In this document: positions 1 to 64,000 of the stretch, one piece after another
Layout: each line of letters begins with the position of its first letter
Position numbering within the stretch: the stretch's first letter is position 1
Assembly (NCBI GenBank): GCA_030998015.1
Contig: JARWMV010000245.1
Coordinates: 372,001 to 436,000 of the forward strand
Length of the DNA stretch: 64,000 bases
Direction of reading: 5' to 3'
Origin: Ceratorhiza oryzae-sativae
Taxonomy: Eukaryota; Basidiomycota; Agaricomycetes; Cantharellales; Ceratobasidiaceae
Program-made: the position numbers and the translations under genes
Notes under the pieces: generated by a model
The model's database searches: none
What the model was told of the DNA's origin: nothing
Seen by the model: the letters and a program-made list of their open reading frames with translations, nothing else

Positions 1-1239
1 AACACTGTCGTGTTATACGGATCGGCGCTATTGTAGGCACCCAGCAACAGCGCACGGGCACTCTCTAGCTTTGCGCCTTCACTCAACCCAGCCGCTCGCC
101 CTGCTTCAACCCCCAAGACCCGTGCAGTTGCTCCCATTTCGGCGTTGAAGAGATCTTCCGCATCGACGCTTCTCGGTCGAGGAAGGCCAGAGTTGGAAAA
201 GAATCCCATGTCAGAAACAGGTCCCGAGGCAGAATGGTGGCGTCCTGAAGATCCGTAGGTGTCTTGACCCAAACGTCCGTATATCTCGTGGGCACGTCCG
301 GCCACGTAAGAGTCGCGTTCATCAGCAGGGTGTTGGTTGAATCCCCCCGCACCGTTGGTCGCGTTGCTCGTCGTGGGTTTGGTTTTGGCTGTCGCATGAG
401 ACAGCGCACTACACAAAAGGGTCACGGTTAGCTCCGGGATCAACAGTGGTGCGATACTCCAACAATCCAAATGGGGCAAGTGGCGCCACACAAGGGGGTG
501 GGGGGGCAACGACTCACTTGGACGAGATAGGCAATAGAGGCCCTGCATCTCAATCAACGCACGCTGCTGGTCGGCTTCGTCGGTAAAGCGCACGAATCCG
601 TACCCTTACTAACCCCAGTCTCGGGGTTAACCTGTGTGCAGAGCATGTCAGCATTCGTCAAGTGCGTCACAACAGATAACTTGCCATGATCTTGGCGCTT
701 CGACAGCTGGTAAACGGTCGGATCACTCTGGGTTCGCGGTCAGGTCTCAGCCCGAGCAGGGGATTTCGGAATACGGCCACGAGGTCGGCGTTGGTCGTTT
801 CGGGTGCGAGGTCGCCCACAAAGATACTAAACTCGAGCTGCTTCCCCGCGTTCGGGCCAACTCCGGGAGCGATTTGAGCGCCTGGTCGAGCAGCAACATA
901 GGTTTGCTGATCTTCTTCATTGGCACGGCCCACCGCGCCAGCCCAATGAGCCTGGACACGGGCACCAGCGCCTGCCCCTATCCAGCAAACGCCCTCGGGG
1001 CTACTGTTGACTTGGGTGAACGCGCGAGCGGCACCGGTAGCCGAGGCAAAGACAAGCACAGCGCCATGAGGTTGCATACGGACGTCGAGAATATCCCAGC
1101 CCTGGGTATGGGCCATATGAAGCACATAGGGGGCGTCCATCCAGGGCTCGGGGAGCACTACATGCAGTTCCCGCTCGGCAGCGGACGGGGCTTGGAGCCG
1201 AAAGTCGGGCTCGCGCGGGAGGTCGTGTGCGAGGAGCAT
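1..1239 (-). CDS. Nam8/Csx1-type RNA-binding protein with three RRMs (3' part beyond window)
   Basis: RNA-binding protein of the yeast Nam8/Csx1 and animal TRNAU1AP type; known members act in U1-dependent splicing or mRNA stability. Exons seen: 685 to about 1239 (frame open to 1377), 518-631, and 1-408, which leaves the window. The first exon holds a diverged RRM1 (LPEPWMDAPYV) and the start of RRM2 (FSIFVGDLAPETTNADLV, then the RNP-adjacent RPFTSCRSAKIM). The second exon finishes RRM2 (YGFVRFTDEADQQRALIEMQ). The last exon ends inside the expected RRM3 opening DPYNTTV at the window edge. The first intron (632-684) is GC-AG: ATG/GCAAGT...CACACAG. Two single-base deletions break the frame, near 605 (AAGGGTACGG) and 400 (ATGCGCTGTC). 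I read these as assembly indels, though a pseudogene is possible. The true 5' exon is uncertain; 1239 is the last ATG before RRM1. Confidence 0.75.
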
Positions 1240-1377
1240 GGACGGGTATGGGCGCAAGCAGATCGGCTGGGTTGGCGTTTGGGATGGAGGTTGAGCGGAC
1301 CAGCGCGGGGGGGAGGTGCTGTCGGTGCTGTTCGTGTCAGAGCCGTGCGGCTGCTGAAGAACCGGCTGGTGCCTTCG

Positions 1378-4300
1378 TCACTCGTCGTGTCCAGGCTCGG
1401 GTGTCGAGCCAAATCGGGTGCGTAGCGGGTGGAGCGAGAGCCGACACAGGTTTGGTCGTGCCAGGTGGGGAGACCGGCGAGGGGCTCGAGGACAGCGGGT
1501 ACGGGCGAGAGACACGGCTGGGTTGCATGGTGGGGCCAGACTGGGGGAGATGAGCAGCGGCCGGGGCTATATACCCAGAACTCACGATCGACAGCGGAGC
1601 CATGATGGTCGTCGAGCACAAGCAAAGACCACGAATGATGGATTAGCCAAGACGTAAGCACCCATCCGACCGGCGGAAGCTGATTGCCCGATAACTCGCA
1701 TGCAATTTTCTGCTCAGGGGCTCCTTCCCGCCGCTCCCGTCGCCCTGCCCGACGCCCGCCCCATCGACCAGTTCCCACTCCGCCCGGCCCTCGGCTCAGG
1801 CGGGGTTCGCTGCCAGTTTCTCTCCCGCCAACCTTATTTGATCACACGCTCGTCGCCGTCGGGCGCATCGTCACCGGCCCCGCCTGTGCGAGACGTTGTG
1901 TGCGTCGAGAGCGACGCATGGCCCCCGCCACATGGCCCTCGACGTAGTGCGCCTGCCACCCGGGCCACGCTTGCCGCTTCCGGACGCGATCACCGATGCC
2001 GTGCGAGGCACGTGCACAGGAACACACAACCATAAACCAATAATGCTGTCTGGCCTGTTCCCGGTGGCGCCCACTCATTCACCAAAATAACCAGACTGCG
2101 GCGGTATCAGGCCCGGCTGCAGCACCGACTATTCAGTCAACGTTCCACGCACTTTTCGATCCGAGGCCCGCATCCCACCTGGCGGACCCTCAACCCGCAA
2201 TCACCGTCCAAAGCGGTCTTCTCTTCTTATTATCCCCATCTCCAGCCCCTTCACCCCCCTCACCCCCTCACCCTATGCCAAATTCTACTTCATCTGGGCG
2301 CTCAGTGAAACCCCCTCCATCATTGTGTATTCTCCGCACGACCCAAACACACTATTTCAACAACTGACGGGGGCATTCTGTAACACTCTCACAAACCCTC
2401 TCAATTTAACCTACCCATCCGATCAGATCTCTCGGAGACAGGCGGAAGTTGATTTTTCGGTACACGCATCCGGACCAATACCTTCTTTCCCTCTCACACT
2501 AAATTACCACATTTTCAGACCCAGACAAGCCCACTTGCCGATGACTCACACCCACCACGTTCGAGGGGTCTGGTTCCGCTCCAGAGGCTGTTGCTAATTC
2601 CCGACGAATCCAAGGGCGACCCCCCAGAATGTGAATTTCGAGTGGGGCCATCGTACTCCATGTATCTCCTACCGATTGAATCGCTCTGTAGATTAATGTT
2701 CTTATCATTCACTTGATCTAACTGCTTCGGATGTAAGAATGTCAATGGGTATCGGCAACTACGTCATTTGTGCATCATTCGTATCGTGCGCTTGTACGCG
2801 AACGGGCTTACATCAACCTTGACTCTTGGAGCGCATGTCCAGGAAGCACGAAAGACTGATCGCGAGGGTACAAGGTTTACGCGAGCGATCCCCTCCTTGC
2901 GGGATGCCAACGTTCCCAATCAGACCTCGGAAATGCGCAGCTTGGAACTAGCCGTGGTATGTGCTGCGGAATCCAGAATCCTCGCCACCTTTCGTCCGGC
3001 CAAATTAGAAAGCAGTCTAGGCACTCAAAGAAAGCATAGCGGCGCATAGCCATGTCTACCAAACTATAGCAGGAAAATGGCTCATATGCTCTGACGTATA
3101 TCTTAGCTCTTTTAAACGTATTTGGCCGCCGGTTTCATCGCCAGCAAAGATGCCGACGAGACAAATTGGAATCTGCTCGTTCCTGGATACATCCGCGCAC
3201 GAATACGTCACGTGCCATTTCCCCAGTCATGCGCTTCACATTCTCGCTCTTTCCTGCAATTTCTTTCACTCGCTCGAATCATCGTGTCTCACACGCTCAA
3301 AGTACCTACATAAAGGGGATCCATGACTGGCCTCCATCCTTTGAGGCGCAGCGTGGATCGTTTTGCGTACTTCGCCCCCCCCCCCCGAAGCGCGCTGCAC
3401 TCTGAGACTCCCGAAATAACACGGACTTCACTTTTCGAGCTCGGAGCCTGCCGAACGATTTTTCATCACGGCCCTCGACCCTTATAAACAAAAGCCGATT
3501 TTCTCTTCGGACGCTTCACAATGACTCGAGTAATGCTCCAGTCTCACACGATAGACTTTGTTCTGTCGGACACGCCACTGGTCGGACCATGAAATGACAG
3601 ATGAAAAATCCACCATTATAGTTTGACGTTGGACATTTCGCTCAGCTCCAGGAGCTAGAACAACGATCGGAGCTAGGAGCAGGAGCACTAGTGCCCAGCT
3701 TTTTTATTGATTCCTGTGCGCCGCAGTAGTAAAGGGTGTGCAATCACATTCACAGGATCGCTTCTCGGCTCAATTATTTATCCCATGGCAGTTTGTAGCT
3801 GCTGGTGTTGAATCCGAAGATGGTTGTTTGGTTATCGGTTGTGGGTTCGTAAGGCAACTGGCGCTTGCCTATCAACTAAACCTTCTTGGTCGAGCCCTGG
3901 GTACGCAAGGCGTAAGTAAAATACCAATAATGTCCGGGCTCAATACCGCTTGACGCAAATTGAGTGATTATAGCGATGCTATTCACCATGGGCGTGTCCC
4001 TCTGTTGAGCCCGTGGGGCCATGTGAAAAGGTCACAGCCCAACTGCTCATCCGAAATGTGGAACCGACTCCCATTTTTGTTCGAGCTCTTGTCATCTCAA
4101 GATCGTGCTTTACACTATAATCATCTGTCTATCGTGATTATCGCTTCGTTATCTTCACCATTCTCCACACTTGGGAGCCGTTTGGAACACCGGATTATTC
4201 ATGATATGAAACCCCCCGGACTGGCAATAACCTCGGCTATTATACTGACATTATATATTGTTCCCTAAATAAAGTCAATAGATTAGCCCATCGAAGTGCG

Positions 4301-6160
4301 GTGTCGGGAAAAGAACCCGGGACCATGCGTTCATATTGCTTGCATCTAGTCGAATAACAAAGGTGACCTCTCTTTGGCATGTGGCTTGCGGTAGCAGGGG
4401 TACTCTGAACGTAGCAAGGGCGCCTAGAAGAACCAAAAGAATGTTTCAGACCTAATTTTTAGCTGATTTTAGTTGATGGGATCAACTTCAAGAAGCCGAT
4501 ATCAGAAAGGCTGTATGTATAACCTTCGGGGGGAGCGATCCCACACAGCTCACAGAGTTACGGGCTGTACGGCATAAGACTAGCAAAGATGATTGAGGAG
4601 CAGGAGTAAGGCACCGGTTACCTTCTATCGCGGTATATTCGCAGCTACAGCTTGGGCTAAGTGCAAAACCCAAAAAGGTGGACTTTGAGGGATAGCTTCC
4701 TATGCCAAATATGGGCTTATCGTTCACGTTCCGGTTCTTTGTGCATGCCTCTTCAAGAACGCTTTTGTACTCAATCTAGCAATAACTATCATATATAGCG
4801 GCTTATGAGTAGTACTTGGCGCAGAGCTCCCCATTTTTTGTTGGTAACCGAATCAAAGTGAGCTTATTCATGCGAATTTTACACGCATATATTGCCAAGA
4901 ACTCTGACAAAATCAAGTTTCGGACCGAGCGGACGATTATACGTCAGCTACTCGACCAACTGGCCTTAGTACCACTGGGTTCCTAGACATCACGTAATAA
5001 ATCGCCTAGCCACAGCCACTCGTTTGTGTTTCAATTTGTGACTTATTCGGTAAGATACCAGTAGTATCCACTAACGATCTTCGGCAGTAGAAGTTCTCAG
5101 TCCTCCACATAAAACCGGAATAATACAATAGTCTTGATTGACAAAGATATTAACTACGCGAAATTTCACTTTCAAGCACTCGAACATCTAATTTCTCCGT
5201 GAGTGGAACCCCAGCCTCTACTTCTCTTTACTGAGACCGCAGGGTATTCGATAGCAAGATATGAAGCCGATCTAACGCACTATTTCACTTTATCGCATTG
5301 CTGGATGGAGCTTGTAAGGTAATTCATCTTCCATAGCTTCGTACTCGGCGTTTACTTCGCCTGGCAGTTTTTGCACGTCATGTGTAACCGCATAATCCTG
5401 TCACGACATGTGTTCGCAGACAAATGTTCGCGGAAGGATGTAAGGATCGGCGCTATTCGAGCTGGTCAAATCGTTTAACCCTTTACAAATAAGTCGAATG
5501 TCTTCATCCTAAAGCACGATCCGATGATTCAATCGTTTTTCATTAGACTTGTTGCGTTGACGATGAGCCTATCTTGTGAACATGTATCGACAGATTAAAC
5601 TTTAGCCGCTCAAATCAAATATTCCTCGCAATTCCGAGCGATTGTTAGCTACAAAGAGGCAGCGCACACCATTGTAGCTATTTCTGCTTGCATAGATCAA
5701 GGTAACCATCTACCAGCGCCCATCGGATAAGCCACAGAGCTGCTCTAATATCCACTTCGGTATCATAACAACGCAAGGGTATATCATTTTTTGGAATGGG
5801 AGGCCCATACTCGAGGTATGAAGATCCGCATTCCTTCAAAAGGGCATTACTTTGCCCCCTCCCACGATGTCACGAGTCCGAGCTGTGCTGGCGATCGATG
5901 CTCCATCACCGGTACAGCATTTAGGATTCATTTGTGAACTGTATGCTCTAGTCAGGCCAACTAATTGAGCGGCGTTCTGAAAGCCCATGTTGTGATGACG
6001 GGTATCGATGTAAGCATACGACCGTGCTTATGATCCGGCGAAGCAGCTGCAAAAATTACGCATAAATCCCCGTAAGGCGTGCTTCTGGGAAGACAATCAC
6101 TTTCCCATTCAGAATCGGAGTCCTTCGTGTACTATCTCTCAGTGGCCAAGCAAGAGTAAT
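1378..6160. other. Gene-poor intergenic stretch
   Basis: No gene is convincing here. The first 700 bases are GC-rich and probably contain the 5' exon and promoter of the upstream RNA-binding protein gene. The rest has only short open frames without family resemblance, a C-rich homopolymer near 3368-3381, and one recognisable relic of a DUF6533-type gene near 5380, listed separately. Confidence 0.6.
5376..5430 (+). pseudogene. Relic of the last exon of a DUF6533-type gene
   Basis: The stretch CATGTGTAACCGCATAATCC is almost the same as the start of the last exon of the intact gene downstream (about 7575-7620), which encodes the MNSVMCNR-like conserved segment. The similarity continues for about 50 bases and then fades, and no neighbouring exon is readable. 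I interpret it as what remains of a tandem copy of the 6.2-7.7 kb gene. Confidence 0.5.
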
Positions 6161-7717
6161 ATGAACGACTTGGCCATCGCTTACCAAAGGCTCAGACAAT
6201 TAGGTACTGCGTTGGTAGGTGAATCTACCAATGAAATGGGAGCAGTGATATTCTGAGTGTTGATGTTAGTTGCGAGTCGAACGGTGCTGTTGTACGACAT
6301 TTTGATCAATCTCAGTCACGAAATTCTCTACATATGGGGAAAACGTTGGTCGTTGATTCGTATGGTCTACCATCTAAACCGAGTCGGCCCGGTACTCTTG
6401 CTTGGGTGAGTACAGAAGCATCTTGGCTAATATACTATCGTCAAACAACAAGTTTCGATCAAACCTAGACTTACGACACAAGTGAGTTTTTTCGGCATCT
6501 CCTAGACTTCAACATTCTTACCGAGTGTTGTGCAGCGTTTTTCCTTCGGTCGCCTTCGCCTCAGGTTCGTGTTTCTGTTGTGCGCATTTATCTATATCTC
6601 ACGCTATTCATTAATGCAAGACGTGGGTACTGGCACAATGGGATCACCCAATCAATCTCAAAGATATCCATTTTTTCATCCAGGTGTAAGACAATAGTGG
6701 CTGCGACTTCTTATGGAACAATTATTGCGCTGATTTGCATCGCTCGTGAGAAAAGATTCATTGCAAAGCCACGCTCTCTGCCACTGTTCATTGCTCTACA
6801 GCTGTCATAACGATTAGAGTGTGGGCATTGTACGAACGGAAGTAAGTTTGAATAAGCGAGTGTTTTGCTTTGTGATCGTTGAATAACAACTCCAACTCAA
6901 GGAAATGGGTACTAGGGTAAGTAGTTACCTATTCAGGCTGAGCAAAGCCTCAATACAGCTATTATATAGTTGGTTGCTACTTGGCCTTGCGGCGGCGACA
7001 ATAGGCTCCTTCGTTGATGCCAAATATCAGATAGACGTGAGTACGTGTGGCTATCGCGCCGTTGTGAACGCACTAAATGTCATGGTCCTGTGTTATAGAA
7101 TAACGTCTACCTCCCGCATCCAGGTATGCAGTTCATGTTTGCGGTATATGCGGGGAGTCGCTTGACATTGTTATCCAGCCCCCGGACTCCTGGACGGATG
7201 CCTCGTCCGACTTAACTCATACACCTGGGTTCCGTACCTTTTCGCACTAGCCTATGAATCCATCATATTCGGGTTAACGCTATGGAAAACATGGAGACTC
7301 AACCGAGAATTTGGAACGATTAAGCTGGCTAGCCGGTTGCTCCTCGAGTAAGCATGGCTCTTAGTTTGATTGACGGCGGTGATTGACTTGGCGGGTCAGT
7401 GGTTCGGTATATTACGCCGCAGTCTTGTTGGTTATACTATTTTGCTGCGTGGGAAGTACATTCAAAAGCATTAGAGGAGCAGCTGTTGGTTCTGGGTATG
7501 CCTATTCCCCCTCCGTGTCTACTCGTTGCGCTTCAATTCTTGTGACGATAGGTTTCTAGTCGCAATGAACAGCGTCATGTGTAATCGCATGATCCTGTCC
7601 TTACATATATTCACGGACAATGTGGATCACACACATCCAGAGTTTCGGTCAACAGCTCTTCGAACAATCCCTGTATTACCCCGGACACCAACCGGCTGGG
7701 CATCGCATAGACTTTAA
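6161..7717 (+). CDS. DUF6533-type multi-pass membrane protein
   Basis: Belongs to the large agaricomycete family of seven-helix membrane proteins with an N-terminal DUF6533 domain; the function of the family is not established. Landmarks in order: start MNDLAIAYQRLRQL at 6161-6203; an exon from 6270 with VASRTVLLYDILINLSHEI and YIWGKRWSL (the DUF6533 signature); a helix near 6690-6745 (TSYGTIIALICIA); the conserved IRVWALYERK at about 6810-6842; a very short exon near 6903-6918 encoding KWVLG; the helix WLLLGLAAATIGSF; the exon GCLVRLNSYTWVPYLF with YESIIFGLTLWKTW; a helix near 7400-7490; and a last exon with the conserved MNSVMCNRMILSL and stop at 7717. Introns are 50-70 nt. One border (6405 to about 6446) is off by one base in phase, so exact splicing is tentative. 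A relic copy lies upstream near 5380. Confidence 0.7.
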
Positions 7718-8093
7718 GCTGGTTGAAATATGAAATCTCTGAAATTGTAATTACATGACATATATATTGCATACATATTTAGAGACCTACACGAACACAT
7801 GGTCGAACCGGTCTAAGAAAAACACAACGAAGCCGGTTAAAGGAAACGGGACACAGTAAATGCGAGGCGGGGGACAGAGGTCAAACGGCCCCGAAGGCGC
7901 ACTAAAGAGGACGTTCACGAGGAGAGTCACGTGGTCTGATGTCCCCTGCCCTCGGGCTGACTCGTCTGTTTCTTCCTCTGGACTCGGTCTCGTGCGGTTT
8001 GACCTTGTGATCATGTAGCACGCTAAAATTGAATGCAAAAAAAAGGAGAGTCACGTGACATATTCTGATGTTTTTCTTGCCCATCAGCTTCCG
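7718..8093. promoter_or_regulatory. Intergenic/promoter stretch with duplicated GAGAGTCACGTG motif
   Basis: No gene seen. GGAGAGTCACGTG occurs twice, around 7921-7933 and 8045-8057, each followed by a TCTGATGT- or TTCTGATG-like segment. The second copy is about 40 bases upstream of the uL13m start codon. CACGTG is the core site of Cbf1/USF-type bHLH factors and recurs near several gene starts in this window. Confidence 0.5.
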
Positions 8094-8710
8094 ATGTCGC
8101 AGAGACTTGGCCCAGTATGTCTAGCAGGGCGATTGTGCGCCAGATAAAAATTTAACGCCAAATGATGAACAGACTGCCCTTGCATATGCCCGTGCATGGC
8201 ATCACGTCGACGCTACGAATCGTGTCTTGGGAAAGCTGGCACAGCGAATTGCGATCGTACTGATGGGAAAGCATAAACCTATCTTTGACCGTGGAGGTAC
8301 GTCTGATGTTATTTATGATAGAGAAATCCAGTTACATCTACTGGGTAGCCGACTGTGGCGACTATGTCTGTGTGACGAACGCTCGGAAAGTGGTCGTTAC
8401 GGGGCGGAAGGCAGATCAGATTGTATATCGTCACCACACCATGTATCCAGGAGGTCTAAAGGAGGTACAGTACAAGACAATGATGGAGAAAAAGCCAGAC
8501 GAAGTGAGTTCCAAGAGGTGTTCGAATGTGTTGCATGTTGTTGACCTCCACGATTAGATTATTCGCAAGGCGGTATCTGGGATGCTCCCCAAGAATCGGC
8601 TGAGGGACAAGAGACTAGAGAGATTGAGAATATTCGACGGGCCGGATAACCCATTGCAGGCGAACATAACAACAGGGAGCGATGTTTTTCGGACAAAAAA
8701 CGCGCCATAA
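8094..8710 (+). CDS. mrpl13: Mitochondrial large-subunit ribosomal protein uL13m
   Basis: Structural protein of the mitochondrial large ribosomal subunit, homologous to bacterial L13 (yeast Mrpl23). Four exons: 8094-8114, 8173-8296, 8349-8503, 8558-8710, giving 150 residues, the usual length. The first exon encodes only MSQRLGP, as is typical of fungal orthologues. Then come [49 protein letters not shown] and the L13 signature [13 protein letters not shown], then [18 protein letters not shown]. All joins keep phase and all introns are GT-AG. There is no obvious long presequence, which fits the yeast homologue. A CACGTG site lies at 8052-8057, just upstream of the start. Confidence 0.93.
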
Positions 8711-8999
8711 ACACTGTACAGGGTTGGCGGGTTAATTGATGAGCGATTCACGGTTCTGGGGTCCTAACCCGCGCTATCACCCGCTATCACCATTGGAAAG
8801 GGCTCTAGACATCAATGTTGGGGAACTCGGGAACCCGCTTGTTGGAAACGTTCATCATCTATTTTCTACAGTACCAATGTCCTGTACACATCGAAAAGGG
8901 GCTCGGGGTCATGGTCTACGGGGTCCCCCCCCATAAAATTGAGGCGCTCGTTGTCCACTTGAACCTTTTGCCTCTTGCCTTGAGGTGCAACAACTAATC
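8711..8999. other. Intergenic, no feature seen
   Basis: A short spacer between the uL13m stop and the F-box gene start. It has a C-rich homopolymer near 8926-8933 and a ten-base direct repeat (CGCTATCACC) near 8772-8791. I see no gene. Confidence 0.5.
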
Positions 9000-10668
9000 A
9001 TGTCATTCTGGAGCCAGTTTTTGTGGGGATATTTCTCAGGGTAAGTCGGTAGCGGTTACCCGTTTGTTTGCTGACCATATTGCCAGCGCGGGTTCTGCCA
9101 ATGAGCTGCTCCCATCCGGGGGGGATCCACCCCTCGCCCCCCCTCCCAGACTGGATGCCAACCGCTGGGTCCCGCCTCTGCCGCCCGAGATATTCCAGGA
9201 GATTGTCTCCCATCTAGCACAGCCATTTCTGCCACCGGACTGTGCACCTTATGCTGCGTATCGTCGAAAACGAAATGAGACCTGGATATCGTTGGTTGGT
9301 GTGGCTAGTTCCAGCAAATACTACAGACATCTACTGGTCGGCCAATGGTTTCAAGTAATCGTAGTCGCCGACCCCGGTGATTGGGCTTTAGTGCGGAATC
9401 CTAGTTGGTTAGGCCACATTGAACCTCATGTTAGGTATGCTTCGTGTAACGCCGCAGTTAGCGCCTTGACTGACCCTGTTCAGGATTATAATATCAGCGC
9501 ACGGCGCCTTGACCTCATCTCTTCGCTTCCAAACTGATACTAGGATTCTGGGGTGCTTTGATCATCTAGAATCAGTTTCGGTTGACTACCATAACGACTT
9601 TCTACGGAATGGGGGCCAATACCCGTACTACCAGCTCGTTCGGAACCTGCCAGCGTCGTTGAAAAAGCTAGAGGTGTTAAACGCGCATGGCCCCGATGAA
9701 CAGATAATCAATCTCGTGGCTCAGTGCTGTCCAGAGTTGACCGAACTGAGGCTTGGGCGTTGCACTATGTTTAACAATCGAGATTGCGCGTGGTGGAAGG
9801 CGCACCCTGCTGACCACGATGCTTATATGGCAGAAAGAGGTGTGGAAGCGTACGCTGTGAGAGCACTCTCTTCGTCGAAGTGAAGCAATTGGATAAGACT
9901 GACATTCTCGGCTGTGTGGTATAGGGTGCTGTTGGTAACTTGATTAAGCATGTTCTCAAGCTTCGTGTTTTGCACATAGGCGTCTATCTTACCCCTATCG
10001 AGGCTGTCTGGACCCATCGGGTGGACCATCGCAAACTACATCCTATCTTTGATTCTATGGCGCATGAGAACCCAGAGGGTGTCCACAACCACTTGCATCA
10101 GGTTGCCTTGGCTTTGGCAAATGGAGAGGATCCAGACCCTCCCATCAACCGCAACTATCCTCCACTAGCGCGCAGAGAGATCTGGGAGGCGCCGTGTGCT
10201 CTGTGCGAGGAACGGTTCCAGGAACCTGCAGAAAAAGCAGAAATGCGTACAGCTGCGGTTATAGCCGCTCGGAGTTGGTCACTGCGCCAAGTGTCATTTG
10301 CTTCATTTACGTCGCCAGGTCGAGTTGGTTCTAGTGCTTGGGAAGTCTTGTCTCAAGACGGTGTCACAGACGAGATACTAGACAACAGCAATATGCGAGA
10401 TATGCTCTCGTTATTTGAGGACAAGGGTGAATCTGGCTACACAATCACTGTCACGGTCAGAAAGCCTCAGGGATCCGTCAACAAGGGTAGTTTGAAGGGA
10501 GGAAGGTTTACGTTCCGGCTGACTTGGTCTGACGGCCAAATCAAAGTTTCTCCCCCACTGATTGGTCCAGGGTTGAGTTTGGTGCGTAGTCGCTCAGAAA
10601 TAACCTATCACTCAACTGATCGACGTAACCTGCATCGCAGATGTTCTAGCTCGGAATCTGTTCATTAG
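9000..10668 (+). CDS. F-box-like / leucine-rich region protein
   Basis: Predicted substrate adaptor of an SCF-type ubiquitin ligase, of the kind expanded in Rhizoctonia and relatives. Exons 9000-9040, 9087-9434, 9484-9856, 9925-10668 give 501 residues in phase. The first exon is MSFWSQFLWGYFSG. An F-box-like motif follows at about residues 42-60 (VPPLPPEIFQEIVSHL). Leucine-rich segments typical of the C-terminal part of such proteins follow, for example LPASLKKLEVLNAHG, CCPELTELRLGRC and HVLKLRVLHIGVYL. The second half has CALCEERF, which could suggest a small metal site, but no full zinc motif. The target is unknown. The third donor (GCT/GTGAGA at 9857) was chosen because it restores the frame; a nearby AA/GTGAAG donor would not. 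Confidence 0.6.
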
Positions 10669-10976
10669 TGGTGGTTGTAACTTTGGTTTCCTTTGGACCA
10701 CCAAAGCCTTTGGTACTTCTTACTTTTAGCAGGTGGGGACTGGCCAAAATGATAGAGTCCAGCGCTCCCTGTTACCCTTGGAACCACGCAGAGATTTACT
10801 CGCCAGGAATACTGACCGGGCTTTGCTGGAAACAGGGACTGCCGGTTTCCGCCCACGTGTAAACTGCCATTATTTATTCGTATGGACAGTTCCTTGCGTG
10901 ATATTTTGATGTTGTTTATATTTCGCACTCAAAGCATGTTGAGCACCACGTGCCTCTCTCCGAAACCGACGACGAT

Positions 10977-11597
10977 ATGTCTGGCCTGACAGAATCGTAC
11001 TTTGCAGAGAAAATACGACCGCTGGCTCATTCACCGTAAGTCACGGTTGCTCATGGCTAACCCCCAAACTATACAACCCTCGTTAAATAGATGGCCAATG
11101 TGGACGTCGAGTGTTATCTGTGAGCCCAAACGTGCGCCATGCAAATTTTAAGCGTCATCTTGATCCTCCATACGGAATATAAAAAAAAGTCATGTCGACT
11201 GCGGGACTGAACTCCGCGGGCTCCCCCCACTCTACCAGCGAATAGGGTTCCCGTTTATATTCGTAGGCGCAGGGTATGTGCTTAGCACGGGCGACAAGTA
11301 CAACGGGAGTGGAATTGCTACAGGTTCGCTCCGGGGCCGGTTGGCCGAAGTAGAGTCCAGACCTTTTGTTTCTCTGACAGCCTCTTGGTCCTCGTGTGTT
11401 TAGCCTGGTCGGCTACGTACCTATTTCTCAACGGACGAAATGCCCTACGTGCACGAACGCCAGCCTCGTTGATGCTGGCCGCGACCGCCACGGCCACGTT
11501 GACATTGTATGGAAGCGAGTATTTCTTTTTCAACCGAAACGATGCTGTGGAGGACGTTGCGGCGTACAAACGTTCACCCTATGCTCGACCGGGATAA
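10977..11597 (+). CDS. Small membrane protein, Aim19-like
   Basis: Resembles the fungal Aim19 family of small mitochondrial membrane proteins, whose role is unclear. Start MSGLTESYFAEKIRPLAHSP at 10977-11035, continued at 11091 (WPMWTSSV). A middle exon ends around 11318 with RIGFPFIFVGAGYVLSTGD and NGSGIAT. A last exon starts near 11403 with AWSATYLFLNGRNALRART, then a hydrophobic helix (ASLMLAATATATLTLYG), and stops at 11597. The order of a short N-terminus, G-rich helix, STGD, NGSG, W..SYLFLNG and final helix is what I remember of this family. The 5' border of the middle exon is uncertain. The donor near 11330 (ACAG/GTTCGC) is weak, but phase is kept. Confidence 0.5.
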
Positions 11598-11964
11598 ACC
11601 AATGTACGGGACGAGATAGCCTGAAAGATAACGTTTGACTTTTGCCTCTAGGTATGACGCCCCATGACGTCCATGACAGACCACTCGCTCAGTATCGAAA
11701 GGAAATAACGATCGTTCTACGTTCTTTATCAGATTCGGTAAAATACATTCGGAGGGACATAGTCAAACCAAAAAGAAAGTTAAGGACAGACACCAAGGGA
11801 CATACAAGTACTCCCAGGCTTTCGGGAGACATAAGCCGAAACCACAACCATAAATACAGGCAAGTGGACAGGAAACATATTTTTTGCTACACACGATTCA
11901 GAAGAAAGGCAAACGACATGAGAGAACAAATTTTATTCGAATCACCAAGTGCCCCAGAGCCGTA
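11598..11964. other. Convergent intergenic stretch, no feature seen
   Basis: Lies between two convergent genes. It contains only short open frames with no family resemblance and is probably 3' UTR sequence of both neighbours. Confidence 0.5.
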
Positions 11965-14900
11965 TTAGACCCTGTGAGCTTGCCTCCGCCCAGCTCGGTC
12001 GACCCGGTTCAGACCCGAGTCCACCAGAGCCATGCCCAGACCCACCGTCGCGGCGCACGAGGCCCCCAAGCCAGCGACCCCCAGTCTGGTCCGCGCGCCA
12101 CGAATCGTCAAAGTATAGCCTGGTAAAAGGATCGTCCAGCGGGGCTACAAATCGAACAAGCAAGTTGTTAGCGAAAAACAAGTCCTGTTAATCCACAGAG
12201 TGCAACGTACACACCTGTCCGCGCCACGAGTATGCAGCGAGCCCGGCGACGAGCGCCGAACCCGCATACGCCGAGAGAACGAGCGGAAGCGACCGCGCAA
12301 ACGTACGCAAGGCTGATGGCTTGGGCTCGTCCTCTCGCGTTTCCTCGTTCTGGCCGGATCGTGATGATGGTAGTCGAAGACGGAAAATGCCGGCGGCGAG
12401 ACTGCCGAGGGAACAGGCGGCTGCGGCCACACCGGCCAAGCGCGCGATATCTTCCAGATCTGGGATCGCAAGGAACGAAACCGAGGCACCGAGCATCAAA
12501 GCCGACTTGAGTCGACCTCAGCATACGGCTTTCACGATACATCACACAGGAAATAAGCGTACCATCAAATTGGTGCTCGCATCGGCAACCATCGACCGCT
12601 GTCGGTCCTCAACTTTTTCGTCCGGTTGTTCCACGAACAAGTAGGGGATACCCAACCCAAGCAAACCCGCAAGCGTTCGGAGAGGCATACCCACAAACGG
12701 ATTGGCAGCCGCGCGACGACGGCGAATACGCTCCGCGGGGCTCATGACTTCGAGATTGACTGCATCATGAACAGCCTGCAGCTTGGCCAGCCGCCATTCC
12801 GCTATGTTCCGAACCCATCAGCTCACGAACGTCATTTGGTTCTCATCAAACTCACCGGTCCGGACGTGGACACGGGCAACCGTGCGAGTCTTGAGGACAG
12901 CATTTGCGCGAGAGTACTCCTGGGACAGGGACTTGAGAAACTCGAGCACTTCGTGTGACTCCTCGGGTGTGAACGGCGGCTTGACGTTAACTGCCTCTTT
13001 TTCTCCAGCTTTCTTCTTTTCAGCAAGCAGACGGTCTAAGGGCACGGTCAGACTCGGGTTCGGGCTCATGGGCAAGGGACGTACCGGTATAGTGCCAAGT
13101 GAGCAATTCAATTGCCTCTTGCACTGCACGCGGGTTCACGTCCGCATGAGCCGGATGCGTCTCGATATATGCCCAGTAACGCCTTTCCATCTCGAGATCT
13201 AATCCCGAATATCCTAATTAGCGCAAACCCTCGCATAGACCGGGAATACCTACCAAATTCGGCATCTTCACCCTCGATAAACCTGTCCTCAGGTCCTTGG
13301 GGACCAACCCTCCTGCGCTTGTGGGAGACATAACTCCAGACGAGCGTCAGCGGGGCCCCGTACCCCAGATCAATCTCCTCGCCCGGTCCACCGACATCAC
13401 TTGCGCCACTTCCGCTCGCACTCGACATCTCCCAATCAAGTTGCTCACTTGCGCCGGCCGCGTGGATCCAAACCTCCCATCCGCTCGGAAGGTCTGTATC
13501 TCGCTCGTGGAGGCACTTGTCCACAAACGCGTTTACGCCCTGGTGCGTGGCGTTGTCGGCCATGTCCAAGTCCGTGACGAGGGTGACGGGTAGCGGAGCC
13601 GAGGGCGTGGGGATGATCAACACCTTGTTTTCGTTGTTGGCTTGTTCAACCAGATTCTTGGCTGGTGATTCGGAGGCTACGAGCCGATGGGTGTAGTACA
13701 TTTTGCCGCTCGGCAATGACTGCGCAACCCATTCGCGCGGATGCCGTTCGACTACGGGCAGGCCACCGAGGTTCCCGAGCCGGGTGGCGAGACGCGACAT
13801 GAGCGTCGAACGACGATCCATGTGTGACATCAGACGGGACAACACGGAGCTGTAGACTTGTGCGCGCTCCGTCTGGGGCTGCTGAATCTCTTGAGCGGAC
13901 GGCTGTAGCTGGATCGGAGGCTGAAGTGTGGGTGTATGCGACTGAGAAAGCGCCGAGCGTGGACGAGATGGGGCGGACCCGTTGGTGATAGCAGACGGCC
14001 CAGCAGTTTCGTTTTCGGGGAGCATCATCCTTACAGTCCTGTTAAACATGTAAGAAATACGGCTGAAACGGTCTGATAAAACACTTACTTGGGCGTACGT
14101 CCCTCTCCCTCGTACCAGTCTCGCAATTCGGTTCCCGCGAGACTCCTCAAATCATTGTCCTCTACACCACCATTCGCTGCAGCACGCACGCTTGGGCTGA
14201 TCATCTCGTGCACAGACACGTCAGGCGCGAGCATAGTGTCGATCGAAGGACGCATCCTGCACGCACACATAACGTGTTAAATCTGAACCAAACCAAAAAT
14301 AAGAAACAATAGGGACTTACTCAGGAATGCCTCCCAAACGCTCTTGGACGCTAGAACCATCGGGCTCGGCATCACCGAATACGCCCATTGTGCTCATCGA
14401 GCGCTCAAAGTGCCGCGGGTTCAGCCTTTCCACGTTGAGAGGGTGGAAGAACGACTCGGACATGGAGAGCGCAGGTGGGGGAGGGGTCTGGTCACCCGTG
14501 TAAGGCGAATAAGTGCCCGACAACCGGGAAGGCGAAGGCGTATCAGGACTCTCCTGGCTGACAACGCCAGCCGGAGTCGAAGTCGAGCTCGGGTTAAACG
14601 CAGACCCGGTCTGAGCAGGTGGTGTCACCGGCGTATTTAGATTCACGCGCGGACGAGGTGGAGTGACAGAACGCGGGGGTGTAGGGACAGACGAAATCCA
14701 CTTGGGACGAACTTCGACCTCGGGTGTTTCGATAAAGATGCCAGATGGGCCTTGGTTGCTGCTGCGCGAGAGGATAGATAAGGCATTTGAAATGGAAAGT
14801 TGGAGGACTACTCACGATTCAGACTGGCGACGAGTAGGCGGGCCATGGGTGCCTTCAGGAGAGAGTGCAAAGGCGCCATTCATGAGCACCTCTTCTTCGT

Positions 14901-16581
14901 CTTCGGGGGCTGCCAAAGGAGTGCGCTCGCCCGAGCCCGGAAGCGAACTAATCGGGTTTAAGAGTCAACCAGCAGGTTTGTGTAATCAAGAACGGTGAAC
15001 GTACGATGGCACAGGCAACTCGGTGTTGTCGACCCGAGTCGAGTCGTCGACCTTTGCAGGCGTCTCCTCAACTGGGGCCGGGACCGCCTCGGCCTTGGGA
15101 ACTTCTTCGACCTGAACAACCGGAGTCTCTTGGATCTGGACTGGTACCTCTTCGAACTTGACCGATGGCCCCTCCGCCGCGACGGTAGGTTCCTCGACCT
15201 TGACGGCAGGCTCCTCGACCTTGACGGCAGGCTCCTCGACCTTGGCAGCAGGCTCTTCGACCTGAGCTGGAGTCTCGACCTTGGCAGCCTCATTGAACGA
15301 GGCAGACATATCTTCAACCTTAATCTCAACGCCACTCTTGACAACATCGTCCTCGGGTTCTTCCTCTTCCTTTGTAGGCTCGAGGATCGACCAGCCAAGG
15401 TCGCTCCCGACGGTGCTAGCAGTACGACTCAGGCCATGGCCTAGCTCCTTGGGGGCAGGAGCTCCGCTCGACTCGCGGACAGATGCATCACGAATGTAGC
15501 TGGACGCATTGCTGGTAGTGGAAGACTCGGGGGTGAAGGGTGCGATAGGACGCTGCTCGACGACCTCGGGCGTGATCTCAGTCTTGGGGGTCGGTGCAGT
15601 AAACACGTCCGCGGTGGGTGCGGCAATGACATCAGGGACCAACGGCTGCGAGGGAGGGGAGGTCGCCAACGGGGGAGTGTTGACCTCCGCCTCGGGAGAA
15701 TCGACGAAGGGGGCGGGAACGCCATCGGCGCTAGACGGGACGATAGGCTCGGAGTTGGTCGGTGCAGCAGTGTTGGCTTGCTCCATGGCGCTGCCGAATG
15801 AAAAGGTCGTTCCCGGGGCTGCGGACGGGCTGGCTGCTTGGATGGGGCTGGCTGCGAGCGGATGAGAGAGGGTGCGCTCGCGCTTGGGGATCGGGACTGT
15901 GAGCTTTCCGTGTTCGCCAGCTTGGCCGACGCCGGCACCGACGCTGCTCAAACGTACGAGACTCTCGAGAGCGCTGCTCGAGCCAGGAGTGGACTTGGTG
16001 CGCGGACGACCGGAAGGAGCGGCTTCGTCGTCCTGCTTGGACTTGTTCTTGCGCGACGAAGGCGAACGGGGGAAACCGAGGATCGAAAGTCGCTTGGGCC
16101 CGGTCGACGGACTCGAGGGGGCGGTAACGGTCAGATGGCCGCTGGCAGACTGCGAGGTCGTCATCGGGGGCTGGGGACTCGCAGAGCGGCTGCCAGCTTG
16201 GCTGCCGGCATGGCTCCCGAACAGCGAGTGACGGCGGCTATGGGTCGAGCTGGTGCGGGAACGACCCGAGTGCTGCGAACGGTCGTCGCCCGACTCGACA
16301 TGCTCGTGCGCTTCGCCGTCGTGGTGGTCCTTGTCGTGCTCGTCGTGGGGCTTGGAGTCGGCGCCAGACTCGGTGGACGTCGCGCGGTCGTGCTGCGGGG
16401 GCTCCTGGGACGTGCTGCGGGGCGACTTGCCTTGCTTGCTGCCGCGACGGATGGCGGAGGTGACGCGCTTGCGGAGTTTGCGGACGCTGTCGCGGAGCTG
16501 GCTGTCGCCCTTGTCCTTGTCCTTGTCGCCCTTGGGGGTGGAGGGGGCCGACGCTGGCCAGGCGGCGAAGTGGTCGGCCAT
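11965..16581 (-). CDS. Large WW-like, mostly disordered protein with C-terminal membrane helices
   Basis: Ten exons read in phase as one gene: 15005-16581, 14816-14947, 14321-14761, 14089-14256, 13254-14038, 13085-13198, 12827-13035, 12563-12775, 12215-12505, 11965-12144 (1369 residues). Residues 1-770 are low-complexity Ser/Pro-rich with charged tracts and Val-Glu-Glu-Pro repeats. WW-like segments follow near residues 873-890 (REWVAQSLPSGKMYYTHR) and 955-965 (LPSGWEVWIHAAG). Then comes a conserved helical region (LEMERRYWAYIETHP, AIELLTWHYTD, FTPEESHEVLEFLKSL) and at least three hydrophobic segments (TLAGLLGLGIPYLFV, LMLGASVSFLA, LGVAGLGASCAATVGLG). I recall uncharacterised agaricomycete WW-domain proteins with this layout; no function is known. 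The fourth-last exon could be mistaken for a separate gene start, but phase and the TCTGACC branch point argue for one gene. The third exon has a tandem NAG acceptor (GCAGCAG) that would add or drop one serine. Confidence 0.65.
15160..15270 (-). repeat. Coding minisatellite (Val-Glu-Glu-Pro repeats)
   Basis: Imperfect tandem copies of a ~24-30 base unit encode KVEEPAVKVEEPAVKVEEP and variants inside the first exon of the large WW-like protein. Such acidic and proline repeats commonly vary in copy number between strains. Confidence 0.7.
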
Positions 16582-19500
16582 CAGGGCAGAGAGAGAGGGG
16601 GTTGTGTGGGGGACGTTCGAATAGACTTTTGGCGGCGGATAAATATGGATTTTTGGATGCCTCGAGGCCGGCGTGCGAGCTGCTCGTGTGGCTCGGAAAT
16701 GACGCCCTTTAAGTCGCGCGTCACGTGCTGATGGCTGAGCCCTGCGTTTGCCGGGGGCACCGTCGCCTGATGCGCATCGCTCCGGCGTTGGCCATTGGAC
16801 GATGCCCGCGCCCAATGCGGTCGCCCCACTCGCGCATGCACCTTCTGTCGGATCGTTCTGTGCCTCGACCGCTGCCCGGTATGGCTCTCCCTCGTGCGGC
16901 TGCAACTGACCCGGCCCACGGCACTCCATCCCGCTCGGGATACCTCTGATCGTCCCTGTCACAGCGAGCGTCTCGCCGCTGGCGCATCAAACACCGGGCA
17001 GCTTTGTGTTCCGTTCCTGGTGGGCAGTATACGAGACAAGTCACCAAGCTCAGGGAACGCAGTGTCAAGTGTCAGCCGCGCTGTCCCTTGCCTCCCGCCC
17101 CGGTTGTGCTCGCGTTAGAGGCACCTAGTCAGCCAACAGACGGCCCGTGTTCGGGTCATCCCCCACCCGCGTCTCCACACCAGGCGGCTATCCCCCACCA
17201 TCCCCCTGTGCACCCCCTTGCATGCTGGCGTCCTCGGCCGACATTTGGCCGTCGCGCATTCATCCACACGTATTCCCATGTGGCACCGATCTAAACCGAG
17301 CTCTCCTCGACCACGCCTTGAGGTTGTACGTCATATCCGACTCGACTGACCCTCATAATGTGAGAATTTCTTTCAATCGATATCGATTCGGCGCCTCAGT
17401 CGGTTCTCCTTGCCGGTACAAAACCGCTTTTTACCCCGCGCTTCTCAATAAAAATCGAGCAGGTTGTTCATCTCGGGCTTTTCTTGAAATTCGGGAACGG
17501 ACCCGCCAGCTCACGGCTACGGAGGCGCAAGCCGATGCCCTGCAGCAAGTCTCGCGTGTAAATATATGCGCGGCTAAGATCGTCATTAGTCTAGACTTTA
17601 CGTCCTGCAGGCTGCGTGTGCACTAGATCGCCGCTTGCAAAACGTGTCTCTTGGGACCGATTCAACCTTGTCGTCACATCAGCATCCATCAATATGCAAT
17701 CGTCTGCCTGCCCAATCCTATCTTCGGGGATTGCGTGCGACAATCGAGTGTCGCCAGAATGTCGAGTCATCTGCACATCCTTTGACCTTGTAAAGTCTTG
17801 AAAGTCTGCTCACAACCAAGTCCTTTCAACGCGAATCGTCGAGCTATATGCGCACAACAAAGGGCCTAAACATAGGCCTAACCTTTCAACGTTGGTAGAA
17901 TTACCACCAGTAGAAAACCAAGGACATGCAGCAAGAACTTCATCAAATTACCCACGTTCAGGATTCTCTCGATTTATCCGCGATCGATCTTGTTCCTGCG
18001 AGATGGCAGCCAAAGAAGAAAAAAAGACGTAAAAAGAGGGGAATTTCAGGATGCGATGCGCGCGTTTTAGTCATAGACGTTTCGAAGCGAACGAACAGCT
18101 CGCCGATCAGCTCAGAAGTAGAGCGAGATGCCGGTCGCGCTTGTTCATGTTAATGGTTCATACGAAGTGGAAGATCGGTACACCGATGGTGCCCCTTGCA
18201 GTCCCTTGTGCATGTTCAGGATCCCCCCGCCTAGGAGCCAAGATCGATCACTCGGAACTCTAACCCATCGAGATTGATCATAGAGCTAGTGGTATCTGAG
18301 CGGGGGCAGTGGTGGAGGTGGCGGTATGTCCCATGTAGTACGCATCGCGGCGTCGCCCTCGATAATCAAGGCTCTTCGTAGTACTCGGCGCACTTGAAAT
18401 GGCATGAATCGGCTGATTAATACGTATCTGCACCTCTCGGATTGTACAACCGCGTTGGCCGAAGCATCAACATATGACAATACGAAGAATCGATGCACTC
18501 CGAATTGATACCTACGAAAGAGTCATCGAACTCTAACTTTTGGAAGCCCAAATTGAACCATGTACAAACTTAATCACTTGTGGAACACCTTTGTCGTCAC
18601 TCTGAAACTCTAATTTCGAATCCGGTTAAGCTGGCTGCTTCGATTCTCTGCGATGCGTTCGTGTTCGATTGCGCCATATGCCAGCCGCCGATGGTCTTAG
18701 CGGAGCCGTCGTGACGTATTTGTCTAATTTAAAAAGTGGGTTCAAATTCAACACCGGGTCCCAATCGTACTCTAACTTGTAAAGATCTCATGAAAACGCG
18801 GTGTCTTGCTCCAAATGGGACCCAGAACTGGGTAGAGCGAATTGCGCTTGCGTCTCGTGGCCGATGTTGACAAAATTGGAAGTGCAGAGTAAATAAAACT
18901 GGAGCACATATCTCCATTAATTTATCGAGATGGTTCATCATCTGAACCCGGTGAATCACCGAGTAGGGCGCCAAACATAGCGTCGTAACGAAAGCTATCA
19001 AAACGCGGTCCTTGATGCTCTCGTCGCTCATGCTTTCTTCCACGCATACATGTTCGCTTATGAGGGAATTTCGGATTTAAACTGCGTACAAGGTGGACAC
19101 GAGTGGCTTCGCTTGGTATTTGCATCATACTAGGCGTGCGTGGGCGGGCTAGAGGTTTATGCGCAAGGCACAAGCGCTGTGATACATGAGTTACAAACAC
19201 AGTGCTTCGGGGCCCGTTTGGTCTCATTTACCTGTGATCAGTCGCGCCAATGGTAACAAACACACATATATATGACCTAGCTAGAGGCGTTTTTCCAATC
19301 ATTTGATGGACAGGACCGGGACATACGTAACCGTTGGATGTGAATTCATGAGACCCCCAAAGTTTCACAGTTCGATACAGGATTTGACACTGGTTTTCAA
19401 GTGCATGCCTGTAACTTTATAAATTGGAACATAGGACATTCAATTTGTTGATCTTAATCAAAGCCTGAAGTCCATTCAAGAAGTAGGATCAGGTAATGTT

Positions 19501-20381
19501 TGATGGCTTGACTCGAGTGGTGGCAAGACCAAAACTAATAGGACGTAGTATTGTTGACTCAATATGTGGAAAATTTGGCGGAGACACGGATTTGAGCAAC
19601 AGAATAATAGCGAGAAAAGAGCCAAACCATCACAAACTGTATTGAGAACCATGTCAACTTGATACAGAAAAGGCTTGCAGTATTGAATCAGTTTAATCTG
19701 AAACCTCCGGGCCTCACCACGAGTAATGCTCCAACTGTATTCTGATTTAAACTCTGCCATTTATTTGGAAATTATACTGTACACCTAACGGAACGTTTCA
19801 ACTTACGCGCGCGTAAAGCGGAAAACAGCAGCCTCTGGTGGCAATGATTTCCCTTTTCCCTTTTGCATGCACACGTACCTCGGTTTAATCATTTGGAGAG
19901 CAGAGGAGACAGCCCCTGGAAGTTTACCTGATTCTTGGAGATCCACAAAAACGTGTGTCGTAAACTACTCTGCTCCCCCTGTTAATAGAAAGCAAGCCCC
20001 CAGACGAGGGGTTGAATCCAACGTCAACACTGATTCGGATCGCAAATAGCCAGCGGGTCCCTCATGTTCTCTTAAAAATTTGATAGTGAATACATGGACA
20101 CACATTTGCAAGGCTTCCTGGACTCGCGTCCTGCGAATGCATGTATGCAGGTTTCCATAATGACTTTATCACAAACGCCACAGCCACAAGCCCAACTTGG
20201 TAACTGGCCCGGATTTGCCGGCGGCCGCTTAAAAACCTGAAAACTCCCGTTGATATCCACCGGGGCCCGAGAATCGAATGATTACACTTGGCACGCATGG
20301 TCGGCTCAATCGTTTATAAGCCATGAGGGCAGTGGATCCTCGGGCTTGGACACCCTCTCTTCTCCTTCGCTTCTCTTCACG
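16582..20381. other. Long intergenic region, no gene recognised
   Basis: About 3.8 kb between two divergently transcribed genes. The first part (to about 17.3 kb) is GC-rich and includes the promoter of the WW-like protein, with CACGTG at 16722-16727. The rest contains only short, unconvincing frames. A minus-strand frame at 19476-19760 has hydrophobic stretches but no family resemblance and an AT-rich context. I see no RNA gene. Confidence 0.5.
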
Positions 20382-21732
20382 ATGGCGTGGGTTGCGACGT
20401 TTGCATTGCTATGCACACAAAGCATGGCTGTCATGGCTGCTCGACCAGCCAACCTTCCGCCACCTGGTGATCCATTCATTGACCCTTACAACGATCCTTA
20501 TAATCCTCTTGTGAGTATGACAGGCCTATTGCACGAAACGAAAACAATGACGTCGTTTTATATAGCGATATATTCCTTCGAACGTCCTTACTGGTGTAAG
20601 CTTTGCACTATATTTTCTGACCGCAACAGCCTTGGCATTGTGCATGAGGAAATGGGGCGCAAAGTGGATGATGTGTCTTGTGATCGGGGCTTATACGTTC
20701 TCGATCGGACTTGCGTTACGCTTCGGTATGTGCCTCGTGAAGCAATGTTACCCCAATCGTGTTAACATCATGTCAATATCAGGCCTCTCTAAGAACCCCC
20801 ACTCTACTGGCATTTACATTGCAGAGTACCTTTTCGTGGTCCTCTCGGTACGTATGTGGATAGACGGGCTTGCGGTGGGCTGCTGACTTTTATGTTGCCT
20901 GGCTAGCCATGCGCGTTCTTGGCGGCAGATTACATTCTCCTTGGTCATCTTGTTCGCCACTTGAACGCTGGACAATACCTCTTCATTCGTCCCGATCGCG
21001 TTATGAAGATCTTCTTGGCGTCTGACATCATGACCTTTGCGATCCAAGTAAGCACTTGTGTTCATATGCTATGCCACGACATATAATAGCGAAACGTGAA
21101 TTCGGTTAGGCATGTGGCGGTGGAATGTCGACTACGCATGACCCAAAGACAATCGAGACCGGCCAACACGTTGGTTTCTTATATTTGTGTCCATAAAGTT
21201 TTGGGCTGAAATTACTCACAGATCTTCTTGGCTGGCCTGGCTGCTCAAATGGCCTCCTTTGCATTATTCAGTGCTCTCTACGTCGTCTTCCTTGTTCGCG
21301 TCTACAAGAAAGCCCCCGAGATCTGGCACCACCAAACACCCGTTCCCTGGTACCGAAATTGGAAAACGTTGGGGGCAGCCCTGGGGCTGAGCTGCATCGG
21401 CATTCTGGTGAGCTTTGCAGAATGACACAAAAGAAGCACGCGAACTGATCTGCCTGCAGATCCGTTCTGTCTATCGAACTATCGAGCTGTCCCAGGGCTT
21501 CCGTGGCCACCTGGCTACAACCGAGCCCTTGTTCTACGGGCTGGATACGTATCCGCTCTTCGTTGCTATAGTGTAAGCTTTGCTCTGTTTGGTGCTGGTA
21601 AAGATGTTCTGATGTTGGCGATAACTTAGGGTTTATGTCCCATTCTGGCCTGGACGGTTCATCAACGAGGTTGAACGTGTTGATACGAAGGAAACAAGGA
21701 ACGGAACCCCTGTAGGTGAAGAGAAGGCGTAG
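20382..21732 (+). CDS. RTA1-like seven-transmembrane protein
   Basis: Member of the fungal RTA1/RTM1 family of seven-helix plasma-membrane proteins, associated in yeasts with lipid translocation and resistance to toxic compounds (Rsb1, Rta1, Pug1). Eight exons: 20382-20510, 20566-20725, 20783-20847, 20907-21047, 21110-21169, 21222-21407, 21460-21572, 21630-21732, giving 318 residues with every phase consistent. The N-terminus has a signal-like hydrophobic stretch (MAWVATFALLCTQSMAVMAA). Family hallmarks are YIAEYLFVVLSPCAFLAADY, LGHLVRHLNA, the central CGGGMS, and near the C-terminus IRSVYRTIELSQGFRGHL followed by YPLFVAIVVYVPFWPGRF. The last hallmark pair is diagnostic. The substrate cannot be told from sequence. 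Confidence 0.9.
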
Positions 21733-22063
21733 CTTGAACAACCAAGTTGGTCTTTGGGCGGCTACACCGTCGCGTTGATTCAACCATTTCAATTGGGATT
21801 ACATAGAGCATGTGTGTATAGTAGACGGTGATACCTCATTGGTGGCTACTCGCCTTCGAGAGCTAGTCTAATCGAGTGGCAATGGAAGCCTAATTCTGCA
21901 AACCTTGCTTGCCACCAACTCCGTTGAGTGGTTGACGCGCACGGAATCAAACTGCGTCCCGCCGCCAACTGGCAGATATCATCAAACGCTTGATCCCTTC
22001 ATCCACACTGTAGGGGGAGGGTACCGGTCTGGCGGCAAGAAATATGCATGGCTATGGTAATAT
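21733..22063. other. Convergent intergenic stretch, no feature seen
   Basis: Space between the 3' ends of the RTA1-like gene and the zinc-ribbon gene on the other strand. Likely 3' UTRs; nothing else recognised. Confidence 0.5.
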
Positions 22064-22662
22064 CTACAGCCCTTGGAGAAACTCAGCTAGACCAGTGGCG
22101 CTCGTCTTTTGTGATTCGCGCGCCTCGCGTTCGCGGTTCCGTTGGAGCATACTCTGTAGACCGCCTTTGGACTTGGGTCGTTTTCTCGCAGAAGACTGAG
22201 CCGCTGTCTCTGCAGCAATGGGCGGAGGTATTGAGTTAGACATGGTTGGGCAAGCGATCTGCGGCCCTTTCTGTTCCTGGATCCCTGCTTTTGGTCGAGC
22301 ATTCATTCGGGACCTTACGCTTGGAAATGTCGGTCTCGGGTTGCGGGTTGGCCTCGCCGCAGAGCTGACCCCACCGCAGGCATAACATTCTTTGACGAAT
22401 GCCTGCCTAATCTGAATTTCAGGGCCGGGCACTTCCCATCGCGATAAACTCACCGTGCCATGCGGAATTTCCCCCTTCCATGAATGAATACGTTCCCACA
22501 TCTCGGACAAGATATCGGTGTTAAATTTGGAAGTGATGGATTCAGCTTTTGTAATCGAGACGCATAGCGAATAGCGAGTGCAGGAGAGCTTGGTAGTATG
22601 TGAAGTGCGAGCTTTTGTCGATATACTGTCGTCTCGGGCGCTGTGGCCGGCACGGCTGACAT
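22064..22662 (-). CDS. Rpr2/Snm1/Rpp21-like zinc-ribbon protein (putative RNase P/MRP subunit)
   Basis: Two exons, 22454-22662 and 22064-22406, give 183 residues. The N-terminal half is helical (RQKLALHILPSSPALAIRYA) and leads to the first zinc pair CPRCGNVFIHGR. After the intron comes the second pair, KECYACGG. A basic C-terminal tail ends in GLQSMLQRNREREARESQ. A helical segment, a CxxC pair, about 20 residues and a second CxxC pair is the pattern of the RNase P Rpr2/Rpp21 domain, whose known members help process precursor tRNA or rRNA. The intron acceptor ATTAG at 22407-22410 was chosen over the next CAG because only it puts the second CxxC in frame. A CACGTG site lies at 22696-22701, upstream of the start. 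The assignment is by pattern only. Confidence 0.55.
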
Positions 22663-22976
22663 TGTGGCAGAAAGCCAAGGTAAGTTGAAATGAAACACGT
22701 GACCCTATACGCCCACATCAGGCTATGTGGCTGTGTAGCGGGCATCCTTTGTACTTGCCCATTGTCTGATGACGGTCTGACACCGCGACTTGAACTATTT
22801 GGGCACAATGGATTTTCGACTATTCCTTTTCTACTTACATGCGATAATGAGAGTCTGGCCGAGCGAAGAATAAAACTGGGCAGCCTCCGGGATGGTCCTC
22901 ACGTTTTGCCACGCTCGGAACCCCCCGATTGCCGTCTCCTCTACGCCTGAAATCACGTTCACTCTGAGAGCTGTAG
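22663..22976. promoter_or_regulatory. Bidirectional promoter region
   Basis: Shared 5' space of the minus-strand zinc-ribbon gene and the plus-strand BTB gene. It has CACGTG at 22696-22701; no gene is seen inside. Confidence 0.5.
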
Positions 22977-24476
22977 ATGGCGACAATGGTCTCTCGCCAA
23001 CCTTCCGCCAGCGATCTCCATCCGCAATATGCAAACACACCACCCTCCCCCAAGTCGCCTACCTTCGCCAAGGGCCATCACTCTCGTCGGCCCTCGTTCA
23101 CATCTTGGCTCAACCGTGGCTCGAGCCAGGCCCCGCCCTCCCCTGCTGCTAAAGTGCTCCAAATTTCAGACCCTCAGCCGACTAACGCATACGATGCGGC
23201 AGCCAAGGCGCCTGGGGCACTTGGAAAGGGAGCAATAGTTGTTCGAACCCCTCAACAGGCTGTCAGCGTCGGGTTTCCACACTGCGAGCCTCTAAACGAA
23301 CACGAGGAGCTTCCCGAGGACGATATTCCGATTGTTGACATAAAGCCGGATGAAACCAAGCCCGCTGAAACAGCCCAAGAGCGAGAGGCGTCCCCGATTC
23401 CGCCAACCAGGCCTCTTGTGCCACGCCGCGAGTCGCCTGTACCTCGGCATGGGTCGCCTGCACCCCGTCGCGTCGAGTCGCCGGCTCCGACCACGGACTA
23501 TCCGACGTGCTCTCGGGCTTCTCCGATACCTTCGGGCATTCGAAGTCTGCACACGTCCAAGAGCTATTCTCACCTCCAAATGTCGCCTCGCAAAGCAGCG
23601 ACTTCTCCTTTGCCTGCCCGCAATGCTCCGCTCCCCCTGAACCTCGTTTCGTCGAGCCGGCAACCGTTACTCCGTTCGGCACTCAAGCCTCCTTCGCCGA
23701 CCAAATCCACTACAGGGCCTTTCCTTCCCCTGCTTCCACCACCTGCAACTTGCTCGAGCTCTAAGGAATCACCTTCATCTCCGCTCCCACCCTTCCATCC
23801 CGTGCTTCTCTCAGGAGTTCCAACGGCTCCTACCCCCCCTTCACAGGTCATTGTCACACTTGAAACATCTACCGTGAGCCAACGCACAACAGTCGCAACG
23901 CTCATATCACGACCATCACGTTTGGCATCTTATCTTCAGGCGCTCGTCCCAACAGCAAACCGAGAGCCATCATCCGCTGACTCGAACTTCTCCTCCCTTT
24001 TTGCCGCCCACCTCGCCCAGGCTGGACTTGTTCCTAACCTGGTATCGCACAGTGGGCCGATCCATATTTTTCTGGACAGGCCAAGTGCACCATATGCGCA
24101 TATCTTGACTTACCTGCGCACGAGCCCTGGATCGACTGGCACACTACCGAGGGCCGCTTCTCTCGCACTGAGTGCGGAGCCAGCTCGAGTAGAAGCCTTG
24201 TGCGAGCTCCGAGACGAAGCGCAATACCTTGAATTGACTGAGCTTGTCGAACTATGCAACCAGGAATTACGTGTCCGAGCTCCTAAACTCCGAAGCACCG
24301 CTTCATCTTCCAGTTTGCGCGACTACAAGTTCGGAAGCGGATCGGGGTCCGAGGGACGAGGATCCGGTGGTGAAATCGAAGCGCGACTCAGGGACTATCG
24401 ATTCGGTGAGCCGTTGAAGGAGGAGGCAGAAGGGGAGGATGAAGCGCAAGCACCGGCGGAAGACGTACCGCCGTGA
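22977..24476 (+). CDS. Disordered protein with C-terminal BTB/T1-like domain
   Basis: Single-exon gene of 499 codons starting MATMVSRQPSASDLHPQYAN. The first 290 residues are Ser/Pro-rich and disordered, with SP-type repeats (RRESPVPRHGSPAPRRVESP) that look like proline-directed phosphorylation sites. From about residue 300 a folded segment begins (VIVTLETSTVSQRTTVATLI). It ends in the pattern typical of BTB/POZ domains of the KCTD/T1 kind: IHIFLDRPSAPYAHILTYLR, then ALCELRDEAQYLELTELVEL. Such domains mediate oligomerisation and often recruit Cullin-3. Two short repeats, SLRDYKFGSGS and RLRDYRFGEPL, flank a glycine/serine linker near the C-terminus. Function unknown. Confidence 0.75.
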   Translation: MATMVSRQPSASDLHPQYANTPPSPKSPTFAKGHHSRRPSFTSWLNRGSSQAPPSPAAKVLQISDPQPTNAYDAAAKAPGALGKGAIVVRTPQQAVSVGFPHCEPLNEHEELPEDDIPIVDIKPDETKPAETAQEREASPIPPTRPLVPRRESPVPRHGSPAPRRVESPAPTTDYPTCSRASPIPSGIRSLHTSKSYSHLQMSPRKAATSPLPARNAPLPLNLVSSSRQPLLRSALKPPSPTKSTTGPFLPLLPPPATCSSSKESPSSPLPPFHPVLLSGVPTAPTPPSQVIVTLETSTVSQRTTVATLISRPSRLASYLQALVPTANREPSSADSNFSSLFAAHLAQAGLVPNLVSHSGPIHIFLDRPSAPYAHILTYLRTSPGSTGTLPRAASLALSAEPARVEALCELRDEAQYLELTELVELCNQELRVRAPKLRSTASSSSLRDYKFGSGSGSEGRGSGGEIEARLRDYRFGEPLKEEAEGEDEAQAPAEDVPP

Positions 24477-25090
24477 TGTACGAAAAGAAGGGCTCGCATG
24501 CGGGTATTGTAGTTACTGTCCCACCACGCGGGTCCCAGACGGGCTCGATTATTGGACACGGGCGAGTGTTGAGCACTAGGACCCCGTCGTCGTTGAGCGG
24601 GCGAACACGTACGTTCAGCGACGTACGCTATACACACGCATACGAACAAAAGACTTGGATATAATGTTTTGGACGGTTCCTCTTCAATTTACTTTCGATT
24701 TTTTGGTGAGTGTTCAAACTCGGATCGAGCTCAAATCGCAATCTGACTTGGTGTTTTGTTTGTTCCAGAGTAGCTTCGATTTCTTACGATGTCGATATCT
24801 TCCGCGACTGATTTCCTTGCATTTTCGCTCACGCTCGTTTTTATTCCTCCTCATTTTTGCATTTATGCTGAATATTCGTATTCTAATCTAATACTCGTTT
24901 TCCGGCCGACTCACTTCAGTTGTATTCTTCACATTGGCTCTCTTGATTATCGTGACAGTCGTATCTTGTACCAATGTATGCGAACTAAAATGACCATTTA
25001 CGTGTATGCCCTACAATATCTACATATGACAACAGAACCAGAATATTGGAATTACACATTTTCAGCCGTTCGATGGGTCCCCCTTCCCCT
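24477..25090. other. Convergent intergenic stretch
   Basis: AT-rich sequence after the BTB gene, up to the stop of the polymerase gene on the other strand. It contains several pyrimidine tracts and GT-AG pairs that may belong to a spliced 3' UTR. No gene recognised. Confidence 0.5.
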
Positions 25091-27262
25091 TTAAACGTCC
25101 GCATTTCGCATCTCGGGCTCAACATACTCAAGTCCGAGTGCCTTGAAAGTGTCTTGTTCGCTATACGTAACGATCGGGTTGTTGTTCCTGAGTTGTGTAC
25201 TGTAACACATGATGATCGGTCGATTCAGCCGATCATCCCGACAAAAATGGAACAATAAGACTGACATTCCTCCACTTGTGAATTTCATGCCACTTGGGTT
25301 GTCAATGACCGGTTGAAGCGTCGGAGGCCATGAGCGATGAGAAAATCGATGCACGAACACGATTAAAATCACTCACTTTTGCTTAGCGTGAAGGCGGAGA
25401 TCGCGCTCAAATTGCTTGGAGCCGGTCCTGATTCACGTACGATACATCGTTTATTCCCCAATTAAATGCACAATAGCAACGTGGACTCCACTCACCACCC
25501 AACTATTGCGGTCCAGTACACGCTATAAGGTGCACATATCAGATCGACACGGCGATGGAGCAGGTCTGGAAGCTTAAGGATGACGAGCGCTTTATCGAGG
25601 ACATCCATTGCCGAGCGGCTGAACAACATAATGAAAAACAAGGCTAGAACGATAGCGATTTGATGTATTCACTTGTTTACTTGACGTCCGTGGGTGTTTT
25701 CGTGTTTGGAGGTGAAGAATGACTGATCTATGCAACAGGCTCGATCATGGTGTTGGAGCGGATAGCAGTTGAGAAGCGCACTGAGAACATGAGTGATCAC
25801 ATTCTTATTCTTCAGGTGGTCCACGAGACGCTCGCAGAGATGCTTTTCCTTACCAGGCTCCCGGTGTGTGAAAATGAAATCAATATCGCTATGATCAGCT
25901 TTGCCTCTGCGATAGCCTTGTATTGTTGCCAGCTTTGAATAACTCGTAGAAAAGCTTGACTGTACTCACTTCCACAAATTGTATACTCACATCCACCCTG
26001 AACCACGTCGAGCTCTTTGAATATGCTTTGGGAAATCAGTTCCACCTCCGACCGAGACATCCTAACCGTTGCCAAGATACGTTGGCGATTGCGGGGTCTA
26101 AACGTTTGTATGCTCACCGAGTAGCCAATTCATCTTGGAGTTCTAGCGCAGCCAACACATTCGTCGCCAATACGTCCTTGCGCGGTGGCCCGTAAACCGT
26201 GATCAGGTCCTGAATAGTCCTACAGCCCGCCGTGTAGTGTTCTCGCGCCGTAGTGGGGCCAATACCATGTATCGCTGTAAATTGTGTTAAAATCCGGAAC
26301 CGCTCGGAGCCCGCGATTTCGCGAGCTTTGGCAATGCTGCCCTTCTTAATGAACTCATCGACCTAAGAGCACGAGGGTGAGGGCGTATACAGGGACAGCC
26401 TAGTATGACTCACGTATTTTGCCACCTTGGGGCCAATTCCAGGTAACTTCCGTATTTCATCCACGTCGCTTATCGTTTTAGGGTACGCTAGCCAAGATAG
26501 CACAATTTAGAGTCTGTGGTCTTGTTTGATGCCCGAAGTTGCTCATACATTTGATCATCTAGAAATTCGATGATGATCCAGGCCATGAATTACACACTTA
26601 ACTTCAACTCACAGCTATAGCGCGGGAATAAGCCAACTCGTTGTATACTTCACCCTCCAGAAACCGAGACTTCATGATAACAGCCAGCTCTTCACACAAT
26701 TCTTGGTTAGGACAAACAAGTGGCGATCGCCGATGAGTTGCCAAGGGATGGGTATAGTCTCCCTTTGAAACTTCTGGTTTTGGGAGAGAAGGGCCAGCAG
26801 TTACCGCAGATGTAGAGAACGTTGCAGATCCTGAAGGTGATTCAGGTCCTGGAGCTCGCCGTTCTGACTTGATTGTCTCAAACTTGGAAAAGGGTAACAA
26901 TTGGTCTTGCTCCACACATGCATGGAGCCACTGAGGCGAGACAATGTGCTTTGTTTTCTAAAGGCTTCATTTATTATGGAAAATACTTTTGAATCTGTAT
27001 GGCCTACCGCAATATCCCATGATATATGTCTCTCCAGTCTCCGTCTCATAGTCAAAGCGGTAATCAAGACAGAAGCGTGCTTCGGCGTGCTCGATAATTT
27101 AGCACCAGCATTTTGAGCGAGCGCAAACATCTCTCCAATCTCAGTGGGACTTAGTTTGGCCCTGACAACGTGAATAGTGAGGCCGGCTAGAATTTGTGAC
27201 TCAGCAGGCGGAGTTGCGCAGGGTGACGTAGAGGGCGACGGAAGACGACGAGCTTTCGGCAT
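25091..27262 (-). CDS. Family X DNA polymerase with N-terminal BRCT domain (Pol4/Pol lambda-mu type)
   Basis: Gap-filling repair polymerase used in base-excision repair and end joining. Exons: 27008-27262, 26613-26957, 26549-26558, 26414-26487, 26118-26362, 25970-26061, 25782-25916, 25681-25727, 25496-25618, 25377-25427, 25266-25292, 25091-25187. The BRCT domain (about residues 20-115) ends with HIVSPQWLHACVEQDQLLPF. The 8-kDa and fingers region has YSRAIAMIKSYPKTI and two helix-hairpin-helix motifs, IRKLPGIGPKVAKY and FTAIHGIGPTTA. The palm has the catalytic GSYRRGKADHSDIDFIFTH with two aspartates, and the thumb has DLICAPYSVYWTAIVGWTGS. It ends FKALGLEYVEP. The third exon is only 10 nt. One border (25782/25727) fits only if a G is missing from AG/GTGCGC. 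The gene shares a 95-bp divergent promoter with the Med11 gene. Confidence 0.85.
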
Positions 27263-27357
27263 CGGAAAGGTGGATCAGATATTACGGGTATAAATTGGAT
27301 GTGGCATACAATTTTGCCCGATTAAGACACGAGTATTAACGACAAAGAAACGAAGGT

Positions 27358-28061
27358 ATGGCGGTTGACCACGAACACGGATCAAACGTAATGTCTTGCC
27401 TCCACCGGCGCCGGATTGCATATCACTGATCATCTTTTGACTACGACCGAGGTGTTCTCTCGATCCCTGCCATGAATACAAGTGTCAGCGACAGTCTAAT
27501 ATTTGGTCTTCAAGTTCGAGCGCGAAGCAGATACATGCACTTGGAGAGGTTGAAAAGGCAATGTCTCATCGTCTGACCAAAAGATAACGGATCTAACGCC
27601 GGTATCGGAGCAGGATATAGCCCGTTTACTGCACACCGCTGCCACCGCACTATCGCTTCTCACGGTACCTCAAACTGACCCTCCAGACACTCCCAGCGAT
27701 GAGCGGCTACCCGATGGGGAAGAGCGCGCGGAAATGTTCGTGCAAGAGGCCACAAAATACTATGAAACGCTCAATGTAAGCCCACGCGCAAGATTTTCTC
27801 ATTTTAGTAACGTTTCTGCGAGATAGGCGATACAAAAAGGTCTTCGAAAAGCGATTGCGAAACCTACGGGAGGCTAGGATATCCTCCGCGTCGATCGCAC
27901 CGAGCACGCAAGCGGCACTGCTAGCACCTGGAGTGAACACGGAAGATATACAAGGAGACAATGGATCGCATTATGCTCTACAAGAGAGTCTCGTGGAGCG
28001 AGATGCTTGGTTGGCTCTGGCTCAAACCTTAGAATCACTCCAAAAACGACCAACAATTTAA
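27358..28061 (+). CDS. MED11: Mediator complex subunit 11
   Basis: Head-module subunit of Mediator, needed for RNA polymerase II transcription. Readable pieces: possible first exon MAVDHEHGSN at 27358-27387; an exon ending at 27557 with NIWSSSSSAKQIHALGEVEK; 27614-27775 with DIARLLHTAATALSLL and VQEATKYYETLN; and 27827-28061 with AIQKGLRKAIAK, LREARISSASIAP and SLVERDAWLALAQTLESLQK. The LGEVE-DIxxLLHTAA block and the C-terminal helix are hallmarks of fungal Med11. The second intron (27558-27613) is GC-AG (AAG/GCAATG) with a CTAAC branch site; using it restores the conserved VE-DIARLL junction. An extra C near 27868 (AAACCTACGG) shifts the frame in the last exon and looks like an assembly indel. 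The first exon is tentative. Confidence 0.75.
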
Positions 28062-28558
28062 TCTTACTTCTTTCTGACCATTTATTCGCCTGTACAGTAC
28101 TATTTTTTTATTTAAAAAAATGCAATTGCAGCAGATGCAACGACCTTCACAATCAGTGGTCTCGGCCCGATTGGATATACTGGCAGAATTTCGTTGGTGA
28201 GCGGCGAGCGGTGGGTGGCGGGTGTCATTAAGGCCAAGCGCTTCTGCGGCATGAACCACCTCAAAGTTCCTGCCTAAATGAATGGCCCAACTTGAACCGA
28301 CTCGCAGCTGCTGTCTGCAACCGATTAATCCACTTGTTAATTTGTCCCAAATGTTGTTCCTATCGCGATTGGGCCGAGTGTCGCGTGCCACGTGACCGGT
28401 AAACATTGCGAGTGATCTGCAGCCCCCCACCAACACCCCTCACAGTCTCCCCGCGCTTTGAGCTCCCAACGCAATGGTGACTACCGTACGAGGTGGAGAG
28501 TCTCCCCAAGCCGGCCCTTCTCGAAAAAAGCGCGCTCGGCCGTCAGACGGTGATCAAG
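28062..28558. promoter_or_regulatory. Intergenic and promoter stretch upstream of CENP-A
   Basis: Begins AT-rich (28100-28125). It holds CACGTG at 28389-28394 and an alternative upstream ATG at 28474 that opens a 52-codon frame overlapping the histone start in another frame. No other gene seen. Confidence 0.5.
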
Positions 28559-29169
28559 ATGAGGACGAGTCCGCGAAAGAGGCCAACAGCGCGGAAGAGC
28601 ACCGGTGGGAAAGCTCCGAGAAAGTCTAATGCGGGCGCCAAGGAAAAATCGAGAGGCAAGCATTTCGGTTCTAGAGGACTGGCTGAACCACGCTGCTCAC
28701 GTGCGCTCTATAGGTCGAGCAGATGAGGACGAAGATGCGAGCAAAAAGAAGAGACGATTTCGACCTGGAGTGGTTGCCCTTCGTGAAATTCGTCGCTACC
28801 AAAAATCGACCGACTTACTTATTGCTAAGCTCCCTTTCTCGAGAGTAGTGAGTCGGATTGACTTTGCGTCTTATTCGCGCTAATCCTATCCCGCAGGTCC
28901 GCGAGGTAGCCGAGTCCATGACTACTCAGCTGGAGGAGGGTATCCCTCAGGGCTGCGTTGGCAAAGCTCTGCGCTACTGGCGCTACAGGAAGCAACAGAG
29001 GCGTATCTTGTGCATCTATTCGAAGACACGTGGGTTCTGGTTTGCATCGTACTGGCGCTCGAGCTAACCAACTTGGTCTGAATAGAAATCTGTGTGCGAT
29101 TCATGCCAAGCGTGTGACAATCATGCAACGGGACATTCAGCTCGCTCGTCGTATTCGGGTCGGATGTAG
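28559..29169 (+). CDS. CENPA: Centromeric histone H3 variant (CENP-A)
   Basis: Replaces H3 in centromeric nucleosomes and marks the kinetochore site. Exons 28559-28655, 28714-28847, 28897-29029, 29086 to about 29169. The N-tail is H3-like ([20 protein letters not shown]). The fold follows with [55 protein letters not shown] and [20 protein letters not shown]. The WQSSA variant of the alpha-2 start and the inserted loop ([11 protein letters not shown], longer than in canonical H3) point to CENP-A rather than H3. The first intron (28656-28713) is GC-AG. Two single-base deletions disturb the frame, near 28955 (CAGGGCTGCG) and 29157 (CGGGTCGG). Without the second, the reading runs on to 29218. 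I consider these assembly errors because the gene should be essential. An ATG at 28474 could be an alternative start only with a further frame change. Confidence 0.85.
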
Positions 29170-29328
29170 ACGTTCAATTTGGGCTGGTATTTATGAGTGT
29201 ATAACATGTACTTATTAGTAGGATTTTGGCATTCCTGGTTGTTGACTAACTACAAAACTAAGTCATTCGCTCGAGTGTTCCGTAACTTCCCGTGACCGGC
29301 TTCTCTCTCGATACCTTCCTGGAGGATC

Positions 29329-29833
29329 TTAGACATTGGCTTCCTGGAGTTGCGCCTCGGCAGCGTTCAAGTCGTCGTCGTCTTTGAATGCTGGCACGGT
29401 GCGAGCGTAGACCTGGATAATATCGTCAGGGATGGGCCATGCGTACATAAGTAATGACATACAACAAGTTCGCGGAGTTCAATGACTGCCTTGGCCAGCC
29501 GGGTTTCGGAGTCTGGGATCATCTTCTCGCCCTCCTCCAAGACCTTTTTCTGAGTGCCAGAAACCGGATAATTAGCACGATGCTAGGGTAACAGCCGTGA
29601 CATACCGCATTCTTGAGGTCCCATTCGTCGGCGCCGTCCGCAATCATCTTGTCGTACTTGACTTTGAGCTGCAATGCCTCTTGCCGATACAAATTATGCT
29701 CCTTCCACAGCCTATCGATTCCACCGGTCAGCGAAACACCCGCCGGCAAAGGGGTAATAAAAACACACCGTTTGACGACACCAGTCTTGATTTTCATCTG
29801 ACGCCTAACGTTTGCGATGTCGCTCTCGCTCAT
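29329..29833 (-). CDS. TBCA: Tubulin-specific chaperone A (tubulin cofactor A)
   Basis: Binds beta-tubulin during folding and recycling of tubulin dimers in the cytosol (yeast Rbl2). Exons 29769-29833, 29606-29711, 29463-29549 and 29329-29412 give 113 residues, the usual size. The sequence is a three-helix bundle: MSESDIANVRRQMKIKTGVV, then LWKEHNLYRQEALQLKVKYD, ADGADEWDLKNAKKVLEE and a C-terminal helix ending EAQLQEANV. The motifs IKTGVVKRL and EWDLKNA are strongly conserved in the family. All introns are GT-AG and all phases agree. Confidence 0.93.
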
Positions 29834-30120
29834 GTTGTACTGCTTGTGGTGGTGGTAGAACAGAGTATGCGGCCTACAAGTGGCGGGACTCCTATAAATG
29901 CTAGGAAGAGCAAACGCGCATCTCGTGTATGACGCCCAGGGTCTGGTGTCTCCTGGTCACGTGCAGAAGGAATTTGATTCGAAAAAGGCGATCGCTAACT
30001 TTTTGGTTCTACCGCCGTTGTCTGATCCTGACGCCTTGAGCTTTATTCTATTACAATTAGGGAATTCTTAGAAAACATTGTCTTGGATCATACCGTGTCT
30101 CCAACTCGCTCCGAGCAACC

Positions 30121-31420
30121 ATGACAGACCCGGGGCCATCTAGCTTTCCCCGAAAACCAACGTCGTCGATTCCGCCTCCCACAACTGTCAAGACTCCTTG
30201 CAACTCACAACCATCGAAAATTTGCGCAGTCTGCCCAAATGATTCCAAATATACCTGCCCGCGGTGCTCGCTCAAAACCTGCTCTCTCGCCTGCTCCAAG
30301 TCGCATAAGGCGTCGACGGGTTGCACAGGGGAACGAGACAGGGCGGCATACGTTCCAATGAGCACATACACTTGGGGAACCTTGGCAGACGACTACGTGT
30401 TTCTGGAAGATGTTGGTAGAAAGGCGACGAGTTGGGGTCGGGATATCGTGAGTACGGGCAGAGGCAGGGGAGGAAAGCATGGAGCACGAGGACGGGCGAC
30501 GCTGCCCCCAAAGTACGAAACGCTGAGGGTTCAGCTGGCGGCGAGGGATATTGGCATTAGCTTCGTGGCGGAAGGAATGGAGAAGAGGCGACAAAGTCAA
30601 AGTGTGTGGGATGTACGGTGCGTTCTTGTATATACAGATCAATTCGGATCCTACAATCAATATAATTGTACACAGAACAAAGACCGCCTACCTTACTGTC
30701 GAGTTTGCGTTTCATCTTCAAATCCCAGACCAAAAGGATGGGAAGACCGTGACGCCCGTTCCGCTTCTTACGCATCGAAACGACCTTGCGGCTCCCCTCG
30801 TCGCTTCCCTCATTTCTCATCTCAAACGAAAATCAGGCGTGCCACCGGCGATAATCGACCTTCTTGCACCTCATCTTGGCCAACCCGAGGGAGTACACCC
30901 CCTTCCTCCCGGGCTATTCTTCGCAATTTCACAATTAGAAAGACCCAAACCTGGAGCACCAATCCAGTACCAAGCGCCAACCCTCCCCATCCGTGTTACC
31001 CCTCAGCATGCCCCCGCTTCAATGCCAACTCTAATTTCCGACCCCAATCTCAAGCCCCGAAAGGTCTACTACCCCATCGACCCCAAGCACTCATTGCAAT
31101 CGTGTTTGCGAAATCGAATATTCGTAGAGTGGCCGACAATCGAAGTCTTTCCTTCTCAACAAGTATTCACGGAAGGAAAGTTTGGGGTATTGGCAGACGG
31201 CACCAGCGAGCTCACAGCTTTATACGGAGAACAAGTATCAAATAAACGAAGGAAGACGGAAATTGGGCTCGTCAGGCTGATCGGCGGGTACGGAGAGGAG
31301 AGCCCGTCAGAGTCTGAAGATCTTCCACATGAAGAAGTAAAAGCCTCAGCTATTGCTGGGTTGGGAAACTATGCGAGCGATGAGGGCGAGGAGATAGACG
31401 TTGTCAGTGAAGAACTGTGA
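30121..31420 (+). CDS. BCD1: Box C/D snoRNP assembly protein Bcd1 (zf-HIT)
   Basis: Nuclear protein needed for accumulation of box C/D snoRNAs (human ZNHIT6). Two exons, 30121-30617 and 30676-31420, give 413 residues. A zf-HIT finger lies at about residues 35-67, with the cysteine series CAVCPNDSKYTCPRC, CSLACSKSHK and TGC. It is followed directly by the family-specific YTWGTLADDYVFLEDVGR. The middle has the typical LPPKYETLRVQLAARDIG. The second exon continues with TAYLTVEFAFHL and ends in an acidic tail after IFVEWPTIEVF. The single intron (30618-30675, GTGCGT...CACAG) keeps phase. The start shares the 29834-30120 spacer, with a CACGTG site at 29958-29963, with the divergent tubulin cofactor gene. 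Confidence 0.92.
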
Positions 31421-31527
31421 GGGGATTTTCGTACTTCCGGGATCACATATCATTTGATTTCAGCTGTAACACATCTCACATAAATTGGATTATGTACATG
31501 TTAGCAGTCTAAACTATTCTATACTGA

Positions 31528-32494
31528 TCAAATATCGTCCATGCTGGCATCAATCTGAACTTGCTGGCCTGGCTCAAACGCAGGAAGACCTAGAGTAATC
31601 AAAGCATTAGTCATTCGGATGAAGAGTTCCGCAAATATGAGAACCACTCACCGAGATAAGGACAGCTAGCGCACCGAAAAGCGTCGCCCAGGAAGCAACT
31701 CCCGCAGCTGCTTGTGGCCTTGGGCGCTGCCTTGGCAGCAGCAATCAGCCTCGCCTTTTCATCCCCGCTCACAGCCTTAGCGTTCCCATCAACCATGCCA
31801 TCGAGCATCACAACCGCCTCGGCAGCCTCGATCTCCGCGAGACCGCACGTGCAGCCCTTGCAAGCACGCTTCCTTCGAGGTGCGCCTTCGGTGGGAGGAA
31901 CACAAGTAGGCACTGGACGCTGCTTGTCCGCGGCAGTCAAGAGCGAGTCTGGGTCGACCGTGGAAGCGGAAGGTGTATGGAGAGCCCAGAGTGCTGCCTT
32001 AGATGCCTTGTCTCCGTTGGTTCGGCGAGGCAGCCGAACCGCCGCCGCCGCTGGTGCTTGGGCGACGATGATGTCGCCAGACTGGGAAATAATCTGGAGC
32101 CCGGCAGATGTCAGGTCAGATTCAAGAGACGCGGGTGGCTGGCTGAAATGAGCTTTGCTGTTTGGTACAAGAGCTTTGGCGAGGGTTGTGGCAAGGAAAG
32201 GAAGTTGGGCGGCGGAAGCGGCATAATCGGCCGGCGTAATGAGGATGTGGGCAGAAGAATAGTGCTTGGGGGATAGAATAGTACCTGTATATTTTTGGTG
32301 AACCTCCCATTAATGAAACGGGGTTGCGACCTACCACCATCAAGGATCCGATCCAAAAGCTGTCTCTCCACCGCATCCGAGCCAAGCGACTTGAGGTCTT
32401 CGCTCTGCGAGAGCTCCGCGATGAGATTTTGGTAGCTTCCGTCTTGAGCGGTCCGAAGAGAGCCAACGACAAGAGCTGGTCCAGAGGGAGACAT
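31528..32494 (-). CDS. DRE2: Fe-S cluster assembly protein Dre2 (anamorsin)
   Basis: Acts with Tah18 as electron donor in cytosolic iron-sulfur cluster assembly. Exons 32335-32494, 31652-32284 and 31528-31589 give 284 residues. The N-terminal methyltransferase-like domain begins [19 protein letters not shown] and includes [20 protein letters not shown] linker follows, then the two C-terminal cluster-binding motifs: [14 protein letters not shown] and [20 protein letters not shown]. The last exon encodes [20 protein letters not shown], the usual end of the family. Start chosen at the ATG of MSPSGP (32494). All introns GT-AG. Confidence 0.95.
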
Positions 32495-33438
32495 GGTGGT
32501 GGTAGACGAGTAAGGCTGATCGGCCGAGCAAGGAAGCAGTTGACTGTCCAAATCGGTCACCCCCTAAAAGGAACCGATGCTATTACCATCGTAGTTCATT
32601 AAATATTTTAGCTAGGCTCAAATATAGAGCAAGATAGCCTGGGCTCGCCAATACCAATGGAATTCCTTGAGTATTGGAACGCCGACACGAGTGTTCGGGG
32701 AAAAACTCTGGAGTTTTTGACTTACCAGTAACTTACAAACCGGGGCTCGGCGCCTTACTAAATTACAATTATAAACTGTAAATAACTCACGATAAGATAA
32801 GATGGATTATAAGCTGATTTGGCTAACATGATAAACAATAACTGTAAGACTACATCGTTATGAGCGCCATTTCCCCTACTCTCCATCATTGTCATCACTA
32901 ATCTCTAGAACCTGAGTATCCTTGGACACTTGTACTTGCTCTTGATCTCGGGCACCTGCTGACGACTCTAGCAGGTCAGTTAGTTTGTCCAGATTTGAAA
33001 CAGAGATATCTGGATCAATTTGCAGCTCATGTTTACAGTCACTGTTGGGTAGAGTGTGCAGTCCTGCCATGGCACTATTCAAGAGATCTAGCATTGCACT
33101 ATCTAGCAGTGGTAGCTGGCCCTCCCAAAGTGGTGGGTTGGGGTGATACCTGGATGTTTGGCCAAATCCTTGATGCCAGGCTTGGTTTTTGAACTCCTCA
33201 GCAAAAACCTGTGGGGGTAATGGTGTGTAATTAGGCATAAGGAGGGGTAATGAAAACAGGGGTGTGGTAATGGTGTCATCATGCCAAATTGCACTGGTGT
33301 AATGGGATAATGACAGATAATTATGCGTCATTTCATTGAATTACACCATTAATACACCCCCCTGTTTCATTACACCTCAAGTTTTTGCTGAGCAGGAGGG
33401 GAACAAGACTTGTATTGACAAGGAGGTCAAACTTGACC
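32495..33438. other. AT-rich spacer with an unidentified minus-strand frame (32876-33331)
   Basis: Between Dre2 and the transposon nest. A minus-strand open frame of 151 codons (33331 to 32876) has an acidic C-terminus (DTQVLEISDDNDGE) and WHQGFGQTSRYHPNPP in the middle. I do not recognise it. Its base composition is closer to the transposon region than to the host genes, so it may be the remains of another repeat. Base runs such as TTACACCATTAATACACC near 33340 are low in complexity. Confidence 0.4.
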
Positions 33439-33443
33439 CAGTT

Positions 33444-33819
33444 TGTCATGAACTGACACACATATATCCACTCTACAATATTTCCTTGATTTATTACATT
33501 TTATGAGATCATCTTCAAAACATACTTGCCTTTTATGGTATATCTGTGTCATGTGATTCAGGGGATGTTCCAGACTGATAACTGAGATGTATTTCAACTC
33601 CAATGTGAAATTCCACAGTTCCACAGTTGCTTCTACTGCTTCTATCTCTTATCAGTTGTGACTCACTGTACAGACTTGTTTGTTATGATGTGGCTTGTAC
33701 TATGTATATAAACCAGGTCAAGTTCACAGAGGACTCCTCAAGAACTTGACCTCTCATCAAATACAAGTTCTTTTCTTTTCTTACTATTTTTCTCATCACC
33801 TGACTTGTTGTCATTGACA
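33444..33819 (+). repeat. Gypsy-1 5' LTR with TATA box and self-primer
   Basis: 376-bp LTR. A TATATAAA box lies at 33705-33712, and the expected RNA start is about 30 bases further, where TCAAGAACTTGACCT (33738-33752) begins. This 15-mer is the exact reverse complement of the sequence just after the LTR, described as the primer-binding site. Confidence 0.88.
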
Positions 33820-33838
33820 TCAGGTCAAGTTCTTGACA
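33820..33838 (+). promoter_or_regulatory. Gypsy-1 primer-binding site (self-priming type)
   Basis: Immediately after the 5' LTR, AGGTCAAGTTCTTGA (33822-33836) pairs over 15 bases with the predicted 5' end of the element RNA. In the Tf1/sushi group of Ty3/Gypsy elements the RNA primes itself in this way. I see no match to a tRNA 3' end. Confidence 0.7.
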
Positions 33839-34381
33839 ATCGTAAGTCTCAGTGTTGTCTGGGATATGTCTTGAACACCATTGGCATCGTCTCAAGATAA
33901 CTCTCTGTTGCCTTCCCCAATCCCACTCCACCTATCCACAGCCACAAGACATTGTTGCCCTATATGTGCCCCTGTGAAACCTTGCATACCTATATCAGTT
34001 GAAGTGCTACCAGTCTTCACAAGATGCAGCTGCTTGCTGACCAAAGGTTGGGTCCCTCACACATTGTAACAAGCTTCGGTTCTCTAATCTCTTTTGTTGA
34101 CAAGAGGTGGGTCACTCATTGCCCTTAAGTAGTTGAGCAACAGAGGTCACCTTCCTATTCCAATAGACTTGGGAAAGGGTCTATTTTTCTTTTTATCTTG
34201 CTCTTGCTCAAGTACGTCTCTGACAGAACACACAGCCCTCAAGTGGCACAACCTTTTACAGAAGATCAGTGCTGCTGTTTGTGTGGGTGGTTCAGACACC
34301 TGTCTATCCATTGCTTCACCCTCAATTCAGTTGAAGATATCCTTGAAGAGGCTGGGCACATCAATTTTAACTGAGTAATAA

Positions 34382-36551
34382 TTGTCAAAGTCTGCCCCCA
34401 GAAAGTTGGACAAGCCCAACAAGCCTTTGTTACCAAGCCAGGTGCCCCTGAGTGCAAAATTTGCCACTGAGCAAATGGAACCACCTTCCCTGTGCACTGC
34501 CCCTACTGTCCTGAAAAGGACAAATTTTTATACTACTACACCATCCCCTGCAACCAGCTATAAGCTGGAGAACCTTGGCCAACAACTTCTTCATCACCTG
34601 TTAAACACCATCGAAAACTTCCAAGACAGGTATCGCTATTACCAAAATAAGTATGAAGAAACTTGCAAAAACTTCACAAAGCCAAGGCCTGCTGCACATA
34701 CCTAACTGAGTGTTTGCGTGAACATCAGGAGGACTATCTATCCCTCCTCCAAGACCATCTCAGACTAGAAGCAATAGTCCGAGAAACAACTGCACCCCAC
34801 AAGTATGCATTCCCTGTCTTCTCAACACCATCATACCTCCCTCACCCTACCTTTTTAAGTGGCATGGGCTTGCCAATTCAGGAAGAAGCACCCCTTCTGG
34901 CAGCCCAAGTCAATTCTCCCCAAGGAAGCCCTCCTTTGGGATCAAATTAAACTGAAAAGGGTGGAACACCCATATCATTGTCAGGACACCAAAAGTTGGG
35001 ATTTGGACAACATGTGGCTGAGGTTTGGGGGAATTGAAAACTTCGAAATTTATAGACTTGTGCAAGGAACAGAAATCTTCTACTATCAAAATAACTCTCA
35101 ATTTCCTGTACTTCCTTATTGTCTCCATCGCCTCTAGAATCCATCTGAGTCCTTTCTGAAATGGCATCACCAACTCCTGCCCCTGCTTGGGCAAATATGT
35201 CCAATGGGACAAAGTGGTCTACATGCTTCAGTCAATGGATGAACTGCAAGAATGAACCAACAACCTCCAAAATGATATTGGGGACATTGAACATAACAAC
35301 AAAACCTACACAGACTTGCTCAAGGCAAAGCTCACAACTAACCAAGCAAAGATAGACGCCAATGTGGCTGGGCTGGCCACCAATGTTAACAACCTAGTTG
35401 GCATGTTAGTGATCCTTCAAACCACCATCATGCGCATTGAAGCGCAAATCCACACCTCCTTGGGTGGCACCAGTGTTGCCCAAGTACAACCTTCCTCAAG
35501 CACAACTCAGCCACAACCAGCAGCCGCCACTCCCTCTAGCAGATCAACTGCAAAAGTTAAGATGGCTGCTCCCCAAAAATTTGATGGCACAAAGCATGAA
35601 GACGCCATCTCATTCAGAATTGCATGTGTGTGATATATCAATACAAATATGAGTGGGCACTCTGCTGACCAGGTGGTCACCTTCATTACATCCTACCTTG
35701 AAGGATCTGCTGCTGAATGGGTTAACTCATATGAGGAATTCAAAATTTTAAACCCTGGAACTGTGATCCCATGGCTTCATGATGCCAACCTGTTTTGGCT
35801 GGAGTTTACTACCTGTTATGGGGACCTGAACTGCACCAAAAATAACTGCAATAAGTGGCAGAAACTGAAACAATCCAAGACAGTTCAGGATTACCTCACC
35901 CTATTCAATTTATATTCAACAGGGCTCAACTACAACAATGTGGCCATGCATGACCAGTTTTATGATGGTCTATCATCAGACGTAACAGACAGCATGGTGG
36001 CCCAAAACTACAACCCCCACACCAAAACATATGCCCAGCTCACTCAGCAAGCCCTGGAAATTGACTGCCACTTCATTTCATTTGGTAGCAAAAGGACATC
36101 TCATGGGGGTAACAAGTCCAACAGCAACAATGCCTTGTCCAGCAGGCCAGCAACTATCTCCCAAAGCAATCCCCAAAAGGAGAAATTCAAGAATGGGGAG
36201 CAGATATACAAGATCAAGGATGGCAGGGCAGTCAAGGGCCAAATTGTGGCCATCAGGCCCAATGCCAAGGGCTTCACTGTTCCCACTGTTTGCTACAACA
36301 GTAGCAATTCCAATGTACAAGAATCCTTCAAGGACATAAAGAAGGACAATCACCCACCAGCAGCCCCCAAGGCAAAAGACCCAGATGCAATGGACTTAGA
36401 TAGTGCAGGAAAAGGGAAAGGAACAAATACCTGCTATAACTGTGGAGGATGTGGTCATATCGCTGCCAAGTGCCCTTCAGCCAAGATGTCAGGTTATGAA
36501 GCAGTTGTGGAGGATGTAGAAACAACTGATGATGAGTTGGTAAAAGAATGA
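34382..36551 (+). pseudogene. Gypsy-1 gag (broken)
   Basis: Structural protein of the retrotransposon particle. The N-terminal part (34382-35640) is in several short frames with stops between them. The C-terminal half (35649-36551) is open and carries a capsid-like segment (FKNGEQIYK preceded by TMVAQNYN-like helices) and a single zinc knuckle CYNCGGCGHIAAKC near 36430-36472. The composition is very low in CpG. Confidence 0.75.
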
Positions 36552-37803
36552 GCTCAAACTGTGCCAGGGGGGCAGTCTTGGGCACTATGTTACAAAATGC
36601 GCAGAATGAAAATAAAAATATGGAAATGGAATGTATGTTGTTAGGAAACCAATCACAACTTCAGTTTTTCTTTCATGCATTCCCACTGCGCACAACCCCT
36701 GAACACAAGTCTGCATATAATATGAAAAAATTCAATGGATGGGCCATGATCAACTCAGGGGCCACATCAGTATTTATACATGAAGACCTTGTCAAACAAT
36801 ATTGTATCCCTACTGTAGAGGTGCTGTGCAGGAATTCCTGCATACTGGCATCAAGGGTTACTCAATTGCATCAGCTTACCAATTGGTGCTTCTACAATAC
36901 AGTTACCCTTGATGCCAGCATGCAGGAATTCCTGCACAGCACCTCTACCCTACTGTCCCCCTAAAAACACCAAAAAAACTATGAGTAATCAATGGAAGGG
37001 AGATCAACTCAGGGTCTGTGACCCACTACTGCACCTTTGAGTTGTGCATTCAGGAGTGCCAAGAAATTCTCAGTGCTTATGTTGTGAACATTGGCAAGAA
37101 TGGTTTAGTCCTGGGCATGTCATGGCTCAAATTCCATAACCCTGATATTGATTGGGATGGAAGGGACATGAAGTTCAACTTGCCAATATGCTTGAAACAC
37201 TGCATCACAAAACCCTTACATGTATGTGCAAACAAACCCAAGGAGCTCCAGTTGGACTCCTTAGACTCCCTCCCAGTAAAATATAAAGAATTCCAGAAAA
37301 TATTCACTGAAGAAGATGATGTCCAGCCATTACCACCCCATAGAAAGTGGGATATGGAGATAGATTTAAAGCCAGACACCAAGCCAAGGCATGGCCCCAT
37401 ATATAGTGTGGGTGTCAAGGAAGACACAGAATTGCACAAAACCTTGGACTGCCAACTGAAGGCAGGGCATATCAGACCCTCAAGGTCACCAAAGGCATCC
37501 CCAGTCATATTCATCAAAAAGAAGAATGGGAAGCTGCACATGTGCATTGACTACTGGCAGCTAAATGAAATGACTGTCTCCAATGTGTACCCACTCCCAT
37601 GCATCAATGATATTGTGGAGACTTTGCATGGGGCAAAGATATTCACCAAGTTTGACCTAAAGTGGGGTTTCAACCTCATACAAATTCAGGAAGGAGACGA
37701 ATGGAAGGCTGCTTTTAAAACCAAATATGGGCTGTACAAGCCCTTAGTCATGCAATTTGGCCAAAAGAACACACTGGGAACCTTCATGGCCATTGTCATG
37801 GCC
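36548..37803 (+). pseudogene. Gypsy-1 protease and first half of reverse transcriptase (broken)
   Basis: The aspartic protease region has INSGATSVFIHEDLV near 36750, where the usual DSG is NSG, so the catalytic aspartate is lost. A MITE interrupts the protease at 36816-36947. Reading resumes at 37018 and reaches the RT palm (SPVIFIKKKNGKLHMCIDYW, then FTKFDLKWGFNLIQI) before the insertion at about 37803. The other RT half is at 52881 onward. Confidence 0.8.
36816..36947. mobile_element. hAT-type MITE, copy 1
   Basis: 132-bp element with terminal inverted repeats of about 47 bp beginning TAGAGGTGCTGTGCAGGAAT. It is flanked by a perfect 8-bp duplication CCCTACTG (36808-36815, 36948-36955). An 8-bp duplication is the hallmark of hAT transposases. 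No coding capacity. A second copy lies at 43734-43876. Confidence 0.88.
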
Positions 37804-38289
37804 TAGACCATGAGCATGATTTTATTATGAATTTTCTATATTTTATAACTTCCTTTTTTACAATGTTTTGGACAAGTCCCGTTTATTCAGATATATGCGG
37901 TTTATTTACCTTCATGTCACGTGACCTTGTTGTTGTTGACTCAATGTTTGGTGTTACCGGAATGTTCAGTAGTGACGTGGCACTGTTAGCTTCTTATTGG
38001 TCCTGGTATTTGATTTGTACTGCCTCAGCCATGAATATATAAGGGAGAGTCTGAGAGCCTTAAGCCTCAGAACTCGACCTCCTGTTCTACCATCCAGTCT
38101 CTCACCGGTGGCTGCCACGCCATTTGGTATTTGCCCAGTTGCCTTTGCAACAAGTGCCCCTACTCTATCCCCTGTGTCTCATCGCTCCAAAACCCTTGCT
38201 CCCTGCGCGTCCAACCTTAGATGTTGCAGTTTGACCTCCGGCTGTTATAGCCTATAGGTCTGCCATCGCCTCACAAGCGTTTGGCCTTA
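37804..38289 (+). repeat. Third LTR family (LTR-3), interrupted by Gypsy-2
   Basis: Promoter-like LTR sequence with TATATAAGGGAGAGTCTGAG at 38036-38055. A related copy lies in reverse orientation at about 55856-56246. The last dozen bases appear to continue on the far side of Gypsy-2 at 52869-52880. The left border is uncertain: similarity to the other copy starts near 37914 (TGTCACGTGACCTTGTTGTT). It is probably a solo LTR that landed in the Gypsy-1 RT. Confidence 0.6.
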
Positions 38290-39070
38290 TGTTGTGACCC
38301 TCTGGAGGCTCCCTTGTGGAGCACTTAAGTAGTGGCTGCATTGACGGTTTGGTGCTATGCAGTATGTATTGAGCGTTCTAGTTACAGTGTTTGCTATGGT
38401 CTATGGTGGTTGATGAGATAAAGCAAGCTGAGGCGTTCAGTCTTGCTTTACTCCCCTTATATACATGTGACTGCAGTTGCTGTGGTGGCCCCCCTTTCCT
38501 AAGCGCTGTCTACAGCAGTTATAGGTTCTATATAGTACTAGGTCTTAGGTAATCGTTTATCCTAAGTTTGTGCAGCTCCAAATCTTATAGAGCTGCGCAA
38601 GGTCCAAGGGTCATGTGACTTTTGGACTTTAAGCACCCAGCGCTTAATTGCTGGATAAGCGCCAAGGTCATGTGACAACTCGCTCCTCGCTCCAAGTAAC
38701 ATGGGAGAGAAATGCTGGAGCAAGTTCAGGGTAACCACCAGTGCTTAATTGTTGGGTAAGCGCCAAGGTCACGTGACAACTTGCTCCTCGCTCCAAGTAA
38801 CATGGGAGAGAAACGCTGGAGCAAGTTCAGGGTAACCACCAGTGCTTAATCGTTGGGTAAGCGCCGAGGTCACGTGACAACTTGCTCCTTGCTCCAAGTA
38901 ACATGGGAGAGAAACGCTGGAGCAAGTTCAGGGTAACCACTGGCGCTTAATCGTTGGGTAAGCGCCAAGATCACGTGATCTTGTTTATGGTTTGTTCCGC
39001 TTTGGGAAAAATGCCATAAATCTGTACAATATTCGGTTGTTAGGTTATGTCTGCTAGGCGGGTCATAACA
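38290..39070 (-). repeat. Gypsy-2 3' LTR
   Basis: 781 bp. It contains three tandem ~102-bp units starting GGTCAYGTGACAACTYGCTC at about 38666, 38767 and 38869, then a final TCACGTGA palindrome near 38972. The partner LTR has two units, which explains the 98-bp length difference. Confidence 0.85.
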
Positions 39071-39085
39071 TTATCCCCCCCTTTG
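39071..39085 (-). promoter_or_regulatory. Gypsy-2 polypurine tract
   Basis: On the minus strand CAAAGGGGGGGATAA directly abuts the 3' LTR. This is where a plus-strand primer is expected, and it shows that the Rep-containing block lies inside the retroelement. Confidence 0.75.
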
Positions 39086-39149
39086 GACATGTCTTGGGGG
39101 ATCTCAAGGCATGTTTCTTTTCTGGGTTCTAAAAGTTTCTAAAAGGTAT

Positions 39150-39272
39150 CTCATATATCAAGGAGGTTAAAGGCACTGGACTCGAACCAACAACCTTCCG
39201 TTCAATGTGTAATTGCTCAGCTAGGAGATGATGAGTCAGGCTAGACCCCTTAACCTCTACGCTACATGAGAT
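39150..39272 (-). tRNA. tRNA-like sequence with A and B boxes (tRNA-derived repeat or degraded tRNA)
   Basis: On the minus strand TAGCGTAGAGG (39264-39254) fits the Pol III A box and GGTTCGAGTCC (39188-39178) is a perfect B box. The stretch around the B box can form a T-arm (TTGTTGGTTCGAGTCCAGTG). I cannot pair a convincing acceptor stem or name an anticodon, and the box spacing is long. It may be a tRNA with a variable arm and intron, or a tRNA-derived SINE head. Confidence 0.4.
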
Positions 39273-39367
39273 TACTTTCTCCTTGCTTATTTCCTTGTTT
39301 AAGCTTACTTCTCGACACATGGTCTGTGAATAAAACAGCTTATACAAAGATAATTTATTTTTATTTT

Positions 39368-40653
39368 TTAAGGAAAAACAAAAAATGGCTTCCCTCCTGA
39401 GTACACCCAGTCTACGTTTTTGGATACCCATAAGTCCCCTTCTTCCCCCTCTATGTCCGTCCAACACTTCATTATGGCTGACCGGCTATTCCCCAGGATC
39501 ACCGTTGGCCGTACCTTCATTGACTTCACATGAGCATATCTGCCTGTGAAGTCTGCCTCGTACTGGCTCAGGGCTTTGAGTGAGTACTTCCCGTTTGACT
39601 GGACCATGTCATCCAGGATCCAGATGTCGGTGTCCTCTGACAGATTCCCCACGTTCCAGACGTTGCACATCTGGCTATGGGAGCCCTTGGATTGCGCATA
39701 CGCCGTCTTCCCAGTTCCTGTTTTGCCTTCAATCACCAGGATGCGATGGCGCATGCCCCTCCCTCTCTTCTCAGCCTCTTCCGCAAACCATCGGTCCGCC
39801 CTGTCAATGTGCACCTGGTCTTCTGGGACTTCCAACTCCACTGGGATTGCAGGCATGCATCCCCGGTCCTCCTTATACGTGTACTCAGCATATGCTGTAC
39901 CGAGTTCCACGTCGTCACCATCTGGAGGGGGCGCAGGTGCTTGAATGCCTGGTAGTATTCTTTTTTTGTCGCCGAGGCAACAATCTCTGCCCCATCCTCC
40001 AGGTCCGCCTCTGCCCTCAACCTTTTCCTGCCCTTTCCCTTCACCAGGATTTCCTCCAACCTTTCCAAGGTCAGGTCCCCCGCCATCAGCTCCTCTACCT
40101 CCTTGCTGTTAGCTCCAACATCCTTCCAGAGGTAGTTGAAAGCCTCCCTTGCAGGGTTGCCTCCTGGTCCATCCTTGAGGTCCTTTGGCAGGATGTTGGG
40201 GTGTTGCCCTTCGAAGTCCCAGAACTGGGTGTTCTGGGTGTTCCAGCCGCCCTTCCGCTCCTGACTGATGGAGAGGGCGTGGACATGGAGGGGCTGGGCC
40301 GGGTTGTAGTTCGGTTCCTCGGGGTTGTGGCGTTCCACCACCGCCAAAGTCACCCAATGATTTGGCCGTTGGCAGCAGAATGCCTTGTATCGGGCGACAA
40401 GCCCACTTGAGGGCTGATCGCGTAGCTTCAACCAGGTTAGCAGCACCGCCCTGGTCTGGACGCAGAACCGAGGGGCCGGTGCGGTTTCGGTCAGCTCTTT
40501 GGACCCTTGATCCGTCGGCGTAGGCTGCATAGAAGTGGGCGAGGGGGCTCGGCTTGATACCGAGGGCGCTGGCGATGGCGACGCTGACCTCTGCCCTTCG
40601 CTTGATCTGCTTGGCTGGGGTGTTGCTGCATTCGATCCATTTCCGCTTAGCAT
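39368..40653 (-). CDS. Rolling-circle Rep-like protein (HUH endonuclease plus helicase), frame broken
   Basis: Resembles the replication initiator of gemini/genomovirus-type CRESS-DNA viruses and related fungal endogenous copies. The first frame (40653 to 39733) has a Ser/Pro-rich N-terminus, a motif-I-like TRAVLLTWLKL, the HUH motif in PLHVHALSI (residues 121-129), the spacer FWDFEGQHPNI that recalls the geminivirus GRS region, and a YLWKD motif III with the candidate catalytic tyrosine (residue 174). The second frame (39910 to 39368) has Walker A in IEGKTGTGKTAYA, Walker B-like WILDDM and a sensor-like VILGNS. The reading frame changes near 39930 in a GC-rich run. This could be an assembly indel, an intron or a genuine break. 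It lies inside Gypsy-2, upstream of its polypurine tract. Confidence 0.75.
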
Positions 40654-40809
40654 TGTTTACAGTTTTAGAGGTATTTGGGGACTGGGAAGAGAGCATGAGA
40701 GTGCAGGTTATCTTGGGCCTTGTGCTTGTCTATATAAGCTGCAAGGTCCGTTTTGATCGTCACATGACTCCGTCTTGCATTTGTTGTGATCACATGACCT
40801 TATTTTGGT

Positions 40810-41205
40810 GATGACGCATCTCTGAGGGGTGCCCTTCCATCCGTTCCCCTGCGTCAGCCTTAAACCTTGCTGCACTCGGGGCCTCTGCTCCTCCACTCCA
40901 GTTGGTGCCCCCTCTCCGACCCCTCCGGTAGTTCAGGGGATAGCGGCCATATCATGTGACATTGTCTGGGTCACGTGACCTTGTTGTTTTTCTTCGTCTG
41001 CTTGGGACACATGTTCACTTTGTGTCACATGACTTGTTTGTTTTCTTGCTTGTCCTTGTATGTCTTTCCCTTGTGATGCATCTCTGAGGGGTGCCCTCCC
41101 ATTCGTTCCTCTGCGTCGGCCTTGATCCTCGCTACACTTGGGGCCTCCGCTCCCCCACTTCGGTCGGTGCCCCCTCTCCAACCCCTCCAGTAGTTAGGGG
41201 ATAGC
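40810..41205. repeat. Direct repeat pair between Rep-like gene and divergent ORF
   Basis: Two copies of a ~132-bp unit, 40810-40944 and 41074-41205, both running from GCATCTCTGAGGGGTGCCC to GGGGATAGC. The spacer and flanks carry many CACATGA/CACGTGA sites (40762, 40792, 40954, 40973, 41026, 41215, 41230). The block separates the divergent Rep-like and Cys-rich genes and could be their promoter or an origin-like region. I see no TAATATTAC-type nonanucleotide. Confidence 0.7.
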
Positions 41206-41395
41206 ATATATTCACGTGACTAGGCTAGGTCATGTGATTCCTATGCTTTGTTGTTTGTTTTCTGGCAGATGGTCACATGTCTGTTGGTGTCACCTGACCA
41301 GACCTTGTTTTGATGTTTGTGCAAGTTATTGTGTTGCACCGTGATTTTTTAATGTTTGTGGTTTTGTTGTTTTCCTTCCTCATCCCATCTTTACT

Positions 41396-41937
41396 ATGTG
41401 TGTTATTTCCCTTAACTACAATCCCCTTGACTGCACCTGCTGGTCTCTCCCTGAGGGGGAGTACTGCACCTACTGTGATGCCGTGTGCAACGCCTCCCTT
41501 GAAGACTTCTATCGAGGTGTTGGGGACTGGTTCTTCTGTGGGGTGCCTGGTATGTGTGTTCGTTCTTCGTCGTTCTCATGTAGCTAACTTGTTCTGTAGA
41601 AGAGCGCATCCTCCTTGATGGTCGGGCCCATGAGGCCACCCTTGAGCGTGTCTGGGCGCTCATTGATCAGGACTACAAGTCCTTTGAGGAGCAGTCTCAC
41701 CAGGCCGCTCTTGCCAAATTCTTCAAGGAGGGCTCTGCTCCCTTGTTTGATGAGGCTTCGCCCTTTGCAGCGTCTGGTTCTGGGTGTTTCCAGAACTACA
41801 TGGCCAACTTCCCAGGGGGGGAGGCTCCTTGGCTGCAGCCCACTACCTGGTCAGTTGTTCAGACCAATAAGAAGGATAAAAGGGGCAAGAAGCCCTATAC
41901 CCAGCCCCTCAAGGGCAAACGTAAAAATAGAGAGTAA
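41396..41937 (+). CDS. Cys-rich protein of unknown function, one intron
   Basis: Two exons, 41396-41549 and 41600-41937 (163 residues). The intron is canonical (GTATGT...GCTAACTT...CTGTAG). The N-terminus has CTCWSLPEGEYCTYCDAVC, a possible metal-binding cluster. The middle is helical (ATLERVWALIDQDYKSFEEQ) and the C-terminus is very basic (NKKDKRGKKPYTQPLKGKRK). Runs against the direction of Gypsy-2. I do not recognise the family; a nucleic-acid-binding role is only a guess from the basic tail. Confidence 0.5.
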
Positions 41938-42018
41938 AGGGAAATGTATTAAGTTTGGTGTGTAAAAGAAAATAAAACTCTTATACATTTGGGAGACAAT
42001 TTGTGGGAGGCAAAGTGG

Positions 42019-42840
42019 TCATATGGGGTTTGGTTCCAACAGTGGCACCTCCTCCAGAGCTTCGACAAGCTCGTTTTCCCACCGGTCCCAGTCCTGTTTG
42101 GCTTCTTCCGCAGCTGGGTCCAGGGTGGGTTCCTTTATTTCTGGCTTGGCTTCTTCCTCAGCCACGACCAGTGATTCTAGGCTTGATGTAAGGCTCGTCA
42201 TATCAGTGTCGTAATTGGTGTTTTTGTTTGGGTGCACCTTCACCCAATTTCGGAAGTCACTCATGTTTGCCTGCTTTGTCCTGATAGCAGTAAACATCTC
42301 ATCAGTGGTAGTTGCTTCGAGCAGTCCCACATATGGTGCAGCTGGTGTCAACTTCCATTCTTCCAGCAATGCCTTTGCCCAGCGCTCCACCTCCCAGTCC
42401 CCTCCGTCTGCCATTTGGCCTGTGGCCCTCCTCTGTTGTCTTGCTGCCTTGGTCACCACGTCGACTGTTGGTCCCACGATATTGTCAATGGCGTACATTG
42501 GTGTTCTTAACAAGGCGTTTCTTGTTGTTGGCTTCTGGCTTCCATGCCATGTCAGGACCCCTAACCTGGGATCCAGGTACTTGTCATCGTCAATCCAGTT
42601 CCTTTCATCCCTTAACTTCTTTGGGATGTACACTAGGTTAGCCCCTGGCAACAGTTGTTCGGCGTACCTCTGGGTGTCTTCCACACTGGAGCAGTACATC
42701 CCTGGTTTAGGACAATTTTCCCTGCCAGGGTAGGGTGCTGGCCGCCTGGTGGTGGGTGGCTGCCGAAGTGGGGCCACCTGATTTTCAGCAAGTGGGGTGT
42801 AACAGTTGGGATGTGCAACTGGGTGAGTGACAAAAGGCAT
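42019..42840 (-). CDS. 273-codon ORF of unknown function in Gypsy-2
   Basis: Uninterrupted frame from ATG 42840 (MPFVTHPVAHPNCYTPL). The N-terminus is proline-rich, the middle is globular (LGVLTWHGSQKPTTRNALL and WAKALLEEWKLTPAAPYVGL), and the C-terminus is strongly acidic (DPAAEEAKQDWDRWENELVE). Not a known retroelement domain and not recognised. An intact 273-codon frame among decayed genes suggests recent or continued selection, or simply a young insertion. Confidence 0.5.
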   Translation of the reverse strand: MPFVTHPVAHPNCYTPLAENQVAPLRQPPTTRRPAPYPGRENCPKPGMYCSSVEDTQRYAEQLLPGANLVYIPKKLRDERNWIDDDKYLDPRLGVLTWHGSQKPTTRNALLRTPMYAIDNIVGPTVDVVTKAARQQRRATGQMADGGDWEVERWAKALLEEWKLTPAAPYVGLLEATTTDEMFTAIRTKQANMSDFRNWVKVHPNKNTNYDTDMTSLTSSLESLVVAEEEAKPEIKEPTLDPAAEEAKQDWDRWENELVEALEEVPLLEPNPI

Positions 42841-42928
42841 GTTTTTGGGGTTTCGCAGGTGTGTTGTGGTGCAAGTGAGGTGGTAGAGCAGGCTCTGGCC
42901 TTTCTTGGGTATCCTGGATGGCTCCTTT

Positions 42929-43733
42929 TTAAAGCTTTCTAGATCCTCGTTTGGTTCTCTTTGGCCTGCCTTTCAAGTCACCTGAGTGCTGACTTGTCTT
43001 GACTGGCATTGGTGTGTCTGGTAAGCGCCTTTGCAAGTCATTTAGAACCTCTTTCATGTCAGCAAACTTGCTGGCACGTTCCATTGTGTCTTCTATTGGG
43101 TCGTAGCCCTTCCATCTGATTTGGTAAAACAGCTTGCCATTCCGCCATTCATAATTTGCAATGTGGTCCACCTTGTATTCCTCCTCTCCTTTTTCCGTTA
43201 TGATTGGTGGTGGTTTGGCCTGCCTTCTTCGGAAGTCTTTATCTTCTGTGAATGGCGAGAGGAGATTTACATGGAATACATTGTGTACACGTATGGTTTT
43301 AGGTAGGTCCAGGCGATATGCATGGGATGAGATCTTTTCTGTGATTTCAAAGGGCCCCCCTTTTCGGTTGTCCAGTTTCTTGGAGAGTCTCTTGGACAAG
43401 AGGTTTGTTAGGAGCAGCCAAACCTTGTCTCCTACCTTGAATTCCCTCCCTTTCTTTTCCATTTGTTGGTGTAATTCCATTGAGGCTCTTGCCTCATCCC
43501 ATACCTTTTCCATTTGATTACGCATGTTGTCTGCAGCGGGTGCCTCAGATGGTTCTTCTCCCTCTCGGACAACCCATCTTGGGCTTTTTCCATATACTGT
43601 TTCAAATGGGGTTTGTCCTGTTGTAGCATTTACATGGTTGTTATGGCAGAATTCAGCAATGGGTAACCATTTTACCCAATCATCTTGTCTATAATTGCAG
43701 AAGGTTCTTAAGAACCCTTCTACCCATTGATTT
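42929..43733 (-). CDS. Gypsy-2 integrase C-terminus with chromodomain
   Basis: End of pol on the minus strand. The GPF/Y-type module is visible as KVWLLLTNLLSKRLSKKLDN followed by GGPFEITEKISSHAYRLDLP. The chromodomain follows: EYKVDHIANYEWRNGKLFYQ, then IRWKGYDPIEDTMERASKF. Chromodomains of this kind steer integration to heterochromatin. Continues upstream into the MITE-interrupted integrase core. Confidence 0.85.
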
Positions 43734-43876
43734 TAGAGATGTTGTGCCAGAATTCCTGCATTCTGGCATCAAGGGTAACTCAATTGCAGAAGCAGCTCAG
43801 AAGTGCTGATTGGTCAGCTGATGGAATAGAGTTACCCTTGATGCCAGAATGCAGGAATTCTGGCACAACATCTCTA
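43734..43876. mobile_element. hAT-type MITE, copy 2
   Basis: 143 bp, TIRs beginning TAGAGATGTTGTGCCAGAAT, with a perfect 8-bp duplication ATTGATTT (43726-43733, 43877-43884). It belongs to the same family as the copy at 36816-36947 and splits the Gypsy-2 integrase. Confidence 0.88.
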
Positions 43877-43884
43877 ATTGATTT

Positions 43885-45250
43885 GTCCTTTCCGACAGAC
43901 CATCTGTTTCTGGATGGAAAGCAGTGGAGAATCTGGGCTTTGTCCCAATTCCTTTGTATAGGGCTTTTAGGAATTGGCTGTTAAAGGTTGGCCCTTGGTC
44001 TGAGACAGTGGTTTCTGGGGTCCCGTGATGTCTCCATACTTCCCTTATGAATATTTCTGCCAGTTCTTCTGCATTGGTGCTCTCCAGACAAGGTACAAAA
44101 TGGGCCTGCCAGGAGAAGCGATCTACAACTGTCAAGATACTGTCGTACCCTTTTGAGACAGGTAATTTGATGATGAAATCATATGCGACATCTGCCCATG
44201 GTTTCCATGGGATTGGTAAGGACTTCAAGGGAGTGCCTTGTTTGTGTCCTTTGCTTCTTTGACATGTTTCACAAGATTCCATGTATCGGTTTACTTGGGC
44301 CTTCATTCCTGGCCAATAGTAATCCCTTGATAGTAATTCTAGTGTTCAGGCTTGTCCCTGATGACCTGCCACTGGGGCATCATGGCACTCCTCAAGGAGA
44401 CTCAACCTCAAGTCCTTGTCATCCAGGATGTAGAGCCTATTGTCATACCTTAATAGGCCCTCCTTCATTTCATACCGTCTAAATTCCTTCTGTACTGAGG
44501 GTGGTAGTTGTTCTTTATTTGCCATGCTCAGCCTTAAGGATCTGATAGATTCGTCTTCTTCCTGAGCTTCTTTAAGCTCTTCCCAGAAATTCCCCTGTAC
44601 TTCTGCCATGAAACCTATGAACCTTTCTTCTGGAATCATGATCTGTGGTTCCATAGGGGTATCCCCATGGTCGCTCCTTCTGGAAAGGGCATCTGGCTTC
44701 TGTGAGAGTTTCCCTGGTCTATACACAATCTGAAAATTGAAGGGTGCCAGAGTGAGATACCATCTGGCATGCCTTCTATTCCACATCTGGGCATTTTGCC
44801 AGTACTGGAGGTTCCTATGGTCAGTGTATATCACAATAGGTTCCTCTGTCCCTTCTAAGTATAACCTCCAGTGCTCTAAGGACCTAACAATTGCAAGCAA
44901 CTCCTTGTCATAGGTGTCATAATTTTTCTCTGGTGGGGTGAAGCTCTTCAATAGGAAGGCAATTGGATGCAATTGGTTGTCATCACCCTTTTGGCTTAGT
45001 ACCGCCCCCATGGCCACTCCTGAGGCATCTGTTTCCAGTATGTATGGCCTGTTTGGGTTTGGGTGGATCAGGACCAGTTCTCTTGCTACTGCTTCCTTGA
45101 TAGCTTCAAATGCTTCCTGTTGTTTTCTTTCCCACAGGAATTTGACATCTTTTTGGGCAAGATCTGTGAGGGGTTTGGCTAAGGTACTAAACTTCTCTAT
45201 CCACCTTCTATAGAACCCCACAAAGCCTAGGAAGGCTTGGACTTCTTTTA
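43885..45250 (-). pseudogene. Gypsy-2 RNase H and integrase core
   Basis: On the minus strand from 45250: the end of RT (KEVQAFLGFVGFYRRWIEKF), RNase H (LETDASGVAMGAVLSQKG, IVIYTDHRNLQYW), a stop (TGA at 44346-44348) where CGA is expected, then integrase with a zinc-binding CETCQRSK and a D,D-35-E core (YDFIIKLPVSKGYDSILTVV, VSDQGPTFNSQF, ETDGLSERTNQ). The stop is explained by one C-to-T change. Confidence 0.85.
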
Positions 45251-48200
45251 AAGTAGACGACAAGCGAAGTCATCCAACGCCAGTCAGGGTGAGAATCAAG
45301 GGTTTTGTTGTGGGTTATTCAGCGACAAACACGCATGTAACTCCCGAACAACGTCGAATATCGAAAAACGGCTCGCAACATTTTGTAGATAATTTGTAAA
45401 AGAATCGTATTATCATACAGTAGCTACTGTATCTAGCACATCTAGAGGCGAGTTTCCAAAATACGGCCTTGAGGGGGTGACAGCTGCTTGACAGACAGCG
45501 GCAGGACCGACCAGCCGCAGGTACCCGGGGTCCTGATCACAATAGCGTGGGCCGGTGAGTCGTCGGAAGACAAATTTGTTGAATATGGCACTTGGTCTGA
45601 GATGCCACAATTGAGACACCTAGCATATACCGCATATATCAGCGCATACTTCCATATCTTCACACACTTGTCCTATGTTTCCCTGTATATTGCCTAGGAG
45701 TCCCTTGTGACTTTAATTCCACATGGTCTCACTGGTTCGACTTCTTAGAGGGGGACTCTGTACTTAGCATATACAGTGACAATACTAACAATTTATCTAT
45801 TATCCGTACCCCCCTCTTTTCCAGTCTCTTGTAATCTGTGTGCAAGGCTGAGCGCATTTGTTTGAAATGCCACGAAAGAAAAATTCTGCACTTCAACGGA
45901 CACAGAACTTCACGCCAAAACAGGTTAATAGCAGGGCATCATTATCAGTTGATTTCGATTATGCTAATATCAAACAGGGAGCGCAAAAGCAAGCAGAACA
46001 AGAGCTAAACTCTGACTTAGGAGAGGATGTCTCAGTTGCTTCATCAAGCAAACTCACGTTGGACGACGAGGCACCAATCGAACATACACAAATGCAATTG
46101 AACCAGGCTGTAGAATCTCTAAAAGACCTTGTGCTTGATGCACCACTAGAACACAATATTGTGCTAGAGGACCCGCCCAATGATGAGGAAGACCCAATAG
46201 ATAACCAGAACCCCCCAAGCCTTGCAGAGCCAGAGGGGGATGAGACATCAGCCCTTCCTCCCGTAGATACCCAAGAGTTTCAGGATGATGATAATCCAGC
46301 TAATTCTAGTGAGTCGATCGTCCTCTTTATCAATATAAACTTGAATTGACTCACTGCTGTATAGGAGAACAAACAAATCGGAAACCAATTCCCCAGAACG
46401 AAGCTAAAGTAATGGTTAGTGCGCTCAACGAAATAATTGAGTCGTCGTTACATGGGCACGGAACACGGCGTGTATCTACACTTGGCAATGTAGTGCTTAG
46501 ATGACTACGGTTCATGACCAGGACACTGAATCTAATCGCCCTAAAGGGGATGAAATTGATCAATGCCTCTCAAATGGCAGCGGCTGTATTTGGCCGAGGG
46601 GATTGGGCAGCACGACAAGTTCGTTCGTGGATTCGGGCATACCAAAAAGATTCCAAACTTCCAACGAACGTATACAGCACCTGGGGCGAGTCTGTCATAG
46701 AAGACGAAGATCTATCAGCAGCAATACAGTATTGGCTTAGAGACCAAGGAAAATACGTACAAGCTTGTGATATTATCGACTATTTTGGAACAGATGGGGC
46801 AGTGAGATTCTCATGCCTTATTGATGGGCCTCCGTCACTGCACACTGCCCAGCGGTGGATGCACTGAATGGGATATACCTGGATGAAAGAGCGTCGTGGT
46901 CAGTTTGCCAACGGACACGAACGGGATGACGTGAAAGACTATCGAACAAATTACTATGTTCCTGAGTGGATCGAGCTCGAGCGGCGAATGTGAAGCTGGG
47001 ACTCTGAAGGTAATGAAATACCTCCAAAGCTTGCTGAGGGGGAGCGAGTTGTTGTGGTATGGTTTCACGATGAGTCAACGTTTTATGCACACGATCGGCG
47101 ACTTACATGATGGGTTCATGAGAGTGAAACAGCCGGAATATACAAAAAAGGGGAGGGCGTGTCGTTAATGGTAGCTGATTTCGTTTCTGCCGATTATGGC
47201 TGGCTGCGATTGAGACTGGAGTCTCCCAGTGCTGCTCCGACAGCATCACCTGGAACTGGAACAGAACAAGGAAGTTCTAAGTACGTACTATCTATCCAGT
47301 CAAGCAATGTTATCTCACGATGAGTAGTGATGCGAGGGTTATATTTCGGGCAGGGAAACAGCGCGATGGTTGGTTTGGGACAACCGATGTTGTTGATCAA
47401 CTGTCGCGTGCGATGTCGATCGTAAAGGAACAGTACCCAGACAAAGACCATGTCTTTGTCTTCGACAACACGACTATCCATACAAAGCTACCTGAAAGTG
47501 CCCCAAACGTCAACAGAATGACACTCGGTCTGTCTCAAAAGGTTAAGGGAGAAGAGATAGGGCCACTAGGAGACAAAATTAAGATTGACTATGCACCTGC
47601 AATCCTGCCAGACAGAACGGTCCAGCAGCTTTATTACCCCATGAATCATCCGATTACAAAGCTTCAAGGCGCATTTAAGGGCATGGCATCAATCTTAGAG
47701 GAGAGGGGGGTTCCTAATGCTCGAAAACTCAAGCTTGTATGCGCATCGACGAACGCAAACAAGCAAGGGTGTCCGCCCAACTCGACCAGCTGTTGTGCCC
47801 GTCGTACAATGATGAACCAGCCAGATATCCTTGCGCAAAAATCAATCCTTCAGATGCAAGCCACAGCCGAAGGGTTTTCGGTTATTTACCTGCCAAAATA
47901 TCACTGCAAACTCAACCCAATCGAACAATGCTGGGGTGCTGCAAAGCGCGTGTACCGAGACTCGCCCTCATCGAGCTCAGAGGCCGATCTCAGACAAAAT
48001 ATGCTCAGGGCACTGGATTCAGTCAAGTTGGAATCGATCCGAAGGTATGTTTTATCACAGTCCACCCAATTCGTATCTAAACACGCCCAAGATTTGCCGC
48101 TCGCTCTCAGCGATTTGTTCACGCATATGGTCATGGCCTCTCGGGTAGCCAAGCCGCCTGGGCAGCAAAGAAATACCGTGGCCATAGAATCATACCAGAT

Positions 48201-48580
48201 GCATTATTAGGGGACCTGGATGACTCGTATTGAGTCTATCTCCTCCCTGCCTTGCAGAGCTGCTCTGGTTGCGCTAGACATGCCTCATCCCAGTTAAGGA
48301 CCCCGGGTACCTGCAGCTGGTCGGTCCCGCCGCTGTCTGTCAAGCAGCTGTCGCCCCCTCAAGGCCGTATTTTGGAAACTCGCCTCTAGATGTGCTAGAT
48401 ACAGTAGCTACTGTATGATAATACGATTCTTTTACAAATTATCTACAAAATGTTGCGAGCCGTTTTTCGATATTCAACGTCGTTTGGGAGTTACATGCGT
48501 GTTTGTCACCGAATAACCCACAACAAAACCCTTGATTCTCACCCTGACTGGCGTTGGATGACTTCGCTTGTCGTCTACTT
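45251..48580 (+). mobile_element. Tc1/mariner-type DNA transposon with 284-bp TIRs
   Basis: 3330-bp element. TIRs 45251-45534 and 48297-48580 are about 95% alike, starting AAGTAGACGACAAGCGAAGT, and are flanked by duplicated TA (45249-45250, 48581-48582). Removing it with one TA restores the Gypsy-2 RT frame, which proves the insertion. It carries the transposase remains listed next. Confidence 0.92.
45867..48210 (+). pseudogene. DDE (IS630/Tc1/mariner-like) transposase, broken
   Basis: An N-terminal acidic exon starts MPRKKNSALQRTQNF with a GTGAGT...TATAG intron near 46306-46364. A DNA-binding part follows (INASQMAAAVFGRGDWAARQ, VYSTWGESVIEDEDL). The catalytic part has VVVVWFHDESTFYAHDRRL, DFVSADYGWLRL, VFVFDNTTIHTK and YLPKYHCKLNPIEQCW, matching the DDE/D pattern with the LNPIE motif. 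In-frame stops occur near 46501, 46864 and 46990, so this copy cannot make a full transposase unless some lie in introns. Confidence 0.75.
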
Positions 48581-48582
48581 TA

Positions 48583-49825
48583 CTGTGTTAGGTTCTGGCC
48601 ATTCTAGAACTGCCTTTACCTTTTCCTTTTCCATTGATATCCCTTCTGGGGATATGACAATTCCAATGAAGCTTACCTCCTTCACAAAGAACTGACACTT
48701 GTGTGGTTTGAGGAAGAGGTGGTTTTCCCTCATTCTTCTTAACACTTCCCTGACATGTTGTACATGTTCTTCCCTGTTTCTGGAAAACACTAGTACATCG
48801 TCCATGTAGATTACCACATAATCATCTATTATATCACAGAACTTTTCCATCATGAACCTGGTAAAGGTTCTTGGTCCTTCTTTTACTCCAAATGGCATGA
48901 CCAAGCATTCAAACTGGCCTTCTCCTGTCCTGAAAGCTGTTTTCCATTCGTCTCCCTCTTTTACCCTGATGTTGTTGAACCCCCATCGAACATCCATTTT
49001 TGAATAGATGGTTGCATCCTTCAGTCTCTCAATCAATTCTATTTGGATTGGAAGTGGAAACCTGTCTGGCTTGGTGATGTCATTCATCTTACGGTAGTTG
49101 ACTACCAACCTAAGCCCTCCATCTGCTTTGTTCACATAGAAACAGGGTGCAGCTACAACTGACTGGCTGGGCCTTATTTTCCTGTTTCTTAGTTCCTCCT
49201 CTAGGTACTCCCTGAGCGCCTTTGTTTCTGCTGGTGACATACTGTACCTCTTTGCAGGCTTTGGCAGCTCTGCTCCCTCGATCAGGTCCATTTTGAAGTC
49301 TAGGTTACCTCGGTGGGGTGGAAGTTCTTGGAAACCTTCTTCCCCAAATAGGTCTTCAAAATCCCTAAATTCTTCTGGGATTTGTAGGCTTTCACTTGCT
49401 GCCCTTGCCTTGATTTCATCTGGGTATGAGATGGTAAGGTCTTTCCAATCTATGATAGGTTCTGCTTCTTCAAGCCATTCTTTCCCTAGGACTATGTCTG
49501 TGTCACCTAGGGTCATTACATAAAGGGAGCATTTTAGTGTCTTCCCTTCCACTTCGATGTTTAGTTCTGCCCTTTCCTCTATGGCATCCTTGATTTCATT
49601 TCCATCAATGGCCACAATTGATTTCTTGTGTTTGAGGGGAGTGGTTGGAATCCCTTTTTCCCTTGAATAGGCCTTATTGATGAAGTTGGTTGAAGATCCT
49701 GAGTCAATCAGCATCTTAGCTGGTTCCATGATTCCCTCTACTGTAGTGTATATTATTGATTGATTACTAGACTTCTTGAGGTAACATACATCTGCGGTAG
49801 GGGTTATATTGGGGTCCTCCAACAT
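48583..49825 (-). CDS. Gypsy-2 protease and reverse transcriptase
   Basis: Open minus-strand frame starting MLEDPNITPTADVCYLKK. The aspartic protease motif AKMLIDSGSSTNFI is intact. RT follows with VVAAPCFYVNKADGGLRLVV, IYSKMDVRWGFNNIRVKEGD, the PFGVKEGPRTF motif and the catalytic YMDD in VVIYMDDVLVFSRN. Reading ends at the Tc1/mariner insertion and continues at 45250. Confidence 0.9.
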
Positions 49826-49842
49826 GGAAGTGGTAGGACCAA

Positions 49843-52023
49843 TTAGTTTTCCGACTCAGAGCTGCTTTCTTCCTCAACTTGTCTGCTGGCCTTCCCTTGT
49901 ATCTTAGCTTTGTTGTAGGTCCACTGGCCTTGGCACTCCTTCAGGACATGCCCTGATTTACCGCATTTGATACAGAGTACTTCTTTCCTTCGCCTGTCCT
50001 TTTCACTGTTTGGTATCCTTACCATGTTGTTGGTTTGGATATTCCCCTGTTTGCCGCTGGTCCCTAAAGGCTTGTTCCCCCCTTGTTTGTATTTCGCTGG
50101 TGCCCAGGTTGAATTTGATGAGTTGCTGGTCCTTGTATTCATTTTCTGGTTTGCAAACTGCATGTCATCCATTTTGCAGGCAAAGTCAATTAATTGATCT
50201 AAGGTATATGATGGACCTTCAGCCTCATTTGCCAGTACTTCAATCCTTAAAATCTCTTGTCGTACTTCGGGTTTTAACCCTTCCCTGAATTGGTCCTTGA
50301 GGGCTTCCTGGTTCCAGTCTACCTCTTGGATCAGGATCTGGAATTGGGTAGCATAATCCAATGCACTCTTGGTCTGTGTTAATTTCCTTAGTTTCCGGAT
50401 GGTCTTTTCCTTTATGACTGGGTCATTAAAAGCATCCAGGAATCCCTTCCTGAAATCCTTCCAGGATGCAAGAATACCTGTGTGTTCGCCTGCTAGTAGT
50501 TTCCGGCGGTAAGGTTGTGCCCAGTTTGCTGCTTCCCCATCCTCCATGTTCATTAGCACAGCAGATATCTTTTTTCGGTCATCAAAGGCTGATTCGTCAT
50601 AGTCAGCAAAGAAAAGTTCCATGCTGATTATGAAGTTCTCTGCTTCCTTCCCCTTTTTCCCATTAAATTTGCTGGGTCTCCCTAGTCTTGCCTCCTTAGG
50701 AGTGTGGTTTGCAGCAAGGGTAGGTTGGTTTGCTTGGGATGGAGGTTCTGTTCAGGGTCTTATTGTGGACTCCGCCTGGAAGGTTCTTCCCAGAAAGGGT
50801 GTTCATACTGGGGAGGCTGAGGGGGATTGTGAGGGGCTTCCTATGACCACCCTAGTTCTTCCCCTGGTTTCTTCTGTCCTTTCCCTTGGCCTTCCTGCTT
50901 CAGTTGTTTTCCGGAGCTCATTTCCTAGATTGGTTACCCGTTGTTCTAGTGCAATTAGGATCTCCCCTGTGTTTTCAGTTTTCTTCTCTAAGCTTTCAAG
51001 CTTTCACTCTTGCATTCCCAGTACCCGGTTTATTTCCATGGAGATGTCCTTTAATTCTTTTATCAGGTTCCCCATTTCTGCTTTTAGGTTGTCCTGGTTC
51101 TTTGCCACATAGAGGACATTTTTGTTGGATGTTTCCATTGACCTTACCATCCAGTCCACGTTTCCTTCTTGTCGGGTTAGTGATATTTGACACTGATTTA
51201 TACCTGTGATTGCCTTTTCTAGTTCCCTATGATTATTGTCTCTAAGTTCCTTGAGCCCTGCCCTGATGGCCGTGGCAATGGTGTGAATAGGGTTGGCAGT
51301 GGCTATGGCTCCGGTGTCACGAACTGACACACATACATCCACTCTACAATATTTTCTCGATTAACTACATTTTATGAGATCACCTTCAAAACATACTTGC
51401 CTTTTATGGTATATCTGTGTCATGTGACTCAGGGAATGTTCCGGACCGGTAACCAAGATGTATTTCAACTCTGATGTGAAATTCCGCAGTTCCGCAGTTG
51501 CTTCTACTGCTTCTATCTCTTATCTGTCGTGACTCACTGTACGGACTTGTTTGTTATGATGTGGCTCATACTATGTATATAAACCAGGTCAAGTTCACAG
51601 AGGACTCCTCAAGAACTTGACCTCTCATCGAATACAAGTTCTTTTATTCTCTTACTATTTTCCTCGTCGCCTGACTTGTCGTCGTCAACATCCAGGACCT
51701 GGCTGGGGTTGTGTCCTTGCCTCTTCCGCCAAGGCCGTGCCTTGTTTGTATATGGTTCAGGTCATATCTTCTACCTCATCCCTCTCTGGATTTGAGATAT
51801 CTTCTGGGTCTGGATTTATCAGGTGAATTGGCGGTTGCGGGCTGCAGAGTGGTATTCCCCCTATTTCCCCTCCCAGGATGGGGGCCCGAGTGGGGTTGGG
51901 TTGAGCCACTGGTTGTGGGTTTTGTGGCAACCCCCCTGGCATTCCTTGGAGGGTCTCATCTGGGTTACCTTCAGCCTCTGGGGAAGCAATGGGTTTGGGT
52001 GATTGTGGCCTACTATTTGCCAC
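49843..52023 (-). pseudogene. Gypsy-2 gag, split by a solo LTR
   Basis: The N-terminus is at 52023-51757 (NSRPQSPKPIASPEAEGN; NPDPEDISNPERDEVEDM). A coiled-coil-like part lies at 51300-51000 (LRDNNHRELEKAITGINQCQ). Capsid and nucleocapsid are at 50622-49843, with a zinc knuckle CIKCGKSGHVLKEC and an acidic end (VEEESSSESEN). The solo LTR at 51315-51690 interrupts it, and the frame is not continuous around 50620-51000. Confidence 0.75.
51315..51690 (+). repeat. Solo Gypsy-1 LTR inside Gypsy-2 gag
   Basis: 376 bp, same family and orientation as the Gypsy-1 LTRs, flanked by TCCGG (51310-51314) and TCCAG (51691-51695), a 5-bp duplication with one G/A difference. It retains many CG sites that are TG or CA in the two LTRs of the full element. 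Confidence 0.85.
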
Positions 52024-52166
52024 TCTGCTTTGAGATCAAGTTTGTGGTCTCTGTGACATAGTTTCTTTATGTTCTCTTATGTATCACAGGAGTTAGCTGG
52101 TTTTCTCATGTACTCAGCCCTTAGTATCTGTGTAGTATACTTATGTTTGCCACTAGTTAAGTTAAG

Positions 52167-52178
52167 AGCTTGCTTTAT
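52167..52178 (-). promoter_or_regulatory. Gypsy-2 primer-binding site (self-priming type)
   Basis: Next to the 5' LTR on the minus strand lies ATAAAGCAAGCT. It is the exact complement of AGCTTGCTTTAT (minus strand, 52320-52309) in the LTR, located about 27 bases downstream of a TATATAAG box (minus strand, 52354-52347), where the RNA should start. Confidence 0.65.
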
Positions 52179-52180
52179 AA

Positions 52181-52863
52181 TGTTGTGACCCTCTGGAGGC
52201 TCCCTTGTGGAGCACTTAAGTAGTGGCTGCGTTGACGGTTTGGTGCTATGCAGTATGTATTGAGCGTTCTAGTTACAGTGTTTGCTATGGTCTATGGTGG
52301 TTGACAAGATAAAGCAAGCTGAGGTGTTCAGTCTTGCTTTACTCCCCTTATATACATGTGACTGCAGTTGCTGTGGTGGCCCCCCTTTCCTAAGCGCTGT
52401 CTACAGCAGTTATAGGTTCTATATAGTACTAGGTCTTAGGTAATCGTTTATCCTAAGTTTGTGTGGCTCTGAATCTTATAGAGCCGCGCAAGGTCCAAGG
52501 GTCATGTGACTTTTGGACTTTAAGCACCCAGCACTTAATTGCTGGATAAGCGCCAAGGTCACGTGACAACTTGCTCCTCGCTCCAAGTAACATGGGAGAG
52601 AAATGCTGGAGCAAGTTCAGGGTAACCACCAGTGCTTAATCGTTGGGTAAGCGCCGAGGTCACGTGACAACTTGCTCCTCCTTGCTCCAAGTAACATGGG
52701 AGAGAAACGCTGGAGCGAGTTCAGGGTAACCACTGGCACTTAATCATTGGGTAAGCACCGAGATCACGTGATCTTGTTTATGGTTTGTTCTGCTTCGGGA
52801 AAAATGCCATAAATCTGTACAATATTCGGTTGTTAGGTTATGTCTGCTAGGTGGGTCATAACA
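52181..52863 (-). repeat. Gypsy-2 5' LTR
   Basis: 683 bp, same sequence as the left LTR but with two instead of three ~102-bp tandem units (starting about 52557 and 52658). Confidence 0.88.
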
Positions 52864-52880
52864 CCTTAGTCGTGTGGGCA

Positions 52881-55307
52881 TGACCTTTACAGCCATGATC
52901 CAGGAAGAGTTCCAAGACATTGAGGGCATTTATGTTGTAATCTATATGGATGACATATTAGTGTTCTCCAAAAACCAAGAAGAACATGATGAACATGTCA
53001 AAGAAGTCTTGTGTCATCTCCAAAAAGCCAGCCTATACTGCACCCTGGAGAAATGTGTTTTTGATGTCACCAAAGTTGATTACCTGGGAATAGTAGTGAC
53101 TCCCCAGGGAATTAAGGTAGACCCAGCCAAGGTCAAAAAAGCTGTTGAATGGCCAACCCCTACCAACCCAACCAAAGTCCTGGAAGGTTGGGGTTTGCAA
53201 ATTGGTTAAGGCACTTCATAAAAGACTTTTCAAAAATCACAAAATGTCTTTATGAACTTGTCAAGAAGGACGTAAAGTGGGAATGGACAGAAGAAAGGGA
53301 CCAGGCATGGAACCTGCTGAAGCAGAAATTGAAAGAAGCCCCCCTCCTAATTCAGCCAGAACCCAGCAAACCATTTATTCTGGAAACAGACACCTCAGGC
53401 TATGCCACAGGTGCTGTATTATTGCAATATGGAGAAGATGGAATGCTTCACCCAATCTCCTACTACTCCAAGGCGATGGTCCCAGCAGAAAGAAATTATG
53501 ATATTTACAACAAGGAAATGCTGGCAATTATAAAAGCCCTCAAACACTGGTGTCACTTACTAGAGGGGGCTGAACACCCAGTAAACATTGTTTGCAATCA
53601 CAAAAATCTGGAATATTGGAAGACAAACTGGCCACTGAATGGCTGAGTCACACAATGGCACGAGTTCCTGTCCAGATTTGAATTCAAGATCCTATACATC
53701 AAAGGGGCAAAGAATGGCCAGGCAGACATACTCTCTAGGCTATCAAGGCACATCCCTAAAGAGGGGGGTGAGAGCCAAGCTCTGCTTGCACAAAACCAAT
53801 TTTTGGAACTAAAATCATTGTGGCTACAAGCAATCACACCAGACCATGACCTGGAACAACTCATTAGGGATGCTATCCCAGGGGAGGAGCACCTGTCAAA
53901 AGTGCTAAAGGCCCTAGACAACAATGAAAAGGTCAAAAATTGGGAATGGGATGAAGGACTTTTATGATACAAGGGCTGAATCTATGTCCCAAATAACAAA
54001 GAAATTCACAAGCTGATCATTGAAAGCCATCATGACAACCCAGCTGCAGGACACCCAGGACAGTTCAGAACATATGAATTGTTAAACCACAAATATACAT
54101 GGTCATCAATGAAAAAATCAGTCAATGAATATGTCACACATTGTGAATCTTGTATTAGGAACAAGCACAGCAACCAAGTTCCCCCAGGGCTCCTAAACCC
54201 AATACCAGCACCAGAAAAACCTTGGGAGGAAATCACCTATGATCTGATCACCAGGCTACCCCTGTCAGAAGGGTTCAATGCTATATTTACAGTTGTTGAC
54301 TGCCTGACAAAAATGGTCCACTTTATCCCATGCCAATCAGAAGCCAGTGCTATGGATTGCACCAACTTGTTCCTAACATATGTATGGAAACTTCATGGGT
54401 TACCATGGAAAACAATCTCAGACTGCGGCCCCAACTTTGCATCCAAATTCCTAAGGCACTTATACAAATGGCTGGATATAAAACCCTCCTACTCCACAGC
54501 ATATCACCCCCAGACAGATGGCCAGTCCAAAAGGGCCAACCAAGTAGTAGAAGGGTACATCAGACATTATGTATCAGACCAGCAGGACAACTGGGTCTCA
54601 CTCTTACCATTGGCTGAATTTGCCTACAATAACAGTGTCAACGCCTCAACTGGCAAATCACCATTCTTTGCAAACTATGGTTTCCACCCAAGGCTGGCAG
54701 TTGGGGACAGGGAGGAACAAGAACTCCCCCTAGCAGACAACCATGCATAATGGCTCCAAAAGGGCCACAACAAACTTAAGGTAGCTCTGGAAATAGCAAA
54801 CCAGAGGATCAAAGAATACTATGACCAGAAGCATTGGACCCCAGAAGCTATTAAGGTTGGAGACAAAGTCTGGCTTGATACCAAGAATATACAGACACAA
54901 CAGGCCTCCAGGAAACTGGCCCACAAAAGAGTTGGACCATTCAAGGTGGTAGCACAACATGGCACACATGCTTTCAAACTGGACCTACCGATAACCATGA
55001 AAATACACCCAGTGTTTCATGTTTTACTCCTCACCAGATATAAAGATGACCCCTATGGCTGTCAGGTTCCCCCACCACCACCTGTGGTAACCCCTGAAGG
55101 GGAAGAAGAATTTGAAGTGGAGCAGATCATAAAGTCATGATACAACAAAAGGTCTAATGTCTTTGAATACTACATCAAATGGCTTGGCTATGACGAGCAA
55201 CAATGGTTAACTTACAATGACCTGGTGAATGCACCAGAACTCATCACTGACTATGTCAAGTCACATCCAAAGGCACCCCATGACCCCCATGCCTTGAAGG
55301 GGGGAAG
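52881..55307 (+). pseudogene. Gypsy-1 second half of RT, RNase H, integrase and chromodomain-like end (broken)
   Basis: RT resumes with GIYVVIYMDDILVFSKNQEE. RNase H has LETDTSGYATGAVLLQYGED and ERNYDIYNKEMLAI. Integrase has a zinc motif (CESCIRNKHSN), DLITRLPLSEGFNAIFTVVD, SDCGPNFASKFLRHL and QTDGQSKRANQ, where the usual catalytic glutamate is replaced by lysine. A GPF-type module and a chromodomain-like YYIKWLGYDEQQWLTYNDL close it. Stops occur at 53644, 54748 and 55138. Confidence 0.85.
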
Positions 55308-55682
55308 TGTCATGAACTGACATGCATATATCCACTCTACAATATTCCTTGATTTATTACATTTTATGAGATCATCTTCAAAACATACTTGCCTTTTATG
55401 GTATATCTGTGTCATGTGATTCAGGGGATGTTCCAGACTGATAACTGAGATGTATTTCAACTCCAATGTGAAATTCCGCAGTTCCACAGTTGCTTCTACT
55501 GCTTCTATCTCTTATCAGTCGTGACTCACTGTATGGACTTGTTTGTTATGATGTGGCTTGTACTATGTATATAAACCAGGTCAAGTTCACAGAGGACTCC
55601 TCAAGAACTTGACCTCTCATCGAATACAAGTTCTTTTCTTTTCTTACTATTTTTCTTGTCACCTGACTTGTTGTTGTCGACA
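55308..55682 (+). repeat. Gypsy-1 3' LTR
   Basis: 375 bp, nearly identical to 33444-33819, followed by the target duplication CAGTT at 55683-55687. Confidence 0.9.
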
Positions 55683-55754
55683 CAGTTTATATACAATCTT
55701 CAAGCCACATCAAAACAAACACAACTATACTACAAGTCATATTGCTAAGTGATA

Positions 55755-55850
55755 GAAGCTGTTGTGGAGCTGTGGAATTTCACATCAAAGTTGAAATACA
55801 CCTTTGGTAAGCAGTCTGGAACATTCCATGAGTCAAATGATACATGTCAG
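55755..55850 (-). repeat. Diverged Gypsy-1 LTR fragment, inverted
   Basis: GTGGAATTTCACATCAAAGT and the following bases match the complement of the middle of the Gypsy-1 LTR with many changes. An older insertion of the same family in the opposite direction. Confidence 0.6.
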
Positions 55851-55855
55851 AGCTG

Positions 55856-56246
55856 ACAACCTGAACAATAAGGCCTAATGCTGGTGAGGTGAAGGCAGAC
55901 CTATGGGCTTGGTGGCCTGAGGTCAAGCTGCAACACCTAAGGGTGGATGTGCAGTGAAGGGAAGGGGTGTGACAACATGCAAGGAGGCTTAGAGGTGCAC
56001 TTGTGCTTAAGAGCACTGGGCAGGGACTAAGTGGTTTGGTGACCAACTCAGGTAGAAGGGGGTATCAACAGGAGGTCAAGTTCTGAGGCTTAAGGCTCTC
56101 AGACTCTCCCTTATATATTCAAAAGCAAGGCAGTACATGTGAAATAGGAAGCCCTATGTAAATCATACAATAATAGGAATGGTGCCACATCAACAGAATA
56201 TTCTGGAACACATCAACAATGGTCAACAACAACAAGGTCATGTGAT
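55856..56246 (-). repeat. LTR-3 copy, inverted
   Basis: On the minus strand it runs from TGCATCACATGACCTTGTTG to GGTTGTCA and carries the TATATAAGGGAGAGTCTGAG promoter block seen at 38036-38055. About 390 bp, strongly CpG-poor. Confidence 0.65.
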
Positions 56247-56261
56247 GCAGTCAATTATTCT

Positions 56262-58043
56262 TGTTACAGGTCAGGGTACACTTGAATATCTAGAGCTTAA
56301 ACAAATGTAGATATGTTAATATACACTAATTGTACTCAATACTTCTTAGACTAGAGTAAGAAGGCTCAAAGTAGTTGCAATGTGATCAAGTAACACTCAA
56401 GGTAGTCTAAATCTTTCACAGTGTAAACTGACTAATTTATAGGTATAAAGAGCAAGACTACTATGGTCAGGTTCCCTTAGATATCTTAAATGTAGTTCAG
56501 CCCTAGTTGCTTGGACTAACTGATACTAATCTTAATACTAGGCTTAAGCAATAGCTTATAGGATAGATGGTGGGCTGCCTAATGCATGTACTTCCTCAGC
56601 TACAGGTACTTAGATTTCCTCTAATAGCTGGTACTTAATGTCACACTCAATCAGGCAATATTGTATCCTTATATATCTCTGTATATAAGATACAATGAAT
56701 CAGACAGTATATAACTAATATGGTACTTTATTCCTCTGTACTAGTTATATAAGAAATCACACACAGACAAGAGAAATAGAAAGAGAAAAGAAACCAATAA
56801 CCAGTCTGGGTTGAGTAAGAGGAGGAGGGTGGTCTGGAAGGGCCTCAGAGGAGGTCCTTTTATACCCTGAGGAGGGCATTCCAGAGCCAAATAGATACAT
56901 GCATGCCAGTGCGATCATCAAAAGAGGGTACTGCTATACTTGGGGTACACCCTAGCCCAGTATAGGATAAGAGAGTAAAGACAGGGTGTGGATTGAAGGC
57001 ATTGATGCATCTGAGACCTGCTATTGGCTTGTAGATCATATTATCATAGTATATACATGTAATGAATGGAGGCTACATCTCAGTGAGTCATAAAGTGAGT
57101 CAGAGAAGCTTCTGGATCAATTTGGAAGGCTCTCCTGACTCACTGGAGTCATTAGATCTTGATTGATGGTCCAGTAAGATTCTAATGATCTTTGGGCCAT
57201 TCCGGCGCAAGGATCCAGTGGATCGCAACTATCTTCGGGCAGCAGATACCGCCAAAGATTAGCTATCGATAGAGCATAAGATCGCTTTGATAGCATAAGT
57301 GGTTGCCGAGATATGAGCAGTGCGATGTTGTAATCAATATCTCCTGATAAGAGGAAATATCGCAACCTCTGTATCTCTCTGAGATCTTATTGTAACAACT
57401 TAATAAAATATGCATTGGAAAGTGGGAAATTTGTACTATTTAATGGAACAGAAAATAGTACAATTTGGAGTGCATACAAATTCAATTATTTCACAAATTA
57501 ATTACAGAGGCATTGCTTGAGGTTGGCAGAGCAGACTAAAATAATAGAAAAATGTTAGTGATCCATAACAGGAATAAAGTACCACATTAGTTATATACTG
57601 TCTGAGTTGTTGTATCTTATATACAGAGATATATAAGGATACAATATTGCCTGATTGAGTGTGACATTAAGTACCAGCTATTAGAGGAAATCTAAGTACC
57701 TGTAGCTGAGGAAGTACATGCATTAGGCAGCCCACCATCTATCCTATAAGCTATCACTTAAGCCTAGTATTAAGATTAGTATCAGTTAGTCCAAGCAACT
57801 AGGGCTGAACTACATTTAAGATATCTAAGGGAACCTGACCATAGTAGTCTTGCTCTTTATACCTATAAATTAGTCAGTTTACACTGTGAAAGATTTAGAC
57901 TACCTTGAGTGTTACCTGATTGCATTGCAACTACTTTGAGCCTTCTTACTCTAGTCTAAGAAGTATTGAGTACAATTAGTGTATACTAACATATCTACAT
58001 TTATTTAAGCTCTAGATATTCAAGTGTACCCTGACTTGTAACA
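56262..58043. mobile_element. Long inverted-repeat element (foldback-like)
   Basis: Two arms of about 474 bp, 56262-56735 and 57570-58043, are inverted copies of each other, starting TGTTACARGTCAGGGTACAC at both outer ends. The 830-bp centre shows no coding frame of note. It could be a non-autonomous TIR transposon, a foldback element, or two LTRs in inverted order. I see no clear target duplication. Confidence 0.7.
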
Positions 58044-59022
58044 GTTTTGTTTTATGCACAACTACACTAGTTCTCATCTTTTTTGTTTTGTAATATGCTC
58101 ATTTTGTAGCTCAGATGTATGCCTCTCTAACACACATATGTGAAATATGCCATGTGGTCTGGCTCCTAAGTTGTGACTCAAATATTCTCACTCTTGGTTT
58201 TTTTTTTGATTGGTTTTGTGGGCAACTGTACTCAGCCAACCCTTGAAAATCTAGTTAGCACATGAGAATGCCCTCACTGTCTAAGTATGCTTCTGGGTGC
58301 TAATCAGATGCCAATAGCACCAGTAGCCTGTGCTAGTTCAGATCTAGTGAATGCTCAGCAGCATACTTAGACCTGTGGAGCTAGTATATGCTAGCTAGAT
58401 TTCTGGGGTTTGGCTGAGTAGATTGTGAGGGCTGTCCTTGATTGCCTCAAATGTGGTGTCATCAATAGCATCCTCCATACTGTGTTTTTCGAGCTAGATT
58501 TCTTTCTGGAGGTTTGAACAATTTTATAAAGCGAGCGTATACACTTATAAGCAGCTAGCAAACGATCTGACAAAATGACATGGGCGGTGAGGGTGGGGGG
58601 GAGCCAGAGGTAGTGACTTGAAATCAACCCCACCCTCGGAAATCTCACCTGTTTGCAAGCACTCATCTCGACCGAAAATACCCCGATTCAATTTATTCCA
58701 ATAATGCAAACTGTGGTAATTGAGCATTTTGAACGGCTTTTATTGCTTGTACCATGGCTAAATACAAGTGTGTTGACAAGTTTGCAACCCCATTAAGTTC
58801 ACTAGGCTTCGGATACGAATCCCACTGCCGATCGCTCGCTATCATAAGGACAAACGTGACCAAACGGTGCTTGGGTCCAAGCAGAGCCACGACTTGCGAC
58901 AGAAAAATGTCTCCCTGAATGATCCTTGATAGTACCATGTGGCTTGCACCCCGGAAGCAGATATCCGACCAGAAGGCCGGGGCTCAGAAACCTGCATCCA
59001 CGAACAGCTCTCACCCGGAAAG
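58044..59022. other. AT-rich repeat remnants, then promoter of eL29
   Basis: Up to about 58.4 kb the sequence looks like old transposon debris, with a poly-T run near 58197. After that the composition returns to that of host genes. No gene is seen; the last 200 bases should contain the eL29 promoter. Confidence 0.45.
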
Positions 59023-59353
59023 ATGGCCAAATCTAAGAAGTAAGTCGGGACAAGCGTTCTAGTTATGATTAAAATGGACTCACAAACAAAACTCTAGCCA
59101 TACCAATCATAACCAGAACAAAAAGGCGCATCGTAATGGGATCAAGAAGCCCAAAACGCATTACGCTGGATCGATGAAGGGGGTGAGTGAACTCGGTCCC
59201 GAGTTTGAGAGACGCTATTTAGCTCGTTTTGGCTGTACAGGTTGATCCCAAGGTATGAGAGGACTGGCCAGGCAGCGTGTCAAGTCTAATCGGTTTATTC
59301 AGTTCCGACGAAACCAGAAGTACGCACGAGCAGGCACAGTAGGTGTTGCATAG
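59023..59353 (+). CDS. RPL29: 60S ribosomal protein eL29
   Basis: Small basic protein of the cytosolic large subunit. Four exons: 59023-59039 (MAKSKN start), 59098-59182 (HTNHNQNKKAHRNGIKKPKT, then HYAGSMKG), 59241-59252 (VDPK only) and 59303-59353 (FRRNQKYARAGTVGVA, stop), 54 residues in total. The series SKNHTNHNQN...GIKKPK...SMKGVDPKFRRN is unmistakable. The third exon is a 12-nt microexon between 58- and 50-nt introns. Confidence 0.95.
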
Positions 59354-59571
59354 ACTTGCTTGAATCGTTCCCCAAAGCTGAATTCTATTCTAGCAAAAGG
59401 CTTTGGCTGAAAGAAAGGCAAAGGCGTGATTAACCAATTAACCTGGCGTTCTCCTACCCATCCTGTACCGCTTATGCCCTTCGCTATCGTTATGACATTC
59501 TTAGCCTCTTTTGCCGGAACACTGCCACTCGCGTGAAATACTGAAAAAGCAAGCCATTGCAAATATAATTC

Positions 59572-61993
59572 CTAATCATCGTCTTCGTCCATCACCTCAT
59601 TGTCTTCTTCCTCGCTCTCTGTAGCGGTCACCCCCTCCGTCGAACCTATCGGCTCTCTCTCCTTTCGAAGCGCAATCTCCAGCTCTGCAGCCTGCAGGAC
59701 ACAAAAGCTGATCAGTCTTATATAGAATTTGCGTCTAAACTACCTAACTGACCATTAACCGTTCCGGTGCGACTGGACGGCGGTTGCCCTTGGCCTTTCT
59801 TGGGTACTTTTTGCCTACGTTTGGCATCCCATTACGTGCAGCACTATTGGAGGCAGCCAAACCTCCCGGAACAAACAAATCCGCGCAGTCCTTGTCTGAA
59901 ATAACTTTGCCTTGCAGTAGGTTGAAGTGCTTACGCCGAACCACGGCTTTAATGAGAGCGAATTCGTGAGAGGTATACCAGCCGTCTGCGATCTAAGAAT
60001 CGAGAAAGCATTAACATTAGTTGATAAACCAGCGTATTGAATTACTCGCGTCTGGCTCCTTCCTTACAGACCGTTCATCATTGATCAAAGGCACGAGTAA
60101 CGAGTCGGTAATGTCGCACAATTGGAAAGACGCTGCCCCCGATCGAAGAGTTCGGCCGTCGAAGATATGTGACTCACGGTCACCTGCGGGAGGTCTATTC
60201 ATCCAATAGAATTAAGATATGATCAAACACGGAATGAACGATAACGCTTACTCTGCTTCGATCGGATTTTCGCGCCCAGCCCGGCGTTCCACTATGGATT
60301 TTCGACGAGCCTCCTCGTTTGCGGCGTTTCTGAAATACACACGCTGGTAACTTTTCAAGTGATCACAACGATTAGGGCAGGACCAAAACCCAAATAAAAC
60401 TCAGAACCACTCACAAGCGTGCATTTGGATCTTTTCTGGGGTCGTAGCCCAATCTCACCAGTGTATCACGCCACGCTCCATCATTGAATGTATATGAGAC
60501 AAGAGCGACATGTACTTTGATGCTAGGGAAATATTCGATTGCAGATAAGAATCTGACCCCCTGTTGAAATGATAGGCGTACTTGTTAAGCTCTCTCCCTT
60601 CGAGCGCGGGAAACTGATTTGCAAGAGCGACCCGACTCCATACTGGACGTTGTTGGAATTGCTAAAAGTAATATGTTTGGGTCGTCCTCTCATTCTGACT
60701 AAAGTCTAGCACTCACCTCTTGCAGTTTGGCGAGTAAATGCGGTTTTGCTTCGCCTTTGGCATCGATTATATGCTTGGGCGGCTCTGTCGGAACCTAAAT
60801 AACAAGAAATAGGTTGCGTTGAATTGATGGATTTAACTCTTGTCCACTGACCGTTTCATTCTCCCAAGAGATTGCAGCAGGAGCCATACTACCTTTCAAC
60901 CTATGCTTATGAATATAACGCCGTACCTCCTCGCCAGTTATAGGATCAACTGTCGAATGTATAACCGACATTGGGTTCTGTTTGAGACTTTCCAAATCGA
61001 GTTCATCAAGCAGCAGCCGAGATAGAAGAAATCGCATACTTGTACTGCTGTGGAATACTTTGACGCGAGAACAGTGGAGGTGGGATCAAGTTCAAGAGGC
61101 TCTTTAAACCGCCGATACTTTCACCAGACTGTCCAGAGTCCACATCCACATCCATACGGTCCGGATCTAGGGCGACAACGCCACGGGCTGGCTGAAGCCC
61201 TCCATATGGTTCTTCTAGAGGTTTAAAGTCAAATGATTGGATGGTATCGACTGGAGGGCGAGAATTAGACCAAACATCCGAGCAGCCTCATAACCATACG
61301 CACGGTCCAATCTTTCCATAGCGTGACGCATTTGAACAATGTAATCGCTCTCGTCAGGTTGGTACTGAAAGTCGGCCATACCTGGACAGGTTCATGAGTA
61401 CGTGTAGGCTTACACGAGTAGAAGAAAATCTCACTTCTAAATCGAACAGTTTTGGGTATAATGCCAAGGATCTCCGCCCTATACGTCCCAGCGGAAGGCA
61501 TGTTGGCCTTTTCTTTTCCTTTCCCTTTATCGGACATGCCCCCGCTCGAAACAGGGGGAAGAGAGGCACGAGCATCCGGATCCTGCCCAAAAGATTTCTT
61601 CTTCCGCCGAGTGACGACTTTGACTAGCAGCTTATTCGTAGATACAACATCACCAGTCACCGGATGCGCAAACGGATTGTCGGGCTGAAGTTTGAGTTCT
61701 AGGATACGTCCGCCTTCACCAAACGCACAATCCAGCGAATTTTGGCCGCCCAGAGTGCGAATAGCATGCTTAGTCGAAGATGGCTGTGATTGTACGTAGC
61801 CTGGATACTCTACGGCGTAGAAAAGATTTTGAGAGAATGAGGTGCGGTTTGTGTTAGAGGTTGAAGGCTGAGGTGGATCAAGTGGCGATCCTATAGCACC
61901 TTGTTGCTCTTCGTTTTCAGATTCTTCTTCTAGGCTTTGCGGAGGATCCTGAACAGCCTGCAGAGGAGATGAAGGTGGATTATCAGAGCTCAT
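59572..61993 (-). CDS. TFIIIC subunit Tau95 (TFIIIC subunit 5 type)
   Basis: Subunit of the RNA polymerase III factor TFIIIC that contacts the A box of tRNA genes (yeast Tfc1, fission yeast Sfc1, human GTF3C5). Eleven exons: 61435-61993, 61304-61381, 61040-61250, 60852-60987, 60717-60794, 60582-60661, 60415-60560, 60252-60329, 60046-60194, 59753-59985, 59572-59691; about 622 residues. Landmarks are FYAVEYPGYVQSQPSSTKHA, LELKLQPDNPFAHPVTGDVV, AEILGIIPKTVRFRSMADFQ, IPPPLFSRQSIPQQYN, the HTH-region QRPVWSRVALANQF, YTFNDGAWRDTLVRLGYDPR, ANGWYTSHEFALIKAVVRRK and an acidic tail. The 60582/60560 junction fits only if the GGGGG at 60557-60561 had one more G, probably an assembly error. Shares a 91-bp divergent promoter with Pkr1. 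Confidence 0.9.
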
Positions 61994-62084
61994 AAGGTCG
62001 GAGTCAAGCGCCAGACTTGCATAATTTCCAAATAACACTGTCACCCTGGTCAAGCGCGCTCAAGTCTTATTCTTATCCACCCTA

Positions 62085-62462
62085 ATGTCCACCGATCGAC
62101 AAACAGAGAACAAGGAAAATGAGACTTTTGAATCGGCAGTTCCTTCTATATTTTCAGAGATACTCAAACCTGGCTCATCTCGGCATCCCGTGTTTCTTAT
62201 GATCGTGGATGGCGCGTTGGCATTACTGCTGTCCGTCCTTCTGTCCTTGCTTTACCTAACGTCAGGAAATGTACATGTCATGGCGTTGATTGGGATTGAG
62301 TGCTGCCTGTGGGCAAGTATAAAATGGTAAGCCTACTTCCTTGTGATGTTCGATATTGCATTGCTAAAGCCACGTAGGTTTCTACATGAGCTGCGAAAAG
62401 TGCATGTACAGGAGGCTGCGGAGGGAGCAGATAGCCCGACGGAGTCCAAGAAAGAAAAATAA
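62085..62462 (+). CDS. PKR1: V-ATPase assembly factor Pkr1
   Basis: Small ER membrane protein that helps assemble the V0 sector of the vacuolar ATPase. Two exons, 62085-62326 and 62378-62462, 108 residues. The family block IFSEILKPGSSRHPVFLMIV leads into two hydrophobic helices (GALALLLSVLLSLLYLTSG and VMALIGIECCLWASIKWF). It ends in a charged tail (SPTESKKEK). The intron (GTAAGC...CACGTAG) is in phase. Confidence 0.88.
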
Positions 62463-62622
62463 AATGCTATTCGATATGCCACCCTGTATTCCTATCCGCA
62501 CTCACACCTATTTCACCGAGGCCGGTCCGAGCTTTCAGACCACTCACGCATCTGATTGGTGCTCTCTTGTGCTATGAGAAATACTGGAGGCACATTAGCT
62601 CATAATGATAAATCTAGCGAGA

Positions 62623-63354
62623 CTAATGCATACGCTGTCTTTCGGTCGTCTCGAGCCCTTGCCTAAACTCTTCCGACGCGTCGTTTCCTTGGCCTCCTCG
62701 TGTGCCAGACCCACCACCAAAGTACACCGCCTGATCCCAGATGTCCCCGATACGAGCGTTGAAAGTCTGCAAAACCCCGTAAATTATAATTAGCTATAAT
62801 GTAATGTAGACATTATACATACCTCCAGCAGCAACTTGGACAGCGACTCTCGTTGTTCATCCACAAGCCTTCGGCTCGCTCGATCAGAAATGCCGACACA
62901 CCAAGCGTCTAGGCCAACGTACCTACATCTCGGCTATCCCTCTCCCGAAATTATACCAATGACCAGTGCCTCCAACGAGGCCCGCAAGTCGGACGTTTCT
63001 AGTGTCTGCCTTGAGGGCACGTTGAACTCGAGAACCGAACGGCGCCGGGATATCAAAGTCGATCCACTCGCCTGCTAGGAGAGGCGGGACAAGCCAGAAT
63101 GGAATCGAGACCTCGCTTCCATCTTTAATCTTCAAAATTGTTATGAACTTGCCTGACCCAGAAATGCAGAACTACGCACGTCTTTCTCATGTCCTCCATC
63201 AATAAATCCCATATCTGGGACATCGAGTTTAAATTTAACCGTTAGCTTCTAGCACGATTCAGTTGGGTTACATAAATTTAATGCTGTGGTACATAGACGA
63301 GCGAACCTGGTTATCCGCAATCACAGAATCGATAGAGTAGTAGTCACTATCCAT
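62623..63354 (-). CDS. PSF3: GINS complex subunit Psf3
   Basis: Part of the GINS tetramer of the replicative CMG helicase. Exons 63307-63354 (MDSDYYSIDSVIADNQ), 63180-63248, 62927-63129, 62823-62874 and 62623-62766 give 171 residues. Signature segments are FKLDVPDMGFIDGG, EVSIPFWLVPPLLAGEWIDF, DIPAPFGSRVQRALKADTRN and HWYNFGRGIAEI, with a C-terminal EEFRQGLETTERQ. A stop directly after IAEM shows that the third exon must end before it; donor AT/GTAGGT restores the family sequence. Only 64 bases separate it from the divergent next gene, with CACGTG at 63382-63387 between them. Confidence 0.93.
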
Positions 63355-63418
63355 GGTGGTATGAAAGTGAATTGGCTGGATCACGTGTAGCAGTCTGCAC
63401 TCATTACAATCAACCATC

Positions 63419-64000
63419 ATGAATGCACTCAGGATTGCAACACAGCACCAGGTGCGAGCTCGCCGGCTTAATCTGATTGTGCATCTAGCCCGCCCGACTC
63501 GCACGTTTGCCTCGACATCAGCCCGTCGGGCGTCCGAAGATGCAGATTCGTTTATGGCGGGATTTAAGAACTCCCCGATCTTTAACCAGCTCGCAGACAA
63601 GCCCGAGGCGATTGCAGCACTGAGTGAGTCTCTAAGCCCCGCCTTTCATATCACAGTATAACATCGCTCGTACAGGCAGAATGGCTGAATATCTTAAAAA
63701 ACAGAGTAGGCCGCTGATACTGAAATGGGACTTGACGCGGTACTGAGAGATTTTCACTGTCAGATGTTGACTTTTCGACACCCCCATCCACTATGACAAT
63801 GTTCAAGTGAGCTCATGACGGCCGACAAACAATTGATCTTTGATCTTTGATGCCCCAGACTCGCGTCCGATTCCGAGTTTCGAGAACTTACTCGCCAGGC
63901 TATCGCAGAAATTCGGAACGCTGGTATCGATCTTAGAGCAGAGGTGCGCATATTCACCAGGCCACATCATCATTGTGCTAGATTAAACTATTGAACAGAA
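63419..64000 (+). CDS. Small mitochondrial protein of unknown function (3' end beyond window)
   Basis: The first exon 63419-63623 begins MNALRIATQHQVRARRLNLI, an arginine-rich amphipathic presequence typical of mitochondrial import, and goes on to FKNSPIFNQLADKPEAIAAL. Further exons are 63676-63705 (RMAEYLKKQ), 63764-63806 (VDFSTPPSTMTMFK) and 63859-63943 (LASDSEFRELTRQAIAEIRN). Phase holds across all of them, and a donor GAG/GTGCGC follows at 63944. I recall similar short, uncharacterised agaricomycete proteins. The gene runs off the window. Confidence 0.65.

Follow-up and report, generated by a model that had tools for sequence, protein, structure and literature searches.

Results

A Ty3/Gypsy element with a Rep-like gene 3' of pol

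The window, i.e. the whole stretch of 64,000 nucleotides that was analysed, contains a chromodomain Ty3/Gypsy element at positions 38290-52863. The element lies in minus sense (sense strand from 52863 to 38290), and the target-site duplication CCTTA is found on its left (38285-38289) and right (52864-52868). In the sense strand both LTRs start with TG and end with CA. The 5' LTR (52181-52863, minus strand) is followed on the same strand by gag with a Ty3 capsid-like product (49843-50751), protease and reverse transcriptase (48575-49855), RNase H (44346-45269), the integrase core with a zinc-binding domain (43797-44345), and the integrase C-terminus (Tf2-1 SH3-like) with the chromodomain (42929-43732). 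The domain order gag, PR-RT-RH-IN, chromodomain is that of Gypsy elements, with the rve match of the integrase core below the Pfam cut-off. Two insertions interrupt the element. A DNA transposon (DDE_3, 286-bp inverted repeats) is nested inside pol at 45250-48579 on the plus strand, and a second insertion, perhaps a solo LTR, is located at 51315-51690; its repeat also occurs at 33444 and 55307. Both are absent from another copy in the same genome, C26. When they are left out, the window copy is colinear with C26 and the element measures about 10.5 kb.

Beyond the chromodomain, the order is ORF X, antisense ORF A, an intergenic region, the Rep-like gene, the polypurine tract and the 3' LTR. ORF X (42019-42972, minus strand) encodes a protein of no assigned function. 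ORF A runs antisense to the element on the plus strand in two exons (41396-41549, with a Cys cluster, and 41600-41937). A divergent intergenic region with a 127-bp direct repeat (40654-41395) separates it from the Rep-like gene (39368-40653, minus strand), which falls into two frames in the window copy. The polypurine tract, with sense strand CCAAAGGGGGGGATAA, occupies 39071-39086 (minus strand), and the 3' LTR (38290-39070, minus strand) has a 101-bp tandem repeat (3.4 copies, 38637-38978). The Rep-bearing element is a Ty3/Gypsy LTR retrotransposon of the chromodomain type. An earlier note on this DNA had described an enclosing Gypsy element with LTRs and one target duplication, and this is borne out by the Gypsy domains, the LTRs, the two copies of CCTTA flanking the element and the polypurine tract at 39071.

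Reading frame and motifs of the Rep-like gene

The Rep-like frame comprises 428 codons, from an ATG at 40653 on the minus strand to a stop at 39368-39370, so that the coordinates first given for it, 39368-40653, were right. A change of frame near 39930 had also been reported. It is real but peculiar to the window copy. In 14 of the 30 loci loaded from the genome, the window copy not among these, the 428-codon frame is open and reads straight through without an intron. The frame change in the window is therefore a copy-specific lesion and not an intron.

The open frame contains, in order, LLTWSK, LHVHA, RFWDFEGQHPNILPKD, EAFNYLWK, GETGTGKTAYAR, ILDDM and then, read by eye, ILGN. This is the set of HUH motifs I, II, GRS and III followed by Walker A, Walker B and motif C (SF3-type). 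HVH, FWDFEGQHPNI, YLWK, the P-loop and ILDD are thus located where they had been noted, in the order of genomovirus Rep. The N-terminal extension of the protein is Ser/Pro-rich. The HUH and helicase motif residues are nearly all invariant across 16 open copies; one of them, L085, has one change within the P-loop.

The motifs were scored with a matrix derived from a published table of genomovirus motifs (PMC8703526), of whose 17 genomovirus rows 16 were used and one duplicate was dropped. The matrix placed six of the seven genomovirus Rep motifs in order; the seventh, motif C, was placed by eye, the matrix having chosen AIMK for this slot, with ILGN seven residues earlier. Five open A-type copies scored 77.5-83.4 bits; on the same matrix, 2,000 shuffles averaged 6.0 bits (sd 6.6) and did not exceed 34.0 bits. 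With a flat background, one A copy reached 85.1 and one B copy 73.7 bits, and the maximum of 600 shuffles was 35.6; a plasmid Rep of phytoplasma taken as yardstick (Gemini_AL1 E 3.7e-20) here scored 91.9 bits. The two halves of the motif set were also scored separately in the A and the B copy, with 600 shuffles each. The HUH motifs alone gave 47.5 and 42.3 bits (shuffle maxima 23.0 and 20.9) and the helicase motifs alone 37.6 and 31.3 bits (shuffle maxima 23.3 and 25.8). Once GRS and Walker A are taken out, the signal becomes thin: both copies score 35.9 bits, a value matched by 0 and 1 of 600 shuffles. In the window copy, the two fragments of the broken frame, each scored separately, gave 35.4 and 19.4 bits and were the top two among the 52 window ORFs of at least 150 aa.

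Profile, structure and relative searches

Searches of Pfam, PHROGs, NCBIfam and PDB with the Rep pieces and the open copies returned only weak or plainly unrelated matches, and the protein did not reach the curated cut-off of the Gemini_AL1 or the Gemini_AL1_M profile. Below the cut-off, residues 222-318 of the first B copy matched positions 11-106 of the 107 of Gemini_AL1_M (E 0.034, 14.7 of 24 bits); the phytoplasma yardstick itself gets just 14.8 bits on this profile. Gemini_AL1_M was matched at E up to 1 in 6 of the 16 open copies, and other P-loop families of Pfam were more frequent among the sub-threshold matches (nSTAND3 in 13/16, AAA_22 in 10/16). Alignment to the phytoplasma Rep with hhalign covered 55 columns around Walker A-B alone (probability 5.9 and 10.3 percent, E 0.0063 and 0.003). 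Two further matches, those with the lowest E-values in the database searches, were taken as chance. One was Transpeptidase, below its cut-off both in a window piece (E 0.0011) and in an open copy (E 0.0071), and the other was the splicing factor ISY1 in PDB (E 0.0075), largely over the out-of-frame part of a window piece. Single-sequence structure models of the two window pieces were poor (pLDDT 51.0 and 32.5), and a fold search with the first had no HUH Rep among the matches listed, a result that is uninformative given the model quality.

CRESS relatives were not found in viral_contigs with A1 or the window helicase piece as query. Pattern scans of this collection picked out 12 stretches with GRS out of register, 5 with GRS in register and 2 with motif II, and tblastn of Rep against the 12 stretches from the out-of-register pattern gave nothing below E 0.2. 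The low pattern counts suggest that viral_contigs holds few or no CRESS viruses of such type. In plasmids, tblastn of Rep gave three places, the best at E 1. A profile search with PF00799 had no match in the genome itself and equally none in control genomes, and hence carries little weight.

Judged from its motifs, their order and their conservation, the protein appears to be CRESS-Rep-like, and it is not filed here under a virus family. The identification rests on these three counts. The protein thus passes only half of the refuting test set in the earlier note, a lack of similarity to CRESS Rep in profile searches. The gene is named Rep-like and not Rep because it reached no curated profile and had no credible fold match. 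Its origin from a genomovirus- or geminivirus-like Rep is inferred. Under a contrary reading, an unrelated P-loop protein would have acquired HUH-like motifs by chance. The want of a credible profile or fold match speaks for it, but each motif set scores separately above every one of its shuffles, and we regard this reading as very improbable.

The Rep-like gene at other loci of the genome

A search of the same genome with the Rep block gave 40 scored places, including the window, from 182 first-look candidates; 39 of the 40 are full length and 94-100% identical. Thirty of these loci, the window included, were loaded with 1.5 kb on either side. The edge of the 3' LTR is the same in 30/30 (extrapolated by five bases in 4 of them) and the outer flanks are different. 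Among these loci there was no case of Rep without an LTR and no head-to-tail array at the 3' LTR side. On contig C143 (G000), two Rep copies lie 4 kb apart, and the coordinates suggest one element within the ORF X of another.

Five copies were available with both LTRs: the window copy and C26, from the Rep list, and C22, C240 and C159, which were found by the spacing of LTR pairs and not by Rep. This choice is biased, since the pairs chosen were about 9.9 kb apart, the size expected with Rep. All five have TG..CA LTR ends and a perfect 5-bp target duplication, different in each (sense TAAGG, ATGCC, TGTTT, GTCAC and CCAGC), and all five contain Rep. The window copy and C26 were read over their whole length; in C22, C240 and C159 Rep sequence is present, with the frame open in C159.

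The family was also approached from pol. From 40 scored pol places, the 20 best-scoring matches whose Rep status was not yet known were taken, and 1 kb was read at the expected distance of Rep; one of these lay past the contig end, leaving 19. Rep was present at the expected distance in 17/19. L064 has the LTR and just the last part of Rep, at the edge of the stretch read, and L065 has no match to Rep at the expected spot. For five more pol matches (C235, C76, C26, C45 and C238), Rep lies 4.2-4.5 kb away on the same strand. The sequence of L065 3' of pol matches L030 at 67% outside Rep, as a further diverged allele.

The Rep-like gene is an integral, regular part of this LTR retrotransposon family. 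The earlier note had left two origins open and proposed a search of other Gypsy copies for Rep at the same place. This search found it there in 30/30 loci and 17/19 pol copies. Its suggestion of a gene captured and spread by retrotransposition is supported by the constant place of Rep, the independent flanks and the five different target duplications. The other suggestion was that a Rep-bearing element had inserted once, as a single nested insertion into the Gypsy copy of the window. Endogenous Rep copies are indeed described from fungal genomes generally in the part of PMC3198968 consulted, but the many copies with Rep at the same place (30/30 loci, 5/5 copies with both LTRs, 17/19 pol copies) refute a single insertion, for which we see practically no chance.

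Substitution patterns in the Rep-like frame

Selection on the Rep-like frame was studied within subfamily A and between subfamilies A and B. In the 14 open A copies (CpG masked, pooled over pairs), pN/pS was 0.249 in the Rep frame, and the two alternative frames gave 2.07 and 6.03. By segment, the ratio within A was 0.33 for residues 61-185, 0.13 for residues 186-300 and 0.27 for residues 301-428. For residues 1-60 there is no ratio, as this segment shows no synonymous change outside CpG within A. When each variable non-CpG site was counted once, 23 synonymous and 16 non-synonymous sites were found. The choice of open copies probably biases pN/pS just slightly, because stops are a small share of the changes. 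An overlapping frame of 206 codons in the 5' half of Rep is open in many copies; with pN/pS above 1 in both other frames, it was rejected as a gene.

Eleven Rep copies below 89% identity were fetched from the pol sample, and the frame is open in two of them (B). These two are 88.6-89.3% identical in DNA to two A copies, with about 18% non-CpG synonymous differences between the subfamilies. In this comparison (two A by two B copies), pN/pS was 0.12-0.16 with CpG masked and 0.20-0.22 unmasked, and 1.6-4.5 in the other frames. These ratios indicate that the Rep-like gene is kept by selection at the level of its amino-acid sequence.

The constraint between subfamilies resides mainly in codons 181-428 and is weak in codons 1-180. 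In comparisons of one A with two B copies, 79-83 synonymous and 29-31 non-synonymous changes fall in codons 181-428, and 13-18 synonymous and 15 non-synonymous ones in codons 1-180. That synonymous changes are so few in codons 1-180 would be best explained by exchange between copies or subfamilies, since a similar degree of likeness is seen in the noncoding intergenic region: in the two B copies it is about 94-97% like that of most A copies and 86-88% like that of a few. A mosaic is also seen when C22 is compared with the window in 200-base bins, with 96-98% identity at the pol end, 66-68% in ORF X, 65-94% in the ORF A stretch and 92-98% in Rep. The gag-pol part could not be used as a yardstick because the copies differ too little (5 synonymous and 6 non-synonymous changes between C26 and the window).

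CpG decay is strong in the family. Of the 442 changes against the column majority in the 14 open Rep copies, 313 are C>T or G>A at CpG sites, a pattern suggestive of repeat methylation.

Intergenic region, palindromes and accompanying frames

A TATA-like box is present 82-83 bp 5' of the Rep start in 27/30 loci and an A-rich, AATAAA-like sequence 3' of the Rep stop in 29/30. With these two signals, Rep may be a transcription unit of its own.

The palindrome TCAYRTGA occurs 24 times in the window, with 4.9 expected. Sixteen of the 24 belong to three parts of the element: five lie in the 3' LTR (38611-38978), seven in the intergenic region between Rep and ORF A (40760-41237) and four in the 5' LTR (52502-52771). 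Those of the LTRs are mostly within a tandem repeat of 101-104 bp. We take TCAYRTGA to be a common E-box core as well. A protein binding it would reach both the Rep promoter and DNA of the LTRs. Within the element, the candidate for such a binder is Rep; the rival candidate is a host E-box factor.

No nonanucleotide was found in the Rep/ORF A intergenic region. The nonanucleotide-like string TAATGTTAT (sense strand) spans the junction of polypurine tract and LTR, at 39066-39074 in the window, and is present in 28/30 loci; presumably it resembles some genomovirus nonanucleotides. The element has no more strings of this type than shuffled sequence does (2 vs 2.95), and the demands of reverse transcription conserve the junction in any case. 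By the criteria set, an origin hairpin was detected neither in the window intergenic region nor in three of five other copies tested; in the remaining two (L011 and L018), adjacent palindromes form imperfect hairpins of 9-10 pairs. A tRNA-like string near 39165-39275 was suspected and could not be confirmed.

ORF A exon 1 was found in 28/30 loci and the exon 2 frame in 25/30, some of them truncated. The intron predicted by eye at 41550-41599 (50 nt; GTATGT, CTAAC, TAG) is antisense to the element and would therefore survive retrotransposition. Neither ORF A nor ORF X had a Pfam match above cut-off, and ORF X matched nothing in PDB at E below 0.8. ORF X has two alleles that are about 65% identical in amino acids, with flanks far more alike, and its pN/pS is 0.34-0.50 (CpG not masked).

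Discussion

Retrotransposons copy through RNA, and CRESS Reps start DNA replication on circles. The position of the Rep-like gene, its copy number, the independent insertions, the open frames, the motifs and the selection acting on it are observations; for the origin of the gene, its expression, its DNA target and its biochemical step we infer the following. A chromodomain Ty3/Gypsy element would have acquired a CRESS-type Rep 3' of pol, perhaps together with ORF A and the intergenic region shared by the two genes. The combined element would then have been amplified by ordinary retrotransposition, so that new copies carry Rep. Since Rep is under selection at the amino-acid level, it would do something for the element. 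We consider it likely that Rep was captured and amplified in this way, is kept by selection and acts for the element. As to its action, Rep would be made from its own TATA promoter, bind the palindromic repeats common to the LTRs and the Rep promoter, and nick or unwind unintegrated DNA of the element, probably LTR circles. This would raise the number or the stability of DNA copies before integration. An action on unintegrated DNA circles is favoured because the HUH and the helicase motifs are both preserved; the step of circle replication, taken alone, is put forward tentatively. Further still, the element might be a hybrid replicon, in which RNA and reverse transcription are joined by Rep-driven rolling-circle amplification or maintenance of circular DNA. 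Start sites may then be the palindromes of the LTRs or of the Rep intergenic region, or TAATGTTAT at the junction of polypurine tract and LTR. If true, two unrelated replication strategies would cooperate in one selfish element; this proposal is a doubtful one.

Other roles for the gene have to be weighed against this. Rep may be a DNA-binding regulator or a modulator of the host cycle rather than a replication enzyme, repressing or timing the LTR and Rep promoters or driving the cell into S phase in the manner of geminivirus Rep. The presence of the same palindrome in the LTRs and the Rep promoter is consistent with such a role, as is the fact that neither an origin in the intergenic region nor concatemers were seen. 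The near invariance of the HUH and helicase residues in the 16 open copies argues against it, for these would be superfluous in a pure binder, an argument that the P-loop change of L085 tempers. A regulatory role is a possible but not a probable explanation. Alternatively, the gene might be a passenger, captured once and hitchhiking in an active family without use to the element. In that case one would point to the 16 of 30 loaded copies without an open Rep frame, to the large share of CpG decay in the difference between copies (313/442 changes, 14 open copies) and to the weak constraint between subfamilies in codons 1-180. A passenger is hard to reconcile with the pN/pS values, which are 0.12-0.25 in the Rep frame and exceed 1 in the alternative frames, even between subfamilies with about 18% non-CpG synonymous differences, and we hold this view to be quite improbable.

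The module of Rep and ORF A could also be a semi-autonomous CRESS-like parasite that is carried by the retrotransposon and retains the capacity for excision or for copying in the form of a small circle. A divergent gene pair with its own promoter and a repeated intergenic motif has the look of a small ambisense genome, and there is exchange around the module. Yet in all 30 loaded loci Rep is accompanied by the LTR, no capsid gene was recognised and the intergenic region showed no origin, so that we consider a parasite of this kind improbable.

The nearest comparison among retroelements is with the Terminons of bdelloid rotifers. According to the part of PMC6431247 consulted, these are giant, telomere-attached, endonuclease-deficient Penelope-like elements of up to 40 kb with rolling-circle Rep proteins among their accessory ORFs. 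Like the present element they are retroelements carrying Rep, and the earlier statement that no retrotransposon with Rep as cargo is known was too strong (PMC6431247). Unlike Terminons, the element here is of the LTR/integrase type, measures about 10.5 kb and has a GRS-bearing Rep; with its Gypsy reverse transcriptase, integrase and LTRs it is not a Penelope-like element. A Helitron is likewise out, the Rep here having 428 codons and the Rep/helicase of Helitrons more than 1,500 aa (PMC6431247, in part).

In fungi, the geminivirus-like transposon of Tuber melanosporum, with 42 Rep genes or remnants, is also a multi-copy mobile element with a geminivirus-like Rep (PMC3198968, in part). As described there, its Rep is interrupted in the reconstructed copy and stands beside transposase ORFs, between 37-bp terminal inverted repeats. 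Here, in contrast, an LTR retrotransposon with 5-bp duplications has the Rep frame open in 14/30 loci; its ends are direct LTRs, and the sole transposase seen belongs to the nested insertion absent from C26, so that a transposon of the Tuber type is out. Endogenous SsHADV-1-like Rep genes, such as the five of Laccaria bicolor, are geminivirus-type Rep-like genes of fungi too, and the main text of that paper, which lacks the string 'retrotranspos', does not describe them as part of a retrotransposon (PMC3198968). A survey of Laccaria transposable elements (PMC3411680) makes no mention of geminivirus or Rep protein. Rep of Genomoviridae has the same motif order, GRS included (table in PMC8703526). 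The present protein differs from it by the Ser/Pro-rich N-terminal extension and by a profile similarity below cut-off, and an integrated genomovirus is out, as no capsid gene was recognised and the intergenic region has no nonanucleotide.

Capture of an enzymatic ORF 3' of pol is familiar from the rotifer LTR elements Juno, Vesta and TelKA, which have a captured ORF3 (PMC5408684, in part). Their ORFs are esterase, exonuclease or envelope-like, and the main text of that paper has neither Rep protein nor rolling-circle. An LTR retrotransposon with Rep was not found in the literature searched, most subscription journals lying outside its scope. The family described here would add LTR retrotransposons to the disparate mobile elements from which Rep is known (Terminons, the truffle transposon, Helitrons) and offers a concrete route by which genes of single-stranded DNA viruses could spread and persist in genomes. 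Selection on a Rep carried by an LTR element suggests adaptation at the DNA stage of that element, and the family, as a natural multi-copy system, lends itself to tests of what benefit Rep brings to a retroelement.

Surroundings of the element

Remains of other LTR retrotransposons are present at 35256-37806 and 53980-54750 (gag and reverse transcriptase; integrase). Further on, 56262-56735 and 57570-58043 form an inverted pair of 474 nt that is 97% complementary, perhaps a DNA transposon, and partial copies of this pair occur in the flanks of several other loci.
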